The notes beneath the pieces were generated by a model. It saw only the letters and a program-made list of their open reading frames with translations. It ran no database searches and was not told where the DNA came from. This document shows positions 1 to 64,000 of a stretch of 64,000 nucleotides of DNA, piece after piece (positions within the stretch are counted from its first letter, which is position 1; every line of letters begins with the position of its first letter). The position numbers and the translations under genes are program-made. Source of the DNA: a virus; the IMG/VR virus record IMGVR_UViG_3300032285_001268, positions 1 to 64,000 of that record. The stretch is one strand, 5' to 3'.

Positions 1-900
1 AGCTCCAGTTATAGGAAGTACTTGTCCAAGCCCTTCTAGATCCAAGTTAACGATTACATAGTTGGCATATAGTCCAGTACCGCGATCACCAACTGTACTA
101 GGAATAATACCAGCACCAGTTAATATATCATTGATCTGTATAGCACTGATTGGTATGCCGCTGATGCCCGGTGTTAGTTCAAATACTGTCCATGGAGTAG
201 GTACACCGTTGATGTTACCATAGACGCCTGTAGCTAATGCTACTGTGTTACTGTGATCTACGATGCTGACTAGTTCATAGGTAGTAATGTAGGCTTCAAT
301 GTATAGGCTGGTGTTTACAATGTTTCCACCAGTGCCAATCTTAAGAGCAGGTACTTGTACACTACCGCCGTTAGGATTGATAACAATATCAGCACCCGAT
401 ACTGTACCTGATAGGGTCTGTAGGTTAGTACCATTAACAACAAAGTTGCCTAGATCATTGTAGTTGTCTAATAAGTTAGTAACATAAGTTTCTGTAGCCA
501 GTCCAGCAAAGCTAACACTGATCTTGCCATTGCCATCTATGTTAACGTTAGTGCCAATTTCAACACCACCCAGTGTGTTGGTTGTAGCTTTTGGTAATGT
601 ATATGTTGAGTTAGGTATTGCCGTTGCGGCTACCCAGTTGTTGTCATAGTAGACAAATAAGTCGCCACTTGTTGAGTCCCACCATAGCCAACCTGGTTGT
701 GGATTGGGAGGCGGAGTTGCACCTTCGTAGACTGTGGATCCCATACTAGATCCACTGACAATCTTACCACCTGGAGTTCCGTCACTAATACGAATAGTGT
801 TAGTAATACTGTCATACCAAAGACGTCCTAGTTCGCCAATACGGCTCTCACCATTGCTATAACTTTGTCTACCAGTAAAGAACTTTTGAATGAAAGCCAC
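1..900 (-). CDS. Virion structural protein, tail-fibre-like (partial, C-terminus outside window)
   Basis: Reads leftward from a GTG at 900, chosen because AAGGAG lies six bases upstream and the frame stays open for 300 codons to the window edge. The N-terminus contains two motifs, GRLWYDSITNTIRISDG and WLWWDSTSGDLFVYYDNNW, that look like short repeated beta modules of phage structural proteins. The rest is rich in Gly, Thr, Asn and Val with few charges, as in fibrous proteins. It heads a row of adhesin-like genes. The family is not recognised; the virion role is inferred from composition and neighbours. Confidence 0.6.
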   Translation of the reverse strand, partial: MAFIQKFFTGRQSYSNGESRIGELGRLWYDSITNTIRISDGTPGGKIVSGSSMGSTVYEGATPPPNPQPGWLWWDSTSGDLFVYYDNNWVAATAIPNSTYTLPKATTNTLGGVEIGTNVNIDGNGKISVSFAGLATETYVTNLLDNYNDLGNFVVNGTNLQTLSGTVSGADIVINPNGGSVQVPALKIGTGGNIVNTSLYIEAYITTYELVSIVDHSNTVALATGVYGNINGVPTPWTVFELTPGISGIPISAIQINDILTGAGIIPSTVGDRGTGLYANYVIVNLDLEGLGQVLPITGA

Positions 901-910
901 GGACTACTCC

Positions 911-1195
911 TTAGCCATCAAAAGGTTCATCGTCAGATACTAAGTCAATTTTTTGATCTAATCTGCTAGGAACTCCTGCTAGCTTTTTCATCATTTCAAT
1001 TTTTTGTTGCAGTGGAGGAACCATTACTGGATTAGCATGTTTAGTTTCGTCATCGCCATCATCACCATGACTGTCAGTAGTCGCTTGAGCTGATCCGTTA
1101 TTAACATTAACCACAACAGGAGCCTGTGCTGGTTTATCATCTTCTACCGCATCTAGTAAATCTGCTATGCTGTGTAATATGTCTGCCATTTTCAT
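911..1195 (-). CDS. Small acidic conserved phage protein
   Basis: 94 residues, preceded by AAGGAAA. There is an N-terminal amphipathic helix, a central low-complexity acidic linker (DSHGDDGDDE) and a C-terminal PPLQQKIEMMKKLAGV helix. Ten bases separate it from the structural gene downstream and 12 from the beta-helix gene upstream, so it is part of the same late structural set. Function unknown; a small virion or chaperone component is possible. Confidence 0.6.
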   Translation of the reverse strand: MKMADILHSIADLLDAVEDDKPAQAPVVVNVNNGSAQATTDSHGDDGDDETKHANPVMVPPLQQKIEMMKKLAGVPSRLDQKIDLVSDDEPFDG

Positions 1196-1207
1196 AATTG
1201 TTTTTCC

Positions 1208-2368
1208 TTATACTGCGGTTAGTGTGCTGGTTGCGGCAATTCTCGTTATTGCTGAATCAATCTTGGCATTGTAGTCTGCTAGTGTAGGTCCCTTGCCAAC
1301 AAAGTTATTAGCATAAACATAAACTGTGCCTGCTACACCTTTAACTGCACGGCTAGCACCTGTGCTAGATACTACGCTGAATACACTGTTGATTACAATA
1401 GCGGCGCTGCCTGCTGAATGTAACCAAATACCGTAACTATCACCTGTGCTGTTATTACCAATGATACAGTTGCCGATAGTCATAGCACCTGTGCCATATG
1501 CTTCTAGGCACACTTCATTGTTGGCTGTTAGTTCGCTATTGCTAAAGTTCATAGTACAGTTACTATTTACAGATGCGACCTGTGCCGCACCACTTGATTC
1601 TACCTCACGTAGATCTAAACTTACACGACTTGTACCGTCTGCTTTACCAACTTGGATACAATACACGTCACCTGTACCGTTATGACTTAATTTAATGCTG
1701 TTACCGTGTATCACACTCTTTGATGAACCTTCAGTGCCTGAACAGTCTGCATAAATGCCATAGCCGCCTGCATCTGTGAAAACAGTTGAGCCTGTTTGAT
1801 TACCTGTGGCAGTCATCCAAACATCTTGCAAGAATAAACGCTGTGCATTTGCGCCTGTATAATAGATGCAGGGCTTTTGTGCTAGAGCATTGATAGCCAA
1901 TCCAGCTATGCTAAAGTGATTATCGCCTAATGCACCTGCACCGGTTGCTGATCCGCTGATAGTAACTGTACCAAACAGATAAATTGGAGCATGGATACTA
2001 CCGTTGTCACCTACTAGGAAAATATGTCCTGTGTCTAGAGTAATATTTTCAGTTATGTTACCCTGTAGTATCATAAAAATTGGATTCGTTTCTGCCGGTG
2101 AAATTACACTGGTTGCAATTAAATTTTTAATATACGTGTATGCGGCATTTAATGTTTTAAATGGCTTGTTGGCATTGCCTGTTGGCGTATATGTATCTGT
2201 TCTAGCAGGATCAATATAGAATCTATTAGTTACAGGATAATCTACAGCGTAACTTTTTAGTGACGCTAATGTTATTTTTTTGTTTGCTCCACTTTCAACT
2301 ACAGGTACAACAGTTGCGTCTGTTCCAGTAGCTAAAGTTGGCATTGCTGATATTTTTACTAGTGACAT
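1208..2368 (-). CDS. Tail fibre/adhesin with right-handed beta-helix
   Basis: 386 residues. An N-terminal domain (about 1-60) is followed by FYIDPARTDTYTPTGNANKPFKT (written here in part), typical of the start of pectate-lyase-like beta-helix repeats. Residues 110-350 contain repeated N-G-x and I-x-N-x turns. There is no recognisable catalytic motif. AATAAATAG on the minus strand lies just upstream of the ATG, so late transcription is likely. Role as a receptor-binding or tail-spike component is inferred. Confidence 0.6.
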   Translation of the reverse strand: MSLVKISAMPTLATGTDATVVPVVESGANKKITLASLKSYAVDYPVTNRFYIDPARTDTYTPTGNANKPFKTLNAAYTYIKNLIATSVISPAETNPIFMILQGNITENITLDTGHIFLVGDNGSIHAPIYLFGTVTISGSATGAGALGDNHFSIAGLAINALAQKPCIYYTGANAQRLFLQDVWMTATGNQTGSTVFTDAGGYGIYADCSGTEGSSKSVIHGNSIKLSHNGTGDVYCIQVGKADGTSRVSLDLREVESSGAAQVASVNSNCTMNFSNSELTANNEVCLEAYGTGAMTIGNCIIGNNSTGDSYGIWLHSAGSAAIVINSVFSVVSSTGASRAVKGVAGTVYVYANNFVGKGPTLADYNAKIDSAITRIAATSTLTAV

Positions 2369-2371
2369 GAT

Positions 2372-2380
2372 CTATTTATT
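2372..2380 (-). promoter_or_regulatory. T4-like late promoter
   Basis: AATAAATAG on the minus strand, about 4 bases upstream of the ATG of the beta-helix gene; matches the TATAAATA-type late promoter of T4 relatives. The very short distance would leave almost no leader. Confidence 0.45.
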
Positions 2381-2383
2381 GGG

Positions 2384-4732
2384 TTATGTTGGGAAGTCTA
2401 AACTACTGGTTGTTGTGCCAGTATTTGTAATTGTATGTGCGCTGGCGCTACGATCCACTAGGTTACCATCTAATGCTAGTTTTGTATTAGCATCAGTTAC
2501 TAATGTCAGTGGTGGAGTAAATGTAGTTGAATAGCGCGGTGTGTTACTGATTCTAATATTAGTTAGTTTTCCGTTAAAATACTGGAAGTCGTTGTTACCG
2601 CGGCGCCCAATCCATAGATCATTACTTGTATCGTTGGCGTAATAACCTGGGCCGTTATAGACATTAACGCCGTTGTAGTATACATTTGTATCAGTTGGAC
2701 CACCACCGCTACAAGTTATAGCCACATGTGTCCATACGCCCGGAGTAGGTTCAGCACAAAGTACTCTTCCGTTGTTAACGTTTAAATTTCCGTTTTGATA
2801 AAATATATCAATTGTATTGTTGTTAGGCTGTTGAGACATTATGGTCAACAGTGCCCCGGATGTAGTAGCTACTGAGGCTTTGCTCCAGAACTCTATAGTA
2901 TAGTTTAACTGTATGCTCCAGTCTGTTCTTGTTCCGCCTACCTGTATGCGATTTGAACTGCCATTAAATGCCAGGATCTTTTTCTTAACTATAGCCAAGA
3001 ACATTTGACTGATTCTTGATCCGCCCCATGTGTTAGAAAATGTAGTGTCACCAAAGTAGTTGGTCAGGCAATCACGGAAGTCTTGATTAACACCTGTAGC
3101 ATCAAATGTACCAATAGCTACGATTGTGCCAGGTAAGAATGATCTTAGTAGTGCGGCTATGTTGGTGCCTAAACTGGCATTATTATAAGTGTCATACCAG
3201 TTGGCGCTTTGTACAGTACCGTCGGTGTTTAGGGCCACTACAGTATGTCCACGACGCATACAGAATCCAAGTCCGTTGTTAGTTGGAGGATCTTGTGGTG
3301 CTGGCAATGTAGTTGGGCTACCTGCTGTAAATGGTGTAGCTGATGTCCAAGCGACAGTACCTGTATTGGTTATTGTGAGATTGCTTGGGCTGGTGTCTTT
3401 TAATAGGTCACCGCTGGTCAATTCTGTTAGTAACAGTTTAGTGTTGGTTACGGGCAACAATGGATTGACCGATGGTGTAAAGTTGGCGGTGTATACTGCT
3501 GTTCCATTAACAACTCGTACACTGGTCATCGACCCTACAAAAAAGTTTGCGTGATTGAAGTCTGCACCAATATGTAATTGATTTGTAGTTCCATAATCGT
3601 TAGTATCTGTGTAAGTCGTTGCGGCTGCTGTACCATTTATGTATAACTTGGTTGCGTTATTGCGTTTTACTACAGCAATATGTGTCCAAGTGTTTAAAGA
3701 TAAAGTACTACCAATAATTCTATTAGCGCCATTGACAAACAAATAGATAGCACTGGTATTGCTAATGCCTAGCATTGGTGCAACTTGCGGTTCTGAGGTT
3801 CTAAAATCAAACAAGCGATGGTTAATTCCACCAGTAGTATGATAGTACCAACCCTCAAAAGTAAAGTCACCTGTACCAAATCCAAATGCTGGTGTAGTTG
3901 CTATTGACAGATAGTTACTGCCGCTAAATGATGCACTGCCGCCAACTGCTGAATTATCAAAGTTATCCGGACTGCGAGTATGGTCAGTGGCAACCATAAC
4001 ACCGTTCACTCTAATGTAACTGCCGTATATAGGATTGCCGTCAAAGTTAGTACAGATAAATCTCAAACTATTGCCAGCAATAGTCTGGTCAAATGTCATA
4101 TATGTGCCGCCAACTAACTGCTGTTCAAAGTAACCATACTGGTCAACAACGGGTATTGAAGTATCAGCAACTGATACTGTGCCGCTGGTAGCTACGATAG
4201 GACCGCTTGTGGAGCCTGTGCGTATATCTACTATGACTGTTTCAGTGCCTTCTGTTAGATAATCGTTTGCTAGCACTCTGGTAAATGTTGCTGTGCCGCT
4301 GTTAACAGTAAATGATCCGCTGTTGGCGGCGCCAGTGAAGTCTGCACCTACTGTTGTTCCACTATTGGTCCAATACAATGTTGTGCCATCTGCTACACCA
4401 ACTGTGGTAATTGTATAGGTAATTGTATCGCCTTCGTTAACTGCTGATGCGTTTGGTGATATGCTATAACTGATTGAAATCCAAGGACGACCAACAACTA
4501 ATCCACCTGTATTAGGATTGTCTGTAATGCCGTTGCCGTTATATTGTGTAGGCAACTGTGTAATATCGTAATATGCTCTCGAACGTGCATAATTCTTAGT
4601 AGGATCTGCACTACCTGTTACGGTTCCATCAGCGGCAACTACTTTACCCTGTCGTTTAGACGAAGCAATGTTAAGTTTGGCTGTTTGTTTTGCCTGCTTA
4701 GTTGATAGTATTGATATACCGTTTTTTGCCAT
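2384..4732 (-). CDS. Large adhesin: Calx-beta-like, two LamG domains and a FAM3/ILEI-like domain
   Basis: 782 residues. Domains in order: about residues 95-190 resemble a Calx-beta repeat (SAVNEGDTITYTI, then a GTETVIV turn). About 265-430 is a LamG/concanavalin-like sandwich (FTFEGWYYH, WTHIAVVKR, LYINGTAA). About 490-590 resembles the FAM3/ILEI carbohydrate-binding fold (GHTVVALNTDG, PGTIVAIGTFDATG, FLAIVKKK). About 590-760 is a second LamG domain (YTIEFWSKAS, WTHVAITCSGG, LWIGRRG). No transmembrane segment. Such sugar-binding modules fit a host-recognition fibre. The domain calls are by eye, the FAM3 one being the least certain. Confidence 0.65.
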   Translation of the reverse strand: MAKNGISILSTKQAKQTAKLNIASSKRQGKVVAADGTVTGSADPTKNYARSRAYYDITQLPTQYNGNGITDNPNTGGLVVGRPWISISYSISPNASAVNEGDTITYTITTVGVADGTTLYWTNSGTTVGADFTGAANSGSFTVNSGTATFTRVLANDYLTEGTETVIVDIRTGSTSGPIVATSGTVSVADTSIPVVDQYGYFEQQLVGGTYMTFDQTIAGNSLRFICTNFDGNPIYGSYIRVNGVMVATDHTRSPDNFDNSAVGGSASFSGSNYLSIATTPAFGFGTGDFTFEGWYYHTTGGINHRLFDFRTSEPQVAPMLGISNTSAIYLFVNGANRIIGSTLSLNTWTHIAVVKRNNATKLYINGTAAATTYTDTNDYGTTNQLHIGADFNHANFFVGSMTSVRVVNGTAVYTANFTPSVNPLLPVTNTKLLLTELTSGDLLKDTSPSNLTITNTGTVAWTSATPFTAGSPTTLPAPQDPPTNNGLGFCMRRGHTVVALNTDGTVQSANWYDTYNNASLGTNIAALLRSFLPGTIVAIGTFDATGVNQDFRDCLTNYFGDTTFSNTWGGSRISQMFLAIVKKKILAFNGSSNRIQVGGTRTDWSIQLNYTIEFWSKASVATTSGALLTIMSQQPNNNTIDIFYQNGNLNVNNGRVLCAEPTPGVWTHVAITCSGGGPTDTNVYYNGVNVYNGPGYYANDTSNDLWIGRRGNNDFQYFNGKLTNIRISNTPRYSTTFTPPLTLVTDANTKLALDGNLVDRSASAHTITNTGTTTSSLDFPT

Positions 4733-4768
4733 GAATTCAATCCTCTACGTGTATTTAGCGTTAAATAG

Positions 4769-5974
4769 ATGACTATGATAAACAAAGAACCTTTCGAACG
4801 ACTAATAGCAGATCTTAAAGAAAACGGAAAATATCGGGTTTTTAACGACATCGTTCGTGAAAACGGCAAGTTTCCGCAAGCAATATGGTATGGGCCATAT
4901 AATATTAAAAACATTGTCAACTGGTGCTCAAATGATTACTTAGGCATGGGACAGCACAAAGTTGTGCTTGATGCCATGCACACAGCATTAGATCATACAG
5001 GATCAGGTTCAGGTGGTACACGCAATATCGGCGGTACTAGCCACTATCATGTTGCACTTGAACATGAGCTTGCTAGCCTGCACAAGAAAGAAAAAGCTGT
5101 ACTGTTCTCTAGTGCTTATGTGGCCAACGAATGGACACTGATTGCTCTAGCTAAAATTATTCCCAATATTGAATATATCAGCGATGCTAATAATCATAAC
5201 TCAATCATTGTAGGAATACAGCACAGCCGTGCAGATAAAGTTATCTTTAAACACAATGACTTAGATGATCTAGAACAAAAATTAAAGATTAGTTTTGCAC
5301 AGGGTAAAACTCCTTGTGTAGTATTTGAAAGTGTATACAGCATGGATGGAGATGTTGGACACATTGAAGAAATCTGTAAGTTAGCCAACAAATACAAAGC
5401 TATTACCTATATCGATGAAGTACACGCTGTGGGCTTATATGGAGAACACGGAGGTGGAAAATTAGAAGAGCTTGGGCTTGAAGACAAAGTAGACATAGTC
5501 AATGGAACTTTGGGAAAGGCCTTTGGAGTCCAGGGTGGTTACATTGCTTGCGACAAGATTGTAGCCGACGCTATTCGTAGCGTAGCCGCTGGATTCATTT
5601 TTACAACCAGCATGAGTCCTGTTACTTGTGCCGGAGCAATGGCGGCAATCAAGTATCTCAAAGATCATAATGAGATACGTGAGCGTCATCAAGATCGTGC
5701 TCGCAAACTAAAACATAGATTAAAAGTCGCCGGGATTCCTGTAATGGAATGTAGTACTAGTCACATAGTTCCGGTGCTAGTAGGCGATGCTAAACGCTGT
5801 AAAGCTATGAGTGATGCACTATTGAATGACCATAACATCTATGTACAACCAATCAACTATCCTACAGTTGATGTGGGAACGGAGCGGTTGCGTTTTGCAC
5901 CCACTCCGTTTCATGATGATGGTATGATCGAGGATCTAGTGCAGGCACTAGTCCAAGTGTTTAATACCTACTGA
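4769..5974 (+). CDS. hemA: 5-aminolevulinate synthase
   Basis: 401 residues, the usual length. Condenses glycine and succinyl-CoA to 5-aminolevulinate, the first step of the C4 tetrapyrrole pathway; PLP enzyme of the alpha-oxoamine synthase family. The PLP lysine is K250 in GTLGKAFG; D216 and H219 of [10 protein letters not shown]23 of YRVF, N55 of CSNDYLG and T84 of GGTRNIGG match residues known in Rhodobacter [12 protein letters not shown] followed by GTERLR near the C-terminus separates it from KAPA synthase. No CP heme-regulatory motif is seen. It lies on the plus strand between minus-strand fibre genes and meets the next gene tail to tail with no gap. The start has no strong SD; an alternative ATG lies two codons downstream. 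GTTAAATA just upstream may be a late promoter. Probably an auxiliary metabolic gene of alphaproteobacterial origin. Confidence 0.93.
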
Positions 5975-6994
5975 TTATCTCACCCAATACCAAATTGCAC
6001 CTGGACGAGCACCGTCTTCAATAGTGCTTAACCACGGAGCAGGATTCCAACCCCCACCGGTGATTAGTGTGCCCCACCAGCCACCACGGAATCCATCTGT
6101 GGTTAACCAACCGTAGTTGATACCAATACCTATCCAAGGCATACGTGCTTCCATAGCATTGTCATCGTAGTTCCACGTATTACCATTGTAGCCCCAACGT
6201 GCTAGTTCTGTAATGTTCTTGCGCCAACCTGGTGTACCTAACTGTGCATCACCCATATCAGAGCTGTCAAAAGTCTGCACAAAACTGTATGGTTCATTAG
6301 CGGTCCACGCACCACCTAGTGATCCGTGTTCACGAGCTGTGATCATAAAATCAAATCCTGACTCTGCACTTTTAATCTTATCAGCCCAACTTAAGATGCT
6401 GTAGTTATAGTCAGTTGACTGTATGTCATGCCCTACTAATTGTGTAGGAGCATTTGTTTCATTAAGTAAAAACAATTGATCAGTTTGCCACTCACACGCT
6501 GAGTTTTGTACAATCAAAGTCCAGCCGCCACCTAAGGTAGTCATATCGCAATATACTTGGAACGGATCTCCGTTGTTAATCGCATCATTCTGTATCCAAT
6601 ATACGCCATCTTCGCTGTCTGGATAGTCTTGTTTAATTTGCCAAGCACTAGTACTATATTCATCTATAGTCTTGCCAGTATGTACGCCCAATGCTTTATT
6701 GCGAGAAGTACGTTCTGCTCGTTCACGTGCTTGAACAGCAATCTCGTCGGTGCGTAGTGCGGCTATTAACGCCTGCCTATCTCCTGGACTTAGTGTTTCG
6801 TAATATGATAATATAGTTTCTTGATTCACAATTTCTTCCTCGATTTCAACAATGGTATTTTGATCATTTGATGTTTGTGCTATTAGTAAATCACTAGGCG
6901 GATGAATCACTAACGTTGATAGTGGACCGTGGCCTTCTGTAAATTCGCAGCCAATGTTTCCGTCATTACTAACTCTAACGATTAAATTAGCCAT
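5975..6994 (-). CDS. Fibrinogen-like-domain virion protein
   Basis: 339 residues. The C-terminal half carries the signature of fibrinogen-related domains: DGVYWIQ, then GDPFQVYCDMTTLGGGWTLI (residues about 140-175), and a Trp-rich end (WWGTLITGGGWNPAPW). The N-terminal half has a helical EIEEEIVNQETILSYYE segment that could trimerise. These domains bind sugars or acetylated ligands in animals; in phages they occur on tail proteins. It lies among fibre genes and ends exactly where hemA ends. Adhesin role inferred. Confidence 0.6.
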   Translation of the reverse strand: MANLIVRVSNDGNIGCEFTEGHGPLSTLVIHPPSDLLIAQTSNDQNTIVEIEEEIVNQETILSYYETLSPGDRQALIAALRTDEIAVQARERAERTSRNKALGVHTGKTIDEYSTSAWQIKQDYPDSEDGVYWIQNDAINNGDPFQVYCDMTTLGGGWTLIVQNSACEWQTDQLFLLNETNAPTQLVGHDIQSTDYNYSILSWADKIKSAESGFDFMITAREHGSLGGAWTANEPYSFVQTFDSSDMGDAQLGTPGWRKNITELARWGYNGNTWNYDDNAMEARMPWIGIGINYGWLTTDGFRGGWWGTLITGGGWNPAPWLSTIEDGARPGAIWYWVR

Positions 6995-7012
6995 AGTTGA
7001 AGATTGAAAATT

Positions 7013-7246
7013 TTAATACAAACTAATCAGCTGTTGTACGCCAAACACTAGGGCCGCAACTGCTTGTTGATCCGCGGCAGCTTCTTGTAGTTTGTCTGTA
7101 CTGATCAAATCAGCTAGAATTTCTTTGGCCTCACTCGGGCTTAGTTGTCCTGCTCCAACTGCTTCGTGTACTTGTAGTGCGTATTGGGCACGTTCAGCGG
7201 CCCATGGTTGACCGCTTTGCATTACTTCCATTAATACTTGGCTCAT
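7013..7246 (-). CDS. Conserved small phage protein, unknown function
   Basis: 77 residues, Ala/Gln-rich and predicted all-helical. The start ATG overlaps the stop of the lipoprotein gene upstream (TAATG), so it is translationally coupled. No motif recognised. Confidence 0.6.
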   Translation of the reverse strand: MSQVLMEVMQSGQPWAAERAQYALQVHEAVGAGQLSPSEAKEILADLISTDKLQEAAADQQAVAALVFGVQQLISLY

Positions 7247-7629
7247 TAGAATCTCCCTTGTACTGAACCTGCTATTATATCAACTTGTTGTTGTATAATC
7301 TTTTTCTTTAAGTCACAGTACAATGGACTTACAGGACCTTTGGCTACGCGATCTTGTAGTTCTTTAACTGTGTCGGTGATTGTGCCAGTTAGTTTGGCAA
7401 TATCACGTGTTGGTTTAGTTTTAGCATAGATGTCAAACCATTCTACATCTCGAGCTAATTGATTAACTTGTGGTGCTAGGTCTGCCTTACAATCAAAGTG
7501 TCTAACTTCTAACTGTATGTCTGTGATTGCTTTGGCTTGATTAACGTCCCAACGACTGGGGATCATTTCCATTATACCTGCACAGCCTGTTAAACTTAAA
7601 AATGCTACTACTGCTATTAGTCTTTTCAT
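7246..7629 (-). CDS. Putative lipoprotein
   Basis: 127 residues with a textbook lipoprotein signal: MKR, a hydrophobic stretch, then lipobox LTGC (cleavage before C16). The mature part is alpha-helical with two further Cys (about 47 and 105). It overlaps the HAD gene by ATGA and the next gene by TAATG. Envelope location is clear from the signal; a role in lysis (spanin-like) or superinfection exclusion is possible but unsupported by motif. Confidence 0.7.
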   Translation of the reverse strand: MKRLIAVVAFLSLTGCAGIMEMIPSRWDVNQAKAITDIQLEVRHFDCKADLAPQVNQLARDVEWFDIYAKTKPTRDIAKLTGTITDTVKELQDRVAKGPVSPLYCDLKKKIIQQQVDIIAGSVQGRF

Positions 7630-8384
7630 TTTTTGTGTCCCGATTTCATATTAGCCATCCAGTGTGCTAGCTGTGCGGCTCTGCCACTATGGCTCTTGGC
7701 AAACTTACGTAGGCTGCTAACGCTACTCTTTGTTGGCACATGATAACGTTTGCTGTCGCCTTTGTCTTGTGGATTCTTTCCGTTGGCAAAGTTTTCGTTA
7801 GTGCGATGATACTCACTTGCTTCACCTTCTAAACTAACATGCCAAGCATAAAATTTAGTATGTGGATACTCAGTTTTGAGTTCAACAAAACTTTCTAGAT
7901 TAGGTACTGCATCATCATACATTATGGCCTTGGTATAATTACCCTTGTTTAATAGGTCACGTATGATGATCTTTTTCTTTTCTTCAGTCTGTATCTTCTG
8001 TGTCATGTTTCCAGCACGATATACATGGACTTTACTCATGTCTACACCGTACTTGCGAAATGTATCTAAGAATAATTCTCTGTCATTAAAGTCAGCACGA
8101 GCCGTGACCATTACTACCTTGTTACCAGTAGCAATATCATGCTTGAGTTGATTGATCATGGGGATGATAGGTTTGCTGTTTTCAAAGAACTCTCGAGCAT
8201 CTTTGAAACGGCCAAAGTCGAAATCTTCCCCTGGCTGTAGTTTATAATGTGTAAACTCGTGGCTATTGAGTTCTCTAACTACTTGTCCATCTTTAACTAC
8301 ATGGACTTTAGTTTGCGTGTGTACAAGTGTATCGTCAATATCAAATATGACTAACTTGTTAGGAGCAAACTCAGTTGCTCTCAT
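7626..8384 (-). CDS. HAD-superfamily phosphatase
   Basis: 252 residues. HAD motif I is VIFDIDDTLVHT (residues 13-24), motif II is VVMVTARAD (about 93-101), and the acidic motif IMYDDAVPN (about 154-162) gives motif IV. The last 30 residues form a basic tail (SSLRKFAKSHSGRAAQLAHWM) shared with other phage head-associated proteins. ATGA overlaps on both sides. Substrate unknown: polynucleotide or nucleotide phosphatase both fit. Confidence 0.7.
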   Translation of the reverse strand: MRATEFAPNKLVIFDIDDTLVHTQTKVHVVKDGQVVRELNSHEFTHYKLQPGEDFDFGRFKDAREFFENSKPIIPMINQLKHDIATGNKVVMVTARADFNDRELFLDTFRKYGVDMSKVHVYRAGNMTQKIQTEEKKKIIIRDLLNKGNYTKAIMYDDAVPNLESFVELKTEYPHTKFYAWHVSLEGEASEYHRTNENFANGKNPQDKGDSKRYHVPTKSSVSSLRKFAKSHSGRAAQLAHWMANMKSGHKK

Positions 8385-8815
8385 TTTTTCTTCTTACCAG
8401 CACAGTGAGCACGTTGACTAAATCCTTTTGGATTAGAACAATCGATACTATTTTTATATTTCTGTGTCCACTTTTCCTGCATGATAACTTTCTCAGCTGT
8501 TTCGATTAGCTGGCGCATTTCTGCAATGCTTTCACAGTTCCAGCGGCGTAAGGCCAATGCCTTAGGAGTGGGCTTACCATTAGGCTTCTTCATTGGACCT
8601 TTATTACCCGACATTCTAGCACAGAATGATTTGCGGCGTTTAGCGGCCTTACTACCTTTCTTTAACTTACTAGGTTTAGTAGTAACAGCAGTTTGTAAAT
8701 GACTACCTGGATGTTCATGACGATAGGCATTGACTGCCTTTTGACTGAGTCCATTAGTCTTGTCGTGGTGATTGACTTTATTCCAATCTTCATTTAATAG
8801 TTCATTCATCTTCAT
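8381..8815 (-). CDS. Basic protein with RRKSFCARMSG motif, likely head-internal
   Basis: 144 residues, very Lys/Arg-rich. The core KRRKSFCARMSGNKGPM followed by a PTPKALALRRWNC motif (about 60-95) is conserved in T4-like marine and freshwater phages. The N-terminus MKMNELLNE resembles a T4 capsid-targeting sequence with a gp21-type L-x-E cleavage site. SD AGGAGG precedes the start. A DNA-binding internal head protein is inferred. Confidence 0.6.
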   Translation of the reverse strand: MKMNELLNEDWNKVNHHDKTNGLSQKAVNAYRHEHPGSHLQTAVTTKPSKLKKGSKAAKRRKSFCARMSGNKGPMKKPNGKPTPKALALRRWNCESIAEMRQLIETAEKVIMQEKWTQKYKNSIDCSNPKGFSQRAHCAGKKKK

Positions 8816-8938
8816 AAGGTATTCCTCCTATGCCGCAGCCAAACCTTGCTAGCCCTTCATACAGGGCTATAAGGATTTCTTTTATGGTCGCTATCATCGC
8901 CTTCTTTTTGTTCTGGCCAAACAGGATAGTTGCTTGGA

Positions 8939-9775
8939 TTAGTCTGCTGATGCATTAGCACCGCACTTAGCACGTTTAGCATTTGTAAGAGCTCCAAAGT
9001 TTACAGGCCATTCTTGCCCCGGCGCAAGTTCTATAGCACCTGCTGGGAAAGCATACTTAACACCAGCTTCTCGCATAATGTCAGCAACAGGCTTACGAAA
9101 TACTGTTAAGTCATTGCCTAAGTTAACATATGGCTTGGTGTGTGGAAATGCCCATCCAGCGATTTGTTTAGTTTGGTTATTAATAACAATCTTATAGTAT
9201 CCGTGTGGAACAATAACTCCGTTACCAATTGTAGGATCTCCTGCACCGTAGAATGCACCTACATAGATTGTATATGGTTGGTTAAGTTGTACTGCCCAGC
9301 CACGAACTGATGTTTCTAATAGTTTCCAAATGCCGCGATTCAATGATCCGTGTTGTGGATACATGTTGGTCATTAAGAATGATTCATACTCTACTTGTTG
9401 TGTCCAACTTAGATCGCCGTCTGGAGCGGCATGTCCTTTGTCGTAGCCTGTACCAACATAGTCAGCTGGTGTTGCACCTGTGCCGCCTAGTGATTGGTCA
9501 GCTACGAAAGCATTTGTGCGTGGAAAGCAACCTAATGCGTTTTGCGGTAATAGTGTATATGCTACATAAGCAGGAATCTTTACAGGAGCATCATATGCTA
9601 CTAGATATGCTTCACGGCAAATAGGAGTTGCTGTACGTGCTGTTTGTGCAAAACCATATGGGCTGTGTATTTGGCAGGCTTGTACTGGGTTAGGAACACG
9701 TTGATCCCAAGCGTTTGCTTGTAGGCTGACTGTAGCAATAAAGGCTAGAAGTAGCCCAGTTAATATCTTTTTCAC
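8939..9775 (-). CDS. Secreted DNA/RNA non-specific endonuclease
   Basis: 278 residues. N-terminal Sec signal peptide (MKK, hydrophobic core, LQANA cleavage near residue 22) targets it to the periplasm. The NUC-family catalytic motif DKGH is at 112-115 in YDKGHAAPDGD, and TNMYPQHGSLNRGIW (about 136-150) supplies the metal-binding Asn. Known family members cut single- and double-stranded DNA and RNA with a Mg ion. A phage could use it to degrade DNA outside the cytoplasm, for example that of a superinfecting phage. CTAAATATTA in the leader may be a late promoter. Confidence 0.85.
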   Translation of the reverse strand: MKKILTGLLLAFIATVSLQANAWDQRVPNPVQACQIHSPYGFAQTARTATPICREAYLVAYDAPVKIPAYVAYTLLPQNALGCFPRTNAFVADQSLGGTGATPADYVGTGYDKGHAAPDGDLSWTQQVEYESFLMTNMYPQHGSLNRGIWKLLETSVRGWAVQLNQPYTIYVGAFYGAGDPTIGNGVIVPHGYYKIVINNQTKQIAGWAFPHTKPYVNLGNDLTVFRKPVADIMREAGVKYAFPAGAIELAPGQEWPVNFGALTNAKRAKCGANASAD

Positions 9776-9801
9776 TGTGTAATCCCTTCAAAGTTAATAT
9801 G

Positions 9802-10392
9802 CTAATATTTAGCTAATTTTGCATTGAAGGCAATCGATATCCTATTACTATTACTAAGATTAGGATCTACGCTGTGAGAAATCCAGCTGGGAAATCCTAT
9901 GAGTTTATGTGCTTCTGGCGCTATGCTTATTCTAGAAGTATTAAATGGGCCAAACCCACTACAGGCAAGATCCGGTAGTGCGTATTCTAGTAGTGGAGTA
10001 GGATTGGCTAAGTTTATAAAGCCTGCTCCGGGATCAGCTTTAACATAGTAGACGAAACTAAAAAAATATTCCGGATGTAGATGCGATCTATTATTAGGTA
10101 ATTGCTCTAGCCCGGGTTGATTGATGTTTACCCATGCATTGTCTAATTCAAGCTGATATGGTTTTTGTATAAAATAATGATCGCTGACCTCCTTGATCAT
10201 TTCTTTTACCTGTTCCACTAGAGGCTGTAGTTTAGAGTCAGTGAGTTCTAGCATGCCGCTTTGCCAGCCACCGGGCTTTGATGCTAATCCGTTTATCAAA
10301 TCGTAGCAGTATTCTTCTATCGGTTGATTGTCTATTTGTAGAAATTTACTGCATATAGGAGTAGAAAAGGCCGCACTTACTTTAGACAACAT
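9802..10392 (-). CDS. 2OG-Fe(II) oxygenase-like protein
   Basis: About 196 residues from the ATG at 10392; a TTG at 10404 is an alternative. The double-stranded beta-helix core is seen as NVWVNINQPG-like NAWVNINQPG, SHLHPEYFFSFVYYV (iron-binding HxH), LIGFPSWISHSV (third His) and NRISIAFN (2-oxoglutarate Arg), the pattern of the putative 2OG-Fe(II) oxygenases common in T4-like aquatic phages. Substrate unknown. A second member is at 50.6-51.3 kb. Confidence 0.75.
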   Translation of the reverse strand: MLSKVSAAFSTPICSKFLQIDNQPIEEYCYDLINGLASKPGGWQSGMLELTDSKLQPLVEQVKEMIKEVSDHYFIQKPYQLELDNAWVNINQPGLEQLPNNRSHLHPEYFFSFVYYVKADPGAGFINLANPTPLLEYALPDLACSGFGPFNTSRISIAPEAHKLIGFPSWISHSVDPNLSNSNRISIAFNAKLAKY

Positions 10393-10396
10393 GTTA

Positions 10397-10825
10397 TCAA
10401 CCAAACCAACCTATACGTTTGCCCTGTGCTTTACGTTCATCATATTCTTCTGCGGTTTTAGGATAGGCCATTGCCCACCATGCAACAATGGCCATGAATA
10501 TACCTGTGCCTACCACTGCTTTCCAATTGTGTGTAGTGAACCACATGATGATTAGGCTACAGTCCATAGTAAGGATCATTAGCCAACGTGCCTTAACTGG
10601 GAACACACGTTTTTCTGTCCATCCTCGGAGGAAAGGACCAAAAATCTTATGATTCATTAGCCAGTTGTGCATGCGATCTGAACCACGAGCAAAACAGTAG
10701 GCCGCACCTACTGTAGGAGTACTCCATGGTATGCCGGGAGTAATTAGTCCTATATAGGCTACACCTAGGAGTATTACTCCCAAGGTGCACCATAGTATTT
10801 TCTTTATTGGATGAATTGTAGCCAT
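10397..10825 (-). CDS. DUF454 (YbaN-like) inner-membrane protein
   Basis: 142 residues with about four hydrophobic segments. LGVILLGVAYIGLITPGIPWSTPTVGAAYCFARGS (split over two helices) with HNWLMNHKIFGPFLRGW is the DUF454 signature. Function of the family is unknown. It overlaps the HNH gene by 22 bases and is host-like in character, so probably an acquired gene. Confidence 0.75.
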   Translation of the reverse strand: MATIHPIKKILWCTLGVILLGVAYIGLITPGIPWSTPTVGAAYCFARGSDRMHNWLMNHKIFGPFLRGWTEKRVFPVKARWLMILTMDCSLIIMWFTTHNWKAVVGTGIFMAIVAWWAMAYPKTAEEYDERKAQGKRIGWFG

Positions 10826-11319
10826 TCTTTGTACCTTACGTCTATGCCCTGCTTCTTACGCTTATTTACAAGATCGTAGAAATCAGGCTTGTAAGGTTTG
10901 ATCTTTGGCTTCCAACCTTTGGTGCTGTCACTCTTGCTGGCATTACATGGTGCGCAGGCAGTTGTACAGTTTTCCCAGGTACTCTTACCACCCTTTGATA
11001 CAGGCAGTACGTGGTCCAGTGTTGCTTCCCTGCGTTCGACCTTTTCGCCGCAATATTGGCATTCACAGTTGTCTCTTAGGTATACGTTAGATCTACTGAA
11101 ACGAACGGCAGTTTTTGGTTTCATGTAGTCACGTAACATCATAACACTAGGAACTTGTGTTTCCCAACGGGCTGAATGTACTATCCAGTTGTCGTGATAG
11201 AGTAAAACATCGGCCTTGTCTAAGACCATGTATTTGATTGAGTCTTCCCAAGTTAGGGTGCTCAATGGCATGTAGCTAACAGGCAAGCCATCAGCGTTTA
11301 GCAGTAAAGTTGCTGCCAT
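10804..11319 (-). CDS. HNH endonuclease
   Basis: 171 residues. The C-terminal half has the zinc-HNH core: CQYCGEK (Cys pair at about 95-98), LDHVLPVSKGG (His-Asp-His metal site), WENCTTACAPCNASKS (second Cys pair). Proteins of this kind are homing or restriction-type nucleases. A -10 TATAAT with -35 TTAGCA lies 50 bases upstream. Confidence 0.85.
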   Translation of the reverse strand: MAATLLLNADGLPVSYMPLSTLTWEDSIKYMVLDKADVLLYHDNWIVHSARWETQVPSVMMLRDYMKPKTAVRFSRSNVYLRDNCECQYCGEKVERREATLDHVLPVSKGGKSTWENCTTACAPCNASKSDSTKGWKPKIKPYKPDFYDLVNKRKKQGIDVRYKEWLQFIQ

Positions 11320-11368
11320 TTTGATTACCTCTTTCGATTGTGTTACAGACCCAACCTATGAAGTATAT

Positions 11369-11397
11369 ATTATACACTCAATTAATATTTATGCTAA
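11369..11397 (-). promoter_or_regulatory. Possible sigma70 promoter for the HNH gene
   Basis: Minus-strand TTAGCA, 17-bp spacer, TATAAT. The -10 is perfect and the -35 weak. Confidence 0.45.
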
Positions 11398-11937
11398 TAT
11401 ACTTTGAGCAAATTCTAAACCAGATCGATCTAGGGCATTGCACCATTGATCAGCATTGTCAGTTCCAAAAACCAACTCTGGATCGCTATTAGCCAAGCAC
11501 CAACTAGTAGCTGTTTGCCACGGAGGATCACCCCGTATTTCTCCCATCAGTTGTCCAGGACCCCAACCACAAACACCTAAAAACAATCTCCAGAACTCTG
11601 GTTTATCACCACTGGCTAATCTAGGTAAAATGTCTTCGTCCGAACTGATGCTAAACTTATCACTGATCTGCATAGTGTTACTACTTTGCCAATCATTAGT
11701 GTGTAAGAAGCTTAGATTTTTTGTGTTGAGAGGACCGCCTACATAAACGAAACCGGGACTATCGATCGCATAGCCTAGTTGTGCGCCAAACTCACTTACG
11801 CTCATTTGACTACGTTTGTTTAGAACTAATCCCATGCTTCCTTGCAGATGATGTTCTGTAATTATTATTACAGTCTTATGCCAGAAATTAGTTTTAACTG
11901 CGGGGGGTGCTATTATTAAATTACCTGTTATTTCCAT
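11389..11937 (-). CDS. YqgE/AlgH family protein (UPF0301)
   Basis: 182 residues, the normal family length. Signatures: GNLIIAPP at the N-terminus, GSMGLVLNKRS (about 33-43), VYVGGPLN (about 64-71), LGVCGWGPGQL (about 119-129) and the closing WCLANSDPELVFG. The cellular family is linked to alginate and gene regulation, but its biochemistry is not settled. Rare in phages, hence probably taken from a host. AATAAATAC on the minus strand ends 5 bases before the ATG. Confidence 0.85.
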   Translation of the reverse strand: MEITGNLIIAPPAVKTNFWHKTVIIITEHHLQGSMGLVLNKRSQMSVSEFGAQLGYAIDSPGFVYVGGPLNTKNLSFLHTNDWQSSNTMQISDKFSISSDEDILPRLASGDKPEFWRLFLGVCGWGPGQLMGEIRGDPPWQTATSWCLANSDPELVFGTDNADQWCNALDRSGLEFAQSILA

Positions 11938-11941
11938 GCAG

Positions 11942-11950
11942 GTATTTATT
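11942..11950 (-). promoter_or_regulatory. T4-like late promoter
   Basis: AATAAATAC on the minus strand, directly before the AlgH-like start and overlapping the stop codon of the transglycosylase gene. Confidence 0.45.
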
Positions 11951-12656
11951 AGGCAAAGCGAGCCACTCGATTTTTTACATCGCCTACGGTTATCTTACCG
12001 TCACGGTTAACATCGAGTCCTGCATTCTGAGCATATACTTTTCCACTGAATCCAGGAGCATCTTTTTGTCCTAAGACTGTGTGATCAGGATATCCAACAT
12101 ACTTAGGCATAAAGGTTGCCATGTACAAGTCGCCTGCTGATCCGTCTCCCACACCTGTGTACTTGTAAAATTTATAAACGTAGTCTAGTTGTTGAACTGC
12201 ATCCATCTGACGTAGTTCATCTGTAGTTGTTCCTAACATTCTAGCAGTGTCTGGCATAAACTGTATCAGTCCCGAAGCACCACCAGTCTTGTTTTGTGCG
12301 GCTGGATTAACTCCAGATTCTGCTTTCATAACAGCCAACATTGCATTAGAAGTTGTGCCAAGCTGTTGTGCAATCTTTTCTAGTTTCTTTTTAAAGTCTG
12401 GATCTTGTATTGTTGATACATCAACTTTTTGTGCATCAACTGAATTAGGACGGGCTAGTACATCTTTATACTTGTTAGCAATCTCTGGAAACTTTTCAGC
12501 GGCTCTACGTGTATAAGGACCTAGTCTTCCGTCAAGTCCGTCACCATTAGGTCCAAATGTACCCAAGTCAGCGCCTTTGGCTTTTAATTCTTTTTGCATT
12601 GTAAGTACTTGTTGGTCAAATGCTTCGTTGATTATTTTAAATTCGTAAAATCTCAT
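11949..12656 (-). CDS. Soluble lytic transglycosylase with EF-hand, head-internal candidate
   Basis: 235 residues. The N-terminus MRFYEFKIINE looks like a capsid-targeting peptide ending in a gp21-type site (I-N-E). Residues about 15-50 resemble a peptidoglycan-binding repeat (GDGLDGRLGPYTRRA). The SLT core has catalytic E in MKAESGVNP (about 110), GLIQFMPDTARMLG and YVYKFYKY. The C-terminus DVNRDGKITVGDV is a calcium-binding EF-hand/dockerin loop. It probably cleaves peptidoglycan glycan strands during DNA entry or lysis. Confidence 0.8.
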   Translation of the reverse strand: MRFYEFKIINEAFDQQVLTMQKELKAKGADLGTFGPNGDGLDGRLGPYTRRAAEKFPEIANKYKDVLARPNSVDAQKVDVSTIQDPDFKKKLEKIAQQLGTTSNAMLAVMKAESGVNPAAQNKTGGASGLIQFMPDTARMLGTTTDELRQMDAVQQLDYVYKFYKYTGVGDGSAGDLYMATFMPKYVGYPDHTVLGQKDAPGFSGKVYAQNAGLDVNRDGKITVGDVKNRVARFA

Positions 12657-12666
12657 AATTATCTTC

Positions 12667-13281
12667 TTATGCGCTTGTTGGATCTGTTAGTCTACCGGCC
12701 ACATACTTTTCCCAGTGTAGGTGTGGTCCTGTTGAGTAGCCTGTAGATCCTACTAGGCCTACTGTTTGTCCAGAACTAACCTTATCGCCTTTGCTTGCAT
12801 GTATCTGCGACAAATGTAAGAATCTATGTGCAACTCCATTGCCGTCTACTTGTAACCAATTACCTCTAGTGTTGTCGCTACCGACTGCACTTACTACTCC
12901 GCTGATTGGACTCTTAACTGGTGTTCCTGTTACAGCCGCAATGTCTAATCCTGGATGTGGTCCTAATGATGTCGGTGCACCAAACTTAGTTGTAATTCTA
13001 CCGTTAACTGGCATTGATCCGTCACCGTGGTCAACATAACCAATCTCTTGATTGTATTTTTGTACTGCTTGTGGATTTGGTTTAGGTGCATCTTTAGGGC
13101 TTAGTCCCTTGGCATAGGCATCCATTGCTGTTTGAGTATACGGTCCAACAATACCATCTACACCGTCGCCTTTAGGACCGTATGGACCTAGGTCATAGCC
13201 TAGATCTCTTAGTTTTTCTTGTGTCTTTACAACTTCAGGATCACTAACTGCTTCTAGTAAGGTAAACTCTCTAGCTCTCAT
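12667..13281 (-). CDS. M23-type peptidase with peptidoglycan-binding domain
   Basis: 204 residues. N-terminal MRAREFTLLE again fits a capsid-targeting peptide with L-L-E cleavage. About 15-50 is a peptidoglycan-binding repeat nearly identical to that of the next gene (GPKGDGVDGIVGPYTQTA). The LytM/M23 domain shows HPGLDIAA (metal His and Asp, about 120-127) and GPHLHWE (HxH, about 187-193). Cuts peptide cross-links of peptidoglycan. Paired with the transglycosylase, it gives a two-enzyme wall-degrading set. Confidence 0.85.
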   Translation of the reverse strand: MRAREFTLLEAVSDPEVVKTQEKLRDLGYDLGPYGPKGDGVDGIVGPYTQTAMDAYAKGLSPKDAPKPNPQAVQKYNQEIGYVDHGDGSMPVNGRITTKFGAPTSLGPHPGLDIAAVTGTPVKSPISGVVSAVGSDNTRGNWLQVDGNGVAHRFLHLSQIHASKGDKVSSGQTVGLVGSTGYSTGPHLHWEKYVAGRLTDPTSA

Positions 13282-13282
13282 A

Positions 13283-13978
13283 TTAGCTCCAGTCAGGTAA
13301 TGGGCCGCCGTACTTCTTGCCCTTAATCTTGTGTCCGCCTACCTTAACACGACTCTTAGGACTCTTACCAAGTTTGTGTGATTTCTTGCCATCGCGAGCA
13401 CGTAGGCCTTGTGACTTGCATGATGCTAGATTACTTGCACCTAATTCATCGTCAGGTCTGTTACCCAAACACAATGCTCTAGATGCTTTGCCATGCTCGG
13501 CTAAACTACCACCGCAGTTTTCACAAAATTTCTCATCAGTTGATTCGCCAAGTTTCTTAACAATCTTGTATGGATGCCATTCGTGAGGTCCTCGATCATC
13601 AGGTTCAATATGTACACCTTTTTCACCAATTCGTGTAACAAACCCGCTACGATATTGATGTCCGCCTGGATAGTTCTTTTCCTTACGTACATCAGCAACC
13701 ACACGGTCGCCTACTTGCAAATTAGTCTGTGGAGGTGGGCGATCTGGACGTTTAGCTTCAGTAACATGCTTGGCATGTTCTGCATCTAATTCGTGTGGTT
13801 TTAATAATTCAATATGACTAATATCCCATCCTGTTGCCTTGTGCAACTGACGTACTTTATTTTGATGATCTGTAAACGATTTTACAGGCTCGTGGCCGCG
13901 GGCTGGTCGTGAACCAGGTCGAGCATCGCGTTTTGGGGTTACGCCTAGTGCGGCTTCTAAAATTTCTATTGCTTTCAT
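13283..13978 (-). CDS. Basic protein with KOW-like segment, head-internal candidate
   Basis: 231 residues. MKAIEILEAALG fits a capsid-targeting peptide (I-L-E site). Residues about 85-140 form a small beta-barrel-like segment (VGDRVVADVRKEK, SGFVTRIGEKGVHIEPDD). CENCGGSLAEHG is a single CxxC, and the last 60 residues are Lys/Gly-rich and end in GGPLPDWS. Function unknown; DNA association is plausible. Confidence 0.55.
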   Translation of the reverse strand: MKAIEILEAALGVTPKRDARPGSRPARGHEPVKSFTDHQNKVRQLHKATGWDISHIELLKPHELDAEHAKHVTEAKRPDRPPPQTNLQVGDRVVADVRKEKNYPGGHQYRSGFVTRIGEKGVHIEPDDRGPHEWHPYKIVKKLGESTDEKFCENCGGSLAEHGKASRALCLGNRPDDELGASNLASCKSQGLRARDGKKSHKLGKSPKSRVKVGGHKIKGKKYGGPLPDWS

Positions 13979-13984
13979 GGTTAT

Positions 13985-13993
13985 GTATTTATT
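13985..13993 (-). promoter_or_regulatory. T4-like late promoter
   Basis: Minus-strand AATAAATAC, 6 bases upstream of the ATG at 13978. Confidence 0.5.
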
Positions 13994-13997
13994 ATTC

Positions 13998-14813
13998 CTA
14001 CTGCGCTAGGAATTCAAATACATTAAGCCATTTACGTTTGCCAATAGTTTCTTTTAAATGCGTTAAATCTGCCTTTGTAGCGTGTCTAAAGCGGTTTAGT
14101 TCAGCTGTAGGGATCGGCTCAAACTCTATCTTTACCCCTTCTTGTTCAGCTATTTCCTCCGCTATATCTAAAAAGCTGTGTGCTAGTCCTGATCCGCAGT
14201 TCCAGATCCCGGACCCATTAACTGTTTTAATAAAATCAATATGAAGACGACAAACATCGCCAACCCAAGTCCAATCACGCCTAACATTTTCTGCATTCTC
14301 CCATACTGTTATCTTACCTTCCTTGCGAGCTTGTGTGCGCCATTTTTGTATAGCATTAGCTCGTTTACCACGCAAGTGCATCCATTTTCCATATACATTA
14401 AAGTAACGGAATCCTTGTACATAAACTTTAATATCTTGTTTAAAAACCCAACGATCAAACAAATACTTGCTCCAGGCATAAGGAGTCTGTGGGTGACAAG
14501 GTGCATACTCACTAAAATCTTTAGTGTCACCGTAGACTGAACTAGAACTAGCATATTGTAAATGTACACCGTGTGTATTACATTCGTTGAATAGCCATTG
14601 GCTAAATTCTAGATTCTGTTGCATGATCTTATCGACATCTTGTTCAGTCATGTCGGCAACAGCACCTAAATGGATTACCCAATCATATGCTACTATATCT
14701 GGTCGTTCGGTTGGGTGCCACTCGTATCCATCTACTTCCCAACCTTCAGCGGCTAGCCACGAAGTCATATTACGGCCAATGAATCCTTCGTGACCCGTTA
14801 CAAGGATCTTCAT
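13998..14813 (-). CDS. NAD-dependent sugar epimerase (HldD-like)
   Basis: 271 residues, extended short-chain dehydrogenase fold. NAD-binding GHEGFIG (residues 7-13) replaces the usual GGxGFIG; catalytic S-S-x-Y as ASSSSVYGD (about 110-118) and YxxxK as YAWSKYLFD (about 130-138). FRYFNVYG and the RKEG-DWTWVGDVC segments resemble ADP-L-glycero-D-manno-heptose epimerase. Shorter than HldD (about 310). Could alter host LPS or virion glycans. Overlaps nothing; hemA is 8 kb away. Confidence 0.75.
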   Translation of the reverse strand: MKILVTGHEGFIGRNMTSWLAAEGWEVDGYEWHPTERPDIVAYDWVIHLGAVADMTEQDVDKIMQQNLEFSQWLFNECNTHGVHLQYASSSSVYGDTKDFSEYAPCHPQTPYAWSKYLFDRWVFKQDIKVYVQGFRYFNVYGKWMHLRGKRANAIQKWRTQARKEGKITVWENAENVRRDWTWVGDVCRLHIDFIKTVNGSGIWNCGSGLAHSFLDIAEEIAEQEGVKIEFEPIPTAELNRFRHATKADLTHLKETIGKRKWLNVFEFLAQ

Positions 14814-14821
14814 GCAAATAT

Positions 14822-15166
14822 TTACTCAGGTAGAGCTTGTTGGAAATTCCATTCTGGAGCAATTAACTTTAGTCGAAAGTGTCTTTCTTGGATTAGACTT
14901 TCAACATATTCTATTAACTGTGACATTGGTACAGTATCATTTAACCATTCTGTTTTCCAATCATCAACGATCCAAATGTTATCTATATACTGTGTTTTAA
15001 TTGTACGCTCAAGGGCTTTGGCATGTGCTCTTAGTCCGCCGTATATTCGCATGTTAACAATACCGCCCATGTGTGAGCAGTATTGTTTATTGCGTTCGGG
15101 AGGAGTTTGCATAATGCCAAACCCTGGACGACCAAAAGGACTTTGTATTAGATAAAGATAGTACAT
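14822..15166 (-). CDS. Hypothetical protein, possibly GIY-YIG-related
   Basis: 114 residues. The N-terminus MYYLYLIQSPFGRPGFGIMQTPPERNK has the spacing of a GIY-YIG strand-helix start, but the canonical GIY and YIG triplets are not intact, so a nuclease call is weak. The start touches the stop of the DGQHR-like gene (shared base at 15166). Confidence 0.45.
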   Translation of the reverse strand: MYYLYLIQSPFGRPGFGIMQTPPERNKQYCSHMGGIVNMRIYGGLRAHAKALERTIKTQYIDNIWIVDDWKTEWLNDTVPMSQLIEYVESLIQERHFRLKLIAPEWNFQQALPE

Positions 15167-16296
15167 TAGTCTGCCATAGATAAGATATCTTCATCGAAGA
15201 ACTCGATGAGGCCATCAAACTGATCAAGCAGGGTAGGTGCAACCTTTTCCTTACCGCCAAAGTGCTGATACAGTTGGATTAAGGCGCAGGCATACGCATC
15301 ATCATCCCAGTTGGCTTGATAACCGTAACGCTTTTCTGTCCAACGGCGATGTGCTTCTGTAACTGACTCTTGGAACTGCGACAAATTCATAAAGCAACTC
15401 TGTACCATTGCGGCTAATTCTTCTTTTAGCTTAGGGCTAATTTTAATTTTAGCACTGTCAAACTGACGGCATAGGTCTCGGAAAATAAAGTAAAGACTAA
15501 CGTGAACGCTTTCGTAATGAAAGTACTGATCGTGCCAGCTACATGCTTCTTCAAGTTCATTATTAGTAAGTGTTTTGAATGTGGCAATGTTAGTAAATGT
15601 ACCTGGATATTTGGCCAAGTCGCTGTCTGCTTCGACTGGAAAACAATTATGTTTTTCAGCAATGCTGACTTTCTTTTCAAGAGCTACGTCATCTTCATCT
15701 GTTTTATCTTTGTCAATACGCACAATGAATACAGAGTTACGAAGTTGTTGGTATGCTGATTGTTTCTTTTTACCTTTGCCGTTTAGGATACCAAATGCAC
15801 GACGGGCATAGGCGAGGTTGTCTGTTTCAATGTAGGTAAATGGATACTTAAAAGTTTTCCAATCAGTGTGTCCGGGCATAAGTCCGGCATCGATTAGTGC
15901 GGCAATGGTGCTGACAGTGTGTTGTGTGTCAATACTAATGAACTTGCCTTTGCTTGTTTTAATACAAACTACAGGTTGAAGTAGTGCTGGATCAAATACT
16001 AAGGGATTGGCAATAGTATTAGCACAATGTTTTTCATCTAAGGCACGTTGGATATCTTCATCAATGTCTAAGATACCAAGTTCTTCCATAGATACTTTTG
16101 GCAATCGTGTAAGATCAAAAGCCTTGTCCATTGCCGCCCAAAGTTTAGTGGTCTTTTTCCAAGCGGCACTCTTATTAAGAGTATCTACTCGATCTTGTAG
16201 ACTAACAACTTTACCGGATCCACGCTTAAGAGGATTAATCTTAACCATTGGATTGGGTTTTTTAGTTACGTTTTCGTACTTAAATTTAAAAGTCAT
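15166..16296 (-). CDS. ParB/DGQHR-like protein
   Basis: 376 residues. FISIDTQHTVSTIAALIDAG (about 122-141) resembles the DGQHR loop of ParB-like nuclease domains, with T for the usual Gly and H retained. The rest is helical. Expressed from its own consensus promoter (TTGACT-17-TATAAT, 16327-16355), unlike its late neighbours. Regulatory or DNA-binding role inferred. Confidence 0.55.
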   Translation of the reverse strand: MTFKFKYENVTKKPNPMVKINPLKRGSGKVVSLQDRVDTLNKSAAWKKTTKLWAAMDKAFDLTRLPKVSMEELGILDIDEDIQRALDEKHCANTIANPLVFDPALLQPVVCIKTSKGKFISIDTQHTVSTIAALIDAGLMPGHTDWKTFKYPFTYIETDNLAYARRAFGILNGKGKKKQSAYQQLRNSVFIVRIDKDKTDEDDVALEKKVSIAEKHNCFPVEADSDLAKYPGTFTNIATFKTLTNNELEEACSWHDQYFHYESVHVSLYFIFRDLCRQFDSAKIKISPKLKEELAAMVQSCFMNLSQFQESVTEAHRRWTEKRYGYQANWDDDAYACALIQLYQHFGGKEKVAPTLLDQFDGLIEFFDEDILSMAD

Positions 16297-16326
16297 TTAA
16301 TTGCCTTAGTTTGTTACAATAACTAA

Positions 16327-16355
16327 ATTATACAACCAAATGACTTACAAGTCAA
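16327..16355 (-). promoter_or_regulatory. Sigma70 promoter
   Basis: Minus-strand TTGACT, 17-bp spacer, TATAAT; start of transcription expected about 25 bases before the ParB-like ATG. Confidence 0.8.
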
Positions 16356-16577
16356 CTATCGTTCGTCAGGTAATTTGGTAAATCTTGCCAAAAATGCTTC
16401 TAGTCTACAGGTGTATTCGTTGCCTGCTTGATTAACATATCGAGCCCAAGGATCAGGTTCCTCGTTAGGGTTCCAAACGGCTACTATGGTAAACTCTTCT
16501 TGGCTGTTGGCGCCCTGCCATCTTGAGCCCACTTTAGGTAATACATTACTACGGTCTTCACTTGTGAATGTTGTCAT
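16356..16577 (-). CDS. Small conserved phage protein
   Basis: 73 residues, probably a small beta-barrel (VGSRWQ, FTIVAVW, WARYVNQ, EYTCRLEAFLARF). ATGA overlap with the gene upstream. No function known. Confidence 0.55.
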   Translation of the reverse strand: MTTFTSEDRSNVLPKVGSRWQGANSQEEFTIVAVWNPNEEPDPWARYVNQAGNEYTCRLEAFLARFTKLPDER

Positions 16578-16795
16578 ATCATGTTTCCTGGATCTGCTTG
16601 TTCAATTTCGTCTAACTTCTCCCACACAAACTTTAATAGGTCCTTGCCAGTTTGCGGGTCCATTGACTGTAGTAGTGTGACTCGGCTCAACAACATGGCA
16701 GAAACATTGTGAGGTTCAAAATGTTCTTCGTATTTTAAAATTAGTCTGTCTAATTCGTCTATAAAATCTTCTAGTAACTTATCGTCTGCTGGCAT
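16574..16795 (-). CDS. Small hypothetical protein
   Basis: 73 residues, acidic and helical; coupled to the next gene by ATGA. Not recognised. Confidence 0.55.
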   Translation of the reverse strand: MPADDKLLEDFIDELDRLILKYEEHFEPHNVSAMLLSRVTLLQSMDPQTGKDLLKFVWEKLDEIEQADPGNMI

Positions 16796-16802
16796 ACTTT
16801 CC

Positions 16803-17096
16803 TTAATTTAAAATCATTCTAATCAGTGCTATTGAATCAATTGTGGTCAACAAGACATAGTTAGCCAACATGCCAAATGATTTCCTATCATAAGCGCAGA
16901 AAGCATAAAGCAGGCAACCAGTAATCCAAAAAGGATAAAGTAAGTGTAGGGGAGGATTTGGTACAGTACTTGCCATGCCGATTGAGCAAGCGATACTGAG
17001 AGCCCATGCAGTGACTTCCATACAGAAGCGCCAAGGTTTAGTTTTGAAATCATCACGAATCCAATCTAGTGTGGGTTTAAAAAGTGTATCAATCAT
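16803..17096 (-). CDS. Small membrane protein, conserved in aquatic T4-like phages
   Basis: 97 residues with three hydrophobic segments (about 25-45, 50-68, 77-95) and the pattern KPWRFCMEVTAWALS, PPLHLLYPFW, SFGMLANYVLL, which I recall from T4-like aquatic phages. Inner-membrane location expected; function unknown. Confidence 0.65.
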   Translation of the reverse strand: MIDTLFKPTLDWIRDDFKTKPWRFCMEVTAWALSIACSIGMASTVPNPPLHLLYPFWITGCLLYAFCAYDRKSFGMLANYVLLTTIDSIALIRMILN

Positions 17097-17150
17097 ATAC
17101 TATTTTAGCAAAAAAAATACGGTCAGCCAACTATATTGAATATATACAGA

Positions 17151-17891
17151 ATGAAAATACTTGCTAACGGATGTTCTATGAGTTCTGGATTTGAATGTAC
17201 AGAACCCGGAGTGCAACATCGAAAAGATTTTGAATACTCATGGCCTAATCAATTGGCCGAGTCATTTAATCTTCCAATCGTAAATTTATCTCATGCTGGT
17301 CAAAGCAACAATATGATTTGGGCCAACACCCAAGCAGAGTTACTCAACGGAGATTATGATCCAGAGACTACCTTAGTTGTAATTGGTTGGACCAATTGGA
17401 ATCGACAAGAGTATGTGCATGACGATTTTATAAACTTCTTTAATCCTTGGTGGCAAGACAGTCAAAGCCCTAGAAAACATCAACCCTGCGTACAAAGTGC
17501 ATTTCGAGCATGGGTTGGACGAGATCCTGCTAGTGTTATTAATGATCAAGCAAGACTGCTATATTCTGCACAGACCTGGCTACAGTATCACGGCTATCGA
17601 TATTTTTGGATTAATGCTATGGAAAATCTACAACAACCACAAGCAGATCTAATACTAGATACTCAAAATTACACTCCATGCGATGCAGTATGGAGCAGTC
17701 TACAATTAGATGCAAACTATTTTCAAAGTACTAGTCAATTAACCTGGCTTAAAGAACATTGGCCAAAGAATAAGGTGCGACATCCTCAGATCATGTTTAG
17801 ACAAAATCAACATACCCACTGGGATCAAACTGCACTCAAGGCCTGGGCTGAACACATAAAAGAAAAAGCCCAGACTCAGCTGGGCCTTTAA
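17151..17891 (+). CDS. SGNH-hydrolase-like protein
   Basis: 246 residues from the ATG at 17151; an upstream ATG at 17136 would add five residues. NGCSMSSG (residues 5-12) is the block I motif with nucleophile Ser, QSNNMIW the Asn block, and HPQIMF/HTHWDQTALKAW (about 225-242) the DxxH-like end with D and H. Such enzymes are esterases or glycan deacetylases. It is one of few plus-strand genes in the left half, and its last codons form half of a bidirectional terminator. Confidence 0.6.
   Translation: MKILANGCSMSSGFECTEPGVQHRKDFEYSWPNQLAESFNLPIVNLSHAGQSNNMIWANTQAELLNGDYDPETTLVVIGWTNWNRQEYVHDDFINFFNPWWQDSQSPRKHQPCVQSAFRAWVGRDPASVINDQARLLYSAQTWLQYHGYRYFWINAMENLQQPQADLILDTQNYTPCDAVWSSLQLDANYFQSTSQLTWLKEHWPKNKVRHPQIMFRQNQHTHWDQTALKAWAEHIKEKAQTQLGL
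17866..17890. terminator. Bidirectional intrinsic terminator inside the 3' end of a CDS
   Basis: GCCCAG, 6-base loop, CTGGGC, flanked by AAAAA and TTT. It encodes the last residues and stop of the SGNH gene and also serves the convergent gene at 17908. Confidence 0.7.
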
Positions 17892-17907
17892 TCAAAGCAA
17901 ACTCAAA

Positions 17908-18180
17908 TTAGAGTGTGATGCCCATTGCGGCTGCCTTGTAACCCAAAGCAACGATACGACGGCTTGGACGGCCCATTTCGTATGTAGTAACATTAACACC
18001 GTTACCAGCTTTGTGGCTGTTAGCGTAGACTGCATAACCAGCGGCACGGATGCGGCTTGCTTCTGCTGAGATGTTCTTGATACCGAAACGCTTTTCAGCT
18101 TGTGAAGCTGTTAATTTTTGACCTTCTTTAAGAGCGTTGAATAACTTATAGGTCTTTGTTTCTGGATTGAATAGTTTCAT
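17908..18180 (-). CDS. Winged-helix/HTH phage protein
   Basis: 90 residues. TASQAEKRFGIKNISAEASRIRAAGYAVY (in part) is a typical helix-turn-helix; the C-terminus MGRPSRRIVALGYKAAA is conserved in T4-like marine phages. Probably a DNA-binding regulator. TATAAT sits 10 bases upstream of its SD. Confidence 0.65.
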   Translation of the reverse strand: MKLFNPETKTYKLFNALKEGQKLTASQAEKRFGIKNISAEASRIRAAGYAVYANSHKAGNGVNVTTYEMGRPSRRIVALGYKAAAMGITL

Positions 18181-18254
18181 TTGTTTTCCTTATATTATAA
18201 GGCCGATTTACATCAGCTTCATAAAGTATAACAAACTAAGGGTTGTAATACAAA

Positions 18255-18659
18255 TTAATTGGTTGAATTAGATTGAGCTAGTTCGCCAATAAACTTTTTA
18301 CCAGGATAACGCTTTTGGGCACGGGTAATAACATCTTCCATGCTGGCACCTTGAGCAACAAATGTTCCAGCATCTTTGATGTAGGCATAAAATTCAGAAC
18401 CAACTTTTTCAATGCTCAATTTTACAGCATCGGCTTCAGCAGTCCTAGAGTCTTTTATGTTTTTCAAAACATCAAGTGCTTCTTCATCACTGAGATTTTT
18501 AAGTTTACCTGTTAGGTCAAGTGCGGCCTGGATACGCTCAGGATGCTCTTGTATGATGTACAAGAACCATGCCTCGTGCATTTTCCAACCTATTTTGTAC
18601 GAAATGTAAGCCAGTGCAGTTATAAAAATCCACTGATTTTCAGCTAGGAATTCAAGCAT
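18255..18659 (-). CDS. Membrane-anchored hypothetical protein
   Basis: 134 residues. One N-terminal transmembrane helix (about 10-30) followed by a soluble mostly helical domain ending in a small alpha/beta motif (EFYAYIKDAGTFVAQG). Not recognised. Confidence 0.55.
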   Translation of the reverse strand: MLEFLAENQWIFITALAYISYKIGWKMHEAWFLYIIQEHPERIQAALDLTGKLKNLSDEEALDVLKNIKDSRTAEADAVKLSIEKVGSEFYAYIKDAGTFVAQGASMEDVITRAQKRYPGKKFIGELAQSNSTN

Positions 18660-18680
18660 GATATTTCTCCTACGTTAGAG

Positions 18681-19004
18681 TTATTTAATCAATTCTATAT
18701 TAATAATCTTAGCTACTCTAGTGCCTACATCTTCGCCACTAGGAATAACATACGTTTGGTTCTCGTGAGAATCTTTGCGAGTATCATAACGACGCACATT
18801 AAGAATACGTCCACCCACTGCTGTGCTCAATTCAAATGTAATACGATCTTGCCCTTCGGCTGATCCACGTTCTACCATTGCCATTCCTGTTGCCATTTTA
18901 TTTATTGCCCTTGATTCTTGATAATCTCTGTCTGATTCGTACTTGTATTTGTTTTCCCACATGTCTCTTACTTTGGTGTATAACCAACGATCAAATAACT
19001 TCAT
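18681..19004 (-). CDS. Hypothetical protein
   Basis: 107 residues. Charged helical N-terminus and a beta-rich C-terminal half (RITFELSTAVGGRILNVRRYD). Shares one base with the neighbour upstream (19004). Not recognised. Confidence 0.5.
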   Translation of the reverse strand: MKLFDRWLYTKVRDMWENKYKYESDRDYQESRAINKMATGMAMVERGSAEGQDRITFELSTAVGGRILNVRRYDTRKDSHENQTYVIPSGEDVGTRVAKIINIELIK

Positions 19005-19204
19005 TACTCTACTCCATAGGTTTTTCTGATCACTTCAGAAATTGTTGTTGCTGGCACGTTCATCATAGCATAGGTACTAATCAACGAAGAAATATCATTG
19101 ACCAGTAGCTGACTATAGGTTTCTAACGGAAGCAGATGTATGTCTGCTAGTTCATCTAGCTTGATGCCTGCTTCCTCTGCTAGTTTGGTCAAGTTACTAT
19201 GCAT
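19004..19204 (-). CDS. Small hypothetical protein
   Basis: 66 residues from the ATG at 19204, chosen because it overlaps the stop of the gene upstream (ATGCATAG), as do most starts here. Helical; not recognised. Confidence 0.5.
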   Translation of the reverse strand: MHSNLTKLAEEAGIKLDELADIHLLPLETYSQLLVNDISSLISTYAMMNVPATTISEVIRKTYGVE

Positions 19205-19667
19205 TATAATAGGGATCACCGTTTAAATACTTTTCATATTCTTGTCTACGGAAAATTTCTAATTTTTCATAGTAGTTACTGATACCATGCACTTCCTCAA
19301 GTTCATTAACCTGGTCGACTGTGATCTTGTCACCGTCTTCGACGGGAAATTTTTCACAAAACTCTCCGTAAGACATCTTATCAGATGGTACAGCCAAGTG
19401 TGGTGTAAGTCCAGGTATTGCGCCGGCAAACACTGGTTCTGCTGGAACAGATCTAGGTGCAGTACAGCTATCATTCCATAAGTCCTGCGCAGTCTTTTGC
19501 CACTCGGCTAGATCCCTAGCGTTCTTTTGAGACTGTTCCCATTCGGCCTTTTCAGCAAGATAGTCTTCTTGACTCAGAGCATGCCAACCAATACACTTGC
19601 CTGTTGGGCTACGACCACAACCGCATTTACCAAATTCTTCTACGTTTTCTGTTGCTCTAATTTGCAT
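19197..19667 (-). CDS. Cys-rich-motif phage protein
   Basis: 156 residues. N-terminal GKCGCGRSPTGKCIGWHALSQ resembles a CDGSH-type iron-sulfur or zinc site (three Cys and one His). The rest is charged and helical. Coupled by TAATG to a tiny membrane protein upstream. Confidence 0.55.
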   Translation of the reverse strand: MQIRATENVEEFGKCGCGRSPTGKCIGWHALSQEDYLAEKAEWEQSQKNARDLAEWQKTAQDLWNDSCTAPRSVPAEPVFAGAIPGLTPHLAVPSDKMSYGEFCEKFPVEDGDKITVDQVNELEEVHGISNYYEKLEIFRRQEYEKYLNGDPYYNA

Positions 19668-19765
19668 TATTCATCTCCTTTTAAACATTCAATAGCCTTG
19701 AGCACTGCAAACACTACAATAAAGGCCATAGCTATGATAATTATCCCTTCAATAATGACAGTCAT
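19667..19765 (-). CDS. Tiny membrane protein
   Basis: 32 residues, one transmembrane helix (residues about 3-24, Ile/Val/Ala-rich) and a charged C-terminus KGDE. Its ATG overlaps the previous stop (ATGA) and its stop overlaps the next ATG (TAATG), and the SD for the next gene (AAAGGAGATG) is inside it. These couplings support a real gene. Confidence 0.6.
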   Translation of the reverse strand: MTVIIEGIIIIAMAFIVVFAVLKAIECLKGDE

Positions 19766-19944
19766 AGTTTCATTATCCTTTCAATTTCTCTTTTGGCTTC
19801 TGTGAAATCGCCAGACTCAATCCTACGTTCTACCACATCCTCATAACGATTCCACAACTCCTGCATAAACGGATTATGTCCTGCATAAGGTTGTGTCCAA
19901 CGAATGGTATAAAGATACTTACTGGGGAATTGATCTGGATTCAT
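19762..19944 (-). CDS. Small hypothetical protein
   Basis: 60 residues. Aromatic N-terminal part (YLYTIRWTQPYAG) and a charged helix. Stop overlaps the start of the tiny membrane protein. Confidence 0.5.
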   Translation of the reverse strand: MNPDQFPSKYLYTIRWTQPYAGHNPFMQELWNRYEDVVERRIESGDFTEAKREIERIMKL

Positions 19945-19973
19945 AAGGCCCTTTCAAAGTTTTCACAAGTATA

Positions 19974-20339
19974 CTATCTTTTATTGATCTCGTCAACAAA
20001 CTTGAGACAAAACTCAGTCCAACGTCTAGGTGTTACGTGGGCAGTGATCACTACTCGATAACCAAAACTAATAGGATCGGGAATGATCTGAAAAGTTGGG
20101 TCTCGCCCATGCTTCATTACCCATTGACCGTGATCCGTTTGCTGCCAGTCATAAATTGGCTGTGCGGCATAGATTTCAGGATCTTCTACATCACCCATGG
20201 AAAATGAATGTACGCGATGCTGTTCGTAAACTTCATCGTCATGTAGCATGTACATTTGAGTTGGACGACTGCTGAATCCCAACTGTTTGCTAGTATAATC
20301 AACTAGCGATGTGCGAATGTTAGGAAATCTGTTTGCCAT
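19974..20339 (-). CDS. Hypothetical protein
   Basis: 121 residues, His/Asp-rich, beta-strand-rich C-terminal half (FGYRVVITAHVTPRRW). Overlaps the nucleotidase gene by 20 bases. Not recognised. Confidence 0.5.
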   Translation of the reverse strand: MANRFPNIRTSLVDYTSKQLGFSSRPTQMYMLHDDEVYEQHRVHSFSMGDVEDPEIYAAQPIYDWQQTDHGQWVMKHGRDPTFQIIPDPISFGYRVVITAHVTPRRWTEFCLKFVDEINKR

Positions 20340-20829
20340 ATATTAGAGTATCCTCTAACCACTTTTGGCATTCTGACCAATGTCTATAGATGTGTGACTT
20401 ACCGCCAGCGGCAATCCATTCTTCGCAGTTGCTGGTCCTATCGTCAATCAGTATGTCGCCTGGTTGGCAGTGAACATGTTTGTCATGACTGTATGGTCCT
20501 ATAAACAAGGGAATACCCGGAAAATGTTCATGTGCCCACCAAACTTTATCCTGCACAGCCCAAGGCATGTCGTTGCCTTTTGGTATAGCTGTTAGGAATC
20601 TAACTTCGGTTCCTGGATTGGTATCAGCATAGGCCTTGCACCATGCTACCAATTCGTTAGCGCCTTCGCGCAAGGGCAAGTCTCTATAGAAACGACTATT
20701 ATCCTTAATGCGTTCCCATTCATCATGTGGTATGCGTTCACCAGTTTTATCCCAACGACGTTTTAGGAACACCTGTGCGGCTTCATGCCAATCTGCAACA
20801 ACATCATCTATATCTAAATAAATTATCAT
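20320..20829 (-). CDS. 5'(3')-deoxyribonucleotidase-like HAD protein
   Basis: 169 residues. Motif I is IYLDIDDVVADWH (residues 3-15), motif II FLTAIPKGN (about 98-106), and motif IV ILIDDRTSNCEEW (about 146-158), the pattern of cytosolic 5'-nucleotidases of type C. It would remove phosphate from deoxynucleoside monophosphates or shape the nucleotide pool. ATGA overlap with the gene downstream. Confidence 0.7.
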   Translation of the reverse strand: MIIYLDIDDVVADWHEAAQVFLKRRWDKTGERIPHDEWERIKDNSRFYRDLPLREGANELVAWCKAYADTNPGTEVRFLTAIPKGNDMPWAVQDKVWWAHEHFPGIPLFIGPYSHDKHVHCQPGDILIDDRTSNCEEWIAAGGKSHIYRHWSECQKWLEDTLIYGKQIS

Positions 20830-21050
20830 TCTTCTTCTTTTGTGATTTTTGGAATGCGATCACTCCATTTGAGTATAAACCATTCTCTGTGTGCTTCCTT
20901 TTTAAAACTCCACAGATTTTCAGTCATACTCATGCCAACACCCTCTTCTTGGGCCCAGGCAATCATTTCTTCATTAAGCTCAGATGTCAGCTCGCCCTTT
21001 TCAAATACTATGCCAGGCAGTTCAAACATGCCCACTTTTACATTCTTCAT
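20826..21050 (-). CDS. Small protein of a local paralogous family
   Basis: 74 residues from the ATG at 21050. Ends in WSFKKEAHREWFILKWS, the aromatic-hydrophobic-Arg/Lys-Trp-Ser ending shared with the proteins at 22137, 22391 and 42012. Unknown function. Confidence 0.5.
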   Translation of the reverse strand: MKNVKVGMFELPGIVFEKGELTSELNEEMIAWAQEEGVGMSMTENLWSFKKEAHREWFILKWSDRIPKITKEEE

Positions 21051-21051
21051 A

Positions 21052-21408
21052 TCAATAACCAGGTGCTGAATATTCTTTATGCTTTTTATACAAAGCAAAA
21101 CCGTCTGCACCATACATTGGACAAACCAGATAGTATTCACGCATACCATACTCGTCAGTGTCGCCTACATCACCACAGATGAATGGACGTTCTACACCAT
21201 AGAGTCTACGCAGTTCTTCTTGCATGCGTTTGTTTTCTTTTATCAGCCGGCTTTCTCCTCGACCCATGCCCATTTCTAAAAGTTCTGTATAGACTTCTAG
21301 CAGATCTAGATCGTTAAGTGCTAGTACTTCGTCCAATTCGCGATCCATTACCATGGCGATTTTATCATCCCAATGACGTTTGACTTTTTCAATTATAAGA
21401 TCTCGCAT
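21052..21408 (-). CDS. Hypothetical protein
   Basis: 118 residues, charged helices followed by CGDVGDTDEYGMREYYLVCPMYGADG with two Cys. SD GGAGG upstream. Not recognised. Confidence 0.5.
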   Translation of the reverse strand: MRDLIIEKVKRHWDDKIAMVMDRELDEVLALNDLDLLEVYTELLEMGMGRGESRLIKENKRMQEELRRLYGVERPFICGDVGDTDEYGMREYYLVCPMYGADGFALYKKHKEYSAPGY

Positions 21409-21478
21409 GTATCCTCCGAACTGTTAGACTATGTATGATAACATACAATCTAGTGATTTTTAAAGTGATTTGGTGGTA

Positions 21479-21772
21479 TCACTGGGCGTCTCTGATAGCA
21501 TCAAAGATCGTACCATATTCATATACCGCCCAATCATCGTGATTAACATAGGTGTTGGTCTTGTAGCGATAGACAGTGGTCAGCCATTTCCAACGACCGT
21601 GTACACGCACAGGATACCAAGCATACCATTGCCGCCAAGGATTGGGCTTGGGTTTAGATTCAGCAACCACCATCCAATTGGCTCCATCATACAGTTCCAT
21701 TTGATGGGTGTCAGTGTTGTAGCGCATGGAGCCAACTGCTGGATTAATAGGACGTTGGGTTCCCACAATCAT
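21479..21772 (-). CDS. Small structural-type protein
   Basis: 97 residues. GSMRYNTDTHQMELYDGANW is the same short module as in the 23.2-kb protein and in the fibre protein at the left edge (xLYDGxxW). The C-terminal half is Trp/Tyr-rich. Possibly a small virion decoration or fibre-related protein. Confidence 0.5.
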   Translation of the reverse strand: MIVGTQRPINPAVGSMRYNTDTHQMELYDGANWMVVAESKPKPNPWRQWYAWYPVRVHGRWKWLTTVYRYKTNTYVNHDDWAVYEYGTIFDAIRDAQ

Positions 21773-21774
21773 GT

Positions 21775-22140
21775 TTATTTTCTACATAGTTCCAATAGGG
21801 TTAGGTACTTCATATAGGCATTCTGTACAATAGGATTTTCAATCCTAATACGTTCGTCTGCTCTGAGCGTTTGAACTAGATCTTCATTGTGTTTGATCTT
21901 ATGCTCTCGATCTTCATACCAATCTAATATGTCTTCTAATTCTTGTAGACGATCTTTGGGCATGACTACATCAACACAATCAACTTCTTCTACTTTGAAC
22001 AAGTTGTCTTGATACAACATTTCATCACTGATCTTTACATTCCACATGTTTGTTCTATACAAGTCACGAGGAATCCTGCGTAGCTTTCTATTGCTAGGCA
22101 AAACTTGCATTTCATACTTACGAAAAAACTTATCTGTCAT
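21775..22140 (-). CDS. Hypothetical protein
   Basis: 121 residues from the ATG at 22140, which overlaps the stop of the gene upstream (ATGA). IPRDLYRTNMWNVKI and a charged coiled-coil region. Not recognised. Confidence 0.5.
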   Translation of the reverse strand: MTDKFFRKYEMQVLPSNRKLRRIPRDLYRTNMWNVKISDEMLYQDNLFKVEEVDCVDVVMPKDRLQELEDILDWYEDREHKIKHNEDLVQTLRADERIRIENPIVQNAYMKYLTLLELCRK

Positions 22141-22403
22141 GACCACCTCATAACAAACCAATTGGCATCTTCAGCACGTTCAAAGATCCAAACCAAGCCC
22201 ATGGTTTCGCAGGGTCCTTTGACATTCTGCTCAACCCACTGATCTATCGCTGTACCTTCTTCACCTGTCATTGGGCGTAGAACGACCTTGGTCCAACCTA
22301 GGGTGCATAGCATGCCGCAGAGTATTTCAAAATCAATCTCATCTGACATTCTTTTAGCCATATCGTTTAGGACTTGATCCTCTAGTACATTTACTGCGAC
22401 CAT
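22137..22403 (-). CDS. Small protein of a local paralogous family
   Basis: 88 residues. Ends MGLVWIFERAEDANWFVMRWS; shares this F..x.A..W/F.LRW ending with several small phage proteins. Function unknown. Confidence 0.5.
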   Translation of the reverse strand: MVAVNVLEDQVLNDMAKRMSDEIDFEILCGMLCTLGWTKVVLRPMTGEEGTAIDQWVEQNVKGPCETMGLVWIFERAEDANWFVMRWS

Positions 22404-22687
22404 GCCAATACCACCACAGTCCTATCCAGTTCACTGTTGAACCAAAATCTGTTGCCGCCGCGATACCAGCGATGCTCCTTGGGCCAAACTGCTGTGCCTG
22501 CCACCCGGGTCATCATACGTCCGCCCGGCCCTAGATTTTCTCCACACCACTGGTCAATGTTGTCTATTAATCTATTGCGATTGCTGAATAGGCCGCCTGA
22601 TACTTCTAGGCAAAAGTAGTCGTCCTGCTCATAGGAATACAGACCCACAGGATCTACAAGAAACTCTTTGATGTGTGTCAGAGCCAT
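22391..22687 (-). CDS. Small protein of a local paralogous family
   Basis: 98 residues, ending RFWFNSELDRTVVVLAWSQ as its paralogues do. Overlaps the downstream gene by 13 bases. Confidence 0.5.
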   Translation of the reverse strand: MALTHIKEFLVDPVGLYSYEQDDYFCLEVSGGLFSNRNRLIDNIDQWCGENLGPGGRMMTRVAGTAVWPKEHRWYRGGNRFWFNSELDRTVVVLAWSQ

Positions 22688-23056
22688 TTAGAACAACAGC
22701 CAAACGATCAGCACATAGGTCAAACTGTGTGCCAATTGATCCAGGCCAAACAACAGCCAAAAGCCACTGTCTTTGACAGTCCACCCCTTGCGTTGATTGA
22801 CAGATACTTTGAACCAATCGATATGATAGTGTATGATAGCATCAACTAGGCCCAGTAGTATGCTGACTTCTGTGTCATGTATAAAACACAACAGGACCAC
22901 AACAGTTAGAGCGCCATGCTTAAGGCTGTGCTTGATACCCGTCCAGCGGCCGTAGATGCCCTTGCTGGCGATTTCATCATCGCTTTGATTGACAAAGTCC
23001 ACATACCAGTGCTTGACCAACAGGCCAATTAAGATTAAAAATATAGTATCAAACAT
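22688..23056 (-). CDS. DUF3307-like membrane protein
   Basis: 122 residues, four hydrophobic segments. The His/Asp pattern (LLVKHWYVDFVNQ, HSLKHGALTVVV, IIHYHIDWFK, GLDQLAHSLTYV) matches DUF3307 integral membrane proteins. Function unknown. Confidence 0.7.
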   Translation of the reverse strand: MFDTIFLILIGLLVKHWYVDFVNQSDDEIASKGIYGRWTGIKHSLKHGALTVVVLLCFIHDTEVSILLGLVDAIIHYHIDWFKVSVNQRKGWTVKDSGFWLLFGLDQLAHSLTYVLIVWLLF

Positions 23057-23231
23057 TGCGACTCCTTTGATATTTGTACTCTCGTTTCAGCCAGTACTTA
23101 TACATTTGAAAGTACTCGCTCTGTGAGTATCGAGGTTCATGTACTAGGTCATGCTCGTCACAGTTTTGTAGCCAAATTTCGTGTAGCCAAAGTCGAAATG
23201 GTGTAGTTTTATTCCCAGCAGTTGTGTTCAT
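23049..23231 (-). CDS. Small hypothetical protein
   Basis: 60 residues, aromatic and charged (FRLWLHEIWLQN). Overlaps the DUF3307 gene by 8 bases. Not recognised. Confidence 0.45.
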   Translation of the reverse strand: MNTTAGNKTTPFRLWLHEIWLQNCDEHDLVHEPRYSQSEYFQMYKYWLKREYKYQRSRNV

Positions 23232-23245
23232 AGTCCAATACCTTG

Positions 23246-23644
23246 TTAGGGTGTGTTAAAGTTATAGCCCACTACTATGCCCGGTTCCGGCTCATCGTGT
23301 TCGGTAAATTTGGCCAAGATATCAAAGTTGGCTTCTGCCCGGGCAATGGCTTCAAATGCTCGAGCCAGTGCAGGATTCTTCTGTACAGCTTCCATACGTT
23401 TCATGCTGATAGTACGCTGTGCTTCTACCCATTTGAGCAGGCTCTGAGTGTTGCCGTCTAGTTCTACAGTGGCATAGCTACTGCTGAGATTCATCCAAAT
23501 ATTGCCATCATAGACCTGCATGTCCGATCCCGAAATACGTACCATACCCTGCATGGGGTTATTGTTGTTTTGGCTAACATAGGGTACGCTGGTATTGCCC
23601 CCATTTACCGTTAGGCCATTACCGCCCATTAGTCCTTTAATCAT
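23246..23644 (-). CDS. Small virion-type protein with LYDG module
   Basis: 132 residues. N-terminal Gly/Asn-rich part and GMVRISGSDMQVYDGNIWMNL, followed by a long helix (SLLKWVEAQRTISMKRMEAV). Similar domain order is common in T4-like aquatic phages. Overlaps the upstream gene by 8 bases. Confidence 0.55.
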   Translation of the reverse strand: MIKGLMGGNGLTVNGGNTSVPYVSQNNNNPMQGMVRISGSDMQVYDGNIWMNLSSSYATVELDGNTQSLLKWVEAQRTISMKRMEAVQKNPALARAFEAIARAEANFDILAKFTEHDEPEPGIVVGYNFNTP

Positions 23645-24107
23645 TGTTGTTCCTATCTTTGGTTAGTTCTGCTATGAAAAGAAAACGTTCATAGGCTCTG
23701 CGCACACTGGGGTTGTCCAGTAGGCGTTCAGCTTCCAGGGTCATGGCCTGGACTGCACTTTCACAGGCCTCGCGAGCACTGGGCCATTCTAGACAGCGAG
23801 CTTCTTCTCCAAACTCTCGAACTAGGTTATCCCAGGCGGCTCGTTGGCCCTCTGTTAGGGGTGCTGTTTTGGGACGTAGATCACTGGCTCGCATCAGGGC
23901 ACGACTGATAGCATCCTCAGCTACCCTACCCGCGGCTATCATGGGAGCATACGCTGGGTCAACACAGTAGCGTGTACTAGAACCCCCGGGGTATATGTTC
24001 AATAGGTGTGAGCCCCTGGGCAGGGCATCCATGAGTGTCTGATCGTACTCACTTACGGGCACGTACCTACGTCCCACCTTTTTATAGAATACAGTTCGGT
24101 CAGTCAT
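23637..24107 (-). CDS. Hypothetical protein
   Basis: 156 residues. A beta-rich N-terminus (TVFYKKVGRRYVPVSEY, GSHLLNIYPGG) and helical C-terminus. ATGA overlap upstream. Noticeably higher GC than its neighbours. Confidence 0.5.
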   Translation of the reverse strand: MTDRTVFYKKVGRRYVPVSEYDQTLMDALPRGSHLLNIYPGGSSTRYCVDPAYAPMIAAGRVAEDAISRALMRASDLRPKTAPLTEGQRAAWDNLVREFGEEARCLEWPSAREACESAVQAMTLEAERLLDNPSVRRAYERFLFIAELTKDRNNND

Positions 24108-24406
24108 AGAGCCTGTATGCTCCTTGGGTTGGCCATTACACGGGCGCCAATGCGATCATGCACACGATCAAATACTTCGCCCAGACTCTGGGGGCTTAGG
24201 GGCAAGTGATAGGTAGTCAGCCAGGTCTTGAGCACACTACATATTGTGGGCTCGTCTGCCTGGGCTAACAGTTGTTCAATCACGGGCACCAGGGCTTGAT
24301 TTACTTCAAGCTCTGACAGCTTGGTCAGCCGTTGACCCCAGTGATGTGCTATCCACACGGGATCAAAGCGCAGGCTTTCCCAAAATTCATGTTGTTCAGG
24401 TGTCAT
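24104..24406 (-). CDS. Hypothetical protein
   Basis: 100 residues from the ATG at 24406, which overlaps the stop of the tiny membrane ORF (ATGA). Helical, Leu-rich. Not recognised. Confidence 0.5.
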   Translation of the reverse strand: MTPEQHEFWESLRFDPVWIAHHWGQRLTKLSELEVNQALVPVIEQLLAQADEPTICSVLKTWLTTYHLPLSPQSLGEVFDRVHDRIGARVMANPRSIQAL

Positions 24407-24486
24407 ACACAGACCTCGTATACTAGATATAAGACCACAGCCCAAACGACCAGGGTCCAGAACCAATCTTTACGATCTAAGCTCAT
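24403..24486 (-). CDS. Tiny membrane protein
   Basis: 27 residues: charged MSLDRKDW then a single hydrophobic helix. ATGA overlaps at both ends place it in the translationally coupled chain, the main reason to call it. Confidence 0.5.
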   Translation of the reverse strand: MSLDRKDWFWTLVVWAVVLYLVYEVCV

Positions 24487-24674
24487 TCTTCAACTCCAAA
24501 ATGTTGTGCGATAAACCACCGACTATCACCATCATTACATTGAGCAATACACTCCCGAACAATCAACTCGGCGAATTGTTCTTTGAAGTTATCAAACCAC
24601 TCTAGGCCTTGTGGAGTACTCCATTCTGCATATTCTTTAGCCTTATCGGCAAGTTCTCTAATTCGTTCGTTCAT
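24483..24674 (-). CDS. Small conserved phage protein
   Basis: 63 residues, MNERIRELADKAKEYA start, helical; FKEQFAELIVRECI pattern is common in phage small proteins. ATGA overlaps both sides. Confidence 0.55.
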   Translation of the reverse strand: MNERIRELADKAKEYAEWSTPQGLEWFDNFKEQFAELIVRECIAQCNDGDSRWFIAQHFGVEE

Positions 24675-25021
24675 GCAGTCTCCAATTCTTTAACATGCTT
24701 ACAAGAGCCTCTAAATGTGAAGCCCGAGCAGGTACAGGTCATCTGATCTAGGTCCACGCGATAGGTCTGGCCCTTGCTACCCTGTACCAATTTAACATTA
24801 GACTCCGCTTCTACTGGTGTAGGTGCTGGTGTGCTAAATGGATTGGGTGTAACTGACTCAAACTTACGATAACGCTGATCAAAGTTCTTAATGGGTTTGC
24901 TGAAATAAAAGGGTTCACTTTCACCCTGCTTGATATATGCTATGAGAGTAGATCCCTCTAGCAGATAGGTATGATTGGGTGTGGGGGTATCCCATTGGGT
25001 TATTTCACGTAGTGCCTGCAT
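24671..25021 (-). CDS. SWIM zinc-finger protein
   Basis: 116 residues. The C-terminal SWIM finger CxCxnCxH is visible as CTCSGFTFRGSCKHVKELE (about 97-115), preceded by the typical YRVDLDQMT strand. SWIM fingers bind DNA or protein. First gene of the leftward run, 35 bases from its promoter. Confidence 0.7.
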   Translation of the reverse strand: MQALREITQWDTPTPNHTYLLEGSTLIAYIKQGESEPFYFSKPIKNFDQRYRKFESVTPNPFSTPAPTPVEAESNVKLVQGSKGQTYRVDLDQMTCTCSGFTFRGSCKHVKELETA

Positions 25022-25055
25022 ATGGCCTGCCTTTCTAGTTGCCTAATTAGTAGTA

Positions 25056-25084
25056 ATTATACAGCAGATCAGCCGGCTAGTCAA
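25056..25084 (-). promoter_or_regulatory. Sigma70 promoter for the leftward gene series
   Basis: Minus-strand TTGACT, 17-bp spacer, TATAAT. First promoter of the 25.0-to-16.4 kb leftward series and the left arm of the divergent hub. Confidence 0.85.
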
Positions 25085-25263
25085 GAGCCTTTTGGGCTGA
25101 CGGCTAATTCCTAACCCGCAAAGCGGTAGCGAAAAATTTTTTGAGCAGGGGTAGTCATAGCCCAAAACCACACTCAAAAGCTAGTTCAACAAGTACGTAC
25201 AAGCCAACAGCAGCCTGTCGTCTTGTACTTGACACCTCGACTAAAAGATCATATACTCAGCTG

Positions 25264-25485
25264 ATGCGATGGTTAACTCTACTGTTATGTCTAACACAAT
25301 GCTCCTGTGCAGTATACACAGTGGCATCAACAGCCACCTGGGTAGCCACGGATAAGACCATTACGGATCATGCTGTAACCTCTGTGGTGCCCAATGGTGA
25401 TTGTAGGACTAGTAACCTAGTAACGGGTAAGTACTATTGTGAAGTGCGCGATATAAGTAGGACATATAACAGAAATGGCATATAA
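25264..25485 (+). CDS. Small secreted or lipoprotein-like protein
   Basis: 73 residues from the ATG at 25264. N-terminal MRWLTLLLCLTQCSC is a signal sequence with a non-ideal lipobox. The mature part has TDKTITDHAVTSVVPNGDCRTSN and a second Cys pair, a pattern seen in small proteobacterial lipoproteins. Overlaps the next ORF by 11 bases. Confidence 0.5.
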   Translation: MRWLTLLLCLTQCSCAVYTVASTATWVATDKTITDHAVTSVVPNGDCRTSNLVTGKYYCEVRDISRTYNRNGI

Positions 25486-25588
25486 ACCGAGTAAAACAGC
25501 TCGATTACACCTAGTAGTATATGGTATCTTATTGTTATTGGGTTCAGCAGAAGCACTACTGTTATGGGCTATATATCGCATGAGTTAA
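25475..25588 (+). CDS. Tiny membrane protein
   Basis: 37 residues: basic N-terminus (MAYKPSKTARLH) and one strong transmembrane helix. Start overlaps the previous stop by 11 bases, suggesting coupling to the secreted protein. Confidence 0.45.
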   Translation: MAYKPSKTARLHLVVYGILLLLGSAEALLLWAIYRMS

Positions 25589-25626
25589 CAGACTCCTAGC
25601 ACACAACCATATGGAGCAAGACGAAT

Positions 25627-25824
25627 ATGGATGCTAAACGATTAATAGAACAGTTATTAGAACACTCGGGTAAACTACACCCTAACTACTCACAAGATCA
25701 ACATCTAGCATGGTGTATGGGTTTCCTAGCTAGTATAGCAGTAGAAAAGAACCATATGGATAATGTCATATGGACACGAATCAAGAATCGTATTAATCAA
25801 CTGTACAGTGACAGTGATAACTAG
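25627..25824 (+). CDS. Small hypothetical protein
   Basis: 65 residues, helical (DAKRLIEQLLEHSGKL, HLAWCMGFLASIA). GGAGCAAG upstream is a weak form of the early SD. Not recognised. Confidence 0.5.
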   Translation: MDAKRLIEQLLEHSGKLHPNYSQDQHLAWCMGFLASIAVEKNHMDNVIWTRIKNRINQLYSDSDN

Positions 25825-25992
25825 TGTGCAGGTACGCAGAGCATACCAACACCACGTGTGTTAGCTATGCACCAAACAGCATGTGGAGCAAAATAACTAT
25901 CCAATAACGTGTCAACTGTCCACATATAGGCATAGACTAGTTCGAACGCTAGTATACTGTAGAATAAAGTAGACAATAGTCTATACATGCTA

Positions 25993-26003
25993 GGCCCCGC
26001 TGT
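25993..26003 (+). repeat. GGCCCCGCTGT repeat, copy 1
   Basis: 11-base element found exactly at four intergenic places in this region and once with one mismatch. Copies also at 26249, 26316, 28647 and 34997. Confidence 0.7.
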
Positions 26004-26008
26004 TAGTG

Positions 26009-26197
26009 TTATAGGATATAGTCATCTTTGGGTCGGGGAACTAATTGACTGTCTATGAGATGGGCAAATGACAGTCGATCTTCCCTTATATAGAATCTAG
26101 TAGGACCTGCTCGCCCTGCACTGACCCACTCTGCACACAGCCATAATTGTTCTTTAGTTGACTCATCCGCCCATGAGTCGTACGCTCTTATATACAT
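26009..26197 (-). CDS. Small early-type protein on the minus strand
   Basis: 62 residues from the ATG at 26197, chosen because the minus strand carries the early SD GGGAGCGAAC two bases upstream. Sequence MYIRAYDSWADESTKEQLWL. A GGCCCCGCTGT copy lies on each side. Not recognised. Confidence 0.6.
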   Translation of the reverse strand: MYIRAYDSWADESTKEQLWLCAEWVSAGRAGPTRFYIREDRLSFAHLIDSQLVPRPKDDYIL

Positions 26198-26248
26198 AGG
26201 TTCGCTCCCGATATACACTAGTATATAGCTCAAACTGTGAGTATACTA

Positions 26249-26259
26249 GGCCCCGCTGT
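26249..26259 (+). repeat. GGCCCCGCTGT repeat, copy 2
   Basis: Exact copy, upstream of the minus-strand early gene. Confidence 0.7.
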
Positions 26260-26315
26260 AGGCCTAGAGATAGGGCAGAGTTTAGAGGAGGTCCTAGCCT
26301 AGTGTGTGACTAGTA

Positions 26316-26326
26316 GGCCCCGCTGT
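26316..26326 (+). repeat. GGCCCCGCTGT repeat, copy 3
   Basis: Exact copy, 67 bases after copy 2. Confidence 0.7.
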
Positions 26327-26442
26327 AGGGGTGTTTAGAGTAACCATTTTAACTATGCCTCTCTGCCCCACCATTCAAAATTCTGCTGGCCAGCGTGATC
26401 CTAGGGTGGCATCCACTCTAAAGCCACAGTAGACCAGATCTG

Positions 26443-26561
26443 TCACACTTTATCACACAATTCAACACTTTTCTGCACTTTTTCAAGATCTTGGCCCCTA
26501 CAGTGACATCACTGTGCATGGTGGGGTGATCTATTTCACACTAGATCACACGGATTCACAT
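26443..26561 (+). repeat. Phased TCACAC repeats
   Basis: TCACAC at 26443 and 26453, then at 26536 and 26546, with TCACAT at 26556: 10-base spacing within each cluster, so all sites of a cluster face one side of the helix. Confidence 0.55.
26500..26515. promoter_or_regulatory. Dyad, possible operator
   Basis: Perfect 7-bp arms ACAGTGA/TCACTGT with a 2-base centre, between the two TCACAC clusters. Confidence 0.45.
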
Positions 26562-26651
26562 TTAGATCTGGAATGACCGAGTAAATTCACTGTATATCTA
26601 CGGTAAGAATAGTGCTAACCACTAAGTACTATATACGACCGGGAGAACGCT

Positions 26652-26858
26652 ATGCCTAATGTTAGTCAAGCTCAGTTAAACTTTACCACTCATCACGCAC
26701 TGATAAGGGTTGATGAATCTGGTGGTATATTTGTATATAAGCACAATGGACACGGCTGTGATTGGGAGTTCTTCACTGATCAATATGCGGCCGCTGAGTA
26801 TATAATAGAAAATCTGCCACTAGTACACTATCGTATACAGTTTCCTGGGGAAGATTGA
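26652..26858 (+). CDS. Small hypothetical early protein
   Basis: 68 residues. GGGAGAACGCT precedes the ATG, a variant of the early SD. GGIFVYKHNGHGCDWEFF and a C-terminal HYRIQFPGED. Not recognised. First gene of the rightward early region. Confidence 0.55.
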   Translation: MPNVSQAQLNFTTHHALIRVDESGGIFVYKHNGHGCDWEFFTDQYAAAEYIIENLPLVHYRIQFPGED

Positions 26859-26959
26859 GCTCTAGAATGATTTTAACATCACTCAGCTCAAAAGTCAAAC
26901 CAAAATTTCTCGTTAAGAATCGGTCTTATTTAGAATCTAGTTAGTTGGCACACACTAAC

Positions 26960-27047
26960 TTAGAAATGGCAGGCACTCTCCACGTCCACCCCCGGATTGC
27001 CCGTTCGAACGCATGTCTTATCACTGGGGCAGTTTCGCTCTCTCAGC
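26960..27047 (-). ncRNA. Candidate small RNA, copy 1
   Basis: Expected transcript of the minus-strand promoter at 27054-27082. Carries CGAAC, GGGGGTGGACGT, GAG and CCTG blocks in the same order as a second candidate at 30.24-30.29 kb. No ORF or SD. Ends not determinable from sequence. Confidence 0.45.
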
Positions 27048-27053
27048 GTCCAT

Positions 27054-27082
27054 ATTATACTGCCAAAATTCATATGTGTCAA
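27054..27082 (-). promoter_or_regulatory. Sigma70 promoter reading leftward
   Basis: Minus-strand TTGACA, 17-bp spacer, TATAAT, both hexamers perfect, with no gene immediately downstream. Confidence 0.75.
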
Positions 27083-27118
27083 TTCACTTTCAAAACGTCT
27101 GTGTTCTATCTGCCACAG

Positions 27119-27147
27119 TTGACACTTGTATAGATCCCTAGTATAAT
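27119..27147 (+). promoter_or_regulatory. Early sigma70 promoter
   Basis: TTGACA, 17-bp spacer, TATAAT; serves the gene at 27172. Confidence 0.85.
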
Positions 27148-27171
27148 AGTGGCTAGTAAGGAGGAGCGCAG

Positions 27172-27327
27172 ATGACTGAAGCAGACTATCAAAAACTAGA
27201 AGCCTTGGCTACCCTAGAGGATGCCATTGCCCGTATCTATAACATTGAAGGCGATCGTTGGCAGATGGCCTATGATACCCTGGAAGCTGTCCTGGGTAAT
27301 CTAGCCATAGAGCGGCCCCGTGGTTGA
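27172..27327 (+). CDS. Small hypothetical early protein
   Basis: 51 residues, acidic helical protein (MTEADYQKLEALATLEDAIARIYNIE in part). Promoter 25 bases upstream and SD AAGGAGGAGCG. The stop TGA is inside the -35 box of the next promoter. Confidence 0.6.
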   Translation: MTEADYQKLEALATLEDAIARIYNIEGDRWQMAYDTLEAVLGNLAIERPRG

Positions 27328-27352
27328 CAGGATCGCTGATCCCGTGTATACT
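27324..27352 (+). promoter_or_regulatory. Early sigma70 promoter overlapping a stop codon
   Basis: TTGACA, 17-bp spacer, TATACT; the -35 contains the TGA of the preceding gene. Confidence 0.85.
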
Positions 27353-27383
27353 AGAGGCTAGTTAATTAATAAGGAGCGAACTT

Positions 27384-28091
27384 ATGTTTAAATTACTATC
27401 AACAGCAAACCCTAAGATCCAAAAGGGTACCAAGATGGGCTATCTCAGCTTCATCCTGCATCTTGCTCCAGCGGACTTGTCGGGTAAGGAGACTTGCCCC
27501 AAGCGGACAGCAGGTTGTACAGCGGCCTGCCTAAATACAGCAGGGCGTGGTGGCATGTTTAAACGGGGTGAGACGACCAATGCTATCCAGAAGGCACGTA
27601 TACGCAAGACTGAGTATTTCTTCCGCGATCGTGATGCTTTCATGCTGGATTTGGCCTACGACATACAAAAGGCCATTCGTTTTGCGGCCAAGCAGGGTTT
27701 GACGCCCGTGTTCCGCTTGAATGGTACTAGTGACTTATCCTGGGAGAAGTACGAAGTACCCGTGTTCTGCACTCGTAACATCTTTGAATTGTTCCCTACA
27801 GTACAGTTCTACGACTATACCAAAGTACTTGGACGCAAGGTTGCTGACATTCCTAACTATCACCTAACGTTCAGCAAGGCAGATGGCAACGATAGCGATG
27901 TGGCTGAAGCACTACTACAGGGCATGAGCGTGGTGGCAGTCTACGACCAAATCCCAGAGGGTGTACCCAGTGCAGACGAAACTGATCTGCGCTTCCTAGA
28001 CCCTAAGGGCATCATGTTAGGGCTTAAGGCCAAGGGCCGTGCTAAGAAGGACTACAGCGGATTCGTGATCCGTATCAAGGAGGCAGCATGA
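27384..28091 (+). CDS. Gene-product-88-like phage protein
   Basis: 235 residues. Four Cys in TCPKRTAGCTAACLNTAGRGG (in part, residues about 37-57), then AIQKARIRKTEYFFRDRDAFM and LNGTSDLSWEKY, match the GP88 family of phage proteins as I recall it. Function of the family is unknown; a metal or Fe-S site is plausible. SD AAGGAGCGAACTT. ATGA overlap with the next gene. Confidence 0.7.
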   Translation: MFKLLSTANPKIQKGTKMGYLSFILHLAPADLSGKETCPKRTAGCTAACLNTAGRGGMFKRGETTNAIQKARIRKTEYFFRDRDAFMLDLAYDIQKAIRFAAKQGLTPVFRLNGTSDLSWEKYEVPVFCTRNIFELFPTVQFYDYTKVLGRKVADIPNYHLTFSKADGNDSDVAEALLQGMSVVAVYDQIPEGVPSADETDLRFLDPKGIMLGLKAKGRAKKDYSGFVIRIKEAA

Positions 28092-28324
28092 CACGTACAG
28101 AGATAGACAATAGTCTACAGTGGGCGGGCACTGCCTCGCTCATGACCATGTATGTGATCATGAGCTTCTTTCCCGAACTACACCCCTGGAACCTAGTGGC
28201 TGGTTGCCTGGGCGGAGTACTGTATTTCGCTTGGACTCTACGTGTGGCAAATAAGCCACAGATGATAGTCAACGCCATGGGTATAACCATTACCCTACTA
28301 GGCTTATACAAGGCCTGGGGTTGA
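28088..28324 (+). CDS. Small membrane protein
   Basis: 78 residues, two to three hydrophobic segments (about 12-30, 33-50, 58-75). Coupled to the GP88-like gene by ATGA. Stop TGA lies within the next -35 box. Inner-membrane protein of unknown role. Confidence 0.6.
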   Translation: MTRTEIDNSLQWAGTASLMTMYVIMSFFPELHPWNLVAGCLGGVLYFAWTLRVANKPQMIVNAMGITITLLGLYKAWG

Positions 28325-28349
28325 CTAGAACCAGCTTTGAGCATACAAT
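28321..28349 (+). promoter_or_regulatory. Early sigma70 promoter overlapping a stop codon
   Basis: TTGACT, 17-bp spacer, TACAAT. Confidence 0.75.
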
Positions 28350-28374
28350 ATACACTTACTAACAAGGAGCGGAT

Positions 28375-28638
28375 ATGAACATATCAACCATTGAGCAGTA
28401 TGTAGAGCAAAAAAATGAATGGCGTAAGATGTTTAACCAAAAAGTGTTAAGCCTGCTCAACGCCGCGGATCGTCAGACCATTGCTTTCAGCATTGACGCA
28501 GACCTTAGCCCAGAGAACCTTACCTGCGATGGCGAACTGCCTCGCTCACAGGTGCAGGCTCGTTACAAGATGCTGACCCGTGCGGCACAGGAGTTGGCCA
28601 GCATTGATCCCAATGTGGTATTCTACGAGTTCAATTAA
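28375..28638 (+). CDS. Conserved small early protein
   Basis: 87 residues, helical; AADRQTIAFSIDADLSPENLTCDGELP and a C-terminal coiled segment. SD AAGGAGCGGAT. Similar proteins occur in T4-like aquatic phages; function unknown. Confidence 0.6.
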   Translation: MNISTIEQYVEQKNEWRKMFNQKVLSLLNAADRQTIAFSIDADLSPENLTCDGELPRSQVQARYKMLTRAAQELASIDPNVVFYEFN

Positions 28639-28646
28639 CCAGGCGT

Positions 28647-28657
28647 GGCCCCGCTGT
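28647..28657 (+). repeat. GGCCCCGCTGT repeat, copy 4
   Basis: Exact copy between a stop codon and the next -35 box. Confidence 0.7.
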
Positions 28658-28666
28658 TAAGCAAGG

Positions 28667-28695
28667 TTGACGGCGGTGGCTTTTGGTTGTATACT
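28667..28695 (+). promoter_or_regulatory. Early sigma70 promoter
   Basis: TTGACG, 17-bp spacer, TATACT. Confidence 0.8.
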
Positions 28696-28727
28696 ATAGG
28701 CTAGACAGTTAGACAAAGGAGCGAATG

Positions 28728-28991
28728 ATGTACACCGTAGAACTTTATAAACGAGATGCCCGTAAGAAGTCGGGCGAGCGTCTGTATAGTAAGACAGACT
28801 ATGACACGGATAACCTCAGCATGTTAGAGCACACGGTCAAGCATACCTATCGTGCCAGCCAGGGATTCCGCTATGAGATCCACGAGACCTATGTTAAGAA
28901 GCATAACCTAATGGGTGGGGGCGAGTTCACAGAACGCTATGACACTCCCCACTACTGTTCACCAGCATCAGAATCTTATTGGAGCATGTAA
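28728..28991 (+). CDS. Small early protein
   Basis: 87 residues from the second of two adjacent ATGs, which keeps the usual distance to GGAGCGAA. Basic N-terminal half, RYEIHETYVKK, His/Tyr-rich end. Its last codons supply the SD of the next gene. Not recognised. Confidence 0.55.
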   Translation: MYTVELYKRDARKKSGERLYSKTDYDTDNLSMLEHTVKHTYRASQGFRYEIHETYVKKHNLMGGGEFTERYDTPHYCSPASESYWSM

Positions 28992-28992
28992 T

Positions 28993-29280
28993 ATGGATAT
29001 CAAACAAGTAAACTCAGCTATCATGTTTGGTGATTGGACGGACGTAGAGCTCCGTAGCATGATCGATGCGGTCAAATGGAACCGTAGCCGATTGTCAGAC
29101 CGTACCAAGGCTGCGATCTGTGTAGGCGACAATGTAGAGTTCCTGTCCACTAAGACCGGGCGCTTGACCCGTGGCTTTGTAACCAAGAAGGCCATCAAGT
29201 ATGTCACAGTTGACACGGGCATGGGCTTGTGGAAGGTGCCAGCCAGCATGCTCACAGTGGTTGATAAAGAGCTGGCCTAG
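28993..29280 (+). CDS. KOW-like small phage protein
   Basis: 95 residues from the ATG at 28993; overlapping upstream sequence in frame is not needed. N-terminal helix (NSAIMFGDWTDVELRSMIDAVKW) and a small beta-barrel VGDNVEFLSTKTGRLTRGFVTKKAIKYVTVDT (in part). This pair of segments is conserved in T4-like aquatic phages. Nucleic-acid binding is plausible. Confidence 0.6.
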   Translation: MDIKQVNSAIMFGDWTDVELRSMIDAVKWNRSRLSDRTKAAICVGDNVEFLSTKTGRLTRGFVTKKAIKYVTVDTGMGLWKVPASMLTVVDKELA

Positions 29281-29283
29281 TGG

Positions 29284-29312
29284 TTGACAGGGCACCCAAA
29301 GCCCTGTATAAT
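29284..29312 (+). promoter_or_regulatory. Early sigma70 promoter
   Basis: TTGACA, 17-bp spacer, TATAAT. Confidence 0.9.
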
Positions 29313-29338
29313 TATGGCTTACGTGATAGGAGCGAACT

Positions 29339-29536
29339 ATGGCAAGAGTGGACGGGCAAGTGGTCAACATCGGGGACTGGGTCAGCTTCAAGAGCGACTA
29401 TGAGCAGTGTGGCAAAATTGTCAAAATCAACGGCGATCGGTTGACCCTATTCAGAGACAATGAGGGCTTTGGGGGCGACTACATTGGGGGTGAAAACTAC
29501 ACCATTGAGTTGGCCAGCGATTGTTGGATTGAATAG
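29339..29536 (+). CDS. Small KOW-like early protein
   Basis: 65 residues, all-beta pattern VNIGDWVSFKSDYEQCGKIVKINGDRLTL (in part), similar to small SH3/KOW barrels. SD AGGAGCGAACT. Function unknown. Confidence 0.6.
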   Translation: MARVDGQVVNIGDWVSFKSDYEQCGKIVKINGDRLTLFRDNEGFGGDYIGGENYTIELASDCWIE

Positions 29537-29537
29537 G

Positions 29538-29566
29538 TTGACAGGTCCGGCCCAAACTAGTATAAT
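29538..29566 (+). promoter_or_regulatory. Early sigma70 promoter
   Basis: TTGACA, 17-bp spacer, TATAAT; follows the preceding stop within two bases. Confidence 0.9.
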
Positions 29567-29598
29567 ATAGACATACAGTAAACGATTAGGAGCGAACT

Positions 29599-29943
29599 AT
29601 GAAATTACATATCACTACGCAATACATGGAGAACTACGGTGCCCACGATTGGGACGGTACTGGTGAGTGCCCTCAGTACTGGAAGTTCAAGGGTGGCGAG
29701 GACTACTTCTACCCATTGGGTTCAGCAGGCCGCTCAGCAGAGGCCATCGAGGAGTTGGTACACCACTTCCGTAAGGACATCGAGTGGGACGACATCGGTA
29801 GCCGTCAGTATATCGTAGGCTACGGTGTAGTGGCTGACGACTTCATGACTCCGTTTGAGAAGAGCCAGTTGGAGTACGAAGGTAGCATTACCTACCCTGC
29901 ACGGGTCCTTACAATCGAAGAAGATGTTTACTACGGAGCCTGA
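29599..29943 (+). CDS. Conserved early protein
   Basis: 114 residues: MKLHITTQYMENYGAHDWDG start and WKFKGGEDYFYPLG are conserved in phage small proteins of this type. Acidic, mixed alpha/beta. SD AGGAGCGAACT. Function unknown. Confidence 0.65.
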   Translation: MKLHITTQYMENYGAHDWDGTGECPQYWKFKGGEDYFYPLGSAGRSAEAIEELVHHFRKDIEWDDIGSRQYIVGYGVVADDFMTPFEKSQLEYEGSITYPARVLTIEEDVYYGA

Positions 29944-29944
29944 T

Positions 29945-30169
29945 ATGATTACGATGGAAACTAGACAGAACTACGATCAGCGTCACGGCGGCCCATTTGA
30001 TCGTGGATCCGCTGACTCGTGGTATGGCCGTCCTAGAGACCCACACTTCTATACAGGCGACACTGGCACTAGCCAACGGGTAACTGAGCTTACACCCGCT
30101 GAGGTACAGGCCTACTTGGCGGGCTATCAGTGGAACGAGCAGTTCGGCGGTAAGAAGGATTACGATTAA
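29945..30169 (+). CDS. Small early protein
   Basis: 74 residues from the ATG at 29945, one base after the previous stop; SD GGAGCC is inside the previous gene. Gly/Tyr/Asp-rich (RHGGPFDRGSADSWYGRP), with ELTPAEVQAYLAGY. Similar proteins occur in proteobacterial phages. Confidence 0.6.
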   Translation: MITMETRQNYDQRHGGPFDRGSADSWYGRPRDPHFYTGDTGTSQRVTELTPAEVQAYLAGYQWNEQFGGKKDYD

Positions 30170-30177
30170 GCTCTAGT

Positions 30178-30228
30178 CCCCAGCCACTGGGCCCTGCAAC
30201 TCGCCTGGGTTCCTCGCTGGGGCTTTTT
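30178..30228 (+). terminator. Intrinsic terminator
   Basis: CCCCAGC, 31-base loop with internal pairing, GCTGGGG, then CTTTTT. Ends the 29.6-30.2 kb transcript. Confidence 0.8.
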
Positions 30229-30239
30229 CACGATCAGCC

Positions 30240-30285
30240 TATAGAACCGACAGGTACCCTCGACGTCCACCCCCCTCTGTTCGAC
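30240..30285 (-). ncRNA. Candidate small RNA, copy 2
   Basis: Expected transcript of the minus-strand promoter 30292-30320. Shares CGAAC, GGGGGTGGACGT, GAG and CCTG blocks with the copy at 26.96-27.05 kb, and ACAG/CTGT arms here can pair around the G-rich element. Reads toward the terminator hairpin at 30.2 kb. 3' end uncertain. Confidence 0.45.
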
Positions 30286-30291
30286 TATCAT

Positions 30292-30320
30292 AGTATACGA
30301 TCTTGGGCCCAAAGTGTCAA
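30292..30320 (-). promoter_or_regulatory. Sigma70 promoter reading leftward
   Basis: Minus-strand TTGACA, 17-bp spacer, TATACT, with no CDS downstream on that strand. Confidence 0.7.
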
Positions 30321-30363
30321 CCCCAGGGGCAGAGGTGTGGCTAAAATACAACATCATTTTGGC

Positions 30364-30392
30364 TTGACATTTTGGCTAGTGTGCGCTATAAT
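30364..30392 (+). promoter_or_regulatory. Early sigma70 promoter
   Basis: TTGACA, 17-bp spacer, TATAAT. First promoter of the YC-depleted block; its spacer TTTTGGCTAGTGTGCGC is nearly repeated at 30888, 31207 and 32471. Confidence 0.9.
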
Positions 30393-30421
30393 AAGTTTTT
30401 TACAGCAAACAGGAGCCTACA

Positions 30422-30586
30422 ATGCAATATTTTACTGTGTATCTGCGCTACGATAACGTAGAAGATTTGTGTGCTGTTAATGCTACTAGCGCAGAGGAAG
30501 CTATTGCTAAAGCGCAAGCATACTACAATGCACACGCAGAATTTTTAGACACTACTGTAACAGTTTATAAAGCAGTAGCAAGTTGA
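30422..30586 (+). CDS. Small proline-free early protein
   Basis: 54 residues (MQYFTVYLRYDNVEDLCAVN start), Ala-rich helix after a short beta hairpin. SD AGGAGCC. Stop TGA is within the next -35. First gene of the YC-depleted block; the fold hint (FTVYL, then TSAEEAIAKAQAYY) recurs in the protein at 31887. Confidence 0.65.
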   Translation: MQYFTVYLRYDNVEDLCAVNATSAEEAIAKAQAYYNAHAEFLDTTVTVYKAVAS

Positions 30587-30611
30587 CATTTTGGACTAAG
30601 TGCAGTATAAT
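30583..30611 (+). promoter_or_regulatory. Early sigma70 promoter overlapping a stop codon
   Basis: TTGACA, 17-bp spacer, TATAAT. Confidence 0.9.
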
Positions 30612-30637
30612 TAACACTTACACACACAGGAGCACAC

Positions 30638-30862
30638 ATGTTTACAAATTGCATAGCCCGCGCTAAGTTAAACTACAACAAAAAATTAAAAACATATAAA
30701 CTGCTAGTAGCATTTATTAATAACGGAGACAGCATTACGCAACGCAATGCAAGTTTTATTAGCGGAGATTTGTGCGCAGAAACTATACAAAAAGACTTAG
30801 TGCGTGTGCTACAAACAGCACAGCAAACTCTGCGCACTAACAACATACAATTACTAGACTAA
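30638..30862 (+). CDS. Small proline-free early protein
   Basis: 74 residues, basic N-terminus (ARAKLNYNKKLKTYKLLVAF) and helical C-terminus. SD CAGGAGCACAC. Not recognised. In the YC-depleted block. Confidence 0.6.
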   Translation: MFTNCIARAKLNYNKKLKTYKLLVAFINNGDSITQRNASFISGDLCAETIQKDLVRVLQTAQQTLRTNNIQLLD

Positions 30863-30887
30863 ACTAGTAAACTAATACATAGCGCAT

Positions 30888-30916
30888 TTGACTTTTTGGG
30901 CTAAGTGCGCTATAAT
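30888..30916 (+). promoter_or_regulatory. Early sigma70 promoter
   Basis: TTGACT, 17-bp spacer, TATAAT. Confidence 0.9.
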
Positions 30917-30937
30917 TAGTTTTTTAAGGAGCGCAAA

Positions 30938-31186
30938 ATGGGACAGTACGCAAACACAGTTAACGCATACGCAGAAGACGAAGCACGAGCACGAGTTTAC
31001 AAAACGCAAAGACGTTTGCAAAGTTGGGGACAAACAAGTTACATGTTAAATGTAACTACTAACAAGTTCCGCAACGACATAGAAAAAAAAGCAGTTAAAT
31101 TAATTGCTAAGATGGAACTTGAAAAACTTGCGCAAATGCAAAAAGAGATTGCACAGTTAAAAGCAAAACATAGCATTACAGACTAA
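30938..31186 (+). CDS. Small proline-free early protein, helical
   Basis: 82 residues, long basic amphipathic helices ending in MELEKLAQMQKEIAQLKAKH, a short coiled coil. SD AAGGAGCGCAAA. Not recognised. In the YC-depleted block. Confidence 0.6.
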   Translation: MGQYANTVNAYAEDEARARVYKTQRRLQSWGQTSYMLNVTTNKFRNDIEKKAVKLIAKMELEKLAQMQKEIAQLKAKHSITD

Positions 31187-31206
31187 AGGGTTAATACATA
31201 GCGCAC

Positions 31207-31235
31207 TTGACATTTTGGACTAAGTGCGCTATAAT
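31207..31235 (+). promoter_or_regulatory. Early sigma70 promoter
   Basis: TTGACA, 17-bp spacer, TATAAT. Confidence 0.9.
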
Positions 31236-31260
31236 TAGTTTTTTAGCAGTAAGGAGCAGT

Positions 31261-31530
31261 ATGTTGTTTAACACAAAGCAAATACGTGCATTAGCACGTA
31301 ATGTCAGTAACGTAAGCGCAAGTTATACGGACAGGACAAATAAAAAAGACAAAACAAGCAAAAGACGTACAGTAGTATTTTGTTTTAGCAATGCACAGGA
31401 TGCGGACACTTTAGCAAACTACTTGCGAGCTACTTGTGCAAACGAAGTAACACAGACTTGTGTTGCTAGAGATTACATAACACGCACATGGGGCGGAAGT
31501 TATGTACGTGTAAAAGCAGATTTAGCATAA
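31261..31530 (+). CDS. Small proline-free basic early protein
   Basis: 89 residues from the ATG at 31261, placed by SD AAGGAGCAGT; upstream in-frame codons lie within the promoter. Lys/Arg/Thr-rich middle, then FCFSNAQDADTLANYLRATC. Not recognised. In the YC-depleted block. Confidence 0.6.
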   Translation: MLFNTKQIRALARNVSNVSASYTDRTNKKDKTSKRRTVVFCFSNAQDADTLANYLRATCANEVTQTCVARDYITRTWGGSYVRVKADLA

Positions 31531-31539
31531 GGAGTAAAC

Positions 31540-31701
31540 ATGCAGACATTTGTATACAAAAAAACACAAACACATTATTTGCACATAGATGCAGAAACGC
31601 AAGAGGAAGCAGACGCTATTGCAGACACAGTTGACATATATGCGGACAATGTATATGCAACGGAACTAGACGGTTGGGAATTAACAGATGGAGAAGTATA
31701 A
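31540..31701 (+). CDS. Small proline-free early protein
   Basis: 53 residues, acidic (QEEADAIADTVDIYADNVYATELDG). SD AAGGAGTAAAC at the end of the previous gene; stop overlaps the next start as TAATG. In the YC-depleted block. Confidence 0.6.
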   Translation: MQTFVYKKTQTHYLHIDAETQEEADAIADTVDIYADNVYATELDGWELTDGEV

Positions 31702-31877
31702 TGACAATACAATACGTAGATGCAAAGGCGGAGATTTTTAAATTACTTGCACAAGTGGAGACACTATTGCTAGAAGCAACTTGCGAAGGCGAGCAAATAG
31801 CGGGCACACGATGGGGTGACGAGATGTTTAACACACATGCGGAACTAGTGCAAATGGTTGACTACTACATAGACTAA
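31701..31877 (+). CDS. Small proline-free acidic early protein
   Basis: 58 residues from the ATG at 31701, coupled by TAATG and preceded by GGAGAAG. Acidic helix (AEIFKLLAQVETLLLEATCEGEQ). In the YC-depleted block. Confidence 0.6.
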   Translation: MTIQYVDAKAEIFKLLAQVETLLLEATCEGEQIAGTRWGDEMFNTHAELVQMVDYYID

Positions 31878-31886
31878 GGAGCGATT

Positions 31887-32054
31887 ATGACTAAGCTATA
31901 CCAAGTCACTTACACACTAACAGTGACAGAGGAAGTAGAAGCAGATAGCAAAGCAGACGCTGAGCAGGCGTTTAGCGAACTGTTTAGCGATGCTAACGAC
32001 TTGACCTGCTTGGGCAAGTATAAAGTTAAATGCTTGGGCAAAGCAGACGATTGA
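31887..32054 (+). CDS. Small proline-free early protein
   Basis: 55 residues. KLYQVTYTLTVTEEVEADSKADAEQAF resembles the small beta-hairpin plus helix of the 30422 protein (both have V-T-Y/T-V-Y then an A/E-rich helix). SD AAGGAGCGATT. Stop TGA is in the next -35. In the YC-depleted block. Confidence 0.6.
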   Translation: MTKLYQVTYTLTVTEEVEADSKADAEQAFSELFSDANDLTCLGKYKVKCLGKADD

Positions 32055-32079
32055 CATTTTGAGCAAAGTATAGTATAAT
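32051..32079 (+). promoter_or_regulatory. Early sigma70 promoter overlapping a stop codon
   Basis: TTGACA, 17-bp spacer, TATAAT. Confidence 0.9.
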
Positions 32080-32101
32080 TGTTTTTTAAGGAGCGAAACT
32101 T

Positions 32102-32458
32102 ATGCAAGCAACACAGTTTAAAGTTAGCAAAAAGCTAACACTAGTAGGCGTTACACAAGAAGACGACACTACTTGTACAGAGTACAAGTGCAAAGTAAAA
32201 GTGCAACTAGCAGGCGACAGTATTTGGGACTGTAATTTAAAAACAGTTACAATTAAAGAGATACACATTGCAGAGACAGACTGGGGCGATGGCGACACTA
32301 ACATACACATTGCAGTTGTACACACAGGCGGTGACGACAGCTGGCGCATATACACAGACAGCGGATTTGAGGCTGCTGTTAGCGACTTGCTAGGGACAGA
32401 CGTTAGTTTTACAGAGCAGGGCATGCAAGACGACGGCTACGCGAGTATGGAGTTGTAA
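32102..32458 (+). CDS. Proline-free acidic early protein
   Basis: 118 residues, beta-rich (KVSKKLTLVGVTQEDD, KCKVKVQLAGDSIWDC, NIHIAVVHTGGDDSWRIY) and net acidic. SD AAGGAGCGAACTT. The gene contains no TC or CC at all. Not recognised. Confidence 0.65.
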   Translation: MQATQFKVSKKLTLVGVTQEDDTTCTEYKCKVKVQLAGDSIWDCNLKTVTIKEIHIAETDWGDGDTNIHIAVVHTGGDDSWRIYTDSGFEAAVSDLLGTDVSFTEQGMQDDGYASMEL

Positions 32459-32470
32459 TACATAGCGCAC

Positions 32471-32499
32471 TTGACTTTTTGGGTTAAGTGCGCTATAAT
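32471..32499 (+). promoter_or_regulatory. Early sigma70 promoter
   Basis: TTGACT, 17-bp spacer, TATAAT. Confidence 0.9.
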
Positions 32500-32526
32500 T
32501 AACACTTACACACAGCAGGAGCGAAT

Positions 32527-32853
32527 ATGTTTAATGCAAAAGATTTAGGCAAGCAGTTTATTAAGTTAGTGCAAGCTAAAGACACAGACTTAGTAGAAGA
32601 TATTGTTGACTACGACGGCGAGGATACTTACTTGCTAGACTGTTATGTAGACGACGGCGAAGCTACAGACTATGCTAGCATAGACGAGTTAATTGCTAAA
32701 GGCATTGACGGAATTGAAACTGTAGATACTGTAACAGTAATGGGTAGCGCAAGCGGCGACACACGCTGTTACAGCAATACTGTTACAGCAATAGTACTAG
32801 ACGATGGTACTAAGTGGATGGATGCGGCATACTACGATTTAATTTTTGCTTAA
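32527..32853 (+). CDS. Proline-free strongly acidic early protein
   Basis: 108 residues with many Asp/Glu and few Lys/Arg (DTDLVEDIVDYDGEDTYLLD). A DNA-mimic role is conceivable for such early acidic proteins but no family signature is seen. SD CAGGAGCGAAT is the exact complement of the loops at 40.0 kb. No TC or CC in the gene. Confidence 0.6.
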   Translation: MFNAKDLGKQFIKLVQAKDTDLVEDIVDYDGEDTYLLDCYVDDGEATDYASIDELIAKGIDGIETVDTVTVMGSASGDTRCYSNTVTAIVLDDGTKWMDAAYYDLIFA

Positions 32854-32862
32854 GGAGACTGT

Positions 32863-33051
32863 ATGAGCAACATGAGCAAAGCAATAGCATTGCATAAGGC
32901 AGTGCAGATGTTAGAGGAAGTAGACGCACTAGTGCAAAAAACACTAGGGGCTAGTGACGACTGTTACGATGTGCATTGTGCGCTGGAGGACTTGCAGGAT
33001 ACACTTGCAGGTTTTGCAGAGCAGTTAGAGGAAATGCAAATAACAGAGTAA
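32863..33051 (+). CDS. Small proline-free acidic early protein
   Basis: 62 residues, helical and acidic (LEDLQDTLAGFAEQLEEMQ). SD AAGGAGACTGT. An internal ATG at 32872 is possible. Last gene of the YC-depleted block. Confidence 0.6.
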   Translation: MSNMSKAIALHKAVQMLEEVDALVQKTLGASDDCYDVHCALEDLQDTLAGFAEQLEEMQITE

Positions 33052-33076
33052 AGTGTAGGGCTTTTGGGCAAGCTGG

Positions 33077-33105
33077 TTGACAGTTTGCCCAAATCGCAGT
33101 ATACT
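33077..33105 (+). promoter_or_regulatory. Early sigma70 promoter
   Basis: TTGACA, 17-bp spacer, TATACT; its 5' leader (TAGGCTAAGTTAACAAGGAGC) is nearly repeated after the promoter at 37433. Confidence 0.9.
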
Positions 33106-33132
33106 ATAGGCTAAGTTAACAAGGAGCGAACA

Positions 33133-33435
33133 ATGTTAAACATCAGCAAAATCGTAAAGGTCTACAACGGCAAAGTAGGTTGCATGTGCGGGTGTGGCGG
33201 CAAGTACAGCTACACAGCTGACGGGGCTACAAACTATGGCCCAGGCTATGACGTCTCCGACATGATTAACGAGCGTAGTGTACGCATTATTACAAAAAAG
33301 ATCCTCAGCAATCCTCTTGTCAAGTTTGAAGACAATTATGCTTATGTAGAGGACCGTGCCCGTAACAAGATGCAAATGGTTGTGTTCAAAGAGCCACAAG
33401 AGGTCTACAGCCCATTTGACACTTGTAACAGCTGA
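33133..33435 (+). CDS. Small early protein with GCMCGCGGKY motif
   Basis: 100 residues. Three Cys in CMCGCGGKYSY (about 17-27), likely a metal site or disulfide knot; the rest is mixed. The same motif occurs in small proteins of other phages. SD AAGGAGCGAACA. The next promoter's -35 lies in its last codons. Confidence 0.6.
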   Translation: MLNISKIVKVYNGKVGCMCGCGGKYSYTADGATNYGPGYDVSDMINERSVRIITKKILSNPLVKFEDNYAYVEDRARNKMQMVVFKEPQEVYSPFDTCNS

Positions 33436-33444
33436 CAGTATAAT
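33416..33444 (+). promoter_or_regulatory. Early sigma70 promoter inside a CDS end
   Basis: TTGACA, 17-bp spacer, TATAAT; the preceding stop codon is within the spacer. Confidence 0.9.
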
Positions 33445-33473
33445 TAAAACTTAAACACAGCAAGGAGCGAACC

Positions 33474-33719
33474 ATGCAGGTTAAAGAGCTAATTGAAGAA
33501 CTCAAGTACATGGACCCAGATGCCGAAGTACACTTCGCCTATAACTATGGCGATCACTGGCGCACTGAAGTGGCCCCAAAGGTCAGTCGGGTGCAGTCGG
33601 GTGCAGTGGAGTTTAGTGACTACCACCGCATGGACAAGGTAGCTGAAGAGGACGAGTGCTGGGACGAAGATACTGGCGATTGGAAAGAAGACGTCCGCAG
33701 GGTTGTGATTATTGATTAA
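33474..33719 (+). CDS. Conserved small early protein
   Basis: 81 residues: VKELIEELKYMDPDAEVHFAYNYGDHWRTEVAP is a pattern widespread in phage and plasmid small proteins (the rest in part here). Acidic C-terminus. SD AAGGAGCGAACC. Function unknown. Confidence 0.65.
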   Translation: MQVKELIEELKYMDPDAEVHFAYNYGDHWRTEVAPKVSRVQSGAVEFSDYHRMDKVAEEDECWDEDTGDWKEDVRRVVIID

Positions 33720-33739
33720 CCCGTAGAACTGAAGGGGAT

Positions 33740-33768
33740 TTGACAAGAGTCTCCTTTGGTGCTATAAT
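33740..33768 (+). promoter_or_regulatory. Sigma70 promoter for a non-coding RNA
   Basis: TTGACA, 17-bp spacer, TATAAT, expected start near 33775; no SD or ORF follows before the next promoter. Confidence 0.9.
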
Positions 33769-33774
33769 TGAGTT

Positions 33775-33964
33775 AAGTTAGAAATTAGGGGTTACCTACA
33801 CCGTTAGGCCCTTGGAGAGGTGGAAGCGTTCCGACGGGGACCTAGTATCCAGGGCAAGAAGGCAGACCTTCGGGCGAAGCTGGCGGGTAGAGTAGGCTGT
33901 AATGACGAAGGCAACTGACGCCCTGGAGACGGTCCTAGGCAGTTAGACCGGAGTTCCCCTAGTT
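33775..33964 (+). ncRNA. Structured non-coding RNA candidate
   Basis: About 190 bases between two consensus promoters with no usable ORF. Closing stem AATTAGGGG (33783-33791) with CCCCTAGTT (33956-33964); long-range pairing CCAGGGC (33849-33855) with GCCCTGG (33920-33926); hairpins GGAA/TTCC inside AGGT/ACCT (33818-33843), CTTC-GGGC-GAAG (33868-33879) and CGGTC/GACCG (33930-33950). The last arm overlaps the -35 of the next gene. GC is higher than its surroundings. It matches no RNA family I can name (not tmRNA, RNase P, 4.5S or group I intron core). Confidence 0.7.
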
Positions 33965-33991
33965 GACAACACTATCATTTGGTTGTATAAT
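33963..33991 (+). promoter_or_regulatory. Early sigma70 promoter
   Basis: TTGACA, 17-bp spacer, TATAAT. Confidence 0.9.
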
Positions 33992-34023
33992 ACATTTTTC
34001 AACAGTACTTAAAGGAGCGAACG

Positions 34024-34515
34024 ATGGGTACACGAAGCATGATTGCTATTCAAAATCCACATAGCAAACAAATCCGCGCAGTCTACTGCCACTGGGATGG
34101 CTACTTGGAGCACAACGGCGCTATCTTGCAGAAGCACTATGCCGCAAGCCCTAAAGTCAACAACCTTATTGCCTTAGGCGACTTGTCTAGCCTGCGCCCT
34201 GAGATTGGTGTGCAACACGCATTCAGCTCGCTTGATGTACCCAAGCAAGAGCAAGAGGCTTACGATAAAGAGCACGGCAACAGTTGCACGTTCTACGGAC
34301 GTGACAGAGGCGAGAAGGACGTGGGCTTTAAGGTGTTTGACACGCTGGCTAAGGCTTGCGATCACTACACTTGGAGCGACTACTACTACTGCTTCAAGTA
34401 CACTAAGGCCAGCGACTACACAGTTGGCGAGTGGCACTACAAGAAGAACGGCGAGCGTTGGAAGAAGCTGGCTCCTGCTATTGCTAAACTTGATCCAAAG
34501 GAGTGTGCAGAATGA
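34024..34515 (+). CDS. GTRS-type conserved phage protein
   Basis: 163 residues. MGTRSMIAIQ start and AVYCHWDGYLEHNGAILQKHY are conserved in a family of small phage proteins of unknown function. Tyr/Lys-rich C-terminal half. SD AAAGGAGCGAACG. ATGA overlap with the next gene. Confidence 0.7.
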   Translation: MGTRSMIAIQNPHSKQIRAVYCHWDGYLEHNGAILQKHYAASPKVNNLIALGDLSSLRPEIGVQHAFSSLDVPKQEQEAYDKEHGNSCTFYGRDRGEKDVGFKVFDTLAKACDHYTWSDYYYCFKYTKASDYTVGEWHYKKNGERWKKLAPAIAKLDPKECAE

Positions 34516-34727
34516 AAAAGGTAATTGTGCGCACAGAACTATATCAGGAACTTGAGGTTCCTGATAGCTGGGATAGGTATGATGTATACGATTTCCTAGC
34601 CGAGAACGAGAGCTTCCGTGAGGCTTTCCAAGGTGTAAGTAACCAAGATCAAACAGCCCGCATCCTAGACTTGGGTGTGGTTAATGAAACAGTAACAGAG
34701 ATGGGAGAAGAAGCATATGACGACTAA
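34512..34727 (+). CDS. Small acidic early protein
   Basis: 71 residues from the ATG at 34512 (ATGA overlap with the previous stop; SD AAAGGAG). VIVRTELYQELEVPDSWDRYDVYDFLAEN. Overlaps the next gene by 11 bases. Not recognised. Confidence 0.6.
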   Translation: MKKVIVRTELYQELEVPDSWDRYDVYDFLAENESFREAFQGVSNQDQTARILDLGVVNETVTEMGEEAYDD

Positions 34728-34896
34728 GGCCGGATATTATCGCAAGAAGGCTATGAGTGACAGCAGGTTTGCCACACTCTATGAGGACCCTACCTACGAG
34801 TTGCCCGAGGACAAAGAGTTTGACGGCCCGGGATTTATTGATGTGACAGGCTGGACAGCAGAAGAAGTGCGCCGCCTGGGTCACGCAGACGAATAA
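34717..34896 (+). CDS. Small early protein
   Basis: 59 residues, basic start then acidic (YEDPTYELPEDKEFDGPGF). Start preceded by GGAGAAGAAG within the upstream gene. Its stop codon forms the base of an anti-SD hairpin. Not recognised. Confidence 0.55.
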   Translation: MTTKAGYYRKKAMSDSRFATLYEDPTYELPEDKEFDGPGFIDVTGWTAEEVRRLGHADE

Positions 34897-34913
34897 CTAG
34901 TTCGCTCCTAGTT
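34895..34913 (+). promoter_or_regulatory. Hairpin displaying an anti-early-SD loop
   Basis: AACTAG, loop TTCGCTC, CTAGTT. AGTTCGCTCCT is the exact complement of the early ribosome-binding site AGGAGCGAACT. Overlaps the stop codon of the gene before it. Confidence 0.65.
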
Positions 34914-34930
34914 GCCCTTGAGGCCGGCAC

Positions 34931-34952
34931 GACCCCCTCCGAGATGGGGGTC
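34931..34952 (+). terminator. Probable terminator hairpin
   Basis: GACCCCC, 8-base loop, GGGGGTC, followed only by ACTTTA; a weak U tract. A second hairpin TGTGGC-TTTTTT-GCCACA follows at about 34967-34984. Confidence 0.5.
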
Positions 34953-34996
34953 ACTTTACAGCTAGACTGTGGCTTTTTTGCCACACTACCAGACCA

Positions 34997-35007
34997 GACC
35001 CCGCTGT
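34997..35007 (+). repeat. GACCCCGCTGT repeat, copy 5 (one mismatch)
   Basis: One base different from the other four copies, 8 bases before a -35 box. Confidence 0.55.
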
Positions 35008-35014
35008 AGCGCGG

Positions 35015-35043
35015 TTGACGCCCAAGCCAAAATCCTTTATAAT
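35015..35043 (+). promoter_or_regulatory. Early sigma70 promoter
   Basis: TTGACG, 17-bp spacer, TATAAT. Confidence 0.85.
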
Positions 35044-35067
35044 TACTACATAATGAAGGAGCGGGCA

Positions 35068-35208
35068 ATGAAGATCACTATCAAAATACCAAACAAAACT
35101 AGGGCACACCTAGTTCTATTTTGCAAGGACACACCCTTCAAGCAGAAGCGTGTAGAGAGCAAGATTAAATATAAACGTCAACCTAAGCACAAGGGGAAAG
35201 AGCTATGA
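35068..35208 (+). CDS. Small very basic early protein
   Basis: 46 residues from the ATG at 35068 (SD AAGGAGCGGGCA); more than a third Lys/Arg (KQKRVESKIKYKRQPKHKGKEL). Probably nucleic-acid binding. Overlaps the next start by 4 bases (ATGA). Confidence 0.6.
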   Translation: MKITIKIPNKTRAHLVLFCKDTPFKQKRVESKIKYKRQPKHKGKEL

Positions 35209-35453
35209 AGGGCCTAATCACCAACCAATGGGACAGGGATAACCTTAACTTCCTGCTCAATACCAAAGACAAAGATCTAAAGGATTGGCATGCACAGGCA
35301 GACGCAGACGATCTAGCCTATGCTCAGGAACTCTTGGCCGCCTACAGCCTAGAGCTGAAACTTCAGGCTGAAGAGCTCCGTATTGAGTGCGAAATGGATC
35401 TAAAGGGCGACTTTAGCCAAGCATTAGCCGTGATTGACAAGATCAAGTTTTGA
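35205..35453 (+). CDS. Small helical early protein
   Basis: 82 residues, acidic and helical (LNFLLNTKDKDLKDWHAQADADDLAYAQELL). Coupled to the basic protein before it. Its last codons contain the next -35. Similar sequences occur in phage early regions; function unknown. Confidence 0.6.
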   Translation: MKGLITNQWDRDNLNFLLNTKDKDLKDWHAQADADDLAYAQELLAAYSLELKLQAEELRIECEMDLKGDFSQALAVIDKIKF

Positions 35454-35462
35454 TACTATAAT
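35434..35462 (+). promoter_or_regulatory. Early sigma70 promoter inside a CDS end
   Basis: TTGACA, 17-bp spacer, TATAAT. Confidence 0.9.
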
Positions 35463-35490
35463 ATACACTTAAACAACAAAGGAGCGAACT

Positions 35491-35637
35491 TTGAAGACAA
35501 TGACACAGAAACTAGAGCGTGATCGCTTAAATCGGTTAAAGCGTGAGCGTAAAGCCAATCGTCAGTTTGTGCTAGGTGCAGTGATGCTGGCAACTATCTT
35601 TGTAACCCCCTTGGCCGTTGCGGCCTTACTTTCTTAA
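35491..35637 (+). CDS. Small membrane protein with TTG start
   Basis: 48 residues. The early SD AAAGGAGCGAACT places the start at the TTG at 35491; an ATG three codons on is the alternative. Basic N-terminal half (KLERDRLNRLKRERKANRQ) and one C-terminal transmembrane helix. Confidence 0.6.
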   Translation: MKTMTQKLERDRLNRLKRERKANRQFVLGAVMLATIFVTPLAVAALLS

Positions 35638-35652
35638 TCATAGGAGCGAACT

Positions 35653-36240
35653 ATGCCTAATTGGTGCAACAACTATCTCGAATTAACTCACGATGATCCA
35701 GCAATGATCACTCGTGCCCGTAAGGCCTTTGCAGACGGACGACTGCTGGACGAATTTGTGCCAGTGCCAGAGAGCCTACACATCGTAGCAGGTCGAGTAG
35801 GTGACGACAACGATCCCAAGCAGATTGAGCTTGAGGCACAGGAAAAGGCCAACCTTGAGACACATGGCTACGCCACTTGGTATGACTACTGCGTCAACGA
35901 GTGGGGCACCAAGTGGGATGTAGGTGGTGATGACTACAGCCCTGCAGATGAAAAAGACCCTAATCATACTCGTATGAGTTTTGATAGTGCCTGGGCACCC
36001 CCTGTGCCTGCTATGGCCAAGTTCCAGGACTTGGGCTTCCGAGTCAAGTTGATCTACTGGGAGTCGGGCATGTGCTTCGCAGGCCTGTTTGACGAGAACG
36101 GTGATGACTTCTATGAACTTGGCGGTATGACTGCTGATCAAGTGGCTGAAGAGATCAACCCAGAGATCGACGAGTGCATGTGCATCAGCGAAAGTATGCG
36201 TGAATGGGAAGAAGAAAACGCTGAAGAGGAAGAAGAATAA
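35653..36240 (+). CDS. Api92/DUF1281-like phage protein
   Basis: 195 residues. MPNWCNNYLELTHDD is the hallmark start; WDYCVNEWGTKWDVG-like and FDSAWAPPVPAMAKFQDLGF complete the ferredoxin-like Api92 domain. Acidic C-terminal tail (EENAEEEEE). Found in many phages and plasmids; function unknown. SD AGGAGCGAACT. Confidence 0.75.
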   Translation: MPNWCNNYLELTHDDPAMITRARKAFADGRLLDEFVPVPESLHIVAGRVGDDNDPKQIELEAQEKANLETHGYATWYDYCVNEWGTKWDVGGDDYSPADEKDPNHTRMSFDSAWAPPVPAMAKFQDLGFRVKLIYWESGMCFAGLFDENGDDFYELGGMTADQVAEEINPEIDECMCISESMREWEEENAEEEEE

Positions 36241-36243
36241 CGG

Positions 36244-36272
36244 TTGACTGCCTTACCAAAAGGCAGTACAAT
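36244..36272 (+). promoter_or_regulatory. Early sigma70 promoter
   Basis: TTGACT, 17-bp spacer, TACAAT. Confidence 0.75.
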
Positions 36273-36301
36273 TAGAATTAGTAAAACAACAAGGTACAGT
36301 A

Positions 36302-36448
36302 ATGAAAACCAACAAAGAAAAGAACTTAGAACATGATGCAAGGATGCAGGCCAAGGTTAGACCAAAGCCTGTAGAGTATAATTGGGAACCATTGGATGCA
36401 GTTGTAAAGCAATGGCGCCAAAGGAGTTATCAGAATGAGCAGGCTTGA
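36302..36448 (+). CDS. Small basic early protein
   Basis: 48 residues, KTNKEKNLEHDARMQAKVRPKPVEYNWEPLD. SD is weak (AAGGTACAG). Overlaps the next gene by 14 bases. Confidence 0.5.
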   Translation: MKTNKEKNLEHDARMQAKVRPKPVEYNWEPLDAVVKQWRQRSYQNEQA

Positions 36449-36716
36449 ATTCTATGCTCGTCCGTTAGTTGCCTTTGATGCACACCTAAAAGAACATCGT
36501 CAGATCTACTATCAGTTTGTCAAAACGATGAGTTGGGGTGCTAGTCCATATAGGTTTATCTGCCCAGAAGATCACGGTGGCGATTTGGTTACCATGATCC
36601 AAAGACAGATCAACGACTACTACATCCACAAAGAATTTGGCGATCGACCACCGAAACCTGAGCCTTTGGTTCGCCAAAAAAGAAAGAAAACGGTTGACAA
36701 GGGCTCAAAAAAGTAA
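36435..36716 (+). CDS. Small early protein
   Basis: 93 residues, basic C-terminal tail (RQKRKKTVDKGSKK). SD AAAGGAGTTATC inside the previous gene. The next -35 TTGACA lies in its tail codons. Not recognised. Confidence 0.55.
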   Translation: MSRLEFYARPLVAFDAHLKEHRQIYYQFVKTMSWGASPYRFICPEDHGGDLVTMIQRQINDYYIHKEFGDRPPKPEPLVRQKRKKTVDKGSKK

Positions 36717-36722
36717 TATAAT
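36694..36722 (+). promoter_or_regulatory. Early sigma70 promoter inside a CDS end
   Basis: TTGACA, 17-bp spacer, TATAAT. Confidence 0.9.
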
Positions 36723-36778
36723 TTGAACATGCTAAGAAATTGGCATTAATTTTAACACACACAGAAAGAGGTAACAAA

Positions 36779-37144
36779 ATGGCTACAGATAAAACATTTA
36801 ATGTATTTGGTGTTTCTAAACTCAATGGCGAGTACAAAGTTCGTTTCGCGAATGACGTGATGCGTATCAAGGTATTGGCCAAACATGGTCATGAAGATAT
36901 CACTCTTGTTGACTTGGAGAAGTCAGTGAGCAAGTATGAAGGTATCAAGGCTATTGCCACTATGCCAGAGTTTGCCAATGCGGCTGCTCAGAGTGCGATC
37001 GCTGAATACTTGGAAGAAAAAGCACCTAAGGCTAAGGTCTCTAAGCCTGTGGCAAAAGCCGCGAAGACTCCGGTAGCGAAGACTACCAAAGCGCCTGCGA
37101 AAGCAGTTCAGAAAGTTACTGAGAACGAAGACGCTCCTTTCTAA
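36779..37144 (+). CDS. Histone-H1-like protein with SSB-like acidic tip
   Basis: 121 residues from the ATG at 36779, which follows AGAGGTAAC. Residues 1-75 form a small mixed domain (FNVFGVSKLNGEYKVRFANDVMRIKVLAKHG). Residues 80-113 are a Lys/Ala/Pro repeat (KPVAKAAKTPVAKTTKAPAK), like H1 tails. The last residues ENEDAPF copy the acidic DDDIPF tip of bacterial SSB, which recruits repair and replication proteins. DNA binding plus capture of SSB partners is inferred. Confidence 0.6.
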   Translation: MATDKTFNVFGVSKLNGEYKVRFANDVMRIKVLAKHGHEDITLVDLEKSVSKYEGIKAIATMPEFANAAAQSAIAEYLEEKAPKAKVSKPVAKAAKTPVAKTTKAPAKAVQKVTENEDAPF

Positions 37145-37147
37145 TCT

Positions 37148-37330
37148 ATGTTCATTCAGTACGAAGTCTGGGGCACACTCAACGGGCATGAAGAGCTCCT
37201 TGAGTGTGTAGCAACCCTAAAAGAAGCAGAAGAGTTGGCAGAAGAAGAAAGGTTCTTTGCTGATGAGATTTGGATCCTAGAGGACACGGACGGCGACCTG
37301 AAAGAAGTTAAGCGTTACCAGGGCCTATAG
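37148..37330 (+). CDS. Small acidic early protein overlapping a tRNA
   Basis: 60 residues, acidic and helical (TLKEAEELAEEERFFADEIWILEDTDG). Its last codons and stop are the first ten bases of the tRNA. No strong SD. Not recognised. Confidence 0.5.
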   Translation: MFIQYEVWGTLNGHEELLECVATLKEAEELAEEERFFADEIWILEDTDGDLKEVKRYQGL

Positions 37331-37397
37331 CTCAGTTGGTTAGAGCAGAGGACTCATAATCCTTTGGTCCCTGGTTCGAGTCCAGGTGGGCCCACCA
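37321..37397 (+). tRNA. tRNA-Ile(CAU), lysidine type
   Basis: 77 bases, full cloverleaf: acceptor GGGCCTA/TGGGCCC, D-loop TAGCTCAGTTGGTTAGAG, anticodon loop ACTCATAAT, T-arm GGTTCGAGTCC, encoded CCA. The CAU anticodon with the GAGGACTCATAATCCTTTGG arm looks like the AUA-reading tRNA-Ile2 (C modified to lysidine) more than elongator tRNA-Met. The 5' end overlaps the preceding CDS. Confidence 0.9.
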
Positions 37398-37400
37398 CTC

Positions 37401-37430
37401 AAAGGTGTTGTAGAAATACAACACCTTTTC
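37401..37430 (+). terminator. Intrinsic terminator after the tRNA
   Basis: AAAGGTGTTG, 8-base loop, CAACACCTTT, then TC. Stem of 10 bp. Confidence 0.8.
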
Positions 37431-37432
37431 TC

Positions 37433-37461
37433 TTGACATTTTGGCTAGGCCGTGCTATACT
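37433..37461 (+). promoter_or_regulatory. Early sigma70 promoter
   Basis: TTGACA, 17-bp spacer, TATACT. Confidence 0.9.
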
Positions 37462-37487
37462 ATAGGCTAAGTTAACAAGGAGCAGTG

Positions 37488-37679
37488 ATGGGTTACAGAG
37501 TTCTTAACACCGTAGACACGATGCGTGACAATTATGGAGCACGTAAAGGCCTAGAAGGTCCTTACAATTTCAACGGCAGAGTGCTTTACTATGATCCTAA
37601 GGAAGGTAAGTATTACGATCCCAGCACAGACTTCTACGTGAGTCATGACGAATATTTTCGGTTGACAGGCCTCATCTAA
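37488..37679 (+). CDS. Small early protein
   Basis: 63 residues, Tyr/Asp-rich (VLYYDPKEGKYYDPSTDFYVSHDEYF). SD AAGGAGCAGTG. The following promoter starts inside its 3' end. Not recognised. Confidence 0.6.
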   Translation: MGYRVLNTVDTMRDNYGARKGLEGPYNFNGRVLYYDPKEGKYYDPSTDFYVSHDEYFRLTGLI

Positions 37680-37690
37680 ACCTGTATAAT
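37662..37690 (+). promoter_or_regulatory. Early sigma70 promoter inside a CDS end
   Basis: TTGACA, 17-bp spacer containing the TAA stop, TATAAT. Confidence 0.9.
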
Positions 37691-37718
37691 TATACACATA
37701 CACAGCAAGGAGCGAACC

Positions 37719-37913
37719 ATGCAAGTACACTTTATCGACACAGGAACACAGCAAGACTATGGCTTCAAAGAAGTAGAAGTCCACAGCTTCAAAATGGATC
37801 ATGCTGATGCACCCTACGCCATCGTTAGCAACCCATTCTTTCCAGGAGACAGCCTACGGGCCGAGTATAACTTTTACAACGGTAGCCTGCAATGGACGGT
37901 TGACGTCAGTTGA
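37719..37913 (+). CDS. Small early protein
   Basis: 64 residues, beta-rich (MQVHFIDTGTQQDYGFKEVEVHSFKM). SD AAGGAGCGAACC. Not recognised. Confidence 0.6.
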   Translation: MQVHFIDTGTQQDYGFKEVEVHSFKMDHADAPYAIVSNPFFPGDSLRAEYNFYNGSLQWTVDVS

Positions 37914-37928
37914 TTTTGGCAGTATAAT
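37900..37928 (+). promoter_or_regulatory. Early sigma70 promoter inside a CDS end
   Basis: TTGACG, 17-bp spacer containing the TGA stop, TATAAT. Confidence 0.85.
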
Positions 37929-37952
37929 TAACATATTAACAAGGAGCGAACC

Positions 37953-38153
37953 ATGTACGATATAGTCCAAAACCCAATTCCATTCAATGGATTCTTTTAC
38001 ACACCAGAATCATTTGCCCAACTGCAAGAGCGCATCGAACAGTTGCCAGCAAAGGAACGAGCACTTGTCTACACATTCGTAACACAGGCTATGAATCTGT
38101 GCTATCGAGAAGTAGAAGACAAGATCTTAAGCCGTGAAATCTTTGCACAATAA
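37953..38153 (+). CDS. Small early protein
   Basis: 66 residues, helical (ESFAQLQERIEQLPAKERALVYTFVTQAMNLCYREV). SD AAGGAGCGAACC. Not recognised. Confidence 0.6.
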   Translation: MYDIVQNPIPFNGFFYTPESFAQLQERIEQLPAKERALVYTFVTQAMNLCYREVEDKILSREIFAQ

Positions 38154-38162
38154 GGAGCAGTT

Positions 38163-38315
38163 ATGACTACAGCATTTGAAGCAGTTATCTACGCACTCTA
38201 CTACACATGGCCCATGTGGGCTTTCCTGGCCTTGCTGAGTCTAGCCCTGTTCGTAGAAGAAGGCATCAAAGCCTACAGCCTGCGCAAGATGGTTGACAAC
38301 CCCACGCTTTGGTAA
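38163..38315 (+). CDS. Small membrane protein
   Basis: 50 residues, one long hydrophobic helix (about 8-33) and a charged C-terminus. SD AAGGAGCAGTT. The next promoter's -35 is in its coding sequence and its stop is in the spacer. Confidence 0.6.
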   Translation: MTTAFEAVIYALYYTWPMWAFLALLSLALFVEEGIKAYSLRKMVDNPTLW

Positions 38316-38321
38316 TATAAT
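38293..38321 (+). promoter_or_regulatory. Early sigma70 promoter inside a CDS end
   Basis: TTGACA, 17-bp spacer, TATAAT. Confidence 0.9.
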
Positions 38322-38351
38322 TAAGACTTAAACAGCAACAAGGAGCGAACC

Positions 38352-38600
38352 ATGAAGCTAAACGAAACCCGCACCGTCCCATATGGCACCATCCAGTATG
38401 TAGAGGACGAGGACTTTGGCAAGTGCTATCTAGTGCGCCACAACTTCATCAAACGCGAGATCTTCGCTGACACAGTCAAAGAAGCCAAGCAAGAGCTGGA
38501 AGAACTGCAGAAGGAAATGTCAGAGCTGAACTCTGCTATCTCTAAGCTTCAACGCTATGGCTACAAGGTCTACAAAGAAGTTGACAGCCTGTACGCTTGA
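38352..38600 (+). CDS. Small early protein with coiled coil
   Basis: 82 residues. Beta start (RTVPYGTIQYVEDEDFGKCYLVRH) then a coiled coil (KEAKQELEELQKEMSELNSAISKLQ). SD AAGGAGCGAACC. Not recognised. Confidence 0.6.
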   Translation: MKLNETRTVPYGTIQYVEDEDFGKCYLVRHNFIKREIFADTVKEAKQELEELQKEMSELNSAISKLQRYGYKVYKEVDSLYA

Positions 38601-38609
38601 GCATATAAT
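38581..38609 (+). promoter_or_regulatory. Early sigma70 promoter inside a CDS end
   Basis: TTGACA, 17-bp spacer containing the TGA stop, TATAAT. Confidence 0.9.
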
Positions 38610-38641
38610 TAACACTTACTTAAACAACATTGGAGCGAACA

Positions 38642-38965
38642 ATGATTACAGCAGAACAAATCCAAGCAGGCAAGACTCTAGCAGAAGCGGCTGGTCGTGC
38701 AGAGTACGCCAAATGGGGCGGTGACCGTGGTGCTTGTGGCTTTGCTTGGGTAGAGGTCTACGTGGACCGTACTAACAGCAAACAGGCCAAAGAGCTGATC
38801 AAGGCAGGCTTCCGCAAGGACTACAAACCAAAATGCTTGAGCATGTGGGATCCAGCAGGCTTGCCCGTGCAGAACATCGACATCAAAGAAGCAGGCGCTT
38901 ATGCCTATGCCAACTACCTTACAGCACTGGGCTTGCGGGCCTATGCGGGTAGCAGACTAGACTAA
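38642..38965 (+). CDS. Conserved early protein
   Basis: 107 residues from the ATG at 38642 (S-D TGGAGCGAACA). GDRGACGFAWVEVYVDRTNSKQAKELIKAGFRKDY is a pattern found in other phage small proteins. Function unknown. Confidence 0.65.
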   Translation: MITAEQIQAGKTLAEAAGRAEYAKWGGDRGACGFAWVEVYVDRTNSKQAKELIKAGFRKDYKPKCLSMWDPAGLPVQNIDIKEAGAYAYANYLTALGLRAYAGSRLD

Positions 38966-38972
38966 CCAAAAC

Positions 38973-39003
38973 GTTAGGGCACATGCCCTAACTGTAGTAT
39001 AAT
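38973..39003 (+). promoter_or_regulatory. Atypical early promoter with palindrome in place of the -35
   Basis: TATAAT at 38998-39003, but the -35 position is inside the palindrome GTTAGGGC-ACAT-GCCCTAAC (38973-38992). Candidate operator or activator site controlling the AAA+ gene. Confidence 0.6.
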
Positions 39004-39038
39004 TAATTTATTAACAGCGTAACAAAGGAGCGTAACAA

Positions 39039-39920
39039 ATGGTAGGTAAAGTCGTAACTAGTAAGATGCTAATGGCACTACAGCAAGATACCAAAAGCCT
39101 GGCCCAAGAGCCAGTTAAGAAAGACATCAGCACAGAGACTGATGAGCAGATCCTCAACCGTCTGCGTGATCGCTTTGAGATCTTAGATGACATGACCCGT
39201 GCAGTCAAGAAGGGCGATGTACGTGCTATGATCGTCACAGGCCCTCCAGGTGTGGGCAAGAGCTTTGGCGTTGAGAAAGTACTCAGCAAGCACGATGTGT
39301 TCGCTAACGTAGCAGACGACAAGAAGCTGAAGAAGTACGAAGTGGTCAAGGGTGCGATGAGCGCCATTGGCCTGTACTCTAAACTCTACGAATACTCAGA
39401 TAAGAAGTCAATCCTAGTATTCGACGACTGTGATAGCGTATTGCTTGATGACCTTAGCTTGAACATCTTGAAAGCCGCTCTGGATACCAGCAAGCGCCGT
39501 ATGATCCATTGGAACACAGACTCTAGGCTCTTGCGTTCAGAGGGTGTGCCCAACTCATTCGAGTTCAAGGGTGGTGCTATCTTTATTACCAACATCAAGT
39601 TCGATCACGTCAAGAGCAAGAAGCTACAGGATCACTTGGAAGCACTAGAGTCACGTTGCCACTACCTAGACTTGACTATCGATACAGAGCGTGAGAAGGT
39701 CCTGCGCATCAAGCAGGTAGTTACCGAGCACGGTATGTTAGATGACTATGAGCTGTCAGATGAAGCCAAGCTGGATGTGGTTGCGTTCGTAGATGCCAAC
39801 AAGCATCGCATGCGTGAGCTGAGCTTGCGTACAGTACTTAAGGTAGCAGACCTTAGAGCTAGCTTCCCGGACAAGTGGACTAGCGTAGCAGAGGTTACTT
39901 GTATGCGTGGCAGCCGCTAG
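39039..39920 (+). CDS. AAA+ ATPase (phage MoxR/DnaA-like)
   Basis: 293 residues. Walker A GPPGVGKS (68-75), Walker B ILVFDDCDSVL (125-135), sensor 1 FITN (about 187-190) and an Arg-containing ESRCHYLDL (about 210-218). Similar ATPases occur in early regions of many phages; partner unknown. SD AAAGGAGCGTAAC. Its promoter differs from the others, with a palindrome replacing the -35, so it may be separately regulated. Confidence 0.8.
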   Translation: MVGKVVTSKMLMALQQDTKSLAQEPVKKDISTETDEQILNRLRDRFEILDDMTRAVKKGDVRAMIVTGPPGVGKSFGVEKVLSKHDVFANVADDKKLKKYEVVKGAMSAIGLYSKLYEYSDKKSILVFDDCDSVLLDDLSLNILKAALDTSKRRMIHWNTDSRLLRSEGVPNSFEFKGGAIFITNIKFDHVKSKKLQDHLEALESRCHYLDLTIDTEREKVLRIKQVVTEHGMLDDYELSDEAKLDVVAFVDANKHRMRELSLRTVLKVADLRASFPDKWTSVAEVTCMRGSR

Positions 39921-39992
39921 GGCTCAGACCCTACATGCCCGTGTAGAGTATACAGAGCAAGCCGGCCCAGACTGGCAGACTCTGTGCAGTGA

Positions 39993-40090
39993 GAACAACT
40001 GACGTGATTCGCTCCCACTAGGTTGTTCGGTAGTGTGGTCCCTGACACCGTAATTCCGATTCGCTCCCGGTTGTGTCAGGGATTTTTTTT
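39993..40090 (+). ncRNA. Candidate anti-SD small RNA (3'-UTR derived)
   Basis: Hairpin 1: GAACAAC (39993-39999) with GTTGTTC (40022-40028), inner GTG/CAC, apical loop ATTCGCTCC. Hairpin 2: TCCCTGACAC (40039-40048) with GTGTCAGGGA (40073-40082), loop again with GATTCGCTCCC (40058-40068), then eight T. The loop sequence is complementary to the early SD GGAGCGAAT/C. No clear promoter of its own is seen; likely processed from the AAA+ mRNA. Confidence 0.55.
40039..40090 (+). terminator. Strong intrinsic terminator
   Basis: 10-bp stem TCCCTGACAC/GTGTCAGGGA followed by TTTTTTTT; end of the main early series. Confidence 0.9.
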
Positions 40091-40283
40091 GGCTGGGGTA
40101 ACCGGGGTGGTGGGGCCAATAGAGGGGTGGGAGGCTTATATGTTAGCAACTACTAACTTAGCTAGCTAGCGCATGGGTACCGAGCTTTTTTCCACCATCT
40201 AAAAGTTTAAGTACTTCTTTATAATTTTTTACGCGGCAATTTTTTTAGGCTGCAGGACCCATTTCGGGCTATATACTATTACT

Positions 40284-40466
40284 ATGAACAATCAAGACTA
40301 TAACCAAACTGTGCTTATACGTGGTCGTCTATATCGCTATGATCCGGACTTTGATGCCTATTATCGTGTACAGGAGCAGGAAGGTCCCGTGAGTCGTTGG
40401 GCTTGGATTGCCCTCTGTGCTCTGCTGGCCATCGTAGCTTTCTGCATAGAATTTCGTCCCCTATAA
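40284..40466 (+). CDS. Small membrane protein
   Basis: 60 residues, soluble Tyr/Asp-rich N-terminal half (RLYRYDPDFDAYYRVQEQE) and one C-terminal transmembrane helix. No strong SD; TATACT lies 12 bases upstream. Confidence 0.45.
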   Translation: MNNQDYNQTVLIRGRLYRYDPDFDAYYRVQEQEGPVSRWAWIALCALLAIVAFCIEFRPL

Positions 40467-40472
40467 GCTACT

Positions 40473-40697
40473 GTGCGCGAATACTACATACTCACGCTAG
40501 ATCCACGTGCCAGAGAAGTTATCACATGGATCGTTGATCACAATATCACCTGTGATGTACACCTTAATCGCACACGTTTTTGGGTTCCAGAAGGAGTATT
40601 ATCTACAGAGTTTCATCTACGCTTCAGTGACTGTTGTCCCCCTGTAGATCCCGCTGATGATCTACTCATTGGGCGCACACGCTACGGCCCATTCTAA
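40473..40697 (+). CDS. Small hypothetical protein
   Basis: 74 residues with a GTG start six bases after the previous stop. Compact alpha/beta pattern (REYYILTLDPRAREVITWIVD). Not recognised. Confidence 0.45.
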   Translation: MREYYILTLDPRAREVITWIVDHNITCDVHLNRTRFWVPEGVLSTEFHLRFSDCCPPVDPADDLLIGRTRYGPF

Positions 40698-40707
40698 CCA
40701 GCCAAAA

Positions 40708-40730
40708 GAAAAGCTCCACGAATAGAGCTT
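40708..40730 (-). terminator. Possible minus-strand terminator
   Basis: AAGCTC (40711-40716) with GAGCTT (40725-40730); on the minus strand it is followed by TTCTTTT. Would end a transcript of the small minus ORF at 40.9-41.0 kb. Confidence 0.4.
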
Positions 40731-40907
40731 AAGGTTGCGGGCACGACCCGTATAGATGATCAAATTTTTACAACACTATGCGTTTGGTGGATTCTCCAAA
40801 TGGCACATTAGTTTGGTTCTCTTATACATAGTATACCCTCCCCTTGTTGTAATAGTATTTACAGATTACACCTAGATTACCGCGTCAAATGGGCTCGTTT
40901 TGCTCCA

Positions 40908-41024
40908 TTAGATCTTTAACCAAATCAGGCCAATTAGGTAGCCTAGGGCAAAAGAGTATACCCCCAATAGCATCAACGCTAGGGGATATAACCAGTGATT
41001 TTCTACTATTTCTTTCAGTGTCAT
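40908..41024 (-). CDS. Possible tiny membrane protein
   Basis: 38 residues on the minus strand, one clear transmembrane helix (LYPLALMLLGVYSFALGYLI). No SD; TAAATA just upstream may be a late promoter. The opposite frame is also open, so only moderately supported. The 40698-41047 stretch otherwise holds nothing convincing. Confidence 0.35.
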   Translation of the reverse strand: MTLKEIVENHWLYPLALMLLGVYSFALGYLIGLIWLKI

Positions 41025-41047
41025 ATGATTATTTACTATATACTAGC

Positions 41048-41266
41048 ATGAACACGCACATTTGGCTCACTAAACTCATCGCAGGATTGATCAGCATCTT
41101 TCAAGCTAGTACCTTAAGGGATAGGTATTATTCAGCTCTAAACAGAGTAGAGATCCTGGAAACTGCCCTAGAGGACATAGCTCGTATAAGTGAGTCTAGG
41201 GTAGATTCTAGTGAACGGCACAGGCTGATCAAGGGTATATGCGATAGAGGACTGGATCGAGAGTGA
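41048..41266 (+). CDS. Small membrane-associated protein
   Basis: 72 residues from the ATG at 41048. Hydrophobic N-terminus (LTKLIAGLISIFQA) and a charged helical remainder (DRYYSALNRVEILETALEDIARI). Last plus-strand gene before the convergent junction. Confidence 0.45.
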   Translation: MNTHIWLTKLIAGLISIFQASTLRDRYYSALNRVEILETALEDIARISESRVDSSERHRLIKGICDRGLDRE

Positions 41267-41310
41267 ATCTTACTGCTAGCGGAACGCTGTGTTTCGCGTT
41301 TTACCGCTAC

Positions 41311-41330
41311 GCTACTTCGTAGCTAGTCTA
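41311..41330. terminator. Hairpins at the convergent junction
   Basis: GCTACG/CGTAGC stem, followed at 41330-41364 by AAATTTTT and AAAAATTT arms separated by a GC-rich stretch. Positioned where plus-strand and minus-strand transcription meet, so likely a bidirectional stop. Confidence 0.45.
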
Positions 41331-41354
41331 AAATTTTTCCGCTCGGCTTCGCCC

Positions 41355-41966
41355 TTAAAAATTTGCTGGGCCGCTCCGCTTAGTGTAAACACTCATGCAG
41401 ACTCCATCATTCACGTGAGTGCGTTCCAAATACCAAGTAGGAGTGCGAGTAGCAATCTCAGCCAGCTGTTCCTGCTTGTGTATTAAGACTAGGTGTGCAT
41501 CGTCAGTGGTATAGGCATCAGCTGTGTCTAAGATATAGAACAGGTGTTCAAGTCCAGTGGCGCCTGCGATCACGCTGGCTTTCTTTAGATAGTCATGTGC
41601 TTGGGGCATGGCTGCCCATTCAGCTTCGGTATCGTGCGGGGGATTGCTCATGACTAGGTCAAACTTGGGTGTGGCCACTTCGGGCCAAAAATTTGTGACC
41701 GTGTGTACGTTTAGATTAAGGGTCAGTCTGTTGACTCCCACGCACTGTGCCAGGGGTAGGTCTGTGGCCCATATACCTGCTCGGGGCCATTGTTTTTCAG
41801 CCCATAGAGCCATACAGCCCGTGCCCGTGCCTAGATCGGCTACGGCCTGCTTGGGAGGTAGATCTTTAAGGTGATCTATTAGTTCAGCCAGTTGGGGTAG
41901 GGGTAGGACCACATGCTCGGTGGCTGTTAAGACAAAATCATTCCAGTGTACTTGATATTCCATCAT
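41355..41966 (-). CDS. PrmC/HemK-like methyltransferase
   Basis: 203 residues. SAM motif I VADLGTGTGCMALWA (about 42-56) and motif IV LVMSNPPHDTEAEW (about 107-120), where PrmC has NPPY. Shorter than PrmC (about 280) and without its N-terminal helical domain. It may methylate a Gln or Asn of a protein, or a nucleic acid base. Last gene of the leftward replication region. Confidence 0.7.
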   Translation of the reverse strand: MMEYQVHWNDFVLTATEHVVLPLPQLAELIDHLKDLPPKQAVADLGTGTGCMALWAEKQWPRAGIWATDLPLAQCVGVNRLTLNLNVHTVTNFWPEVATPKFDLVMSNPPHDTEAEWAAMPQAHDYLKKASVIAGATGLEHLFYILDTADAYTTDDAHLVLIHKQEQLAEIATRTPTWYLERTHVNDGVCMSVYTKRSGPANF

Positions 41967-42011
41967 GTACTTATCGGCCTGACCCCCAGGGTAGATCTGA
42001 TCCTGAGCGGG

Positions 42012-42260
42012 CTAGCCCCACTGTAGTAGGAATAGGGTCTTGTTACGGCTCTGTCTAAATGCCACACAGGCCTGCCAGTATTCTTGTGCTTGACATGTTG
42101 AGTAGGCCCATTCTACCCAATGTGGGCCAGTGTACTTGGTCAGCCAGGATTCTAGTTCAGTGATGTTGTTGATCCAATCCTCTTGATAGTGCAAGGGACG
42201 GTGAGGCCATGGTACTATGGCTAGATGCTCAAAATTATGGTATTCAGGCAAATACATCAT
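42012..42260 (-). CDS. Small protein of a local paralogous family
   Basis: 82 residues from ATG 42260; the frame is open further upstream to a TTG at 42308. Ends QSRNKTLFLLQWG, like the paralogues at 20.8-22.7 kb. Function unknown. Confidence 0.45.
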   Translation of the reverse strand: MMYLPEYHNFEHLAIVPWPHRPLHYQEDWINNITELESWLTKYTGPHWVEWAYSTCQAQEYWQACVAFRQSRNKTLFLLQWG

Positions 42261-42308
42261 ACAGTGATAGTTCAATGTACAAGTATTTAATTCCTGATGT
42301 CCTGCCAA

Positions 42309-43163
42309 TTAAGTGGTAGTTTTAAAATGCGCCTGTTGTGCCTGGCGTATCTTGGCCAATATGCCGGGATCTGTTGCACTGGCCTTGCGGTGTTCAGCTA
42401 AGAGTTCCGGGTCAATTTCGTAACTGCACCATTCCTGATCTCCTAGGGCAAGGTCGTTCAACATGTCGTCCAGGAATCCTTGACCTAGATCCACACGCTG
42501 ATCAGTCTCGAATGCCTCGGCTAGTTTATCGGTTAGGACCAGATGATTGCTCAAGCACAGATGATTGTAACGGAAATCCACATAGGTTATCAAGCGACTG
42601 TAGTAGTCCTTGCCAGCCAATTGGTCAGATTCATTTTCACTGACAGTACATAGATCACCCCAGCTGACATGTATACTGGGAAAACTTCTGCTGGCGCCTA
42701 TTTGAAATTGGAAACCCAGCAGGACCTGTGGCTTGCGCAGTCCCCTTATCTGTATCATCTGGCTTAGCCATGCCAGTCTTTGTTCTACGCTGTCTTGATC
42801 CAGCACTGGATCTTGTAGGCGCTCTGTATAGAGTTTGGCTGCTTCGAACCAAGGTTTCAACCCGATCTCTTTAAACTTCCAGATGTACTCGTAACGGCTA
42901 ATTTCCGGATAATCTCTGTGATACCATTTACGTGCAGGGTGCGTTAGTACTACCACTAGATAGTCTTCCGGTAGCATATCGGGTATCAGCTGATGCAGTT
43001 GACGCCAGGCCCATTCTTGGCTGGTTCCACGTTGGCTCTTGTTGACTATTTCTTCTACGCCCAGACTTTCAGCTAACCGGCACATCCAAGTGCGTGGGTC
43101 TATATCTTTGTCTTTTTCGGCTGCACTGCTGTAGCTGTCACCAATAATATACAGTTTGCTCAT
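42309..43163 (-). CDS. SGNH-hydrolase-like protein
   Basis: 284 residues. YIIGDSYSSA (residues 5-14) is the GDS nucleophile block; QRGTSQEWAW resembles the G/N block; a clear DxxH end is not seen. Second SGNH-like protein besides 17.2-17.9 kb. Possible role in modification of surface or virion glycans. Confidence 0.6.
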   Translation of the reverse strand: MSKLYIIGDSYSSAAEKDKDIDPRTWMCRLAESLGVEEIVNKSQRGTSQEWAWRQLHQLIPDMLPEDYLVVVLTHPARKWYHRDYPEISRYEYIWKFKEIGLKPWFEAAKLYTERLQDPVLDQDSVEQRLAWLSQMIQIRGLRKPQVLLGFQFQIGASRSFPSIHVSWGDLCTVSENESDQLAGKDYYSRLITYVDFRYNHLCLSNHLVLTDKLAEAFETDQRVDLGQGFLDDMLNDLALGDQEWCSYEIDPELLAEHRKASATDPGILAKIRQAQQAHFKTTT

Positions 43164-43167
43164 GCAA

Positions 43168-43629
43168 TTAATTATCTTGCTTGACTGCGTCTCTGCTGTA
43201 GTATTGATAGTTTACTGATGTGGAATTTTCACGTAGGGTAACGGCACCGTTCTTATGATGGAAACGACGAGCCATTTCTGTCTGTGGACTGAGCGTGACA
43301 ATGGCCTTGATGTCCTTGTACTCTTGCTTGAGCCATTCAGCGGCCTGCTTGATTAACTTTTGACCTGCACCCGGACTATAACTCCAAATGGTGTAGAATA
43401 CTGCCACATCCTTGGTATGTCCCAGCTCGACTAGATCAGCTTCATCTTCTGGAATTTCTGTCAGCCACTGCATACAGGTAGCGGCCAAGATCTCTTCTCC
43501 TGCTTTTAGCAAGAGTATTTCGGCCGTTTCGTTAATACGTTGTTCCAACGGGATATGTGGTCGCACCGGATCATCTTTGATCACATGTGCTAGAGGATCA
43601 TTGAGGTCAGTGACGTGGTGCAGTTCCAT
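43168..43629 (-). CDS. GNAT-like acetyltransferase
   Basis: 153 residues. VFYTIWSYSPGAGQKLIKQAAEWLK (about 85-109, in part) is the acetyl-CoA-binding strand-loop-helix with SPGAGQKL in place of RxxGxG/A; MARRFHHKNGAVTL is the usual last motif. Target unknown. SD AAGGAAA and a late promoter upstream. Confidence 0.6.
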   Translation of the reverse strand: MELHHVTDLNDPLAHVIKDDPVRPHIPLEQRINETAEILLLKAGEEILAATCMQWLTEIPEDEADLVELGHTKDVAVFYTIWSYSPGAGQKLIKQAAEWLKQEYKDIKAIVTLSPQTEMARRFHHKNGAVTLRENSTSVNYQYYSRDAVKQDN

Positions 43630-43654
43630 AAAGTTTTCCTTGATTATTATATGC

Positions 43655-43663
43655 GTATTTATT
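43655..43663 (-). promoter_or_regulatory. T4-like late promoter
   Basis: Minus-strand AATAAATAC, 25 bases before the GNAT start, with SD between them: a well-spaced example. Confidence 0.65.
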
Positions 43664-43677
43664 AATTCAAGGAAAAA

Positions 43678-45093
43678 TCAAAGGTCATCGCCTGGCAAGT
43701 TGTTGATCAACTCACGAAGTTTACTGCTCTCCACTGTGGCACGTACCTTGGGTGCTGGTGCACCATCTGTTAGTATTTCACCGGTACTTGGTACGATTGT
43801 TTGACGTTGTTTGATACTGTTGAGTAGACTTGATCCTGCCGATTGGCTGTTGTGACTACCGTACCCATCTTCTTCTGCTAGGTCACTGATGCGTAGACTG
43901 TCAATGTCAAACTCCAGATCAATTTTCTGTCCAACACCACTACTACTACGTGTCTTCATCAGTTGTATTTGATAGCGTCCACGCTCACGCATAGCACGGC
44001 TAGTAAAAATACCAAACACGTTATCTGCTGTTTGGATCTTACTTAATCCGCCTGAAATATGACTGTGGTCAAACTCTACTTCTTCCACAGCACCACGATT
44101 CAACTGTGCGGCTGTGACAAACACACAGTTCTTTTCTACTGCTAGATTACGCAGTTCTTCACTGACATACTTGTCCTTGATAAACAAGTCTGCTGGGCTG
44201 ATTTTCTTGCTGATAGGCATCAACAAGTCCAAGTAGTCAACTAAGAGTACATCGACCTTACGGTCCATCTTAATTTCATATTCTTTCAAATAACTACGGA
44301 GATCATTGGCTGTTTTGCCGCTGGGCATGTATTTGACTTGATAAGTTCCGCTCTTCTTACCAATCATTTTAACTTTCATTTCAACGTCATCAAGATTCTT
44401 AAAAATCTCTTTTGTAGGCATACCAGTTATCATAGCATCCATACGCATTGACACTAGTTCTTCTGAAAGTTCAAGTGTTAGGTACACGACATTTAGCCCT
44501 GCCAGTGCCCAGTTCACACCTAGGTTCGCTAGGAATAGCGATTTACCTGCACCTGATCCGCCTGCGAAAATATTCAATTCGCCTCTGTTCATACCACCGA
44601 ACAATTTGTCGTCTACTGATTTCCAACCTGTAGTAACTTGTCCGTTTTTATCTTTGATCTTCATTAGACGTGCTCTAGGGTCAGCAAAGTAATCTGTACC
44701 CATGTCTTTTTGCAGGCCTACCTGTATGGCCTGTTTGATCTTGTCTTCGACAGGACCGTATTCGCCTTTTTCCAGCAGGTCTGCACTTTCAAGAATTGCA
44801 CGTTCTAGACCTTTGTGTCGAATAAAGTTTTCAAACTCTACCAACAACCAATCGTAGTTCTTTTCTTTTAGATCTTGCGGATATTTGAGATCTACACCCA
44901 TTGCGGCATTGACGATATCATATGTGGGTAGCACATTGTATTCTTCAACGTACTTGTTGACAAACTCTGCACTTTCTTGCAAACGTCTATCAAATAGTGT
45001 GTGGTCAAAAATGCTTTGGCACCGAACAAATGTTGCGGCATCACTGAGCATCATTTCCAAGTATAATTTTTGTATATCGTAACCGTATTCCAT
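43678..45093 (-). CDS. 41: Replicative DNA helicase, T4 gp41/DnaB type
   Basis: 471 residues, normal for gp41. Helical N-terminal domain (1-130); RecA-like motor with Walker A GGSGAGKS (178-185), motif LELSEELVSMRMDAM (about 207-221), Walker B VDVLLVDYLDLLMP (280-293) and AAQLNRGA (about 322-329, arginine-finger/H4 region). It unwinds DNA 5' to 3' at the fork and works with the primase two genes upstream. Confidence 0.93.
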   Translation of the reverse strand: MEYGYDIQKLYLEMMLSDAATFVRCQSIFDHTLFDRRLQESAEFVNKYVEEYNVLPTYDIVNAAMGVDLKYPQDLKEKNYDWLLVEFENFIRHKGLERAILESADLLEKGEYGPVEDKIKQAIQVGLQKDMGTDYFADPRARLMKIKDKNGQVTTGWKSVDDKLFGGMNRGELNIFAGGSGAGKSLFLANLGVNWALAGLNVVYLTLELSEELVSMRMDAMITGMPTKEIFKNLDDVEMKVKMIGKKSGTYQVKYMPSGKTANDLRSYLKEYEIKMDRKVDVLLVDYLDLLMPISKKISPADLFIKDKYVSEELRNLAVEKNCVFVTAAQLNRGAVEEVEFDHSHISGGLSKIQTADNVFGIFTSRAMRERGRYQIQLMKTRSSSGVGQKIDLEFDIDSLRISDLAEEDGYGSHNSQSAGSSLLNSIKQRQTIVPSTGEILTDGAPAPKVRATVESSKLRELINNLPGDDL

Positions 45094-45111
45094 GTGTATA
45101 TTATAATGCCT

Positions 45112-46068
45112 TTAGATATTGATTTCAAGATGTTTGACAGGATCCCAGTGCCAGTTCCACTCGCGCTGTTTAGTATGATACAGCACCGATCCAATTGCTG
45201 AACTAGGATCTCCTGGATTAGGCAAACTCCAACGATATTTGAACATAGGTTCAACATATTTCTTATTAGCACGACTGTTCATAGCACAACCGCCCATGTA
45301 GACCAAACAGTCGGCATTGGTATATAACTTGGCAGTGGTCATTACTAGTTCCACTTGTTCTTCAAATACCTGTTGTACAGCCGCGGCTAGATCGCATTGT
45401 TCTTGTAGTGTAGTTAGTTCACCGTGATCCCAATTCAATACACCACGATGAAAATTGGTGTTTAATTCTAGTACTGTACCTGGATTAAAATAACTTCTGA
45501 CATAGTGTAAGAATCTGTTCGGATCACCTTGTTCGGCCATTTGCTGTAGCAAGAATTCGTCTCGGATAGGAGTTAATCCAACAAACTGAGTAAACGCTGA
45601 ATAGAACAAGCCCAAACTATGTGGATAACTACGACTCCACACTTTGGTCATTTCGCCGTGGACGCAGTTCCAAATTGTGGCACATTCAAACTCTCCGATA
45701 GCATCTAACACTACCACTGCCGCATGATTAAATGGACTAGTATAGTAACCTGCTGCCGCATGGCTACCATGGTGAGGTGTGTATCTGACTTTTGCATATT
45801 TTAATGCATTCCTCTTGATCCATTTGCTGGGCAATACGTCCAAGTTGGCCGCAGTATGGTATTGGCCAGCATAGACTTGGCGAGCTTTTTTAACCCACGG
45901 ACGTTCGTACCAAAATATACTACTAGGTCCGCCTGCACGATCTAATGCGTTAGTGATTAGACGTCGATCCATCCGGTCATTACTACTGGTTTCAAAACTG
46001 ACTAATCTATCAGTAAACACAGCAATACTACTGCCGTGATTGAGTGCGTTTATGCCCCAGTAAGTCAT
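45112..46068 (-). CDS. Carbamoyltransferase-like protein (N-terminal domain only)
   Basis: 318 residues. NodU/CmcH-type Kae1-like domain: GINALNHGSSIAVF (5-18), TPHHGSHAAAGYYTSPF (97-113, metal His), DEF and GGCAMNSRANKKY (about 255-267). The usual family protein is about 570 residues; the C-terminal half is missing, as I recall for other T4-like phage homologues. ATGA overlap with a tiny gene upstream. Nucleoside or sugar carbamoylation is possible, but activity of the short form is uncertain. Confidence 0.75.
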   Translation of the reverse strand: MTYWGINALNHGSSIAVFTDRLVSFETSSNDRMDRRLITNALDRAGGPSSIFWYERPWVKKARQVYAGQYHTAANLDVLPSKWIKRNALKYAKVRYTPHHGSHAAAGYYTSPFNHAAVVVLDAIGEFECATIWNCVHGEMTKVWSRSYPHSLGLFYSAFTQFVGLTPIRDEFLLQQMAEQGDPNRFLHYVRSYFNPGTVLELNTNFHRGVLNWDHGELTTLQEQCDLAAAVQQVFEEQVELVMTTAKLYTNADCLVYMGGCAMNSRANKKYVEPMFKYRWSLPNPGDPSSAIGSVLYHTKQREWNWHWDPVKHLEINI

Positions 46069-46178
46069 TTGTAGATAAATGGATCACGTTTGCGTAGCTC
46101 TTCAAGTCTACGTTTCATGTCTTTGCGTTCTTTATACCAACGCATCGGCCATAAGATAAAATCAATTATTTTTTTCAT
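46065..46178 (-). CDS. Tiny basic protein between primase and carbamoyltransferase
   Basis: 37 residues, MKKIIDFILWPMRWYKERKDMK start, amphipathic then very basic. Overlaps the primase end by 17 bases and the next start by ATGA; the double coupling supports it. Confidence 0.6.
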   Translation of the reverse strand: MKKIIDFILWPMRWYKERKDMKRRLEELRKRDPFIYK

Positions 46179-47151
46179 ATTCTTTAAACCAAGTTTTGGC
46201 CCTTAATCTAATTTTTAATTCATTGCTTTCTCGGCTAGATGCAATAAGATATAAAGTTGCTAGTCTACCAAGTTTCATTACAGCATCGTTAACGTCTTTA
46301 ACACCTTCAGGCCAATTGGGCATACTGACTGACCACCCATATTCAATTGCCTGTTCTACAGTCCTAGGACCTTCATGATCTTTATCTGGGACTAAGACAA
46401 TTTCTTTGCCTAGCTGTTTTAACTGCCAGTTTTGACTGTCCTTAATCTCAGCACCCAACAGAGCACAAGCATCTATACTTATTGCGTCAAATGGGCCTTC
46501 ACAAACAATCGTGAACTCTCTATCATCATGCTGACTATCTATGTTAAACAAGTATCCTGGCTGTTGCTCACTGATATATTTAGGTTTAGCGTCACCTATG
46601 GCACGGGCAGTATATCCCACAACAATATTGTCTTTGTAAAATGGAATAATAACCCTATTGCTAAACCCTACTTTAGGAGTCCAGTAAAACGGATAGTCGT
46701 CTAAGTATAAATTTCTATTGGCAAGATACTCTAACACTGGAGCAAGTTTATCAATCAACGATGACGATTTATTTGTCCACTCAGTTATTGGTTCACTGTC
46801 TATTGGTAAAGTTCTAGATTCAAATTTAGGAATGATTGTACGAACTTCTGCGCTATTGCTATCATCTAATCGTAGAGCTTCAAGGCGTAACTGTCCAATA
46901 ACATCATCGGGGATATTTAAATCCCGCATGAACTTGCTCATGTTCTTGCTGATATGTCTGCCTGGTTGCCAACTGCATTTGAATCCACAGTTAAAGCAAT
47001 GATAACTTACAGCATCTCCGCCGTTGATAATAAAGCCGCCACGCTGGCGTTTGTCTTGACAACAGACAGCATTAAAACTTATCCAACCACTTGGAGTTTG
47101 TTTTCGCTTTGCAGGCAGATATGCTGTTAGAGTGTCAGATATTAGGCTCAT
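46162..47151 (-). CDS. 61: DNA primase, T4 gp61 type
   Basis: 329 residues. N-terminal zinc ribbon: C30/C31 and C52-x2-C55 with C59 (YHCFNCGFKC). TOPRIM core: IVCEGPFDAISI (about 219-230, catalytic Glu) and VLVPDKDHEG (about 256-265, DxD-type). Makes RNA primers for lagging-strand synthesis with helicase 41. Confidence 0.88.
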   Translation of the reverse strand: MSLISDTLTAYLPAKRKQTPSGWISFNAVCCQDKRQRGGFIINGGDAVSYHCFNCGFKCSWQPGRHISKNMSKFMRDLNIPDDVIGQLRLEALRLDDSNSAEVRTIIPKFESRTLPIDSEPITEWTNKSSSLIDKLAPVLEYLANRNLYLDDYPFYWTPKVGFSNRVIIPFYKDNIVVGYTARAIGDAKPKYISEQQPGYLFNIDSQHDDREFTIVCEGPFDAISIDACALLGAEIKDSQNWQLKQLGKEIVLVPDKDHEGPRTVEQAIEYGWSVSMPNWPEGVKDVNDAVMKLGRLATLYLIASSRESNELKIRLRAKTWFKEYEKNN

Positions 47152-47162
47152 GCCTAATTATA

Positions 47163-48047
47163 CTAGGAAACAGTTATAAGATCAACCTTTCCGGGCCCAT
47201 TGTCTGTACTGTATCCACTGTAGATAGTTGTAAAGCCATATTGAGCACTAGTAGGACCTGGCCAATGCCAAGTTACTCGGAAGTAGTTGGCAGTACCAAC
47301 TGATTGAGTTACTGTTATAGTCTGAGCAAGTGATGTTGGTACGCCACCGCTTTCGTTTGAAAAGATCTGAGTTGATGTTGCTTTTTGTGGTTGCCAACTA
47401 GATTGGCTAATAGTCATGTCCGGTGTAGATTCTATGATAACCGTTCCTAAAAATCCGCTAGTAATATGTACAGCGAATGTCAGTGAAGTAGTTGCTTCAG
47501 CTTCATAGAATTTTGCAGGGATGGCGCTGGAATGATGCAGGACATTTCCAGATAAATCTATTTCACCTACAAAGTCTTTATATGTTCTAGGTGCTCGTGT
47601 TGTAGGAACAGCACTACCTACTAGATCTATTTTACCCAATGCACCAAATCTGCTGTCTGCATACAATGGCACTGTTGCACTGCCTTTAGTAGCAGTTACA
47701 GAGAAGTTTAAAAACTGTTGGTTAAGACTGGCTAAGTCTGCCGCAGGAATAGTAACAGATGCAATGCCTTTTACAGTACCCGATGGAGTTAATGTATAGG
47801 GAGTGTTACCAACAGCGTTGCCACTTTCATCCATGATGTTGAGATGTAAGTTGGTAATGTCGGGGCTAGTTACTAGCTCTAAGCGTTTTTGATCAGCGTT
47901 CTTAATGTCAAATTCTAAGACATTATCAACACCTTTATATAGTCGAACTGTTCTCTGATACACGTTTGTATACTCCGTAGTAAATCCTGCCAAATCGGCT
48001 AATAGTTGGATTCTATTAGGATATAAATAACTTGATATTTTTTGCAT
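47163..48047 (-). CDS. Beta-rich virion protein
   Basis: 294 residues. N-terminal domain MQKISSYLYPNRIQLLADLAGFTTEYTNVYQRTVRLYKGVDNVLEFDIKN (in part) resembles a conserved start of T4-like aquatic phage virion proteins; the rest is Ser/Thr/Gly-rich immunoglobulin-like beta sandwich. ATAAATACT upstream indicates late expression, unlike the replication genes around it. Confidence 0.6.
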   Translation of the reverse strand: MQKISSYLYPNRIQLLADLAGFTTEYTNVYQRTVRLYKGVDNVLEFDIKNADQKRLELVTSPDITNLHLNIMDESGNAVGNTPYTLTPSGTVKGIASVTIPAADLASLNQQFLNFSVTATKGSATVPLYADSRFGALGKIDLVGSAVPTTRAPRTYKDFVGEIDLSGNVLHHSSAIPAKFYEAEATTSLTFAVHITSGFLGTVIIESTPDMTISQSSWQPQKATSTQIFSNESGGVPTSLAQTITVTQSVGTANYFRVTWHWPGPTSAQYGFTTIYSGYSTDNGPGKVDLITVS

Positions 48048-48063
48048 CTGGCAAACCTTTAAT

Positions 48064-48072
48064 AGTATTTAT
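48064..48072 (-). promoter_or_regulatory. T4-like late promoter
   Basis: Minus-strand ATAAATACT, 16 bases upstream of the ATG at 48047, with SD AAAGG between. Its bases overlap the plus-strand start at 48071. Confidence 0.6.
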
Positions 48073-48445
48073 GGCAAAATTACGAGACACTGTAGAACAA
48101 AACTTACCTTATATTAGCGTTATTAACTACGGCGAAGAAGAGTATATCGGGATTATAATTAATCAAGATCAATACGTTCTTAGCTTTTACGACCTAAATG
48201 CTATCCGCACCCCTGAAGAAAAATCTGTATTTTTACAGATAGGCGAAACTTGGTGGTGGGAATCAAATCGCCAGTTTCCTATCAACATATTCTGTAGGGA
48301 TCAAATACAGCCCTTTGGATATGCTATTAAAACATTCAACAGCAAAGATACTCGAATAATACTAGGGCCAGTTGTAAATTTAATGAATCTTACAATCAAG
48401 CGAGTTAAACGCAAGAGTGTAAAACTAGTCCGCAGAGTTAGATAA
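48071..48445 (+). CDS. Conserved hypothetical protein on the opposite strand
   Basis: 124 residues from the ATG at 48071. MAKLRDTVEQNLPYISVINYGEEEYIGIIINQD (in part) and GETWWWESNRQFPINIF, basic C-terminus (KRVKRKSVKLVRRVR). I recall a like protein in T4-like aquatic phages. Divergent from the virion gene (23 bases apart) and its 3' end overlaps the DnaE-like gene by 21 bases. No SD. Confidence 0.6.
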   Translation: MAKLRDTVEQNLPYISVINYGEEEYIGIIINQDQYVLSFYDLNAIRTPEEKSVFLQIGETWWWESNRQFPINIFCRDQIQPFGYAIKTFNSKDTRIILGPVVNLMNLTIKRVKRKSVKLVRRVR

Positions 48446-49003
48446 CTGTTCACAAATTAAGTTCATTTGTACAACAATTACGTGGGCATAGGCAATAGCG
48501 TGGGCCTTCTTAAAGTAGTACTCATCGTTCTCCGGCTTCGTCCAAATCTCCGTCATAATCGTAGTCCAATCTTTCCCAATCAGATAACGTTTGGCCGGGC
48601 GTATCATCGCTAGTACTGCGGCCAACTGCTCGATAGACTCTGGTTTTGCTTGTCTCAGAATAGACCCATGCCCATTCACATGAAACAGGTTCTGGGTAAA
48701 CTCGTCTTCCTGTAGTAGGTCCCATAGTGGCTCAGTCTCCATTAGTTTTTTTAGGTGATCACGATCTCGTACACCATCATATACACTAACATTCAAAAAA
48801 TCTATTTTGAAATAACCTCTATCTTCTGCTTCTTTGTAGTCTATTGTACTTATTCCTGTGAATGGATTATGCGGTATTGAAGTACAATATACACCAGTGT
48901 TGTGCTTTTTAAAAGTGCCATTTTCACTAATTGCAGCCGCAATAGGTTTAAACACCTCAAGTGCTCTAGTTCTATCTGCAAAGTCTATATCAATATCTGG
49001 CAT
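48425..49003 (-). CDS. Minimal DnaE-like protein (Pol III alpha remnant)
   Basis: 192 residues against about 1,160 for DnaE. Collinear blocks: PDIDIDF (2-8; DnaE PDFDVDF with two catalytic Asp), HNTGVYCTS (DnaE HAGGVVIAP), GYFKIDFLNVSV (DnaE VKFDFLGLRT with the third catalytic Asp), ILRQAKPESIEQLAAVLAMIRPAK (DnaE [23 protein letters not shown], in part) and FKKAHAIAYAHVIVVQMNLI (DnaE FNKSHSAAYALVSYQTLWL). PHP, thumb and tau/beta-binding parts are absent. Polymerase activity is unproven. Confidence 0.7.
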   Translation of the reverse strand: MPDIDIDFADRTRALEVFKPIAAAISENGTFKKHNTGVYCTSIPHNPFTGISTIDYKEAEDRGYFKIDFLNVSVYDGVRDRDHLKKLMETEPLWDLLQEDEFTQNLFHVNGHGSILRQAKPESIEQLAAVLAMIRPAKRYLIGKDWTTIMTEIWTKPENDEYYFKKAHAIAYAHVIVVQMNLICEQLSNSAD

Positions 49004-49168
49004 TTAATAATCCGTATGTATCCACTCTTTAGGTTCGTCTTTGTTTGGATCATAAGGTTCCTTGGTAATAGGATTAACCAATCTCCAAATATCTGCACAG
49101 CGATTTTGTTCAGGTATTTCTTCTACAATAGTTCCGTCTTGTAGCAACCACGTGATAGGATTGTTCAT
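49004..49168 (-). CDS. Small hypothetical protein
   Basis: 54 residues, acidic (ITWLLQDGTIVEEIPEQNRCADIWRLVNP). ATGA overlap with the zinc-finger gene; the next gene starts right after its stop (TAAATG). Supported by coupling. Confidence 0.6.
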   Translation of the reverse strand: MNNPITWLLQDGTIVEEIPEQNRCADIWRLVNPITKEPYDPNKDEPKEWIHTDY

Positions 49169-49857
49169 AGATTCGACTCCTTGACCACTTGCTTGACTAG
49201 ATCAACATCTGCAGGAAGTTTTTTAAATTTATGTACCCAAAACTGTGGATCAATAATATTTCCAATTGCCGCAAGTTGCTCATCATTAAATTTCTGTAGC
49301 ATAGCTTTTCCTGACGGACAATTCAATATCACCCAAGGACTAACTTTTCCATCTTTGATATCGTAACTGGCCCTTGATAGACTAACATAGAGAAAATAAT
49401 GGTTCCATACGCTATTATTAGCCTCAGCCCACGACATCATATGTGAGATAGATCGTTGTAGTGCTGTTTCAACTGTTTCAGTTCTAATCAAATGTTGCAC
49501 ATACTGTTCGTAAAGTTCATCTCGGCACCAGTGGTCTAATTTAACTCCGCTGGTTACTACATAATCAATGAACGCATCAGGATATAAAGGGTTGACGTTA
49601 GAGACAAAAGAACCAAACTTAACAAAAGCATTATAATAAGGACTACGGGCAAAGTCTTCATAAGTTTTGTCACCTTTAGAATTTTGTGAAATTTTATAAA
49701 ATCTATTGTAAGTGTCGTAGCCTAATACAACATGTTTTTCAGTACGTGCTAGAGCTCTACGCTTTTGTTCGCATACGTGAACTGCCAATGTTTTTTCTTT
49801 GGAAAATTTATTTCCGCAATATTGACATGTATATGAACTTGGTGTTAGCGTCATCAT
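49165..49857 (-). CDS. C2H2 zinc-finger phage protein
   Basis: 230 residues. N-terminal finger CQYCGNKFSKEKTLAVHVC (about 10-28, CCHC/C2H2-like). DFARSPYYNAFVKFGSFV and FIDYVVTSGVKLDHWCRDELY look like a conserved helical domain. Probably DNA-binding; T4-like aquatic phages have a similar gene near uvsW, as far as I recall. ATGA on both sides. Confidence 0.6.
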   Translation of the reverse strand: MMTLTPSSYTCQYCGNKFSKEKTLAVHVCEQKRRALARTEKHVVLGYDTYNRFYKISQNSKGDKTYEDFARSPYYNAFVKFGSFVSNVNPLYPDAFIDYVVTSGVKLDHWCRDELYEQYVQHLIRTETVETALQRSISHMMSWAEANNSVWNHYFLYVSLSRASYDIKDGKVSPWVILNCPSGKAMLQKFNDEQLAAIGNIIDPQFWVHKFKKLPADVDLVKQVVKESNL

Positions 49858-50330
49858 TTCAATTTTTTAGCAATAGTAGGTTCATCAAATCCATGTAGTC
49901 TAGCAAGCTCTTTTAGTTCCTTATCTGTGCTAATTTCAGCAAGCATTTCTAATTCGTCACGCTTGCGTGTAGGATAAATTTCTTCTAAGAACTTTAGCTT
50001 TTTACTGCCGCCAGCTTTCTTTTTGTTGCCAATCCACTCGTGAAAGAACTTAGTTTTACCGTCATAACTGCACATACACAGTAGCAACCATAATAGTTTA
50101 GGATGCTTCTGTAGCGTGTTCCAGTGCTTGTTAAAGTATTCGTTTACTGTTAAAACAAAATGTTCTTGTTGGTCTTGGCTAGCACCTTTGGCACTACTGA
50201 TATATCGATTTAAAATATAGAATTCGCTCTTAAGACTTTTTTGTTGTTCGGCATCCATTGCGTCCCACAATTCTCGAACATTTTGATCTACTGCCTGTAT
50301 CTTTTCTTTTAATTCGATTTTTTCACTCAT
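49854..50330 (-). CDS. Possible clamp-loader small subunit (gp62-like)
   Basis: 158 residues, helical. ILNRYISSAKG, FVLTVNEYFN and KTKFFHEWIG follow the order of NR-x-LS, VNE and K-x-RFS-W motifs of gp62 in aquatic T4-like phages, and ELKELARLHGFDEPTIAKKL ends similarly. If right, it loads the sliding clamp with gp44, which is outside the window. Weak similarity, so low confidence in the name. Confidence 0.4.
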   Translation of the reverse strand: MSEKIELKEKIQAVDQNVRELWDAMDAEQQKSLKSEFYILNRYISSAKGASQDQQEHFVLTVNEYFNKHWNTLQKHPKLLWLLLCMCSYDGKTKFFHEWIGNKKKAGGSKKLKFLEEIYPTRKRDELEMLAEISTDKELKELARLHGFDEPTIAKKLK

Positions 50331-50605
50331 TGATCATCCTTAACCATACGATATATTATTATAACATTATCTATGGCTTTTTGCAAGGCCGGATTCTTCT
50401 TTCCGGCTAACCTAATTTTGATCCATTCGTTATGCGCTTCCAATTCTTTATTACCTGTAGTCCGTGGATCATAGGTCGGATCATTTTTATTGTAATCCCA
50501 ACCGACTACTTGCCTGGTACTAGGATTGGCACCGAATTCACGAGCATAAACTACGTTGTCTACACGCTCGTGTATGTAAGTGGCGCCGGGTTTAAGCGAT
50601 CCCAT
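50327..50605 (-). CDS. Conserved small phage protein
   Basis: 92 residues from the ATG at 50605, which overlaps the stop of the oxygenase gene. MGSLKPGATYIHERVDNVVYAREFGA and VVGWDYNKNDPTYDPRTTG are conserved in T4-like aquatic phages. Function unknown. Confidence 0.6.
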   Translation of the reverse strand: MGSLKPGATYIHERVDNVVYAREFGANPSTRQVVGWDYNKNDPTYDPRTTGNKELEAHNEWIKIRLAGKKNPALQKAIDNVIIIYRMVKDDQ

Positions 50606-51257
50606 TTTGCACTGCCAATTGTTGGATTGTTTCTTCTTTGGGAACCAATCGAGCATCAAAGGCTAAACTAGTCCTAAAACCAGTACCTTTCCACGGATAA
50701 ACTGTATGTGGCAAATAACTTGGAAAAATAATAATAGAGCCTGCGGCCGGAGAATATTTCCAAGTATCTTGCATGATAAATTTGCCAACATCTCTAGTCT
50801 GTGGCAGTCTGAATAAAATTTGACTGTCGCTGGGTTGGCTCTCAATATCAAGTTCCGGAGCACTAATATAGATGTTCCCGCTGATGTTTCCAGCAGGGTG
50901 ACTGTGCATTTCTTGATAGTCTCCAGGACCTTGTCTTATGGTCCAAATACTAGTTACGACTGGGTCGCATAAGGTAAGATCCTCTGCACCGCTTTGTTTA
51001 GTCACTAACTCCATATAGCCACGACACATGTTTTCTAACCATTTAACTAGCCATTCAACATTAAGGTCGATCTTATTAGGATAAACTTGTATCTGTTGGC
51101 CACCTCGGGCAGATATAAACGGATTGTCACTGTCGTCTTGATCAGTGTGATTATCGTGCAGATCTTGAACCATAGTATACATCTTACTAAATTCTACTGG
51201 CGGTATTTGATCTATTGCAACAATGATAGGGCAAAAATAAGCAACTTTTAATTCCAT
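50592..51257 (-). CDS. 2OG-Fe(II) oxygenase-like protein
   Basis: 221 residues. MHSHPAGNISGNIYIS (about 122-137, HxH), IIIFPSYLPHTVYPW (third His) and FRTSLAFDA (2-oxoglutarate Arg) are the family motifs. Same family as 9.8-10.4 kb. Substrate unknown; protein or nucleic-acid hydroxylation is possible. Confidence 0.78.
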   Translation of the reverse strand: MELKVAYFCPIIVAIDQIPPVEFSKMYTMVQDLHDNHTDQDDSDNPFISARGGQQIQVYPNKIDLNVEWLVKWLENMCRGYMELVTKQSGAEDLTLCDPVVTSIWTIRQGPGDYQEMHSHPAGNISGNIYISAPELDIESQPSDSQILFRLPQTRDVGKFIMQDTWKYSPAAGSIIIFPSYLPHTVYPWKGTGFRTSLAFDARLVPKEETIQQLAVQNGIA

Positions 51258-51264
51258 GTTTTCC

Positions 51265-51771
51265 TCACAATAACTTATCTAATTGTATGATGTCGCTCTG
51301 TCGGCTGATTTCTTTTACAAAATATGCACAGTCTGGTTTTTCTCCTGGTTTAGTAGGAGTTGCCAACAGCTGGCCATTTTTCATCTTTGGAAAATACCAT
51401 TTAACATCATTATAGAAGTTTACAATTTCTATCTTTTTAAATTCTATTCTAAAACTACTTATAGGGTTAAAAATTAATGCTTCAAACCCGCGATCATTTA
51501 AACTAGTCAATGGAAGCACTTCAATGTCACACCCGCTTGAGCTATCACCTACTGCAATGCTCCAATCTAATGGCATGACTACTTCGTCTTCACCTATCCT
51601 TAAGACCATTGCCGGCGAGTTGAATGATTCTAAGAATATCAAAGGCATAAAAAAGAAATCAGGCTCAACTGGATTACTGTTATCTAGAACTGCGAATCTA
51701 GTATTTTCGTCTACCTCATCTGGTAAATTGTTCAAACTAAAAGTTTGATTATCTAATGTTAATATTTGCAT
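51265..51771 (-). CDS. Hypothetical protein next to uvsW
   Basis: 168 residues, beta-rich. FFFMPLIFLESF, MPLDWSIAVGD and ISSFRIEFKKIEIVNFYNDVKWYFPKMKNGQLLATP. The last segment occurs in proteins of T4-like aquatic phages, function unknown. Seven bases from uvsW. Confidence 0.55.
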   Translation of the reverse strand: MQILTLDNQTFSLNNLPDEVDENTRFAVLDNSNPVEPDFFFMPLIFLESFNSPAMVLRIGEDEVVMPLDWSIAVGDSSSGCDIEVLPLTSLNDRGFEALIFNPISSFRIEFKKIEIVNFYNDVKWYFPKMKNGQLLATPTKPGEKPDCAYFVKEISRQSDIIQLDKLL

Positions 51772-51777
51772 AATTCC

Positions 51778-53244
51778 TTATTTAGACCAGTCTACTTTTT
51801 CTAATGTAAACGGGTACTTGGCTTCCTTGTAAAATTTCTTTCTCTCGGTAAGATGCCGCTTGGCATACTTACATGTGGACGTAAGGTCCCAGATTTGAAC
51901 GAAGTCTTTATCTTCTGCTTTTCTAATGCCTCGCCCAATACTCTGTATAACTCTGACAAAGCTCTTTCCGGGCTCCAAAAGAACCAGATTAAAAATCCTA
52001 GGGATATTAATACCAACAGCGGCCACACCGTAAGTCGCCACAATAATCTTGTTGTCACTAGTCTTAACTTCGTCATATTCTTCTTTCCTGTCTTTCGTTT
52101 TAACTTCGCCTGATATAAACACCGAGCCTTCTAATTCATTTACTAAAAATTTGCCTGAATCAATCCTATTAACTAGGACTAGTGTATTGCCTGTGTCTGA
52201 TATTTTTTTAATTAATTTTGAAATGTATAACATCCTGTCATCGTCAGTGACTAAGTATTTTAATTCATCGCTGTATGCCTTAAACTCTGGCAAGTCTATC
52301 ATCTGTACTACATTCACGTGACAATTTGATAGTACTCCCATTTGCTGTAATTCGTGAGCCTTAATGCCGCCAATCACTGGTCCAAGACTAATAAAAATCT
52401 GTTCAGATTCATATTTTTCCTTGGGAATTGTTCCAGTCAATCCCCAACGAATTGGCGCATTACATAAATTTTGAGTTAATAGATTCTTTAGTACATCTGC
52501 CTTGGCCATGTGTACTTCGTCAACAATTATAGTCTTAACTCCGTCTAAAAATTCAGCTAGTGTTACTATATCGTGTTCACTATTTTTTGATTTTTTGTCT
52601 AAAATATTAAGACTTTGCCACGTGCAGATTGTATGTGTTTTATTAAGATCTTTTCTATCACCGTAGTAAACACCAACATCTAAACCAACTGTGATAAAAT
52701 CTTCTTCTGTTTGTTCTACAAGGCTCTTATTGGGAACAATGGTAATAGTCCTGCCGTATTTTTCTGCCAACTGACTCAATGTAGCTGTTGTAATAGTTTT
52801 GCCAGCACCTGTTGCAATTTCTTGTAGACTTTGTGAATTATCGAGAAATCTATTAATAGCTTCTACTTGATAATCACGTAGCATGATAGGTTTGCCTTCA
52901 TCGACGTGTCCTTTTGGCCATACTTTACCTTGGTCGGCCCAGTAGGTTTCAGTTACAGGCTCGAACGAAATTTTTGGAGTATCTCGTTGATCATCAACTT
53001 CCTCAACTCCGATTCCCATACCAGCTAATACATTTAAAATAGTTTCTAATTGATAGAGATAGCCGTTACCACCTAGGCCAAATAAACTGACCATTCCGTC
53101 CCAACGTCCTAGTTTATATGCCGGTTGATATCTTGCGTATGGAATTTCATACTTAAATGTTGACACTAATTTCTTACGAGCATCTAATGGCAGATTCTCT
53201 AATTTAATGTTAACTTCGTCTCGGATCACTAATCTTACGGTCAT
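51778..53244 (-). CDS. uvsW: DNA/RNA helicase UvsW
   Basis: 488 residues, standard length. Superfamily 2 motifs: YQVEAINRFL (Q-like), Walker A EIATGAGKT (142-150), DEVH (242-245), WGLTGTIP (about 268-275, motif III), VATYGVAAVGINIP (motif V) and QSIGRGIRK (motif VI, about 450). Reverses forks and removes R-loops in T4, shifting replication from origins to recombination. ATGA overlap upstream. Confidence 0.92.
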   Translation of the reverse strand: MTVRLVIRDEVNIKLENLPLDARKKLVSTFKYEIPYARYQPAYKLGRWDGMVSLFGLGGNGYLYQLETILNVLAGMGIGVEEVDDQRDTPKISFEPVTETYWADQGKVWPKGHVDEGKPIMLRDYQVEAINRFLDNSQSLQEIATGAGKTITTATLSQLAEKYGRTITIVPNKSLVEQTEEDFITVGLDVGVYYGDRKDLNKTHTICTWQSLNILDKKSKNSEHDIVTLAEFLDGVKTIIVDEVHMAKADVLKNLLTQNLCNAPIRWGLTGTIPKEKYESEQIFISLGPVIGGIKAHELQQMGVLSNCHVNVVQMIDLPEFKAYSDELKYLVTDDDRMLYISKLIKKISDTGNTLVLVNRIDSGKFLVNELEGSVFISGEVKTKDRKEEYDEVKTSDNKIIVATYGVAAVGINIPRIFNLVLLEPGKSFVRVIQSIGRGIRKAEDKDFVQIWDLTSTCKYAKRHLTERKKFYKEAKYPFTLEKVDWSK

Positions 53245-54425
53245 AATGTCTTGTACTCAATTAGCGTAGGTTTTTCTGAATATGTAATTACTAAATCGCA
53301 ACACTTGGAATATACTGCTGTTTTGTTGTGTCTTAGGTAACCATCAAAAAATATAACACTCATAGGTTTCCATGGATTTTTTAGGAAAAATTTCGGTAAT
53401 TTTCCACCTAAAATACAGGCTACTTTTAAGTGCTCATCTAAGGGTTTATTGTAATTTTCGTCTGCAATAGTGCTGTTAAAAATTTTGCCTTTTTCATTAT
53501 TAGGTAATCTAAAATAAACACCAACTGAATCGTCTACTGAATTTTCCTTCAAAGATTTTGACAAAATTTCCAGATTTTTTAAGGTTTTTTCTTCGTCCCA
53601 AACATCAAATACAAACAGTACCGGTAGTCTTTTTAGTTGTACAAGACTGTTTACAATTTCCGAAAGACCATGCTGAGTGTTATCGACCCAAATCCTAGGA
53701 GATCCTCGATTTGCCAGGTATTCAACTAGCGTCTCACCTGGATTTTTTGGAGTTTTTGTAAAATACTGATATCGTATACTTCTGTCAGATATGATATTTT
53801 GATCAATATGTGTTTCAATGCCAAGGTCAGCAGTAATACTTTTTTGAAAGTTTTGATGCTCAATGTTGGTCAGTAAAAATTGGTCAAAAAATTCGTCTTG
53901 AGACCAAGATTTTATGGTAGTGTAATAATCTTGTATTTCGTCTTCAATGACAAAATTAAAATTTTTCAAACTATCAATGATCGTGACAATATTTTTTTCG
54001 GTCAGGCTAGCACGGTATGTTTTGCCATTTGCAGTCTGGGTCAAATTTTCGATATTTTTGCTGATATCGGTTAAAATTTTCCTAATTTGACCATTATGTG
54101 TAAAATTGACCTCAATGCCCGGTTCATCGGTATTTTTATCAACTGTATAAATTTTTCTTATCTGCTCAATTTGCTTAAAATTCTTAGTCCAGCTGGGTAG
54201 TGATAAAATTTCTTCAATTTCATCAGAAAATATTTTCAGTTTTTTTTGATTTTCTCGTAAAATCTTGGTTACTAGTCGACTTTGATTTTCAGTTATAAAT
54301 GTAGGGCCAAGAATATACTTTACCATACTAGTGCAGGTTTCAAAATCCTTCTTTGAAAGATTTTTTTCAGCATAGCTATCTGGATAATTTACAATTTTTA
54401 CTATTAGTTCATCAACTGTTATCAT
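53241..54425 (-). CDS. Unknown protein between uvsW and uvsY
   Basis: 394 residues from the ATG at 54425; a GTG at 54440 would add five. Lys/Asn/Ile-rich and more AT-rich than its neighbours, suggesting transfer. C-terminal part has alternating strands (VLFVFDVWDEEK, GVYFRLPNNEKG, CILGGKLPKFF, SVIFFDGYLR, CDLVITYSEK) reminiscent of a Rossmann or helicase-like fold without a Walker A. Not recognised. Confidence 0.55.
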   Translation of the reverse strand: MITVDELIVKIVNYPDSYAEKNLSKKDFETCTSMVKYILGPTFITENQSRLVTKILRENQKKLKIFSDEIEEILSLPSWTKNFKQIEQIRKIYTVDKNTDEPGIEVNFTHNGQIRKILTDISKNIENLTQTANGKTYRASLTEKNIVTIIDSLKNFNFVIEDEIQDYYTTIKSWSQDEFFDQFLLTNIEHQNFQKSITADLGIETHIDQNIISDRSIRYQYFTKTPKNPGETLVEYLANRGSPRIWVDNTQHGLSEIVNSLVQLKRLPVLFVFDVWDEEKTLKNLEILSKSLKENSVDDSVGVYFRLPNNEKGKIFNSTIADENYNKPLDEHLKVACILGGKLPKFFLKNPWKPMSVIFFDGYLRHNKTAVYSKCCDLVITYSEKPTLIEYKTL

Positions 54426-54474
54426 ATTACTAGTGTACACTAACTTATTTTAAAAGTAAACCTTTTAGACAAAA

Positions 54475-54505
54475 AAATAGGCCCTATAATATTTAAGGCC
54501 TATTG
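54475..54505 (-). terminator. Intrinsic terminator after uvsY
   Basis: Minus-strand hairpin AATAGGCC (revcomp arms 54476-54483 and 54497-54504) with 13-base loop followed by TTTTTTT. Separates uvsY from the genes downstream. Confidence 0.85.
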
Positions 54506-54526
54506 TCTGCCAATTGGGCGAATTGA

Positions 54527-54979
54527 TTATAATGTTGCGTCTTCCATTCCAGCAACACGCAATTTGATAATATTTGAAAGTTGCCATTGTTTGACGTCTA
54601 AAGATTTAGTAATTCCAAGCCATTTGTTTCTAAGCAAGGCAAATTCATTGATAATTTTTTCCATATCAACAACATCAGCTTCACCCTCGACAAATTTTTC
54701 ACAATCTCTTGAACTTAGGGCACGTTGATAGTTTTCAAGATACTTTCTAAAGAAACCACTTTTCAATCTGCGTAGCTCTATGTTCAAATATTCCAAAATT
54801 GCTTCAATTTCTTGTAATTGACTAAACCGTTGTTCGACAACACCGGGCATAGCCGCAGATGCTTTTTCAATATTACCTACAACTTTTACTTCTTGGCGAG
54901 CTGTTGCCAGCTCTGCCTCAAAATATTGAATTGCATCAGGAATATATGAAATATCCTTGGCTATTTTAGCATACCACAT
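54527..54979 (-). CDS. uvsY: Recombination mediator UvsY
   Basis: 150 residues, family length. FRKYLENYQRALSSRDCEKFVEGE and VDMEKIINEFALLRNKWLGITKSLDVKQWQLSNIIKLRVAGMEDATL (in part) are typical of UvsY. It loads UvsX onto gp32-coated ssDNA. Start shares a base with the previous stop (TAATG). Context of uvsX and 32 supports the call. Confidence 0.85.
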   Translation of the reverse strand: MWYAKIAKDISYIPDAIQYFEAELATARQEVKVVGNIEKASAAMPGVVEQRFSQLQEIEAILEYLNIELRRLKSGFFRKYLENYQRALSSRDCEKFVEGEADVVDMEKIINEFALLRNKWLGITKSLDVKQWQLSNIIKLRVAGMEDATL

Positions 54980-55221
54980 TAAAAATCCAATTCTTTATTG
55001 TAGTCTTCATCATCGTCGACCTCATCTTCTTCATCAAGATAGTATTCAATCGCCTGATCAAGAGTGTTGTCAACGCCCATTGCACTTTGTAAAGTTCTAT
55101 CGCTAACACCGAAGTCTGCTAACAGATCGATATAACGTTCTGCTACTACTTCTAGTTGTTTTTTGTCAATATACTCGACAAAGTTTAACCAAATATCACC
55201 AATTTGTGTTTCATTCAACAT
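54979..55221 (-). CDS. Small acidic protein between uvsX and uvsY
   Basis: 80 residues from the ATG at 55221, better spaced from GAGGAG than the one at 55230. Acidic C-terminus (LDEEDEVDDDEDYNKELDF). A similar small gene follows uvsX in T4-like aquatic phages. Function unknown. Confidence 0.6.
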   Translation of the reverse strand: MLNETQIGDIWLNFVEYIDKKQLEVVAERYIDLLADFGVSDRTLQSAMGVDNTLDQAIEYYLDEEDEVDDDEDYNKELDF

Positions 55222-56269
55222 GTTCTTCATTCTCCTCGGGAACGGTAGTTGTATTAATAGTACTGATATCGAATTTCTTCATTATCATATCTAATTTATC
55301 ATCTTTCCATTCTTTTCGGTAGAATTTGAATTCCTCACCTGTCTCTGGATCAACCCACTTAAGACGATTACCTTCTTGTTTTAGCAGGCCTGCCTTTTCA
55401 AACATGTCTACTAGACCACTATAAGGATTCATACCTGTTTCGTACGGGATTTTTACCTGTAGTGTTTCAAAAGGTTTAGCATAACGTGTCTTCATGATCT
55501 TACATGCGGCACGGATACCATTTACTTCGGTGGTTTTATTACCATCTTCGTCTTCTTTCAACTTCAACTTCTTCATGGCAACCACGATAGAACTTGCGTA
55601 AACGAAGCCTTGTCCGCCTGAAATTTTATCGTCTGGATCAAACATATCTTGGCTAGCGTATGTGTGATTAGTAGCCACCAAGCCGACGTTATAATTACCA
55701 AACATGTTAACACAATTACGAACCAGCGCCGTAAGTGCTTTAGGTTTACGACCCATATCACCTTTTAAGTCTCCTGCTTCAAATTGATTGACATCGGTAG
55801 GGGTAAGCAACATACCCAAGCTGTCTATGACAAACAAGACTTTTGGACGCTCTTCCATGGCTTTGTATTCTTTCATGAATTCGTTGATAGTTTTAGCAAC
55901 ATCATCAATCATAGCCATATTGAGTTTGAGAAGTTTTTCTTCACTTGTATCTACACCAAGTGCATGTAACCATTTTTCGTCAAGTGCATTTTCACTGTCA
56001 ATTAAAATACAATAAATGCCTTGCTCTTGTGCGTTCTTGATAATGTTACCAGAACAAATATAACTTTTGCCAGCGCCTGATTCGCCAGCAAATACTGTAA
56101 CCTTACCCAAAGGAATACCTTTGTTAAAATCACCTGAGATTAGGTAGTTTAAGGCAAAATTGCCTGTGCTAACCCAATCAGTAGGATCGTTGAATCCTAC
56201 ACCAAGTCCATCAATTGACTTGGTCAAAGTCTTTCTAAACTTTGATAAATCGAAGGCTTTTGTAGCCAT
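55211..56269 (-). CDS. uvsX: RecA-like recombinase UvsX
   Basis: 352 residues. Walker A GESGAGKS (62-69), catalytic Glu in ILIDSENALDEKW (about 88-100), Walker B VLFVIDSLGML (144-154), and GGQGFVYASSIVVAMKKLKL (L2 to core). Strand exchange and recombination-dependent replication. SD AGGAG. Overlaps the next gene by 11-20 bases. Confidence 0.95.
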   Translation of the reverse strand: MATKAFDLSKFRKTLTKSIDGLGVGFNDPTDWVSTGNFALNYLISGDFNKGIPLGKVTVFAGESGAGKSYICSGNIIKNAQEQGIYCILIDSENALDEKWLHALGVDTSEEKLLKLNMAMIDDVAKTINEFMKEYKAMEERPKVLFVIDSLGMLLTPTDVNQFEAGDLKGDMGRKPKALTALVRNCVNMFGNYNVGLVATNHTYASQDMFDPDDKISGGQGFVYASSIVVAMKKLKLKEDEDGNKTTEVNGIRAACKIMKTRYAKPFETLQVKIPYETGMNPYSGLVDMFEKAGLLKQEGNRLKWVDPETGEEFKFYRKEWKDDKLDMIMKKFDISTINTTTVPEENEEHVE

Positions 56270-56335
56270 AGTTAATTCTCCTAATGATGATAACCTGGGC
56301 GTACGACTAAGTCGCAGAGGCCCAAGCCGTATTTT

Positions 56336-57307
56336 TTACTTCTGACGATTGCGAATCATTGCCAAGATGTCTTGGGCACGTGAATCACCGCCTGCGCCTG
56401 TTGCTTCAGCTTTTGCGGCTGGAGCAGGTGCTGACTTAGCAACTGGTGCTTCATCTTCATCAATGTCGTCTACTGGCGCACTTGCCTTAGGAGTTGATTT
56501 AACAGGATCGCCAGTGTTTTGGCCCATGCCTGCTGGTTTGAAATATTGTCCCCAACGTTCCATATCATATGGCTCGCCGTCAACTGATGCTTCAAACATT
56601 TCTTTCATTACCTTAAGCTCAATTTCACTTGGCTTCTTAGGAAGGAAATCATTTAAATTAAACAAACCATACTGTTTAACAGCGGCTTGTTCAGCATCGC
56701 TTAGTGGACGCTCACGACGTGACCATGTTGAAGTTGAGTAGTCAGCGTAACCGCCTTTGCTACCTTTCTTCATACGGAAGTCTAGACCGTGTACATAGTC
56801 AGTTGGCAAATCTTCCAATTCTGGATCAACAAGTGCTGAACGAATTAGTGTAAAGATTTGAGGACCGATAATGAAACGGCGGATTGGATTTTCTGGAGTT
56901 TCTTTTTCGCCTAGGCCGTCTTCAGAGACAAAGCCTTGGAAAATGTAACTGCGTTTTTTCCAGTACTTACGACCCATATCTTCCAATGCTGGGTCTTTAA
57001 ACCATCCACGCACTTCTGAAAGAATAGGACATGTATCGCCATACATTTCTACGCATGGTACTTGTACTGTGATTTGTTTGCTTTCGGATTCGCCTTTGAC
57101 GCCTGCAAAGGGAAGTTTGATCATTGCACGTTCAACCCAGAAAAAAGTATTATCTGTGTTGCCGTCTGGTAGGAATCGTAGAACCGATTCACCGCCTTCT
57201 TTTAAGTTCCAGAACGGATAAATTGAGTTATCACCGCCTGTACGTTCTCCTGAACCTTTTGATTCAGCTGCCTTAAGTTTTGCACGAATTTCTGCTAAAG
57301 ATGCCAT
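56336..57307 (-). CDS. 32: Single-stranded DNA-binding protein gp32
   Basis: 323 residues. N-terminal LAST-type basic start (LAEIRAKLKAAESK), core with YPFWNLKEGGESVLRFLPDG, zinc-site region CVEMYGDTCPI, and an acidic Ala/Pro/Asp-rich C-terminal tail (DDIDEDEAPVAKS) as in T4 relatives. Coats ssDNA and coordinates the replisome. Two terminators lie just upstream, giving its own transcript. Confidence 0.92.
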   Translation of the reverse strand: MASLAEIRAKLKAAESKGSGERTGGDNSIYPFWNLKEGGESVLRFLPDGNTDNTFFWVERAMIKLPFAGVKGESESKQITVQVPCVEMYGDTCPILSEVRGWFKDPALEDMGRKYWKKRSYIFQGFVSEDGLGEKETPENPIRRFIIGPQIFTLIRSALVDPELEDLPTDYVHGLDFRMKKGSKGGYADYSTSTWSRRERPLSDAEQAAVKQYGLFNLNDFLPKKPSEIELKVMKEMFEASVDGEPYDMERWGQYFKPAGMGQNTGDPVKSTPKASAPVDDIDEDEAPVAKSAPAPAAKAEATGAGGDSRAQDILAMIRNRQK

Positions 57308-57378
57308 AATTATTCTCCTATTAATAGCCTTTGTTTGCTTTTTATTTTGCCTATATTTGTTTTAGAACCTACTAAAAC

Positions 57379-57412
57379 AAAAAACGCATACATGTTATTG
57401 TATACGTTTTTA
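57379..57412 (-). terminator. Intrinsic terminator upstream of gene 32
   Basis: Minus-strand hairpin with arms ACGCATAC (57384-57391) and GTATACGT (57400-57407, with a G-U pair) followed by TTTTTTGTTTT. Confidence 0.75.
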
Positions 57413-57418
57413 TTTAGC

Positions 57419-57440
57419 AGAGCAAGACTAATCTTGCTCT
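57419..57440. terminator. Hairpin after the scaffold-like gene
   Basis: AGAGCAAGA/TCTTGCTCT, 9-bp arms and 4-base loop, without a clear T run; processing stem or terminator. Confidence 0.5.
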
Positions 57441-57461
57441 AAATGTGAATATTTTACTCGA

Positions 57462-58436
57462 TTATCTTCTTGCCAATTCGACTATACGAGCAAGGATTGG
57501 ATCATGTCCAAAAGCATTTGATTCTTGTGTAACAACATTTGAACTATTAGCAACAGGTTTAAATCCATTTGGTGCTCTTGCCGCAATAAGTCTGTCTGTT
57601 AAGTCTGGTTTGCCGCCACCCTTAGTTGCCCATGCTTGATCTTCTGGACTCATAGCCGCATAGATAGCGGCTTGTTTAGGATCATTAGCATACGGATTTG
57701 GCGCTTGCTGAACTGGTGCTGGCTGTGTAGAACTACCATTAGGCGGTTCAGTAGGCTCAGTTCGATTTAATGATGCCAAGTACTGATCGTAAGTCATGTT
57801 ACCTGGCAGTGCGCTAGCGTCTAGTGGCTTTGCCTGGGCAACAGGTGGTACTTGTGTTGGTTTGACTGGATTATAATTACGCTTTACTCCCTTTGGCGGC
57901 GGTATCTCTGGGTGAGCTTTTGCAACTTTATCAGTTGCATCTCCCCATAGTCCGTCAGGCTTAACTCCTGGAAGAGTTTTTTGCCAATCATAAATTGCAG
58001 GATCTCCACCACGTGCTAAACCTGGGCGATCAGTAGTTGTAGTCGGTGCTGGTTGTGTAGCACTCGAACTTGTAGTACTAGCAACAGTAGTCGGCGCCTG
58101 TGCCGCAGGCGCAACTGGTCCAGGGCCTTGAGTTCCGTTAGCCTTTGCTTGTGCAATTAGTGTTTGTGCATTACCAGTTGGATTGCTATTAAGCCATTTC
58201 GTCATTTGATCAGGATTATATTCATCTCCTCCGTGACCAGTAGCTATCATTCCTGCCAAGTACTCGTTTTGTCTCCTCAGTTGAGCAATAGCGTCCTTAG
58301 CACCTGGATTTGTTTTTTCAAGTGAAGTAATAGCTGGAGCTAGAGCAGCCGCTATCTTTGCATTAGTTTCTTCCGCCAATCTAGTTTTTAACTTAGATGC
58401 TAGGTCTACTAATTGTGATTCAGTAATCTTTGTCAT
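57462..58436 (-). CDS. Low-complexity Pro/Ala/Thr-rich phage protein
   Basis: 324 residues. Helical N-terminus (SQLVDLASKLKTRLAEETNAKIAAAL) and a long disordered middle (QPAPTTTT). Residues 150-180 hold a short peptidoglycan-binding-like element (DWQKTLPGVKPDGLWGDATDKV), also seen in the lytic proteins at 12-13 kb. Possibly a head-internal or scaffold protein. Confidence 0.5.
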   Translation of the reverse strand: MTKITESQLVDLASKLKTRLAEETNAKIAAALAPAITSLEKTNPGAKDAIAQLRRQNEYLAGMIATGHGGDEYNPDQMTKWLNSNPTGNAQTLIAQAKANGTQGPGPVAPAAQAPTTVASTTSSSATQPAPTTTTDRPGLARGGDPAIYDWQKTLPGVKPDGLWGDATDKVAKAHPEIPPPKGVKRNYNPVKPTQVPPVAQAKPLDASALPGNMTYDQYLASLNRTEPTEPPNGSSTQPAPVQQAPNPYANDPKQAAIYAAMSPEDQAWATKGGGKPDLTDRLIAARAPNGFKPVANSSNVVTQESNAFGHDPILARIVELARR

Positions 58437-58438
58437 GA

Positions 58439-60625
58439 TTATCTTCCAATAATACTTAAAATACGTTGAATGTCAGCGTACGATGCTTCGGCCATTTGTG
58501 AGCCGTTAACACCTGCAAGCTCTTGCATTCTAGCGTGTTCTGGAGCATGATGCTGTTCGTGATCTGGATCAATCTCGTCTAGCTTCTCTAATACTGATTT
58601 AACGTGTGATGCTTTAGCACCAGGAAACTCACCGTTCTTAAATGCTGTTAGTACTTTGATCTTTGCACGAGTCTTGCCACCGTTTATCTTAGGAGTAGGA
58701 CCAGTTTGATCATCAACAAATCCTTCTACAGTTTTCCAGATCTCTTCAATTGGGTTTGCCTGACTAGCACCAAATCCAAACTGTTGAGGTTTCATACCAC
58801 ACTCGCCAATGATCTCTTCTAGTGATTTAACGCCATGTCCAAAGTCTAACATTGTTTCTAATGTTGCGCCTGCTTCCTTAGCGCGATGTATCGCACGAAC
58901 AATTTTACTAAATGGTGATTTCTCTCCAGTAGTTTCAGCCATTGGAGGAGTTTCAGGCGGAACTTCGGTGCTAGCTGTAGCTGTTGGTTCTGTAGGCGGA
59001 ACTTGGGCATTGGCTGTAGCTATTGGTTCAGCGGCTACATCAGCACTAGCTGTTGACGCAACTTCATCGCCACCAGTTGGCGTGCCAGTATTAATGTTCA
59101 ATGAGTTTGAAGCAATAATTTGCTTGGCTGCTTTTTCTGAACCCATTGGTAGATCTGGGTCTGTAATTTTTCCGCTTGCAATATCATTAATATACAATTT
59201 TATTGCTGGGCCAACTTCGTCTTCTGCTGATAAAGACTTAAGATAGTCATTGGTAAACGTTGGCGTTTCAATTATTCCAGCAAGGCTAAGGCTAGCATTT
59301 GTACCATTAGGGCCTGCTGTTAATTTAGAAGAAATAAAACCTTTAACTTTTTCAAGTGCTTGACTTGCCTTAGATGCATCTGCTGAAAATAACATATTTT
59401 TACCGTCAGCATCGACGCCTGATTCAGAAACAATGCGATCAAAGAAATTTAATAGTTCAGCTTCTTCTTTTGTCATTTTTTCTGTTTCGCGACGGGCTTT
59501 GTCACTTAGGTTAGGTGCTTTGCCCCTAGGATCTTTTTTAGGATCTGCTTTCTTCCATTCGCCTTCTTCTTTCCAGCGAATGACTTTACCATTTTCATCT
59601 TTTTCTTCTGTACGTTCTTCATCTAGTAAATCGTCTGGGCTAACTTCTCTAACTGGTATTTCAGTTTCGTCAACTAAACGGAAGATGTAAGGAAATGCTG
59701 TTTTTAAATCTTCGTTGAATGTACGGATTGTTAGTCTATCAATCCAGTCACTCATAACTTCTTCAGGAATCATCTGTTCTTCACGATCAGTGAATGATTC
59801 TGCAAACTGTTCATAGTATGCAGGACGTTGTAGCAGACCGATTTCTTTTTTCACACTGTCAATGCGTTCCATTACCTTGTCAGTAATATCACTCATAGCT
59901 TCTGATAGTGTTGCATTACGGCTAACATAACCTTTAAATTTACGTAGCTGTGCTAATTCTTCACTTAGGCTAACAATGTGTTTGCCGATGCCATCATAAG
60001 GAATACCACCATGTTTTAAATGTTCAGCTAGAGCGCGAGCGCCGTTAAGATGTTTAACAGGGTACTTAAATCTTTCGCCTTGTGCGTTCTCAACCCAAAT
60101 GCCTTCAATGTGCATTGTTCTTCCTGCTGGTAGGTCAGGATTAACTGGTTGGCTGTGTTTGATAATAATTTTAGCTTCGCCTAAGTCTTGGTAGCTCATT
60201 CTTGAGGTGCCAAACAACTTATTTTCCATGATCGGTTCCATCGATTCTTCCTTGGGTTTTGCTTGGAAAGCATAATCTCGTTTATCTAAATTACTCTTTC
60301 CAATATTCTGTACATCAAAATTTAATAGTCTATCTTTTGCAAATTGTCTAAAACTGCGAATAAATTTAAAAGCACCTGGATGTTTGCGCTCAGCTAGATC
60401 TCCGCTGATCTGCATAACTACACCTTCTTCTTCATCAAGTGTAATTGCAATAGTGCCTAATTCTTCGCCTTCTTCTTTATATTCAAACTCAAAGAAACGT
60501 GCTTTTGGAATATCAGTTTTTTTGCTTAAAACCTCAGCATTTTCGTCCCCAATTTTGATTTCTGGGAATCTAGTTTGTATTTTGCCATAAAGATCTTTGG
60601 CTATTTTATCTAAATTTGCGTTCAT
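58439..60625 (-). CDS. Large conserved phage protein next to the terminase
   Basis: 728 residues, acidic. N-terminal alpha/beta domain (about 1-110), then mostly helical charged sequence, a Thr/Ala/Pro linker (about 540-590) and a basic C-terminal domain. Adjacent to 17 in the same direction. Not recognised; DNA packaging or head function is possible by position. Confidence 0.55.
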   Translation of the reverse strand: MNANLDKIAKDLYGKIQTRFPEIKIGDENAEVLSKKTDIPKARFFEFEYKEEGEELGTIAITLDEEEGVVMQISGDLAERKHPGAFKFIRSFRQFAKDRLLNFDVQNIGKSNLDKRDYAFQAKPKEESMEPIMENKLFGTSRMSYQDLGEAKIIIKHSQPVNPDLPAGRTMHIEGIWVENAQGERFKYPVKHLNGARALAEHLKHGGIPYDGIGKHIVSLSEELAQLRKFKGYVSRNATLSEAMSDITDKVMERIDSVKKEIGLLQRPAYYEQFAESFTDREEQMIPEEVMSDWIDRLTIRTFNEDLKTAFPYIFRLVDETEIPVREVSPDDLLDEERTEEKDENGKVIRWKEEGEWKKADPKKDPRGKAPNLSDKARRETEKMTKEEAELLNFFDRIVSESGVDADGKNMLFSADASKASQALEKVKGFISSKLTAGPNGTNASLSLAGIIETPTFTNDYLKSLSAEDEVGPAIKLYINDIASGKITDPDLPMGSEKAAKQIIASNSLNINTGTPTGGDEVASTASADVAAEPIATANAQVPPTEPTATASTEVPPETPPMAETTGEKSPFSKIVRAIHRAKEAGATLETMLDFGHGVKSLEEIIGECGMKPQQFGFGASQANPIEEIWKTVEGFVDDQTGPTPKINGGKTRAKIKVLTAFKNGEFPGAKASHVKSVLEKLDEIDPDHEQHHAPEHARMQELAGVNGSQMAEASYADIQRILSIIGR

Positions 60626-60629
60626 GTTA

Positions 60630-60637
60630 TATTTATC
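60630..60637 (-). promoter_or_regulatory. T4-like late promoter
   Basis: Minus-strand GATAAATA, 5 bases upstream of the ATG at 60625. Confidence 0.45.
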
Positions 60638-62231
60638 AGATGCCTGTTGATATGTATATGGGCAAAGGTAGTTCTAAATCTTCTTCTAATTCGCTTTGAA
60701 CACGCAATGTTTCAAATACGTTAGGATCCCACTCAGCTAGTACCTGTGAGATTCGAACTACTAGTAGCAGTGACGCAACTAGGTCGTCGTGTTGCCCTAC
60801 TTTTGCTTTAAATGTAGTACCTGCGGCAATAAATGTTTTTAATTCGCTAATTAATGGTCTACTGTTTAAGGTCATTTTATCTTCTTCGATTAGATATTTG
60901 ACCTTAGCACAAGTGCTGATTTTATTGCCAAACGTAGTATTAAAACCCTTACGGAATTTACGCACATGTCCTTTTCTAGCAGGCTCACTCATGAACATTC
61001 CCGGAAATGTTTCTTCTCCGAGATTATTAATAACAACCAATGCGCTTTCACCTACAGTATTATTTTCTACACTCCAGTAAATGCTGTTGAAATTATCAGC
61101 ACCTATTTCGTCCTGTATGTATCGTAAAATATCCCTAAAAATTTTAACCTGTTGCTGGATCGGTGTAATGTTATGTTGCCACTCTCCGATCTGCACCATG
61201 CTGGGCATTTCAAATATTTGTATTGCTCCGTAGTCTCCTCCTGTTCCGAGACTGGGATCTAGCGCGGCCACATACACATTTCCCGCAGTTGGTTTCTTCC
61301 ACCAGCGTACTTGTCCTTGCTTGAACGCCGGTTCTTTTCCGGGTAGTTCTGCTAGTTTTAAACTGTTAATTAGTGTTTCGTCGTAGACTAAGAATTCGCA
61401 ACCGTACTCACGACGGAAACGTTCTTCGCCAATGCGTCCCATCTCAGTCTTTTTCCAATCTTCACCACGATCCGGATGTTCCCACCACTCGGCACGGAAT
61501 CCATGGAACCCGTTAACTCCTGTGCCATCTTCTTTTTCGTTGCCGTATTCGTCAAACTTGTTTTGTGACTCTTTCCAAATAATAGCAAACTCGTCTTCGT
61601 CTGAGTTTGGTGTACTGGTGATAATTGCTCGACCACCAGTTGCTAGTGTTGGGCTGATTGACGTCCAAAATTCTGTAGCAATGTTAGGTTGTACGAAAGC
61701 AAACTCATCGCAATATAGTAAGGATATGGACATACCACGACCGGTATTACCAGTAGTAGTAGCTGATACAATTCTTGATCCGTTATCAAATTCAATACTC
61801 CCTTTGTTATAGTTTACAACACCACAACGTATGTGATCTTCGCACAGTTCATAGCCATAGCGGATACGTTGCATAATTTCCTGTGAGCCTGTGTATTTGT
61901 GCGCGGCCACTAGAATAGTTTGATCTGGATGGAACATAGCATACCATAGCAGGTAACTTGATGCACAAGTTGTCTTACCACTTTGACGTGGTAGCATGTT
62001 GATGTTAAAACGATAATCGTGATAGGCGGCCAGCAAGCGTTCTTGATATTCAAATGGTTCAAATTTAACTTTACCCTTTACCGGATGTTGAATATGAAAG
62101 AATTTTTTAGCGAAAGCCAAGTACCCGTTGGTGGGATCAGAACATGCGATCAAGTCAGCAATTTGTTCTTCTGTAAACTTTTCTTTACTATGCGCTTTTT
62201 TGGTTAAGACGCCGTCTAGTGATTTTGCCAT
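60636..62231 (-). CDS. 17: Large terminase subunit, gp17 type
   Basis: 531 residues. ATPase: Walker A LPRQSGKTT (80-88), Walker B LLYCDEFAF (171-179, D175/E176), coupling motif TSTPN (205-209). RuvC-like nuclease: ALDPSLGTGGDYG (D325), YWSVENN (E389), HDDLVAS (D482/D483). Cuts concatemers and pumps DNA into proheads. The stop is nearly adjacent to the start of the 728-residue gene. Confidence 0.95.
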   Translation of the reverse strand: MAKSLDGVLTKKAHSKEKFTEEQIADLIACSDPTNGYLAFAKKFFHIQHPVKGKVKFEPFEYQERLLAAYHDYRFNINMLPRQSGKTTCASSYLLWYAMFHPDQTILVAAHKYTGSQEIMQRIRYGYELCEDHIRCGVVNYNKGSIEFDNGSRIVSATTTGNTGRGMSISLLYCDEFAFVQPNIATEFWTSISPTLATGGRAIITSTPNSDEDEFAIIWKESQNKFDEYGNEKEDGTGVNGFHGFRAEWWEHPDRGEDWKKTEMGRIGEERFRREYGCEFLVYDETLINSLKLAELPGKEPAFKQGQVRWWKKPTAGNVYVAALDPSLGTGGDYGAIQIFEMPSMVQIGEWQHNITPIQQQVKIFRDILRYIQDEIGADNFNSIYWSVENNTVGESALVVINNLGEETFPGMFMSEPARKGHVRKFRKGFNTTFGNKISTCAKVKYLIEEDKMTLNSRPLISELKTFIAAGTTFKAKVGQHDDLVASLLLVVRISQVLAEWDPNVFETLRVQSELEEDLELPLPIYISTGI

Positions 62232-62245
62232 AACTTTATTTACAT

Positions 62246-62268
62246 AAAAAAAGGGCTCCTAAGAGCCC
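62246..62268 (-). terminator. Intrinsic terminator
   Basis: Minus-strand GGGCTC, 4-base loop, GAGCCC followed by TTTTTTT; ends the 63.9-62.3 kb transcript just before the terminase gene. Confidence 0.88.
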
Positions 62269-62286
62269 CTTTTGAACTGCGACGAA

Positions 62287-63363
62287 TTATTTTTTATATT
62301 TGTTGTATTTGGCACGTACCGGTTCCAAGTCCTTGCCTTCTGCCTCTGCATCACGCAATGCCTGCATACCTTTTTTACCATATTTCATTATGCCTTTGGC
62401 AGCACGACTCATTGTTTTTTTATCTTCTAGAACTTCAAGTTCTAAATCGTGATCTTCATAGGCCATGATTGGTGCAGTAGCTACCTTTGGCGAATACGCT
62501 GACATAGCTGTTTGGCATTCTGGTGTTAGCATAGCATGTTTGAAATGATGTGCTACGTGTGCGTGACGTACTTCGTGATCGTCATGTTTCTTTTCACGAT
62601 AGCCCATGCCGTCATAAAAATAGTCGTATAACTTTTCATAAAGTTCTGGGGTTAAACGGCCAGCTTCTTCAAACTGCTTAACATCATGCTTGTGACTAGC
62701 AATGATATTTGCTAGAGCGTGACGATGTGGATCTTCGTTGCAACCTTCATTAAGTGTGCGTGTCTCGCGAGTTTTTACTTCATTGTATAGTTTTTGTAAT
62801 CGATCTACTAGACCTTCGTGCATTCTTGGGCTAGCAATAGGCAATCCAGTTTGGCGTAGACGATGATCACCGTGGTTTGCGCTGAAGTCATCTGACGGTG
62901 GATTAGTTACTGCTGACACATCAAATGTTTCTTCGCCTGAACTATTTGGAGCAGAATTTTTCCATTCTTCTTCCATTTCAGATCCTAGCACAATAGCGTC
63001 TGCACCTTGTACATGATGTGCAGGTGCAACCATTGGTTCGCCTACAGGCTCTTCTTCACCGGATTGTTCAATGTTGCGCAGGATCTTCATGAGGTCACTA
63101 ATACCGTTAGGACCTGATCCATTCATGCTAACATTCATAGTTACTGAATCCGCTTGTTTAGGAGCAGAAGAAATCTTTGGAAGTTCAAGATGTGGCATTT
63201 CGTCGCCACACTCGGCTGTCATTGCCGGTGTTGAGCCTGATGAAGAATCTTGTGCGCCAACTGCTGAATTGCCAACACCGGACGATGAATCACCGGTCAT
63301 TGTCATATCTTGAGTAGTTTCTTCAATCGCTCTTAATTTTTCTGCTAGTTCATAAAAATTCAT
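62287..63363 (-). CDS. Head-associated protein with capsid-targeting-like N-terminus
   Basis: 358 residues from the ATG at 63363 (SD AAGGAAAATAAT). MNFYELAEKLRAIEE fits a capsid-targeting peptide with I-E-E site. Acidic, Ser/Gly-rich linker (about 20-60), then a helical charged domain with HDVKQFEEAGRLTPELYEKLYDYFYDGMGY (in part). Basic end. Probably a scaffold or internal head protein. Confidence 0.55.
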   Translation of the reverse strand: MNFYELAEKLRAIEETTQDMTMTGDSSSGVGNSAVGAQDSSSGSTPAMTAECGDEMPHLELPKISSAPKQADSVTMNVSMNGSGPNGISDLMKILRNIEQSGEEEPVGEPMVAPAHHVQGADAIVLGSEMEEEWKNSAPNSSGEETFDVSAVTNPPSDDFSANHGDHRLRQTGLPIASPRMHEGLVDRLQKLYNEVKTRETRTLNEGCNEDPHRHALANIIASHKHDVKQFEEAGRLTPELYEKLYDYFYDGMGYREKKHDDHEVRHAHVAHHFKHAMLTPECQTAMSAYSPKVATAPIMAYEDHDLELEVLEDKKTMSRAAKGIMKYGKKGMQALRDAEAEGKDLEPVRAKYNKYKK

Positions 63364-63364
63364 A

Positions 63365-63910
63365 TTATTTTCCTTTTGGCGCATTAGGTACAGACTTTGC
63401 TAAAAGTTGATCATTAACACCTGTGTATTGTTCTGGACTGTGCTTGGTCTTGCTTAATTCTTTTAAGAAATTTAGTTTATGTTCTTCACCAACTAACTTC
63501 TGTGCGCCCGGTGTATCTTCTAACTCATGCTTGGTTAAAAGTGCTTGACCTGATTTGTCAAGATTAGCGTGGTTAAGTTCAACTTCTTGTTGTTCAAGTT
63601 CAGTTAATGCTAAAATATTAGTAGCTGGAATACGTAACCCTTCTGCGATTTTATCTAGCACTTGACGGCTAGTCGCTGGATAATTTGTTATAACATCAAA
63701 CAAACTAACTGCTATGTTTTTGTGATTAGGAAATTCAGTGTGGCTAGCAGTAATAGGTGTGCGTTTGCCAGCCGATACTGTTGCTACTTCAAATTCTGAT
63801 AAAGCACGTTTAATAGCATCTGTGCAGTTATCAGGGCAATCACCTGCAATCTTTACTTTGAAAGTGTAGGTTTTTTTGCTCTCTGTTAGGTATTCTTTAA
63901 ATGATTTCAT
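63365..63910 (-). CDS. Head-associated protein with capsid-targeting-like N-terminus
   Basis: 181 residues. MKSFKEYLTESKK resembles the MKTYQEFI start of T4 internal proteins with an L-T-E cleavage site. A small alpha/beta domain follows (TYTFKVKIAGDCPDNCTDAIKRALSEFEVATVS, in part), then a helical end. Preceded by AATAAATA. I recall similar proteins near the capsid genes of aquatic T4-like phages. Confidence 0.6.
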   Translation of the reverse strand: MKSFKEYLTESKKTYTFKVKIAGDCPDNCTDAIKRALSEFEVATVSAGKRTPITASHTEFPNHKNIAVSLFDVITNYPATSRQVLDKIAEGLRIPATNILALTELEQQEVELNHANLDKSGQALLTKHELEDTPGAQKLVGEEHKLNFLKELSKTKHSPEQYTGVNDQLLAKSVPNAPKGK

Positions 63911-63928
63911 AGTGCGATTCCAATACTA

Positions 63929-63936
63929 TATTTATT
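63929..63936 (-). promoter_or_regulatory. T4-like late promoter
   Basis: Minus-strand AATAAATA, 18 bases upstream of the ATG at 63910; overlaps the stop codon of the gene before. Confidence 0.6.
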
Positions 63937-64000
63937 TCAAATTCTTTAGTTTCTCTAGTAAGCTATTACGATCTGTAACGATATAGCCATCGCCCGGAAT
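63932..64000 (-). CDS. C-terminus of a CDS (partial)
   Basis: Open frame from the window edge, 22 codons and TAA, ending in VTDRNSLLEKLKNLK, a plausible helical protein end. The start is outside the window; identity unknown. Confidence 0.45.
   Translation of the reverse strand: MPGDGYIVTDRNSLLEKLKNLK

Follow-up and report, generated by a model that had tools for sequence, protein, structure and literature searches.

A viral 5-aminolevulinate synthase, its frequent DUF454/YbaN neighbour, and a viral-type copy in a louse symbiont

5-Aminolevulinate synthase (ALAS) begins the synthesis of heme and vitamin B12. The bacterial enzymes of the C4 (Shemin) pathway (HemA), exemplified by R. capsulatus ALAS (2bwn), agree in family, active site, and length with ALAS proteins encoded by phages. 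However, the viral sequences form a clade of their own, and their genes are often paired with a gene for a DUF454 protein. According to the main text of Wegner et al. 2024, viral alaS genes (valaS) occur in marine and freshwater phages and make up a separate clade, and a relative from the freshwater phage CB_2 complements E. coli ST18, whereas its K250A mutant fails to do so (PMC11480375). The same text describes viral ALAS as devoid of RcA His342/Cys400 and reports hemO and pcyA/X at some valaS loci (PMC11480375). A 2026 study tracked viral alaS genes in the Elbe estuary (PMC13390420). Tetrapyrrole genes are also carried by phages in hemO/pcyX/pebS bilin cassettes; these serve heme breakdown or pigments, whereas only the first synthetic step was found in the virus record considered here. 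As for DUF454, E. coli ybaN belongs to the Fur regulon (PMC7157518, PMC10164565), and an Avibacterium DUF454 gene goes up under iron restriction (PMC7970244).

The window is the whole stretch of 64,000 nucleotides that was analyzed, corresponding to positions 1–64000 of a 185,262-base virus record. Judged by its terminase large subunit (60636–62231, minus strand; assigned by tblastn to named phages), the record appears closest to T4-like jumbo phages, with 53% to the Pseudomonas phage PA5oct group and 51–52% to Sinorhizobium phage Phosso and Agrobacterium phage Atu_ph07. The valaS gene occupies 4769–5974 on the plus strand and encodes 401 residues from ATG to TGA; since its relatives begin with MINK, the second ATG at 4775 may be the real start. 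TIGR01821, the NCBIfam model for 5-aminolevulinate synthase, matches residues 8–399 with 571.4 bits, 233 bits above its cut-off of 338.55, which amounts to a full-length ALAS match. The solved structures nearest to the protein are ALAS 7x98 and R. capsulatus ALAS 2bwn. All tested residues for PLP, glycine, and succinyl-CoA are intact (R23, N55, D56, T84, N86, I87, S138, H143, E187, S191, D216, V218, H219, T247, the PLP lysine K250, T366, and R375), and the 17 corresponding active-site positions of R. capsulatus ALAS are invariant in 150 of 150 viral sequences.

Measured against close relatives, omega of the window ALAS is about 0.06 (approximately 0.04–0.08, with dS near saturation), which points to strong purifying selection. 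The invariant active site, the low omega, and the active CB_2 relative make enzyme activity of the window copy very likely, and we regard the gene with good confidence as a functional member of valaS, the known class of viral ALAS. It resembles the CB_2 enzyme in identity, in its intact active site, in its separate viral clade, and in being without RcA His342; the CB_2 copy has been shown active in E. coli. Because valaS was described and shown to be active in 2024 (main text of PMC11480375), the gene is of an already known kind. As one more well-conserved representative of a gene class already published for phages, it matters less than what it leads to.

Two readings that would deny a viral ALAS fare poorly. 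One is that the protein is another alpha-oxoamine synthase (glycine C-acetyltransferase, BioF, serine palmitoyltransferase, or autoinducer synthase), in which case no ALA would be made; the first-pass annotation had named placement with such enzymes, together with a lack of ALAS activity, as an outcome that would refute it. The common fold and PLP chemistry of all these enzymes would allow it, as would the Pfam result for the window protein, which is mainly Aminotran_1_2. However, the NCBIfam models for glycine C-acetyltransferase, BioF, and serine palmitoyltransferase all score far under their own cut-offs, while TIGR01821 lies well over its own; the active-site residues expected of an ALAS, T84, N86, I87, and T366 among them, are unaltered; and the tree puts the protein on the ALAS side, with the Kbl-like outgroups as a branch of their own (support 99). 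Profile scores and tree rule out such an identity, which is left very improbable, and the annotated complete ALAS with intact catalytic and substrate residues is upheld by the TIGR01821 score, the 17 residues, and the phylogeny. Likewise, host DNA carry-over or mis-assembly with a bacterial contig might be suspected of a gene that is cellular in alphaproteobacteria, but this ALAS stands on hundreds of viral contigs, is flanked at the sampled loci by conserved phage genes, and belongs to a clade distinct from alphaproteobacterial ALAS. The conserved phage surroundings refute this reading, and its probability is close to nil; that the gene is phage-encoded, as first proposed, is confirmed by the 185-kb virus record, the phage terminase, and the viral clade.

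The viral class is broad. In IMG/VR, 527 stretches encode relatives of the window ALAS, the best at 92%. In contrast to this abundance, named phages in INPHARED give only Kbl/BioF-like matches (26–35%) with no close relatives, INPHARED contains no DNA match to window positions 1–25000, and no PHROG family covers the protein. A tree of 126 rows groups 82 viral and five MAG-labelled ALAS in one long-stemmed clade (support 100) that is separate from the 35 alphaproteobacterial ALAS, with the Kbl-like outgroups outside. In a 62-row tree, a second viral lineage, termed virus2 and 56–57% identical to that of the window, is sister to the first. Viral ALAS has persisted for long in many phages. A comparison with alphaproteobacterial HemA had been suggested for finding the donor; it returned a long-stemmed viral clade and no donor among the 34–35 sampled alphaproteobacterial ALAS, the viral proteins being separate from all sampled bacterial sequences. 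ALAS is also present on four MAG contigs (L082, L084, L085, and L086) labelled Neomarinimicrobiota, Flavobacteriales, and Rhodobacteraceae. Being identical or close to IMG/VR contigs, these are most likely misbinned phage DNA and were set aside as cellular ALAS.

The gene is placed antiparallel to its neighbours. On the divergent side, the start codon of a probable fibre or adhesin gene with LamG-like (concanavalin-type) domains (2384–4732, minus strand; Pfam PF13385 in two stretches) lies 36 bp from the ALAS start. On the convergent side, the ALAS stop codon (5972–5974) abuts the stop codon, starting at 5975, of a gene with a fibrinogen-C-like domain (5975–6994, minus strand; Pfam PF00147, 27 bits against a cut-off of 22), so that the gap is zero. 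The sequence bears out the orientation and the abutting stops noted in the first-pass annotation, but not its view of an inserted gene: the antiparallel placement is found across the related phage clade, so the arrangement is old rather than the product of a recent insertion.

Escape from host heme feedback is a further role that had been proposed for the window ALAS, and the main text of the 2024 paper makes the same proposal from the missing heme site (PMC11480375). No CP heme-regulatory motif is present in the window ALAS, in keeping with the original observation, and the position of RcA His342 is taken by Arg343. This position is Lys, Arg, or Leu in 146 of 150 viral sequences and His in one. 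However, 29 of the 34 alphaproteobacterial ALAS in the sample carry Leu, Arg, Lys, or Cys there and at most two carry His, so that at least 32 of them are without this histidine as well. The aligned RcA sequence ends at residue 393, and the comparison accordingly covers His342 and stops short of Cys400. Because the absence is not specific to phages, the argument for feedback bypass is weak; RcA His342 is a trait of few bacteria, and its absence in phages is no demonstration of a loss of regulation.

DUF454/YbaN is the commonest neighbour of viral ALAS, being found in 110 of 151 ALAS-bearing viral loci (97% non-redundant) and downstream in all of them; because each collection search retained the best 80 loci, these frequencies describe that sample. 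In about 41 (41–42) loci, the DUF454 gene follows ALAS directly, within 150 bp and on the same strand. Adjacent or overlapping genes are also seen in the sister lineage virus2 (L384–L387 and L395–L397), which makes the pairing look ancestral. In the window, a DUF454/YbaN small membrane protein of 142 residues is encoded at 10397–10825 on the minus strand (PF04304, 94.6 bits against a cut-off of 35.1), 4.4 kb downstream of ALAS and on the opposite strand. The pairing is not obligatory: DUF454 is missing from 17 of 80 well-flanked viral ALAS loci, and ALAS is missing from the whole record in 12 of 20 DUF454-bearing viral records. Among bacteria, 36 ALAS genes were sampled, mostly with flanks of only 1.5–3 kb, and none had DUF454 beside it. 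The main text of the 2024 valaS paper does not mention DUF454, which may be drawn in its figures or supplements (PMC11480375), and no mention of the pairing was found in the literature searched.

The AlphaFold2 model of the window DUF454 is a small helical protein (pLDDT 88.8) that is probably membrane-bound. Structure comparison gave no informative match for it: Foldseek returned none at E ≤ 0.001, and the best VIA Z was 5.8, on partial helices. His59 and Trp69 are invariant in the viral family and occur in 10 of 11 and 11 of 11 bacterial members, respectively. The bacterial members of PF04304, such as E. coli ybaN, have Pro30, Pro33, Trp69, and mostly His59 in common with the window protein; in contrast, the C-terminal tail is longer in the viral members, whose Met83 corresponds to Ala or Ser in bacteria. 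Three independent settings in gammaproteobacteria (four contexts, two of them the same plasmid cassette) combine a DUF454 gene with heme oxygenase and with genes for TonB or a hemoglobin receptor, and one further bacterial context adjoins a siderophore receptor. No heme or iron gene lies nearby in six of 11 bacterial contexts; the records behind these six include two from Acinetobacter that share one and the same DUF454 gene. The plasmid cassette, which combines DUF454 with a TonB-dependent hemoglobin-type receptor and heme oxygenase, is carried by small mobilizable plasmids of Acinetobacter baumannii and Psychrobacter (L459 and L463).

DUF454/YbaN may be a membrane partner of viral ALAS; its proposed place of action is the inner membrane, where ALA, porphyrin, or heme would be its target. 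While the pairing itself is directly seen, we infer such a function in ALA, porphyrin, or heme handling with a confidence only just short of even. That the two genes travel together through plain inherited synteny, without functional meaning, is a substantial though minority possibility. It draws on the window's own clade, in which DUF454 lies 0–8 kb from ALAS, on the opposite strand, in a block with HNH and AlgH-like genes that are also constant (74 and 66 of the 151 sampled loci, respectively); because this syntenic block explains the nearness, the proximity of DUF454 proves little there. In other clades, by contrast, the pair stays adjacent and on one strand while its outer neighbours change, with approximately 20 gene families upstream of ALAS and approximately 20 after DUF454 in the tight loci (counts made approximate by locus ends and small unclustered ORFs), and the sister lineage preserves the adjacency at only 56–57% identity.

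A related question is which product the phage would gain. The benefit of the window ALAS, heme or another tetrapyrrole, is a matter of inference, as are its timing and its host. The first-pass annotation had it raising heme or cobalamin supply during infection; tetrapyrrole supply is a reasonable reading, whereas a heme or cobalamin benefit in an alphaproteobacterium would go a step beyond it. A real ALAS whose benefit is not heme, with ALA directed to cobalamin (e.g., for B12-dependent ribonucleotide reduction), siroheme, or bilin, is rather unlikely. Ribonucleotide reductase genes directly upstream of ALAS in some related loci would suit it, as would the hemO and pcyA/X genes of some published valaS loci, but the genes upstream of ALAS vary among clades. 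The searches for heme oxygenase speak against it as well: no PF01126 match was found in the 185-kb record, which may be incomplete, and three bacterial probes found none near viral ALAS, a weak test because viral HemO has diverged. The window locus differs in this respect from those published valaS loci with hemO, and a hemO cassette alongside the window ALAS was discarded as a candidate.

A viral-type ALAS also occurs in a cell. Neisseriaceae bacterium PsAf is a symbiont of the louse Polyplax serrata (PMC9376444). Its ALAS (L083 3007–4194; L472) is 69% identical to that of the window and lies on a 96-kb contig among bacterial core genes, flanked on one side by LptD-, SurA-, and PdxA-like genes, amgK, and patatin and on the other by RbbA and an outer membrane protein of the NodT type. 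In a 56-row tree it falls within the viral clade (PsAf plus 18 viruses, support 100/98), a viral clade excluding PsAf is rejected (p-AU 0.0115), and the 62-row tree joins it most closely to the viral contig L204 (support 99/89). The PsAf assembly yields neither glutamyl-tRNA reductase (GtrR; 45 bits against a cut-off of 209.6) nor HemL (138 bits against 527), although the assembly is fragmented and the absence of the C5 genes is therefore not proven; HemB (450 bits) and HemE (413 bits) are both present. Among 83 genomes of its family, 79 have glutamyl-tRNA reductase, and only PsAf has ALAS above the cut-off. Apart from the viral-type ALAS, no enzyme that forms ALA was detected in this assembly, which counts as natural evidence that viral ALAS is functional.

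The simplest reading is that PsAf captured a phage ALAS, which took over ALA formation. The true donor could be an unsampled bacterial lineage with the same type of ALAS. A second member of the family, G057 (1.6 Mb), is without both glutamyl-tRNA reductase and ALAS, yet has kept HemE; since a genome of similar size lacks the reductase without having ALAS, loss of the reductase may have come first. G057 was set aside as an empty insertion site beside the PsAf ALAS, because its neighbouring patatin is only 50% alike and probably a paralogue, and the comparison would not be clean. No report of the viral-type ALAS of PsAf was found in the literature searched, the main text of the 2024 valaS paper included (PMC11480375), the scope of which did not extend to the original genome paper.

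Capture of a phage ALAS by PsAf can be joined to the pairing in a tentative reading, held at somewhat under an even chance: viral ALAS and an inner-membrane DUF454 would together make up a tetrapyrrole module of two genes, carried by phages as one unit, and the ALAS of this module would have been captured by PsAf, a betaproteobacterial louse symbiont, in place of a lost C5 route. If this is true, DUF454/YbaN, an orphan family that is widespread and Fur-regulated, would gain its first assigned function. The phages would point to a DUF454 partner in tetrapyrrole or heme metabolism, a clue that is conserved and testable. PsAf suggests that a cell can keep a viral-type ALAS instead of the C5 route; in this symbiont, a metabolic gene from phages has probably taken over one step of a core pathway.

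A scan for promoters and terminators at the window ALAS found nothing beyond chance. The T4 late-promoter word TATAAATA is absent near the ALAS start in the window, while it occurs there in 17 of 149 viral loci against approximately 1.5 expected. Of the other genes in the window, 11389–11937 (minus strand) encodes an AlgH-like protein (YqgE, PF02622) of the kind counted above near ALAS in 66 of the 151 loci. A DNA/RNA non-specific endonuclease (PF01223) whose N-terminus resembles a secretion signal is encoded at 8939–9775 (minus strand), and a protein with a carbamoyltransferase N-terminal domain (PF02543), possibly acting in base or glycan modification, at 45112–46068 (minus strand).

Follow-up and report, generated by a model that had tools for sequence, protein, structure and literature searches.

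Continuing selection has purged 5'-YC dinucleotides from the sense strand of a gene block in a large T4-like phage and its relatives

A block of small genes nearly free of YC

The window analysed here is a stretch of 64,000 nucleotides (positions 1 to 64,000) of the 185,262-base record IMGVR_UViG_3300032285_001268. The record represents a large T4-like myovirus, with a terminase 53% identical to those of the Pseudomonas phages PA5oct and Paride, and with a primase, a DnaB-type helicase and an SSB. Within the window lies a block of ten small open reading frames (ORFs) and their promoters in which the dinucleotides UC and CC (TC and CC in DNA, together YC) are nearly absent; we call the opposite-strand counterpart of YC, GA and GG, GR. 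The features of the block are as follows.

30178..30228, + strand: GC-rich inverted repeat with a T-run, resembling an intrinsic terminator, 5' of the block (CCCCAGC...GCTGGGGCTTTTT)
30363..33088, + strand: YC desert, the whole block; segment scan score 231, 11 YC of 473 C
30364..30392, + strand: first sigma70-type promoter of the block, TTGACA-17-TATAAT
30422..30586, + strand: small ORF, 54 aa; 1 YC of 29 C
30583..30611, + strand: inner promoter
30638..30862, + strand: ORF of 74 aa, MFTNC family (24 members); relatives purged to intermediate
30888..30916, + strand: inner promoter
30938..31186, + strand: ORF of 82 aa, MGQYAN family; purged here, relatives intermediate
31207..31235, + strand: inner promoter TTGACATTTTGGACTAAGTGCGCTATAAT, with exact copies in contigs L001 and L002
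31261..31530, + strand: ORF of 89 aa; family purged in 11 of 11 relatives; predicted alpha/beta fold (pLDDT 84)
31540..31701, + strand: ORF of 53 aa; no YC
31701..31877, + strand: ORF of 58 aa, acidic; family purged in 8 of 8
31887..32054, + strand: ORF of 55 aa; 3 YC
32051..32079, + strand: inner promoter TTGACATTTTGAGCAAAGTATAGTATAAT
32102..32458, + strand: anchor gene, 118 aa, motif [FY][TS]EQGMQ; no YC of 68 C
32471..32499, + strand: inner promoter
32527..32853, + strand: ORF of 108 aa; no YC of 52 C
32863..33051, + strand: ORF of 62 aa, acidic; family purged in 8 of 11
33077..33105, + strand: promoter of the first unpurged downstream gene; YC returns within its spacer

The first-pass annotation had reported about 5 TC and 6 CC between 30361 and 33070, and exact counting of the + strand gave these very numbers (observed/expected 0.04 and 0.07). 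Measured against the local rate, the YC count of 30363–33088 has a log10 p of about −101. The annotation's expectation of well over 150 sites is fair with composition held fixed, and comes to about 100 in the coding parts if the proteins are fixed. Indeed, recoding the ten block proteins with the codon usage of the genome (500 draws, proteins held fixed) gave 100 ± 8 YC with a lowest draw of 76, compared with 10 observed in the coding parts. A YC-free stretch had also been claimed from 32004 to 33088; this is true of 32005 to 33088 (a + strand gap of 1083 bases), one CC occupying the very first bases. Elsewhere in the record the longest YC gap is 110 bases and the longest GR gap 129 bases.

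The purge is confined to one strand and sharply bounded, as the annotation had stated. GA and GG in 30361–33070 stand at 0.79 and 0.73 of expectation, and a log-odds segment scan of the whole record found a single + strand desert (30363–33088) and none on the − strand. YC is normal up to 30354, just 5' of the −35 box, and normal again from 33088. L001, a near-identical contig from a separate sample, carries the same block as far as it extends, which excludes an assembly error.

The purged proteins are small and acidic (mean charge −0.098 per residue compared with −0.017). Pfam and PHROGs gave no significant family match for the ten block proteins, and a search of the anchor relatives for known families found none. 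The anchor protein is predicted by AlphaFold to adopt a beta-rich fold (pLDDT 91), for which Foldseek returned no PDB match below E 0.3 and one viral match, M1HTR4 (TM 0.67). The predicted fold of the 31261..31530 family had no clear PDB match in Foldseek, and neither prediction points to a function. Perhaps the purged proteins are counter-defence or takeover factors. Across the region, tRNAs alone exceed the Rfam gathering score.

Recurrence, selection and the sense strand

The exact inner promoter TTGACATTTTGGACTAAGTGCGCTATAAT recurs in L002, a divergent contig whose orthologous block is also purged and also has a terminator-like element upstream. The L002 anchor protein is 81% identical to that of the window. 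The two purged anchor genes differ at 60 nucleotides, and these differences create no YC, where 14 would be expected if they were random. A neighbouring gene, also 81% identical between the two contigs, has a normal YC content.

A profile search of IMG/VR with the anchor family ([FY][TS]EQGMQ motif) returned 305 relatives, of which 80 were fetched. Among the fetched relatives, 37 distinct members have an anchor gene without a single YC. From IMG/VR, 53 distinct relatives carry a desert of 0.4–5 kb; checked for normal YC content, these relatives show a conserved purge instead. The anchor gene family (32102–32458 in the window) is the most constant desert member, and its distant members with larger proteins have normal YC. 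The pooled deserts (62.8 kb) hold 5.9 YC per kb compared with 84 per kb in the flanks, while RC rises from 132 per kb in the flanks to 172. YC-free runs of 1–2 kb occur in a dozen phages; 76% of the 80-nt windows in deserts contain no YC at all, and practically none contains six. Among cultured phages, the block had no nucleotide match, three anchor variants and the ORF at 31261 had no tblastn match, and no desert is present in the early regions of PA5oct, CBB, CcrPW, P-SSM2 and Phosso.

How the sites were lost can be read from codons and from homologues. At four-fold codons it is mostly A that replaces the lost C and the share of T does not rise (GCN in G000, 0.30 to 0.27), and C is favoured in the allowed NRC codons (GAC 0.41 to 0.71, TAC 0.39 to 0.70). 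Proline makes up 0–0.4% of the purged proteins compared with about 4%, and TCN serine falls to zero. We followed 294 in-codon YC in 34 homologue pairs, each of an unpurged and a purged gene: 84 became YT, 68 YR, 46 RC and 88 RN, and 8 were unchanged. Synonymous NYC gave T, A and G in the numbers 31, 19 and 8, close to the NYT control (68, 48 and 11). Near-identical pairs supply direct examples, namely TCT to AGC, GTT|C to GTG|C, ATT|C to ATA|C and ACC to ACA. YC was thus lost by any substitution, as the first-pass annotation had anticipated for Rho avoidance, rather than by C-to-T change, so that the cause is selection and not deamination. Moreover, members of one family may be purged or not, depending on the phage (the near-identical genes of L083 and L087 are an example), which makes the purge a property of the unit and not of the protein. 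The long YC-free runs, the empty windows and the loss of proline together indicate that every single site is costly. We conclude that the YC purge is under continuing selection in this phage and in dozens of its relatives.

The purge follows transcription. In G002, the contig of L100, a + strand desert (17090–18757) is followed by two − strand genes purged on their sense strand (18956–19623) and then by + strand genes purged on +, so that the purged strand changes whenever gene orientation does. The start of a desert coincides with a consensus promoter, which commonly lies just 3' of an intrinsic terminator. At first promoters, YC makes up 35% of C in the 60 bases upstream, 22% in the spacer (part-depleted, compared with 42% outside) and 5% at +7 to +47; the figures for inner promoters are 7%, 5% and 2%. 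Within deserts, YC stands at 0.045, 0.018 and 0.032 at the three codon positions compared with 0.49, 0.27 and 0.41 in flanks, and at 0.044 compared with 0.42 in non-coding sequence. The reduction is about ten-fold for codon positions, codon junctions and non-coding spacers alike, in line with the annotation's remark that coding and non-coding parts are both affected. Genes that adjoin deserts and have equally good promoters are unpurged; YC is scarce, too, in the leaders of early genes that are not purged (13–16%). In ordinary deserts nearly every YC is gone from coding and non-coding RNA, on the sense strand only, and GR is 20–30% lower at codon positions 2–3 and in spacers. Sense-strand following and the equal purge of coding and non-coding sequence exclude explanations based on codons only or on double-stranded DNA. 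This leaves the RNA, or the displaced non-template strand, as the selected substrate.

Some deserts go further. In G001 (the contig of L129) at 4.3–12.5 kb and in G002 around 19.1–20.5 kb, GR is purged alongside YC. The ORFs there (80–184 aa) are nearly without proline, glycine, aspartate and glutamate, some have no recognisable Shine–Dalgarno sequence, and the terminators are rebuilt as hairpins free of YC and GR, for example GCAAGCAGCAATGCTTGC. Inspection by eye suggests homology between the G001 proteins encoded at 7813 and 11089, and these ORFs thus seem to be real genes. Purging GR too would require that these regions be transcribed in antisense, that the agent have a second specificity or that it act on both strands of the DNA; antisense promoters, sought in G001 as a cause of the two-strand purge, are not enriched.

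Candidate agents

The reading that we favour, tentatively and with somewhat less than even confidence, is that infected cells contain a YC-specific agent that destroys or stops RNA site by site, and that the purged genes are the set immune to it. The agent would recognise the single-stranded YC dinucleotide, and one site would be enough for it to inactivate a whole message. The pattern calls for a reader of single-stranded YC that needs a single site, that works on RNA (or on the displaced strand) and to which no more than a subset of phage genes has to be immune. An endoribonuclease specific for YC would satisfy all three demands and is the simplest candidate; it could come from the host as an inducible defence or from the phage as a means of host shutoff. 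Genes of the purged set, encoding small proteins under their own promoters, would then be those that need expression while the agent is active, and the remaining genome would be expressed when the agent is off or inhibited. The agent, its "early" or "conditional" timing and the roles of the proteins are what we infer from the pattern. We know of no YC-specific RNase, and a search of these phage records for the T4 RegB family gave no match, its control being equally silent. We place at nearly even weight the wider proposition that these phages and their hosts share a new RNA-level immune or shutoff system reading 5'-YC, to which phages respond with operon-sized immune messages written in a reduced grammar, some lineages purging GR as well, so that their proteins have almost lost proline, glycine, aspartate and glutamate.

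The first-pass annotation had proposed a different agent: host Rho, which would be unable to load on the block RNA. On this view the block would be transcribed to its end even where translation lags behind. Much speaks for this. CC and UC on nascent RNA are exactly the dinucleotides of Rho (PMC13323073), which acts on RNA only; in Bacilli, avoidance of Rho is known to influence the composition of the coding strand; and sense-strand following and promoter-bounded units fit. However, where Rho avoidance is known, C is depleted relative to G and T is scarce across more than 150 nt. We did not find this purine bias: windows with C>G make up 0.21 of deserts and 0.27 of the comparison, total pyrimidine hardly falls, from 0.450 to 0.419, RC rises, and in the G001 array C exceeds G in 64% of windows, the opposite of the Rho-avoidance signature. 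Avoidance of YC loading sites is what the deserts do display, to a degree far past what is required. E. coli Rho reads UC and CC, up to six in series (PMC13323073), so that fewer than six would do; practically every 80-nt window is below six, and three-quarters are empty. Ribosome-covered codons are purged as hard as leaders, and proline nearly vanishes. Rho is constitutive, so adjacent genes with equally good promoters should be purged as well, and they are not. Nor does Rho account for the purge of GR. The annotation was thus right about sense-strand selection and about the dinucleotides, whereas zero tolerance, restriction to few genes and the GR purge do not fit its Rho-blind RNA. Rho remains the best known candidate, and we consider it an unlikely one.

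A reader of the displaced non-template DNA strand, such as a single-strand nuclease or an Alc-like cytosine sensor, would leave a footprint identical to that of the RNA-directed agent. A sense-strand, promoter-bounded footprint is as such a reader predicts, the partial depletion of first-promoter spacers points the same way, and the two-strand purge of the extreme deserts could be accommodated. Against it, YC is normal in the sixty bases that precede the first promoter, strong-promoter genes outside the block are unpurged, and it lacks a candidate enzyme. We judge this explanation improbable.

Very improbable, in our view, is selection to keep the mRNA accessible and free of structure, or to make translation more efficient through an unsequestered Shine–Dalgarno sequence or codon preference. 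It would suit the YC-poor leaders of unpurged early genes, and the preference for allowed C-ending codons in purged genes is usual in highly expressed genes. But the folding of desert RNA is slightly stronger (−0.206 kcal/mol/nt) than that of shuffles matched in composition (−0.178), which rejects avoidance of RNA structure, and the purge reaches codon junctions and spacers no less than codons, which rejects effects on codons only.

The two remaining alternatives, both raised by the first-pass annotation except for the part on CRISPR PAMs, have almost no probability left. Strand-biased cytosine deamination in a YC context would agree with a 1.4-fold excess of TT in the block, and is rejected because C-to-T change is not dominant: C moves to A, T is flat at four-fold sites, C rises in allowed NRC codons, and the fates include TCT to AGC and replacement of the 5' base. 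Avoidance of palindromic restriction sites containing GA/TC or GG/CC, or of CRISPR PAMs, has in its favour that losing one half suffices for palindromes and that CC and TTC are PAM-like; it is rejected by the strand switch in G002, since it would ignore the transcribed strand and unit limits and would not purge every YC, and a − strand PAM (GR on +) is still at about 0.75 of expectation.

Comparison with known systems

Searches of the literature turned up no account of a purge of this kind, and selection that removes two dinucleotides, together with proline and TCN serine, from kilobases of sequence in dozens of phages is undescribed as far as we know. It implies that an agent of very low sequence complexity decides which RNAs survive in the infected cell. 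YC-free and YC-bearing reporters offer a direct handle on that agent, and the deserts are a test case for how far coding sequence bends.

The purge resembles restriction-site avoidance in phage genomes in that short words are lost under defence pressure. That avoidance concerns double-stranded DNA, is genome-wide and is blind to transcription, whereas the YC purge follows the transcript. T4 RegB reads GGAG in leaders, and T4 Alc senses unmodified cytosine in DNA. Both are made by the phage and destroy or stop some messages but spare others; neither leaves YC-free coding sequence. The decay of T4 mRNA has been reviewed (PMC3014915).

TifA of T4-like phages evades the RNase toxin of ToxIN by trapping it (PMC10853763). 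The likeness is that T4-like phages with small proteins face an RNA-cleaving defence, a sequence-specific endoribonuclease; the difference is that TifA traps the toxin, whereas in the phage block the message itself would lack the target, and that target would be two bases rather than a longer motif. We know of no toxin with YC specificity.

Finally, the purine bias of bacterial genes has been explained as Rho avoidance (Dierksheide et al. 2026, PMC13323073). There, too, an RNA factor reading CC and UC shapes the sense strand, codon use is affected and foreign genes must comply. The purine bias is gradual and runs through whole genomes, moving C relative to G, and also T, across stretches longer than 150 nt, whereas in the phage block the loss is all-or-none, concerns two dinucleotides in few units and leaves C and T nearly unchanged. 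Should the agent prove to be Rho, no stronger case of a gene shaped by Rho would be known; a nuclease would represent a new principle of defence or shutoff.

Early-gene leaders and the region downstream of the block

The 5' leaders of early genes are poor in YC both inside and outside the deserts (at 13-16% of C even where the gene is not in the block), which perhaps keeps the Shine-Dalgarno site free. Beyond the purged block, the window carries further features:

33788-33965, non-coding stretch, GC-rich and apparently highly structured, a short way downstream of the block and behind a promoter
37321-37397, a lone gene for tRNA-Met(cat)

An Rfam search with the GC-rich stretch returned no match.

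Arrays and structured elements in relatives

In the relative G001, an 8-kb array of small genes (L133, 4337-12545) is purged of both YC and GR, and its proteins are almost devoid of P, G, D and E. Its units are divided by hairpins, GCAAGCAGCAATGCTTGC, and by repeated CCCC...GGGG elements with the conserved core GGCCCCGCTG.

YC-rich structured elements, possibly small RNAs, lie between or beside purged units of a second relative, G002 (L136):

18280-18400
18755-18880
19700-19790

The GGCCCCGCTG core recurs in one such element, downstream of the element's own promoter, and AACATGTTAA palindromes flank one element.

The anchor family

The anchor (32102-32458, + strand) and its relatives conserve W, YTD and EQGMQ residues. 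Distant, unpurged members on other contigs sit within larger proteins; a Magnetococcales MAG contig holds one distant, unpurged member. Compared with the PDB, the anchor's predicted structure had no match; its top viral structural match is M1HTR4 (135 aa).

Follow-up and report, generated by a model that had tools for sequence, protein, structure and literature searches.

The early region of IMG/VR virus record IMGVR_UViG_3300032285_001268 ends in two adjacent hairpins (positions 39993–40090) whose loops are complementary to the Shine–Dalgarno (SD) sequences of early genes, raising the question of what such a tandem element does and on which genes it acts. The window analyzed here is a stretch of 64,000 bases (positions 1–64,000) of this 185,262-base record; the relatives compared with it are metagenomic contigs. 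We consider it likely that the element is a tandem 3′-end anti-SD RNA that pairs with about 15 early sites and thereby reduces translation of the early regulon. Covariation across relatives supports the pairing, and the repression, its timing and the active form of the RNA are proposed as a model.

Genomic setting of the element

The element lies in the 3′ UTR of an early operon, behind the last gene of the early region (39039–39920, plus strand), and may be attached to an early mRNA while it acts. This gene encodes an AAA-type ATPase related to T4 nrdC.10 (phrog_1250), as indicated by PHROG (E = 4.7e-84) and Pfam AAA matches and by tblastn matches to T4-like phages and to Pseudomonas phage PA5oct, with which the window phage shows a distant relationship (ATPase 47%, terminase 53%). 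Between 27119 and 38609 (11.5 kb), the plus strand carries 15 perfect σ70 consensus promoters (TTGACA-17-TATAAT), all with the 17-nt spacer and all ahead of small early genes. The region is presumed to be early from these consensus host-type promoters and from the gene order, and the 15 promoters suggest that it yields many separate early transcripts. Convincing terminators between the early genes of the window are few, so many transcripts could share a 3′ end at 40090. A tRNA-Met(CAT) gene is also located within the early region, at 37321–37397.

Two hairpins present the same 9-nt loop

The window contains exactly two copies of the 11-mer GATTCGCTCCC, at 40006–40016 and 40058–40068 on the plus strand, as against 0.02 expected from shuffles, and the remainder of the 185,262-base record has none. 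RNA folding of 39985–40092 produced two adjacent hairpins. Both have a short inner stem and expose the 9-nt loop AUUCGCUCC, whose nine bases have an unpaired probability of 0.93–1.00. In hairpin 1 (39993–40028, plus strand), the loop at 40007–40015 (unpaired probability 0.97–1.00) is closed by GUG/CAC, and the fold and pair list place the inner stem at 40004–40006/40016–40018, followed by an internal loop and the lower stem GAACAACU/GGUUGUUC. In hairpin 2 (40037–40084, plus strand), the loop at 40059–40067 is closed by CCG/CGG, with the inner stem at 40056–40058/40068–40070 and a lower stem of 12 bp. The stable stem of hairpin 2 runs into eight T's (40083–40090), the stem and U run of an intrinsic terminator; a simple terminator scan missed it because its loop is longer than the scan allows. 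Exact-match counting and folding thus confirm the two adjacent anti-SD stem-loops described in an earlier note on this DNA, and the fold also upholds its assignment of the second hairpin as an intrinsic terminator.

Searches for a known counterpart were negative. No Rfam 15 family matches the element at E values up to 1, Rfam searches of 14 relatives returned tRNAs only, and a nucleotide search of the element region in a phage collection gave no match. In the papers searched on anti-SD RNAs, phage sRNAs, structured RNAs and jumbo phages, no earlier description was found.

The loop complements an extended SD of the early genes

The loop complement GGAGCGAA precedes 15 plus-strand gene starts between 27.4 and 38.6 kb. 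The first copy (27373–27380) precedes the gene at 27384–28091, which matches Pfam GP88 (PF17338). Further copies are found at 29329–29336 (gene start 29339), 29589–29596 (29599), 32090–32097 (32102), 33123–33130 (33133), 33464–33471 (33474), 34014–34021 (34024), 35643–35650 (35653), 37709–37716 (37719), 37943–37950 (37953), 38342–38349 (38352) and 38632–38639 (38642). Two sites read GGAGCGAA(T), at 28718–28725 (gene start 28725/28728) and 32518–32525 (32527), and a possible target at 35481–35488 precedes a short open reading frame at 35500 with a spacing above the usual. Six additional plus-strand starts, within 27163–39032, follow the weaker site GGAGCG, at 27163, 28366, 30928, 31878 (GGAGCGA), 35058 and 39027; the last belongs to the ATPase just upstream of the element, whose own SD, GGAGCGT, matches the loop over only 6 nt. 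The earlier note had counted at least 16 early genes with the full site and six more with GGAGCG. The six hold, and the first figure becomes 15 plus-strand starts; one more copy is present at 26201, on the minus strand.

The complementarity between loop and SD that is common to the targets comprises 8 nt and extends to 9 nt at two genes (GGAGCGAAT); the full 11-mer complement GGGAGCGAATC is absent from every target. Loop position 1 is a conserved A, whereas most targets carry C there. Averaged over the 15 target genes, the predicted duplex with the loop has an energy of −14.2 kcal/mol, compared with −7.4 kcal/mol for the duplex with the 16S tail.

To gauge this match against chance, we drew up a mechanical list of the hairpins on the two strands of the 185,262-base record (14,171 in all) and counted complements of loop 8-mers. 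With the minus-strand copies of the target sites themselves set aside, only the two hairpins of the element have a loop complementary to 15 gene start regions, and the runner-up loops reach 6. The CGA extension behind GGAG is found at 15 of 33 early sites versus 2 of 45 outside the early region (Fisher p = 1.7e-5), where genes nearly throughout have GGAG without it; the gene caller's choice of start partly uses the GGAG match and is blind to the bases 3′ of GGAG.

Conservation of loop and stem pairing in nearer relatives

A first circle of 80 viral loci was fetched with the ATPase protein alone, blind to the loop. All 80 carry one to three copies of GATTCGCTCCC within 330 nt behind the ATPase gene, in some loci with the rare variant GAATCGCTCCC beside it. 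Members of a second ATPase subfamily have one such hairpin 590–850 nt downstream, at the operon end between gene end and terminator, and it is present in nearly all members whose contig extends far enough. The order in this subfamily is hairpin, ordinary terminator, consensus σ70 promoter and then a next operon with GGAGCGA sites. A third group shares this arrangement, with the hairpin directly 3′ of the stop codon of a gene of about 100 amino acids. By comparison, the element is absent from the 15 nrdC.10 loci of cultured phages that were examined.

Because a sequence-based alignment of hairpin 2 breaks the stem register, stem pairing was assessed by swapping arms. Across 101 nonredundant first-circle flanks, the best helix averages 8.7 bp for a hairpin's own arms versus 4.5 bp for swapped arms. 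Judged in this way, the stem sequence is free among first-circle relatives, the stem pairing is maintained and the loop is fixed. The loop of hairpin 2 is common to 29 relatives, with different stems and T tract. Furthermore, in a scan that allowed any base at the four positions preceding CTCC, the variants in hairpin context differed only at the second loop base (TTCG, ATCG, CTCG), so the complement of GGAGCGA does not vary in those hairpins.

The target side follows the element. Of the unique SDs, 307 of 695 in the first circle and 174 of 418 in the second subfamily have CGA behind GGAG, compared with 1 of 91 in element-free viral contigs and 5 of 299 among 73 distant ATPase relatives that lack the AUUCGCUCC loop. 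CGA is the top extension in 87 of the 92 element contigs with enough sites, and is found at none of the examined sites of T4, KVP40, PA5oct and Aeromonas phage 25.

The copy number of the motif varies. In five loci (L083, L091, L107, L108, L119), two to three short anti-SD hairpins (CCTAGGATTCGCTCCCCTAGG, AACCGATTCGCTCCCGGGT) follow one another in series, and some of these loci contain tRNA genes. Ten others (L456, L458–L462, L464, L465, L477, L478) have a second TCGCTCC copy 20–25 nt upstream of the hairpin, so some phages own a looped and a second anti-SD copy.

These data also bear on a reading at the DNA level, in which GGAGCGAA and its inverted copy would be recombination, packaging or REP-like sites. 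The target motif and the loop do form inverted repeats around the ATPase gene, and unrelated REP-like repeats containing GATTCGCTCCC occur in some bacterial genomes. We nevertheless find this reading highly improbable, given that the sites stand at SD distance from start codons and that the loops sit on the transcribed strand, by terminators, in hairpins whose pairing is maintained. Bacterial matches to the tandem pattern numbered 44, and those read proved to be REP-like repeats or repeats in coding genes, different from the phage element; two copies alone are therefore unspecific, and the hairpin context is what is specific. REP-like GATTCGCTCCCACAGG repeats were observed in L129, L134, L143, L160, L161 and L164 (Thalassolituus, Oleibacter) and in L125, L126, L135 and L147 (Natronospirales), and appear unrelated to the phage element.

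Loop and SD change together in distant relatives

Distant ATPase relatives were retrieved, once more irrespective of the loop, with a mixed alignment as query; the PA5oct protein alone had found no viral contigs. In one distant group, the SD is GGAGCCAAC, and a hairpin behind the ATPase gene carries the exact complement in its loop (..GGTTGGCTCC), followed by a terminator. In another, the SD is GGAGCTA, and the hairpins are of the type CTGTAATTCA-CTCTAGCTCC-TGAATTACAG. Folding-based (MFE) loop detection missed the CCA class, whose G-rich loop pairs internally, and we therefore used a matrix of exact complements. Among 126 nonredundant loci, the complement of the locus's own extension occurs within 950 nt behind the ATPase gene in 67 of 69 CGA, 15 of 15 CCA and 7 of 8 CTA loci, compared with about 1.5–3% for complements of foreign extensions in the same loci. 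GGAGCCA phages thus carry UGGCUCC (15/15) and GGAGCTA phages UAGCUCC (7/8), mostly within a 3′ UTR hairpin. In addition, matches of at least 9 nt between the ATPase SD and the following 500 nt were found in 25 of 69 distant relatives, versus 0.5 in shuffles.

In the ATPase protein tree, the CG class forms one supported clade of 58 rows. A second clade, of 19 rows, unites the CTA and CCA classes and contains the change between the two. Independent joint switches of loop and SD are accordingly few on this tree, at least two and perhaps three if a TGA group is counted. At eight loci (L507, L512–L514, L517, L520, L531, L536), the ATPase SD is GGAGTGAGA and an 8–9 nt complement, TCTCACTC(C), lies 29–77 nt downstream; these loci form a possible fourth loop/SD class.

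If loop and SD base-pair, compensatory changes of this kind across lineages are what one would expect. The earlier note had listed covarying SDs in related phages among its checks, and a loop drifting independently of the SD as a refutation. On the large scale the opposite of such drift is seen in the CGA and the CCA and CTA classes, which lie in separate clades, and two contigs discussed below (G007 and G009) depart from the pattern; its interpretation that the loops base-pair with the early SD set gains support from the covariation in the 126 loci. The same classes speak to the proposal that a host or phage protein binds the loop, with the SD match secondary. That proposal would account for the 9-nt loop with its invariant closing G–C pair, the partly conserved internal loops, the several copies per RNA and the conservation of the loop even where the SD match is 6 nt. 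Three SD classes, however, have three loops, each complementing its own SD, and a loop that follows the SD class is not expected of a protein site; we judge the proposal improbable.

Loops without a matching SD

Some loci do not fit a simple pairing rule. G007 and G009, with ATPases 65–66% identical, have three perfect AUUCGCUCC stem-loops each (L173 9928–10025 and L182 5562–5660, respectively), and their early SDs are GGAGCGT/C, a 6-nt match. The loop persists there despite the differing SDs, indicating that loop and SD do not co-evolve strictly. Many genes of these two contigs start behind CCCAGTGAGAGA in place of an ordinary SD. A YUNR U-turn is a feature of fast-pairing antisense loops, and the conserved loop bases UUCG fit YUNR, so a U-turn or a protein contact may explain conservation without an SD match. 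In the CTA clade, a few loci (L503, L544, L490) have the loop and a differing ATPase SD as called.

A further case is G001, in which two GATTCGCTCCC-loop hairpins lie directly behind a good σ70 promoter (L169 15577–15650; also L094, L104) and neither an ATPase gene nor a GGAGCGA SD was found in the 68-kb contig. Such loops without matching phage SDs, together with the sponge-like look of multi-copy loops, would suit a sponge or weapon against host RNA, either a small RNA with GGAGCGAA or host mRNAs, rather than phage genes. The phage CGA extension, by contrast, is restricted to the region and the clades that have the element and tracks the element's changes, and an action on host RNA is in our view quite improbable.

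A model for early shut-off and its origin

For the pairing with early SDs that we favor, the following course is proposed. The two hairpins would hold the 9-nt AUUCGCUCC loop open, and the loop would pair with the extended site GGAGCGAA of about 15 early genes and more weakly with six more, keeping ribosomes off them. Because the element is made with the early mRNAs, the amount of the RNA would follow early transcription, and the early gene set would be turned down by negative feedback after a delay. The active form could be a processed, 3′ UTR-derived small RNA or the mRNA 3′ end itself.

The second form leads to a purely cis-acting alternative, in which the 3′ UTR loop folds back on the SDs of its own polycistronic mRNA and exerts autoregulation without a free sRNA. 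In the lineages examined, the ATPase gene and the element behind it share an operon, and convincing terminators between the early genes of the window are few, as this alternative would have it. In an 88-kb CTA fragment (G024), moreover, the ATPase gene is the only one with a matching SD (GGAGCTA), and the hairpin stands directly behind its stop codon (L565 13500–14545, corresponding to 33500–34545 of the record), an apparent single-gene feedback. In the clade of the window, on the other hand, about 15 targets lie behind 15 perfect σ70-type promoters and can therefore be on separate transcripts, which favors action in trans. The next operon of the second subfamily also has the target SD, and targets behind a terminator and a promoter of their own can be reached only in trans. 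We regard action in cis alone as possible but rather doubtful.

The small target sets of distant relatives suggest how a regulon of the window's kind could have arisen. Besides the single gene of G024, matching SDs precede three genes in the part of G025 that was read and five in G021 (CCA), which leads us to think that feedback on the ATPase came first and that the clade of the window then built a regulon. The ancestral role was thus probably feedback on the neighboring ATPase gene, with other early genes adopting the extended SD later. More broadly, we lean towards the view that a widespread lineage of uncultured large phages uses an RNA-coded early shut-off. An "address" of about four bases after GGAG, specific to each lineage, would label genes as belonging to the early regulon, and hairpins with its antisense in the 3′ UTR of the ATPase operon would read it, as a co-evolving private code that has grown from feedback on one gene to a regulon of some 15–20 genes.

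Comparison with known systems

By mechanism, the features that align the element with anti-SD RNAs are a loop complementary to the SDs of 15 genes over 8–9 nt and compensatory change between relatives. Staphylococcal RNAs such as RNAIII use C-rich hairpin loops to pair with the SDs of several mRNAs; the phage element is distinct from RNAIII in loop sequence, in host and in its covariation with a phage-specific SD. Bacterial 3′ UTR-derived sRNAs come from mRNA 3′ ends and contain the terminator. Like them, the phage element lies at an mRNA 3′ end and closes with an intrinsic terminator, whose long U tract would suit Hfq.

A closer resemblance is to the α-r14 or "cuckoo" RNAs of Alphaproteobacteria (NfeR1 of Sinorhizobium meliloti), which display redundant, ultraconserved, unpaired anti-SD motifs on diverging stems and silence mRNAs through base pairing in their translation initiation regions. 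NfeR1, a stress RNA encoded on the chromosome, uses the motif CCUCCUCCC against mRNAs of its host (PMC10746234). The phage element similarly consists of several hairpins with an identical anti-SD loop and divergent stems. It differs in that it is phage-encoded, has the loop AUUCGCUCC rather than CCUCCUCCC, is predicted to target a phage-specific extended early SD, and has a loop that changes with the SD between phages. Since sequence, host and target differ, the phage element is not a member of α-r14.

With regard to function, the RegB endoribonuclease of T4 inactivates early mRNAs at the SD GGAG, selecting among them by the bases that follow (PMC3014915). The proposed element would likewise be a phage device against early mRNAs at GGAG, with targets chosen via the 3′ bases. 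RegB, however, is a protein that cuts RNA together with S1, whereas the device proposed here is an RNA loop. Profile searches of the record for RegB (PF10715) and RegA gave no match, and control searches were equally silent. According to the same review, none of the small trans-acting regulatory RNAs that T4 might encode had been characterized functionally (PMC3014915).

If the reading is true, phages would have a new means of timing their program, an RNA directed at a whole early regulon via an extended SD. The joint change of loop and target between lineages makes the pairing testable with simple compensatory mutants. The extended SD would moreover serve as a sequence rule that predicts regulon members in uncultured phages, and the loop/SD classes would provide naturally occurring private SD/anti-SD pairs, such as are sought for the orthogonal control of translation.
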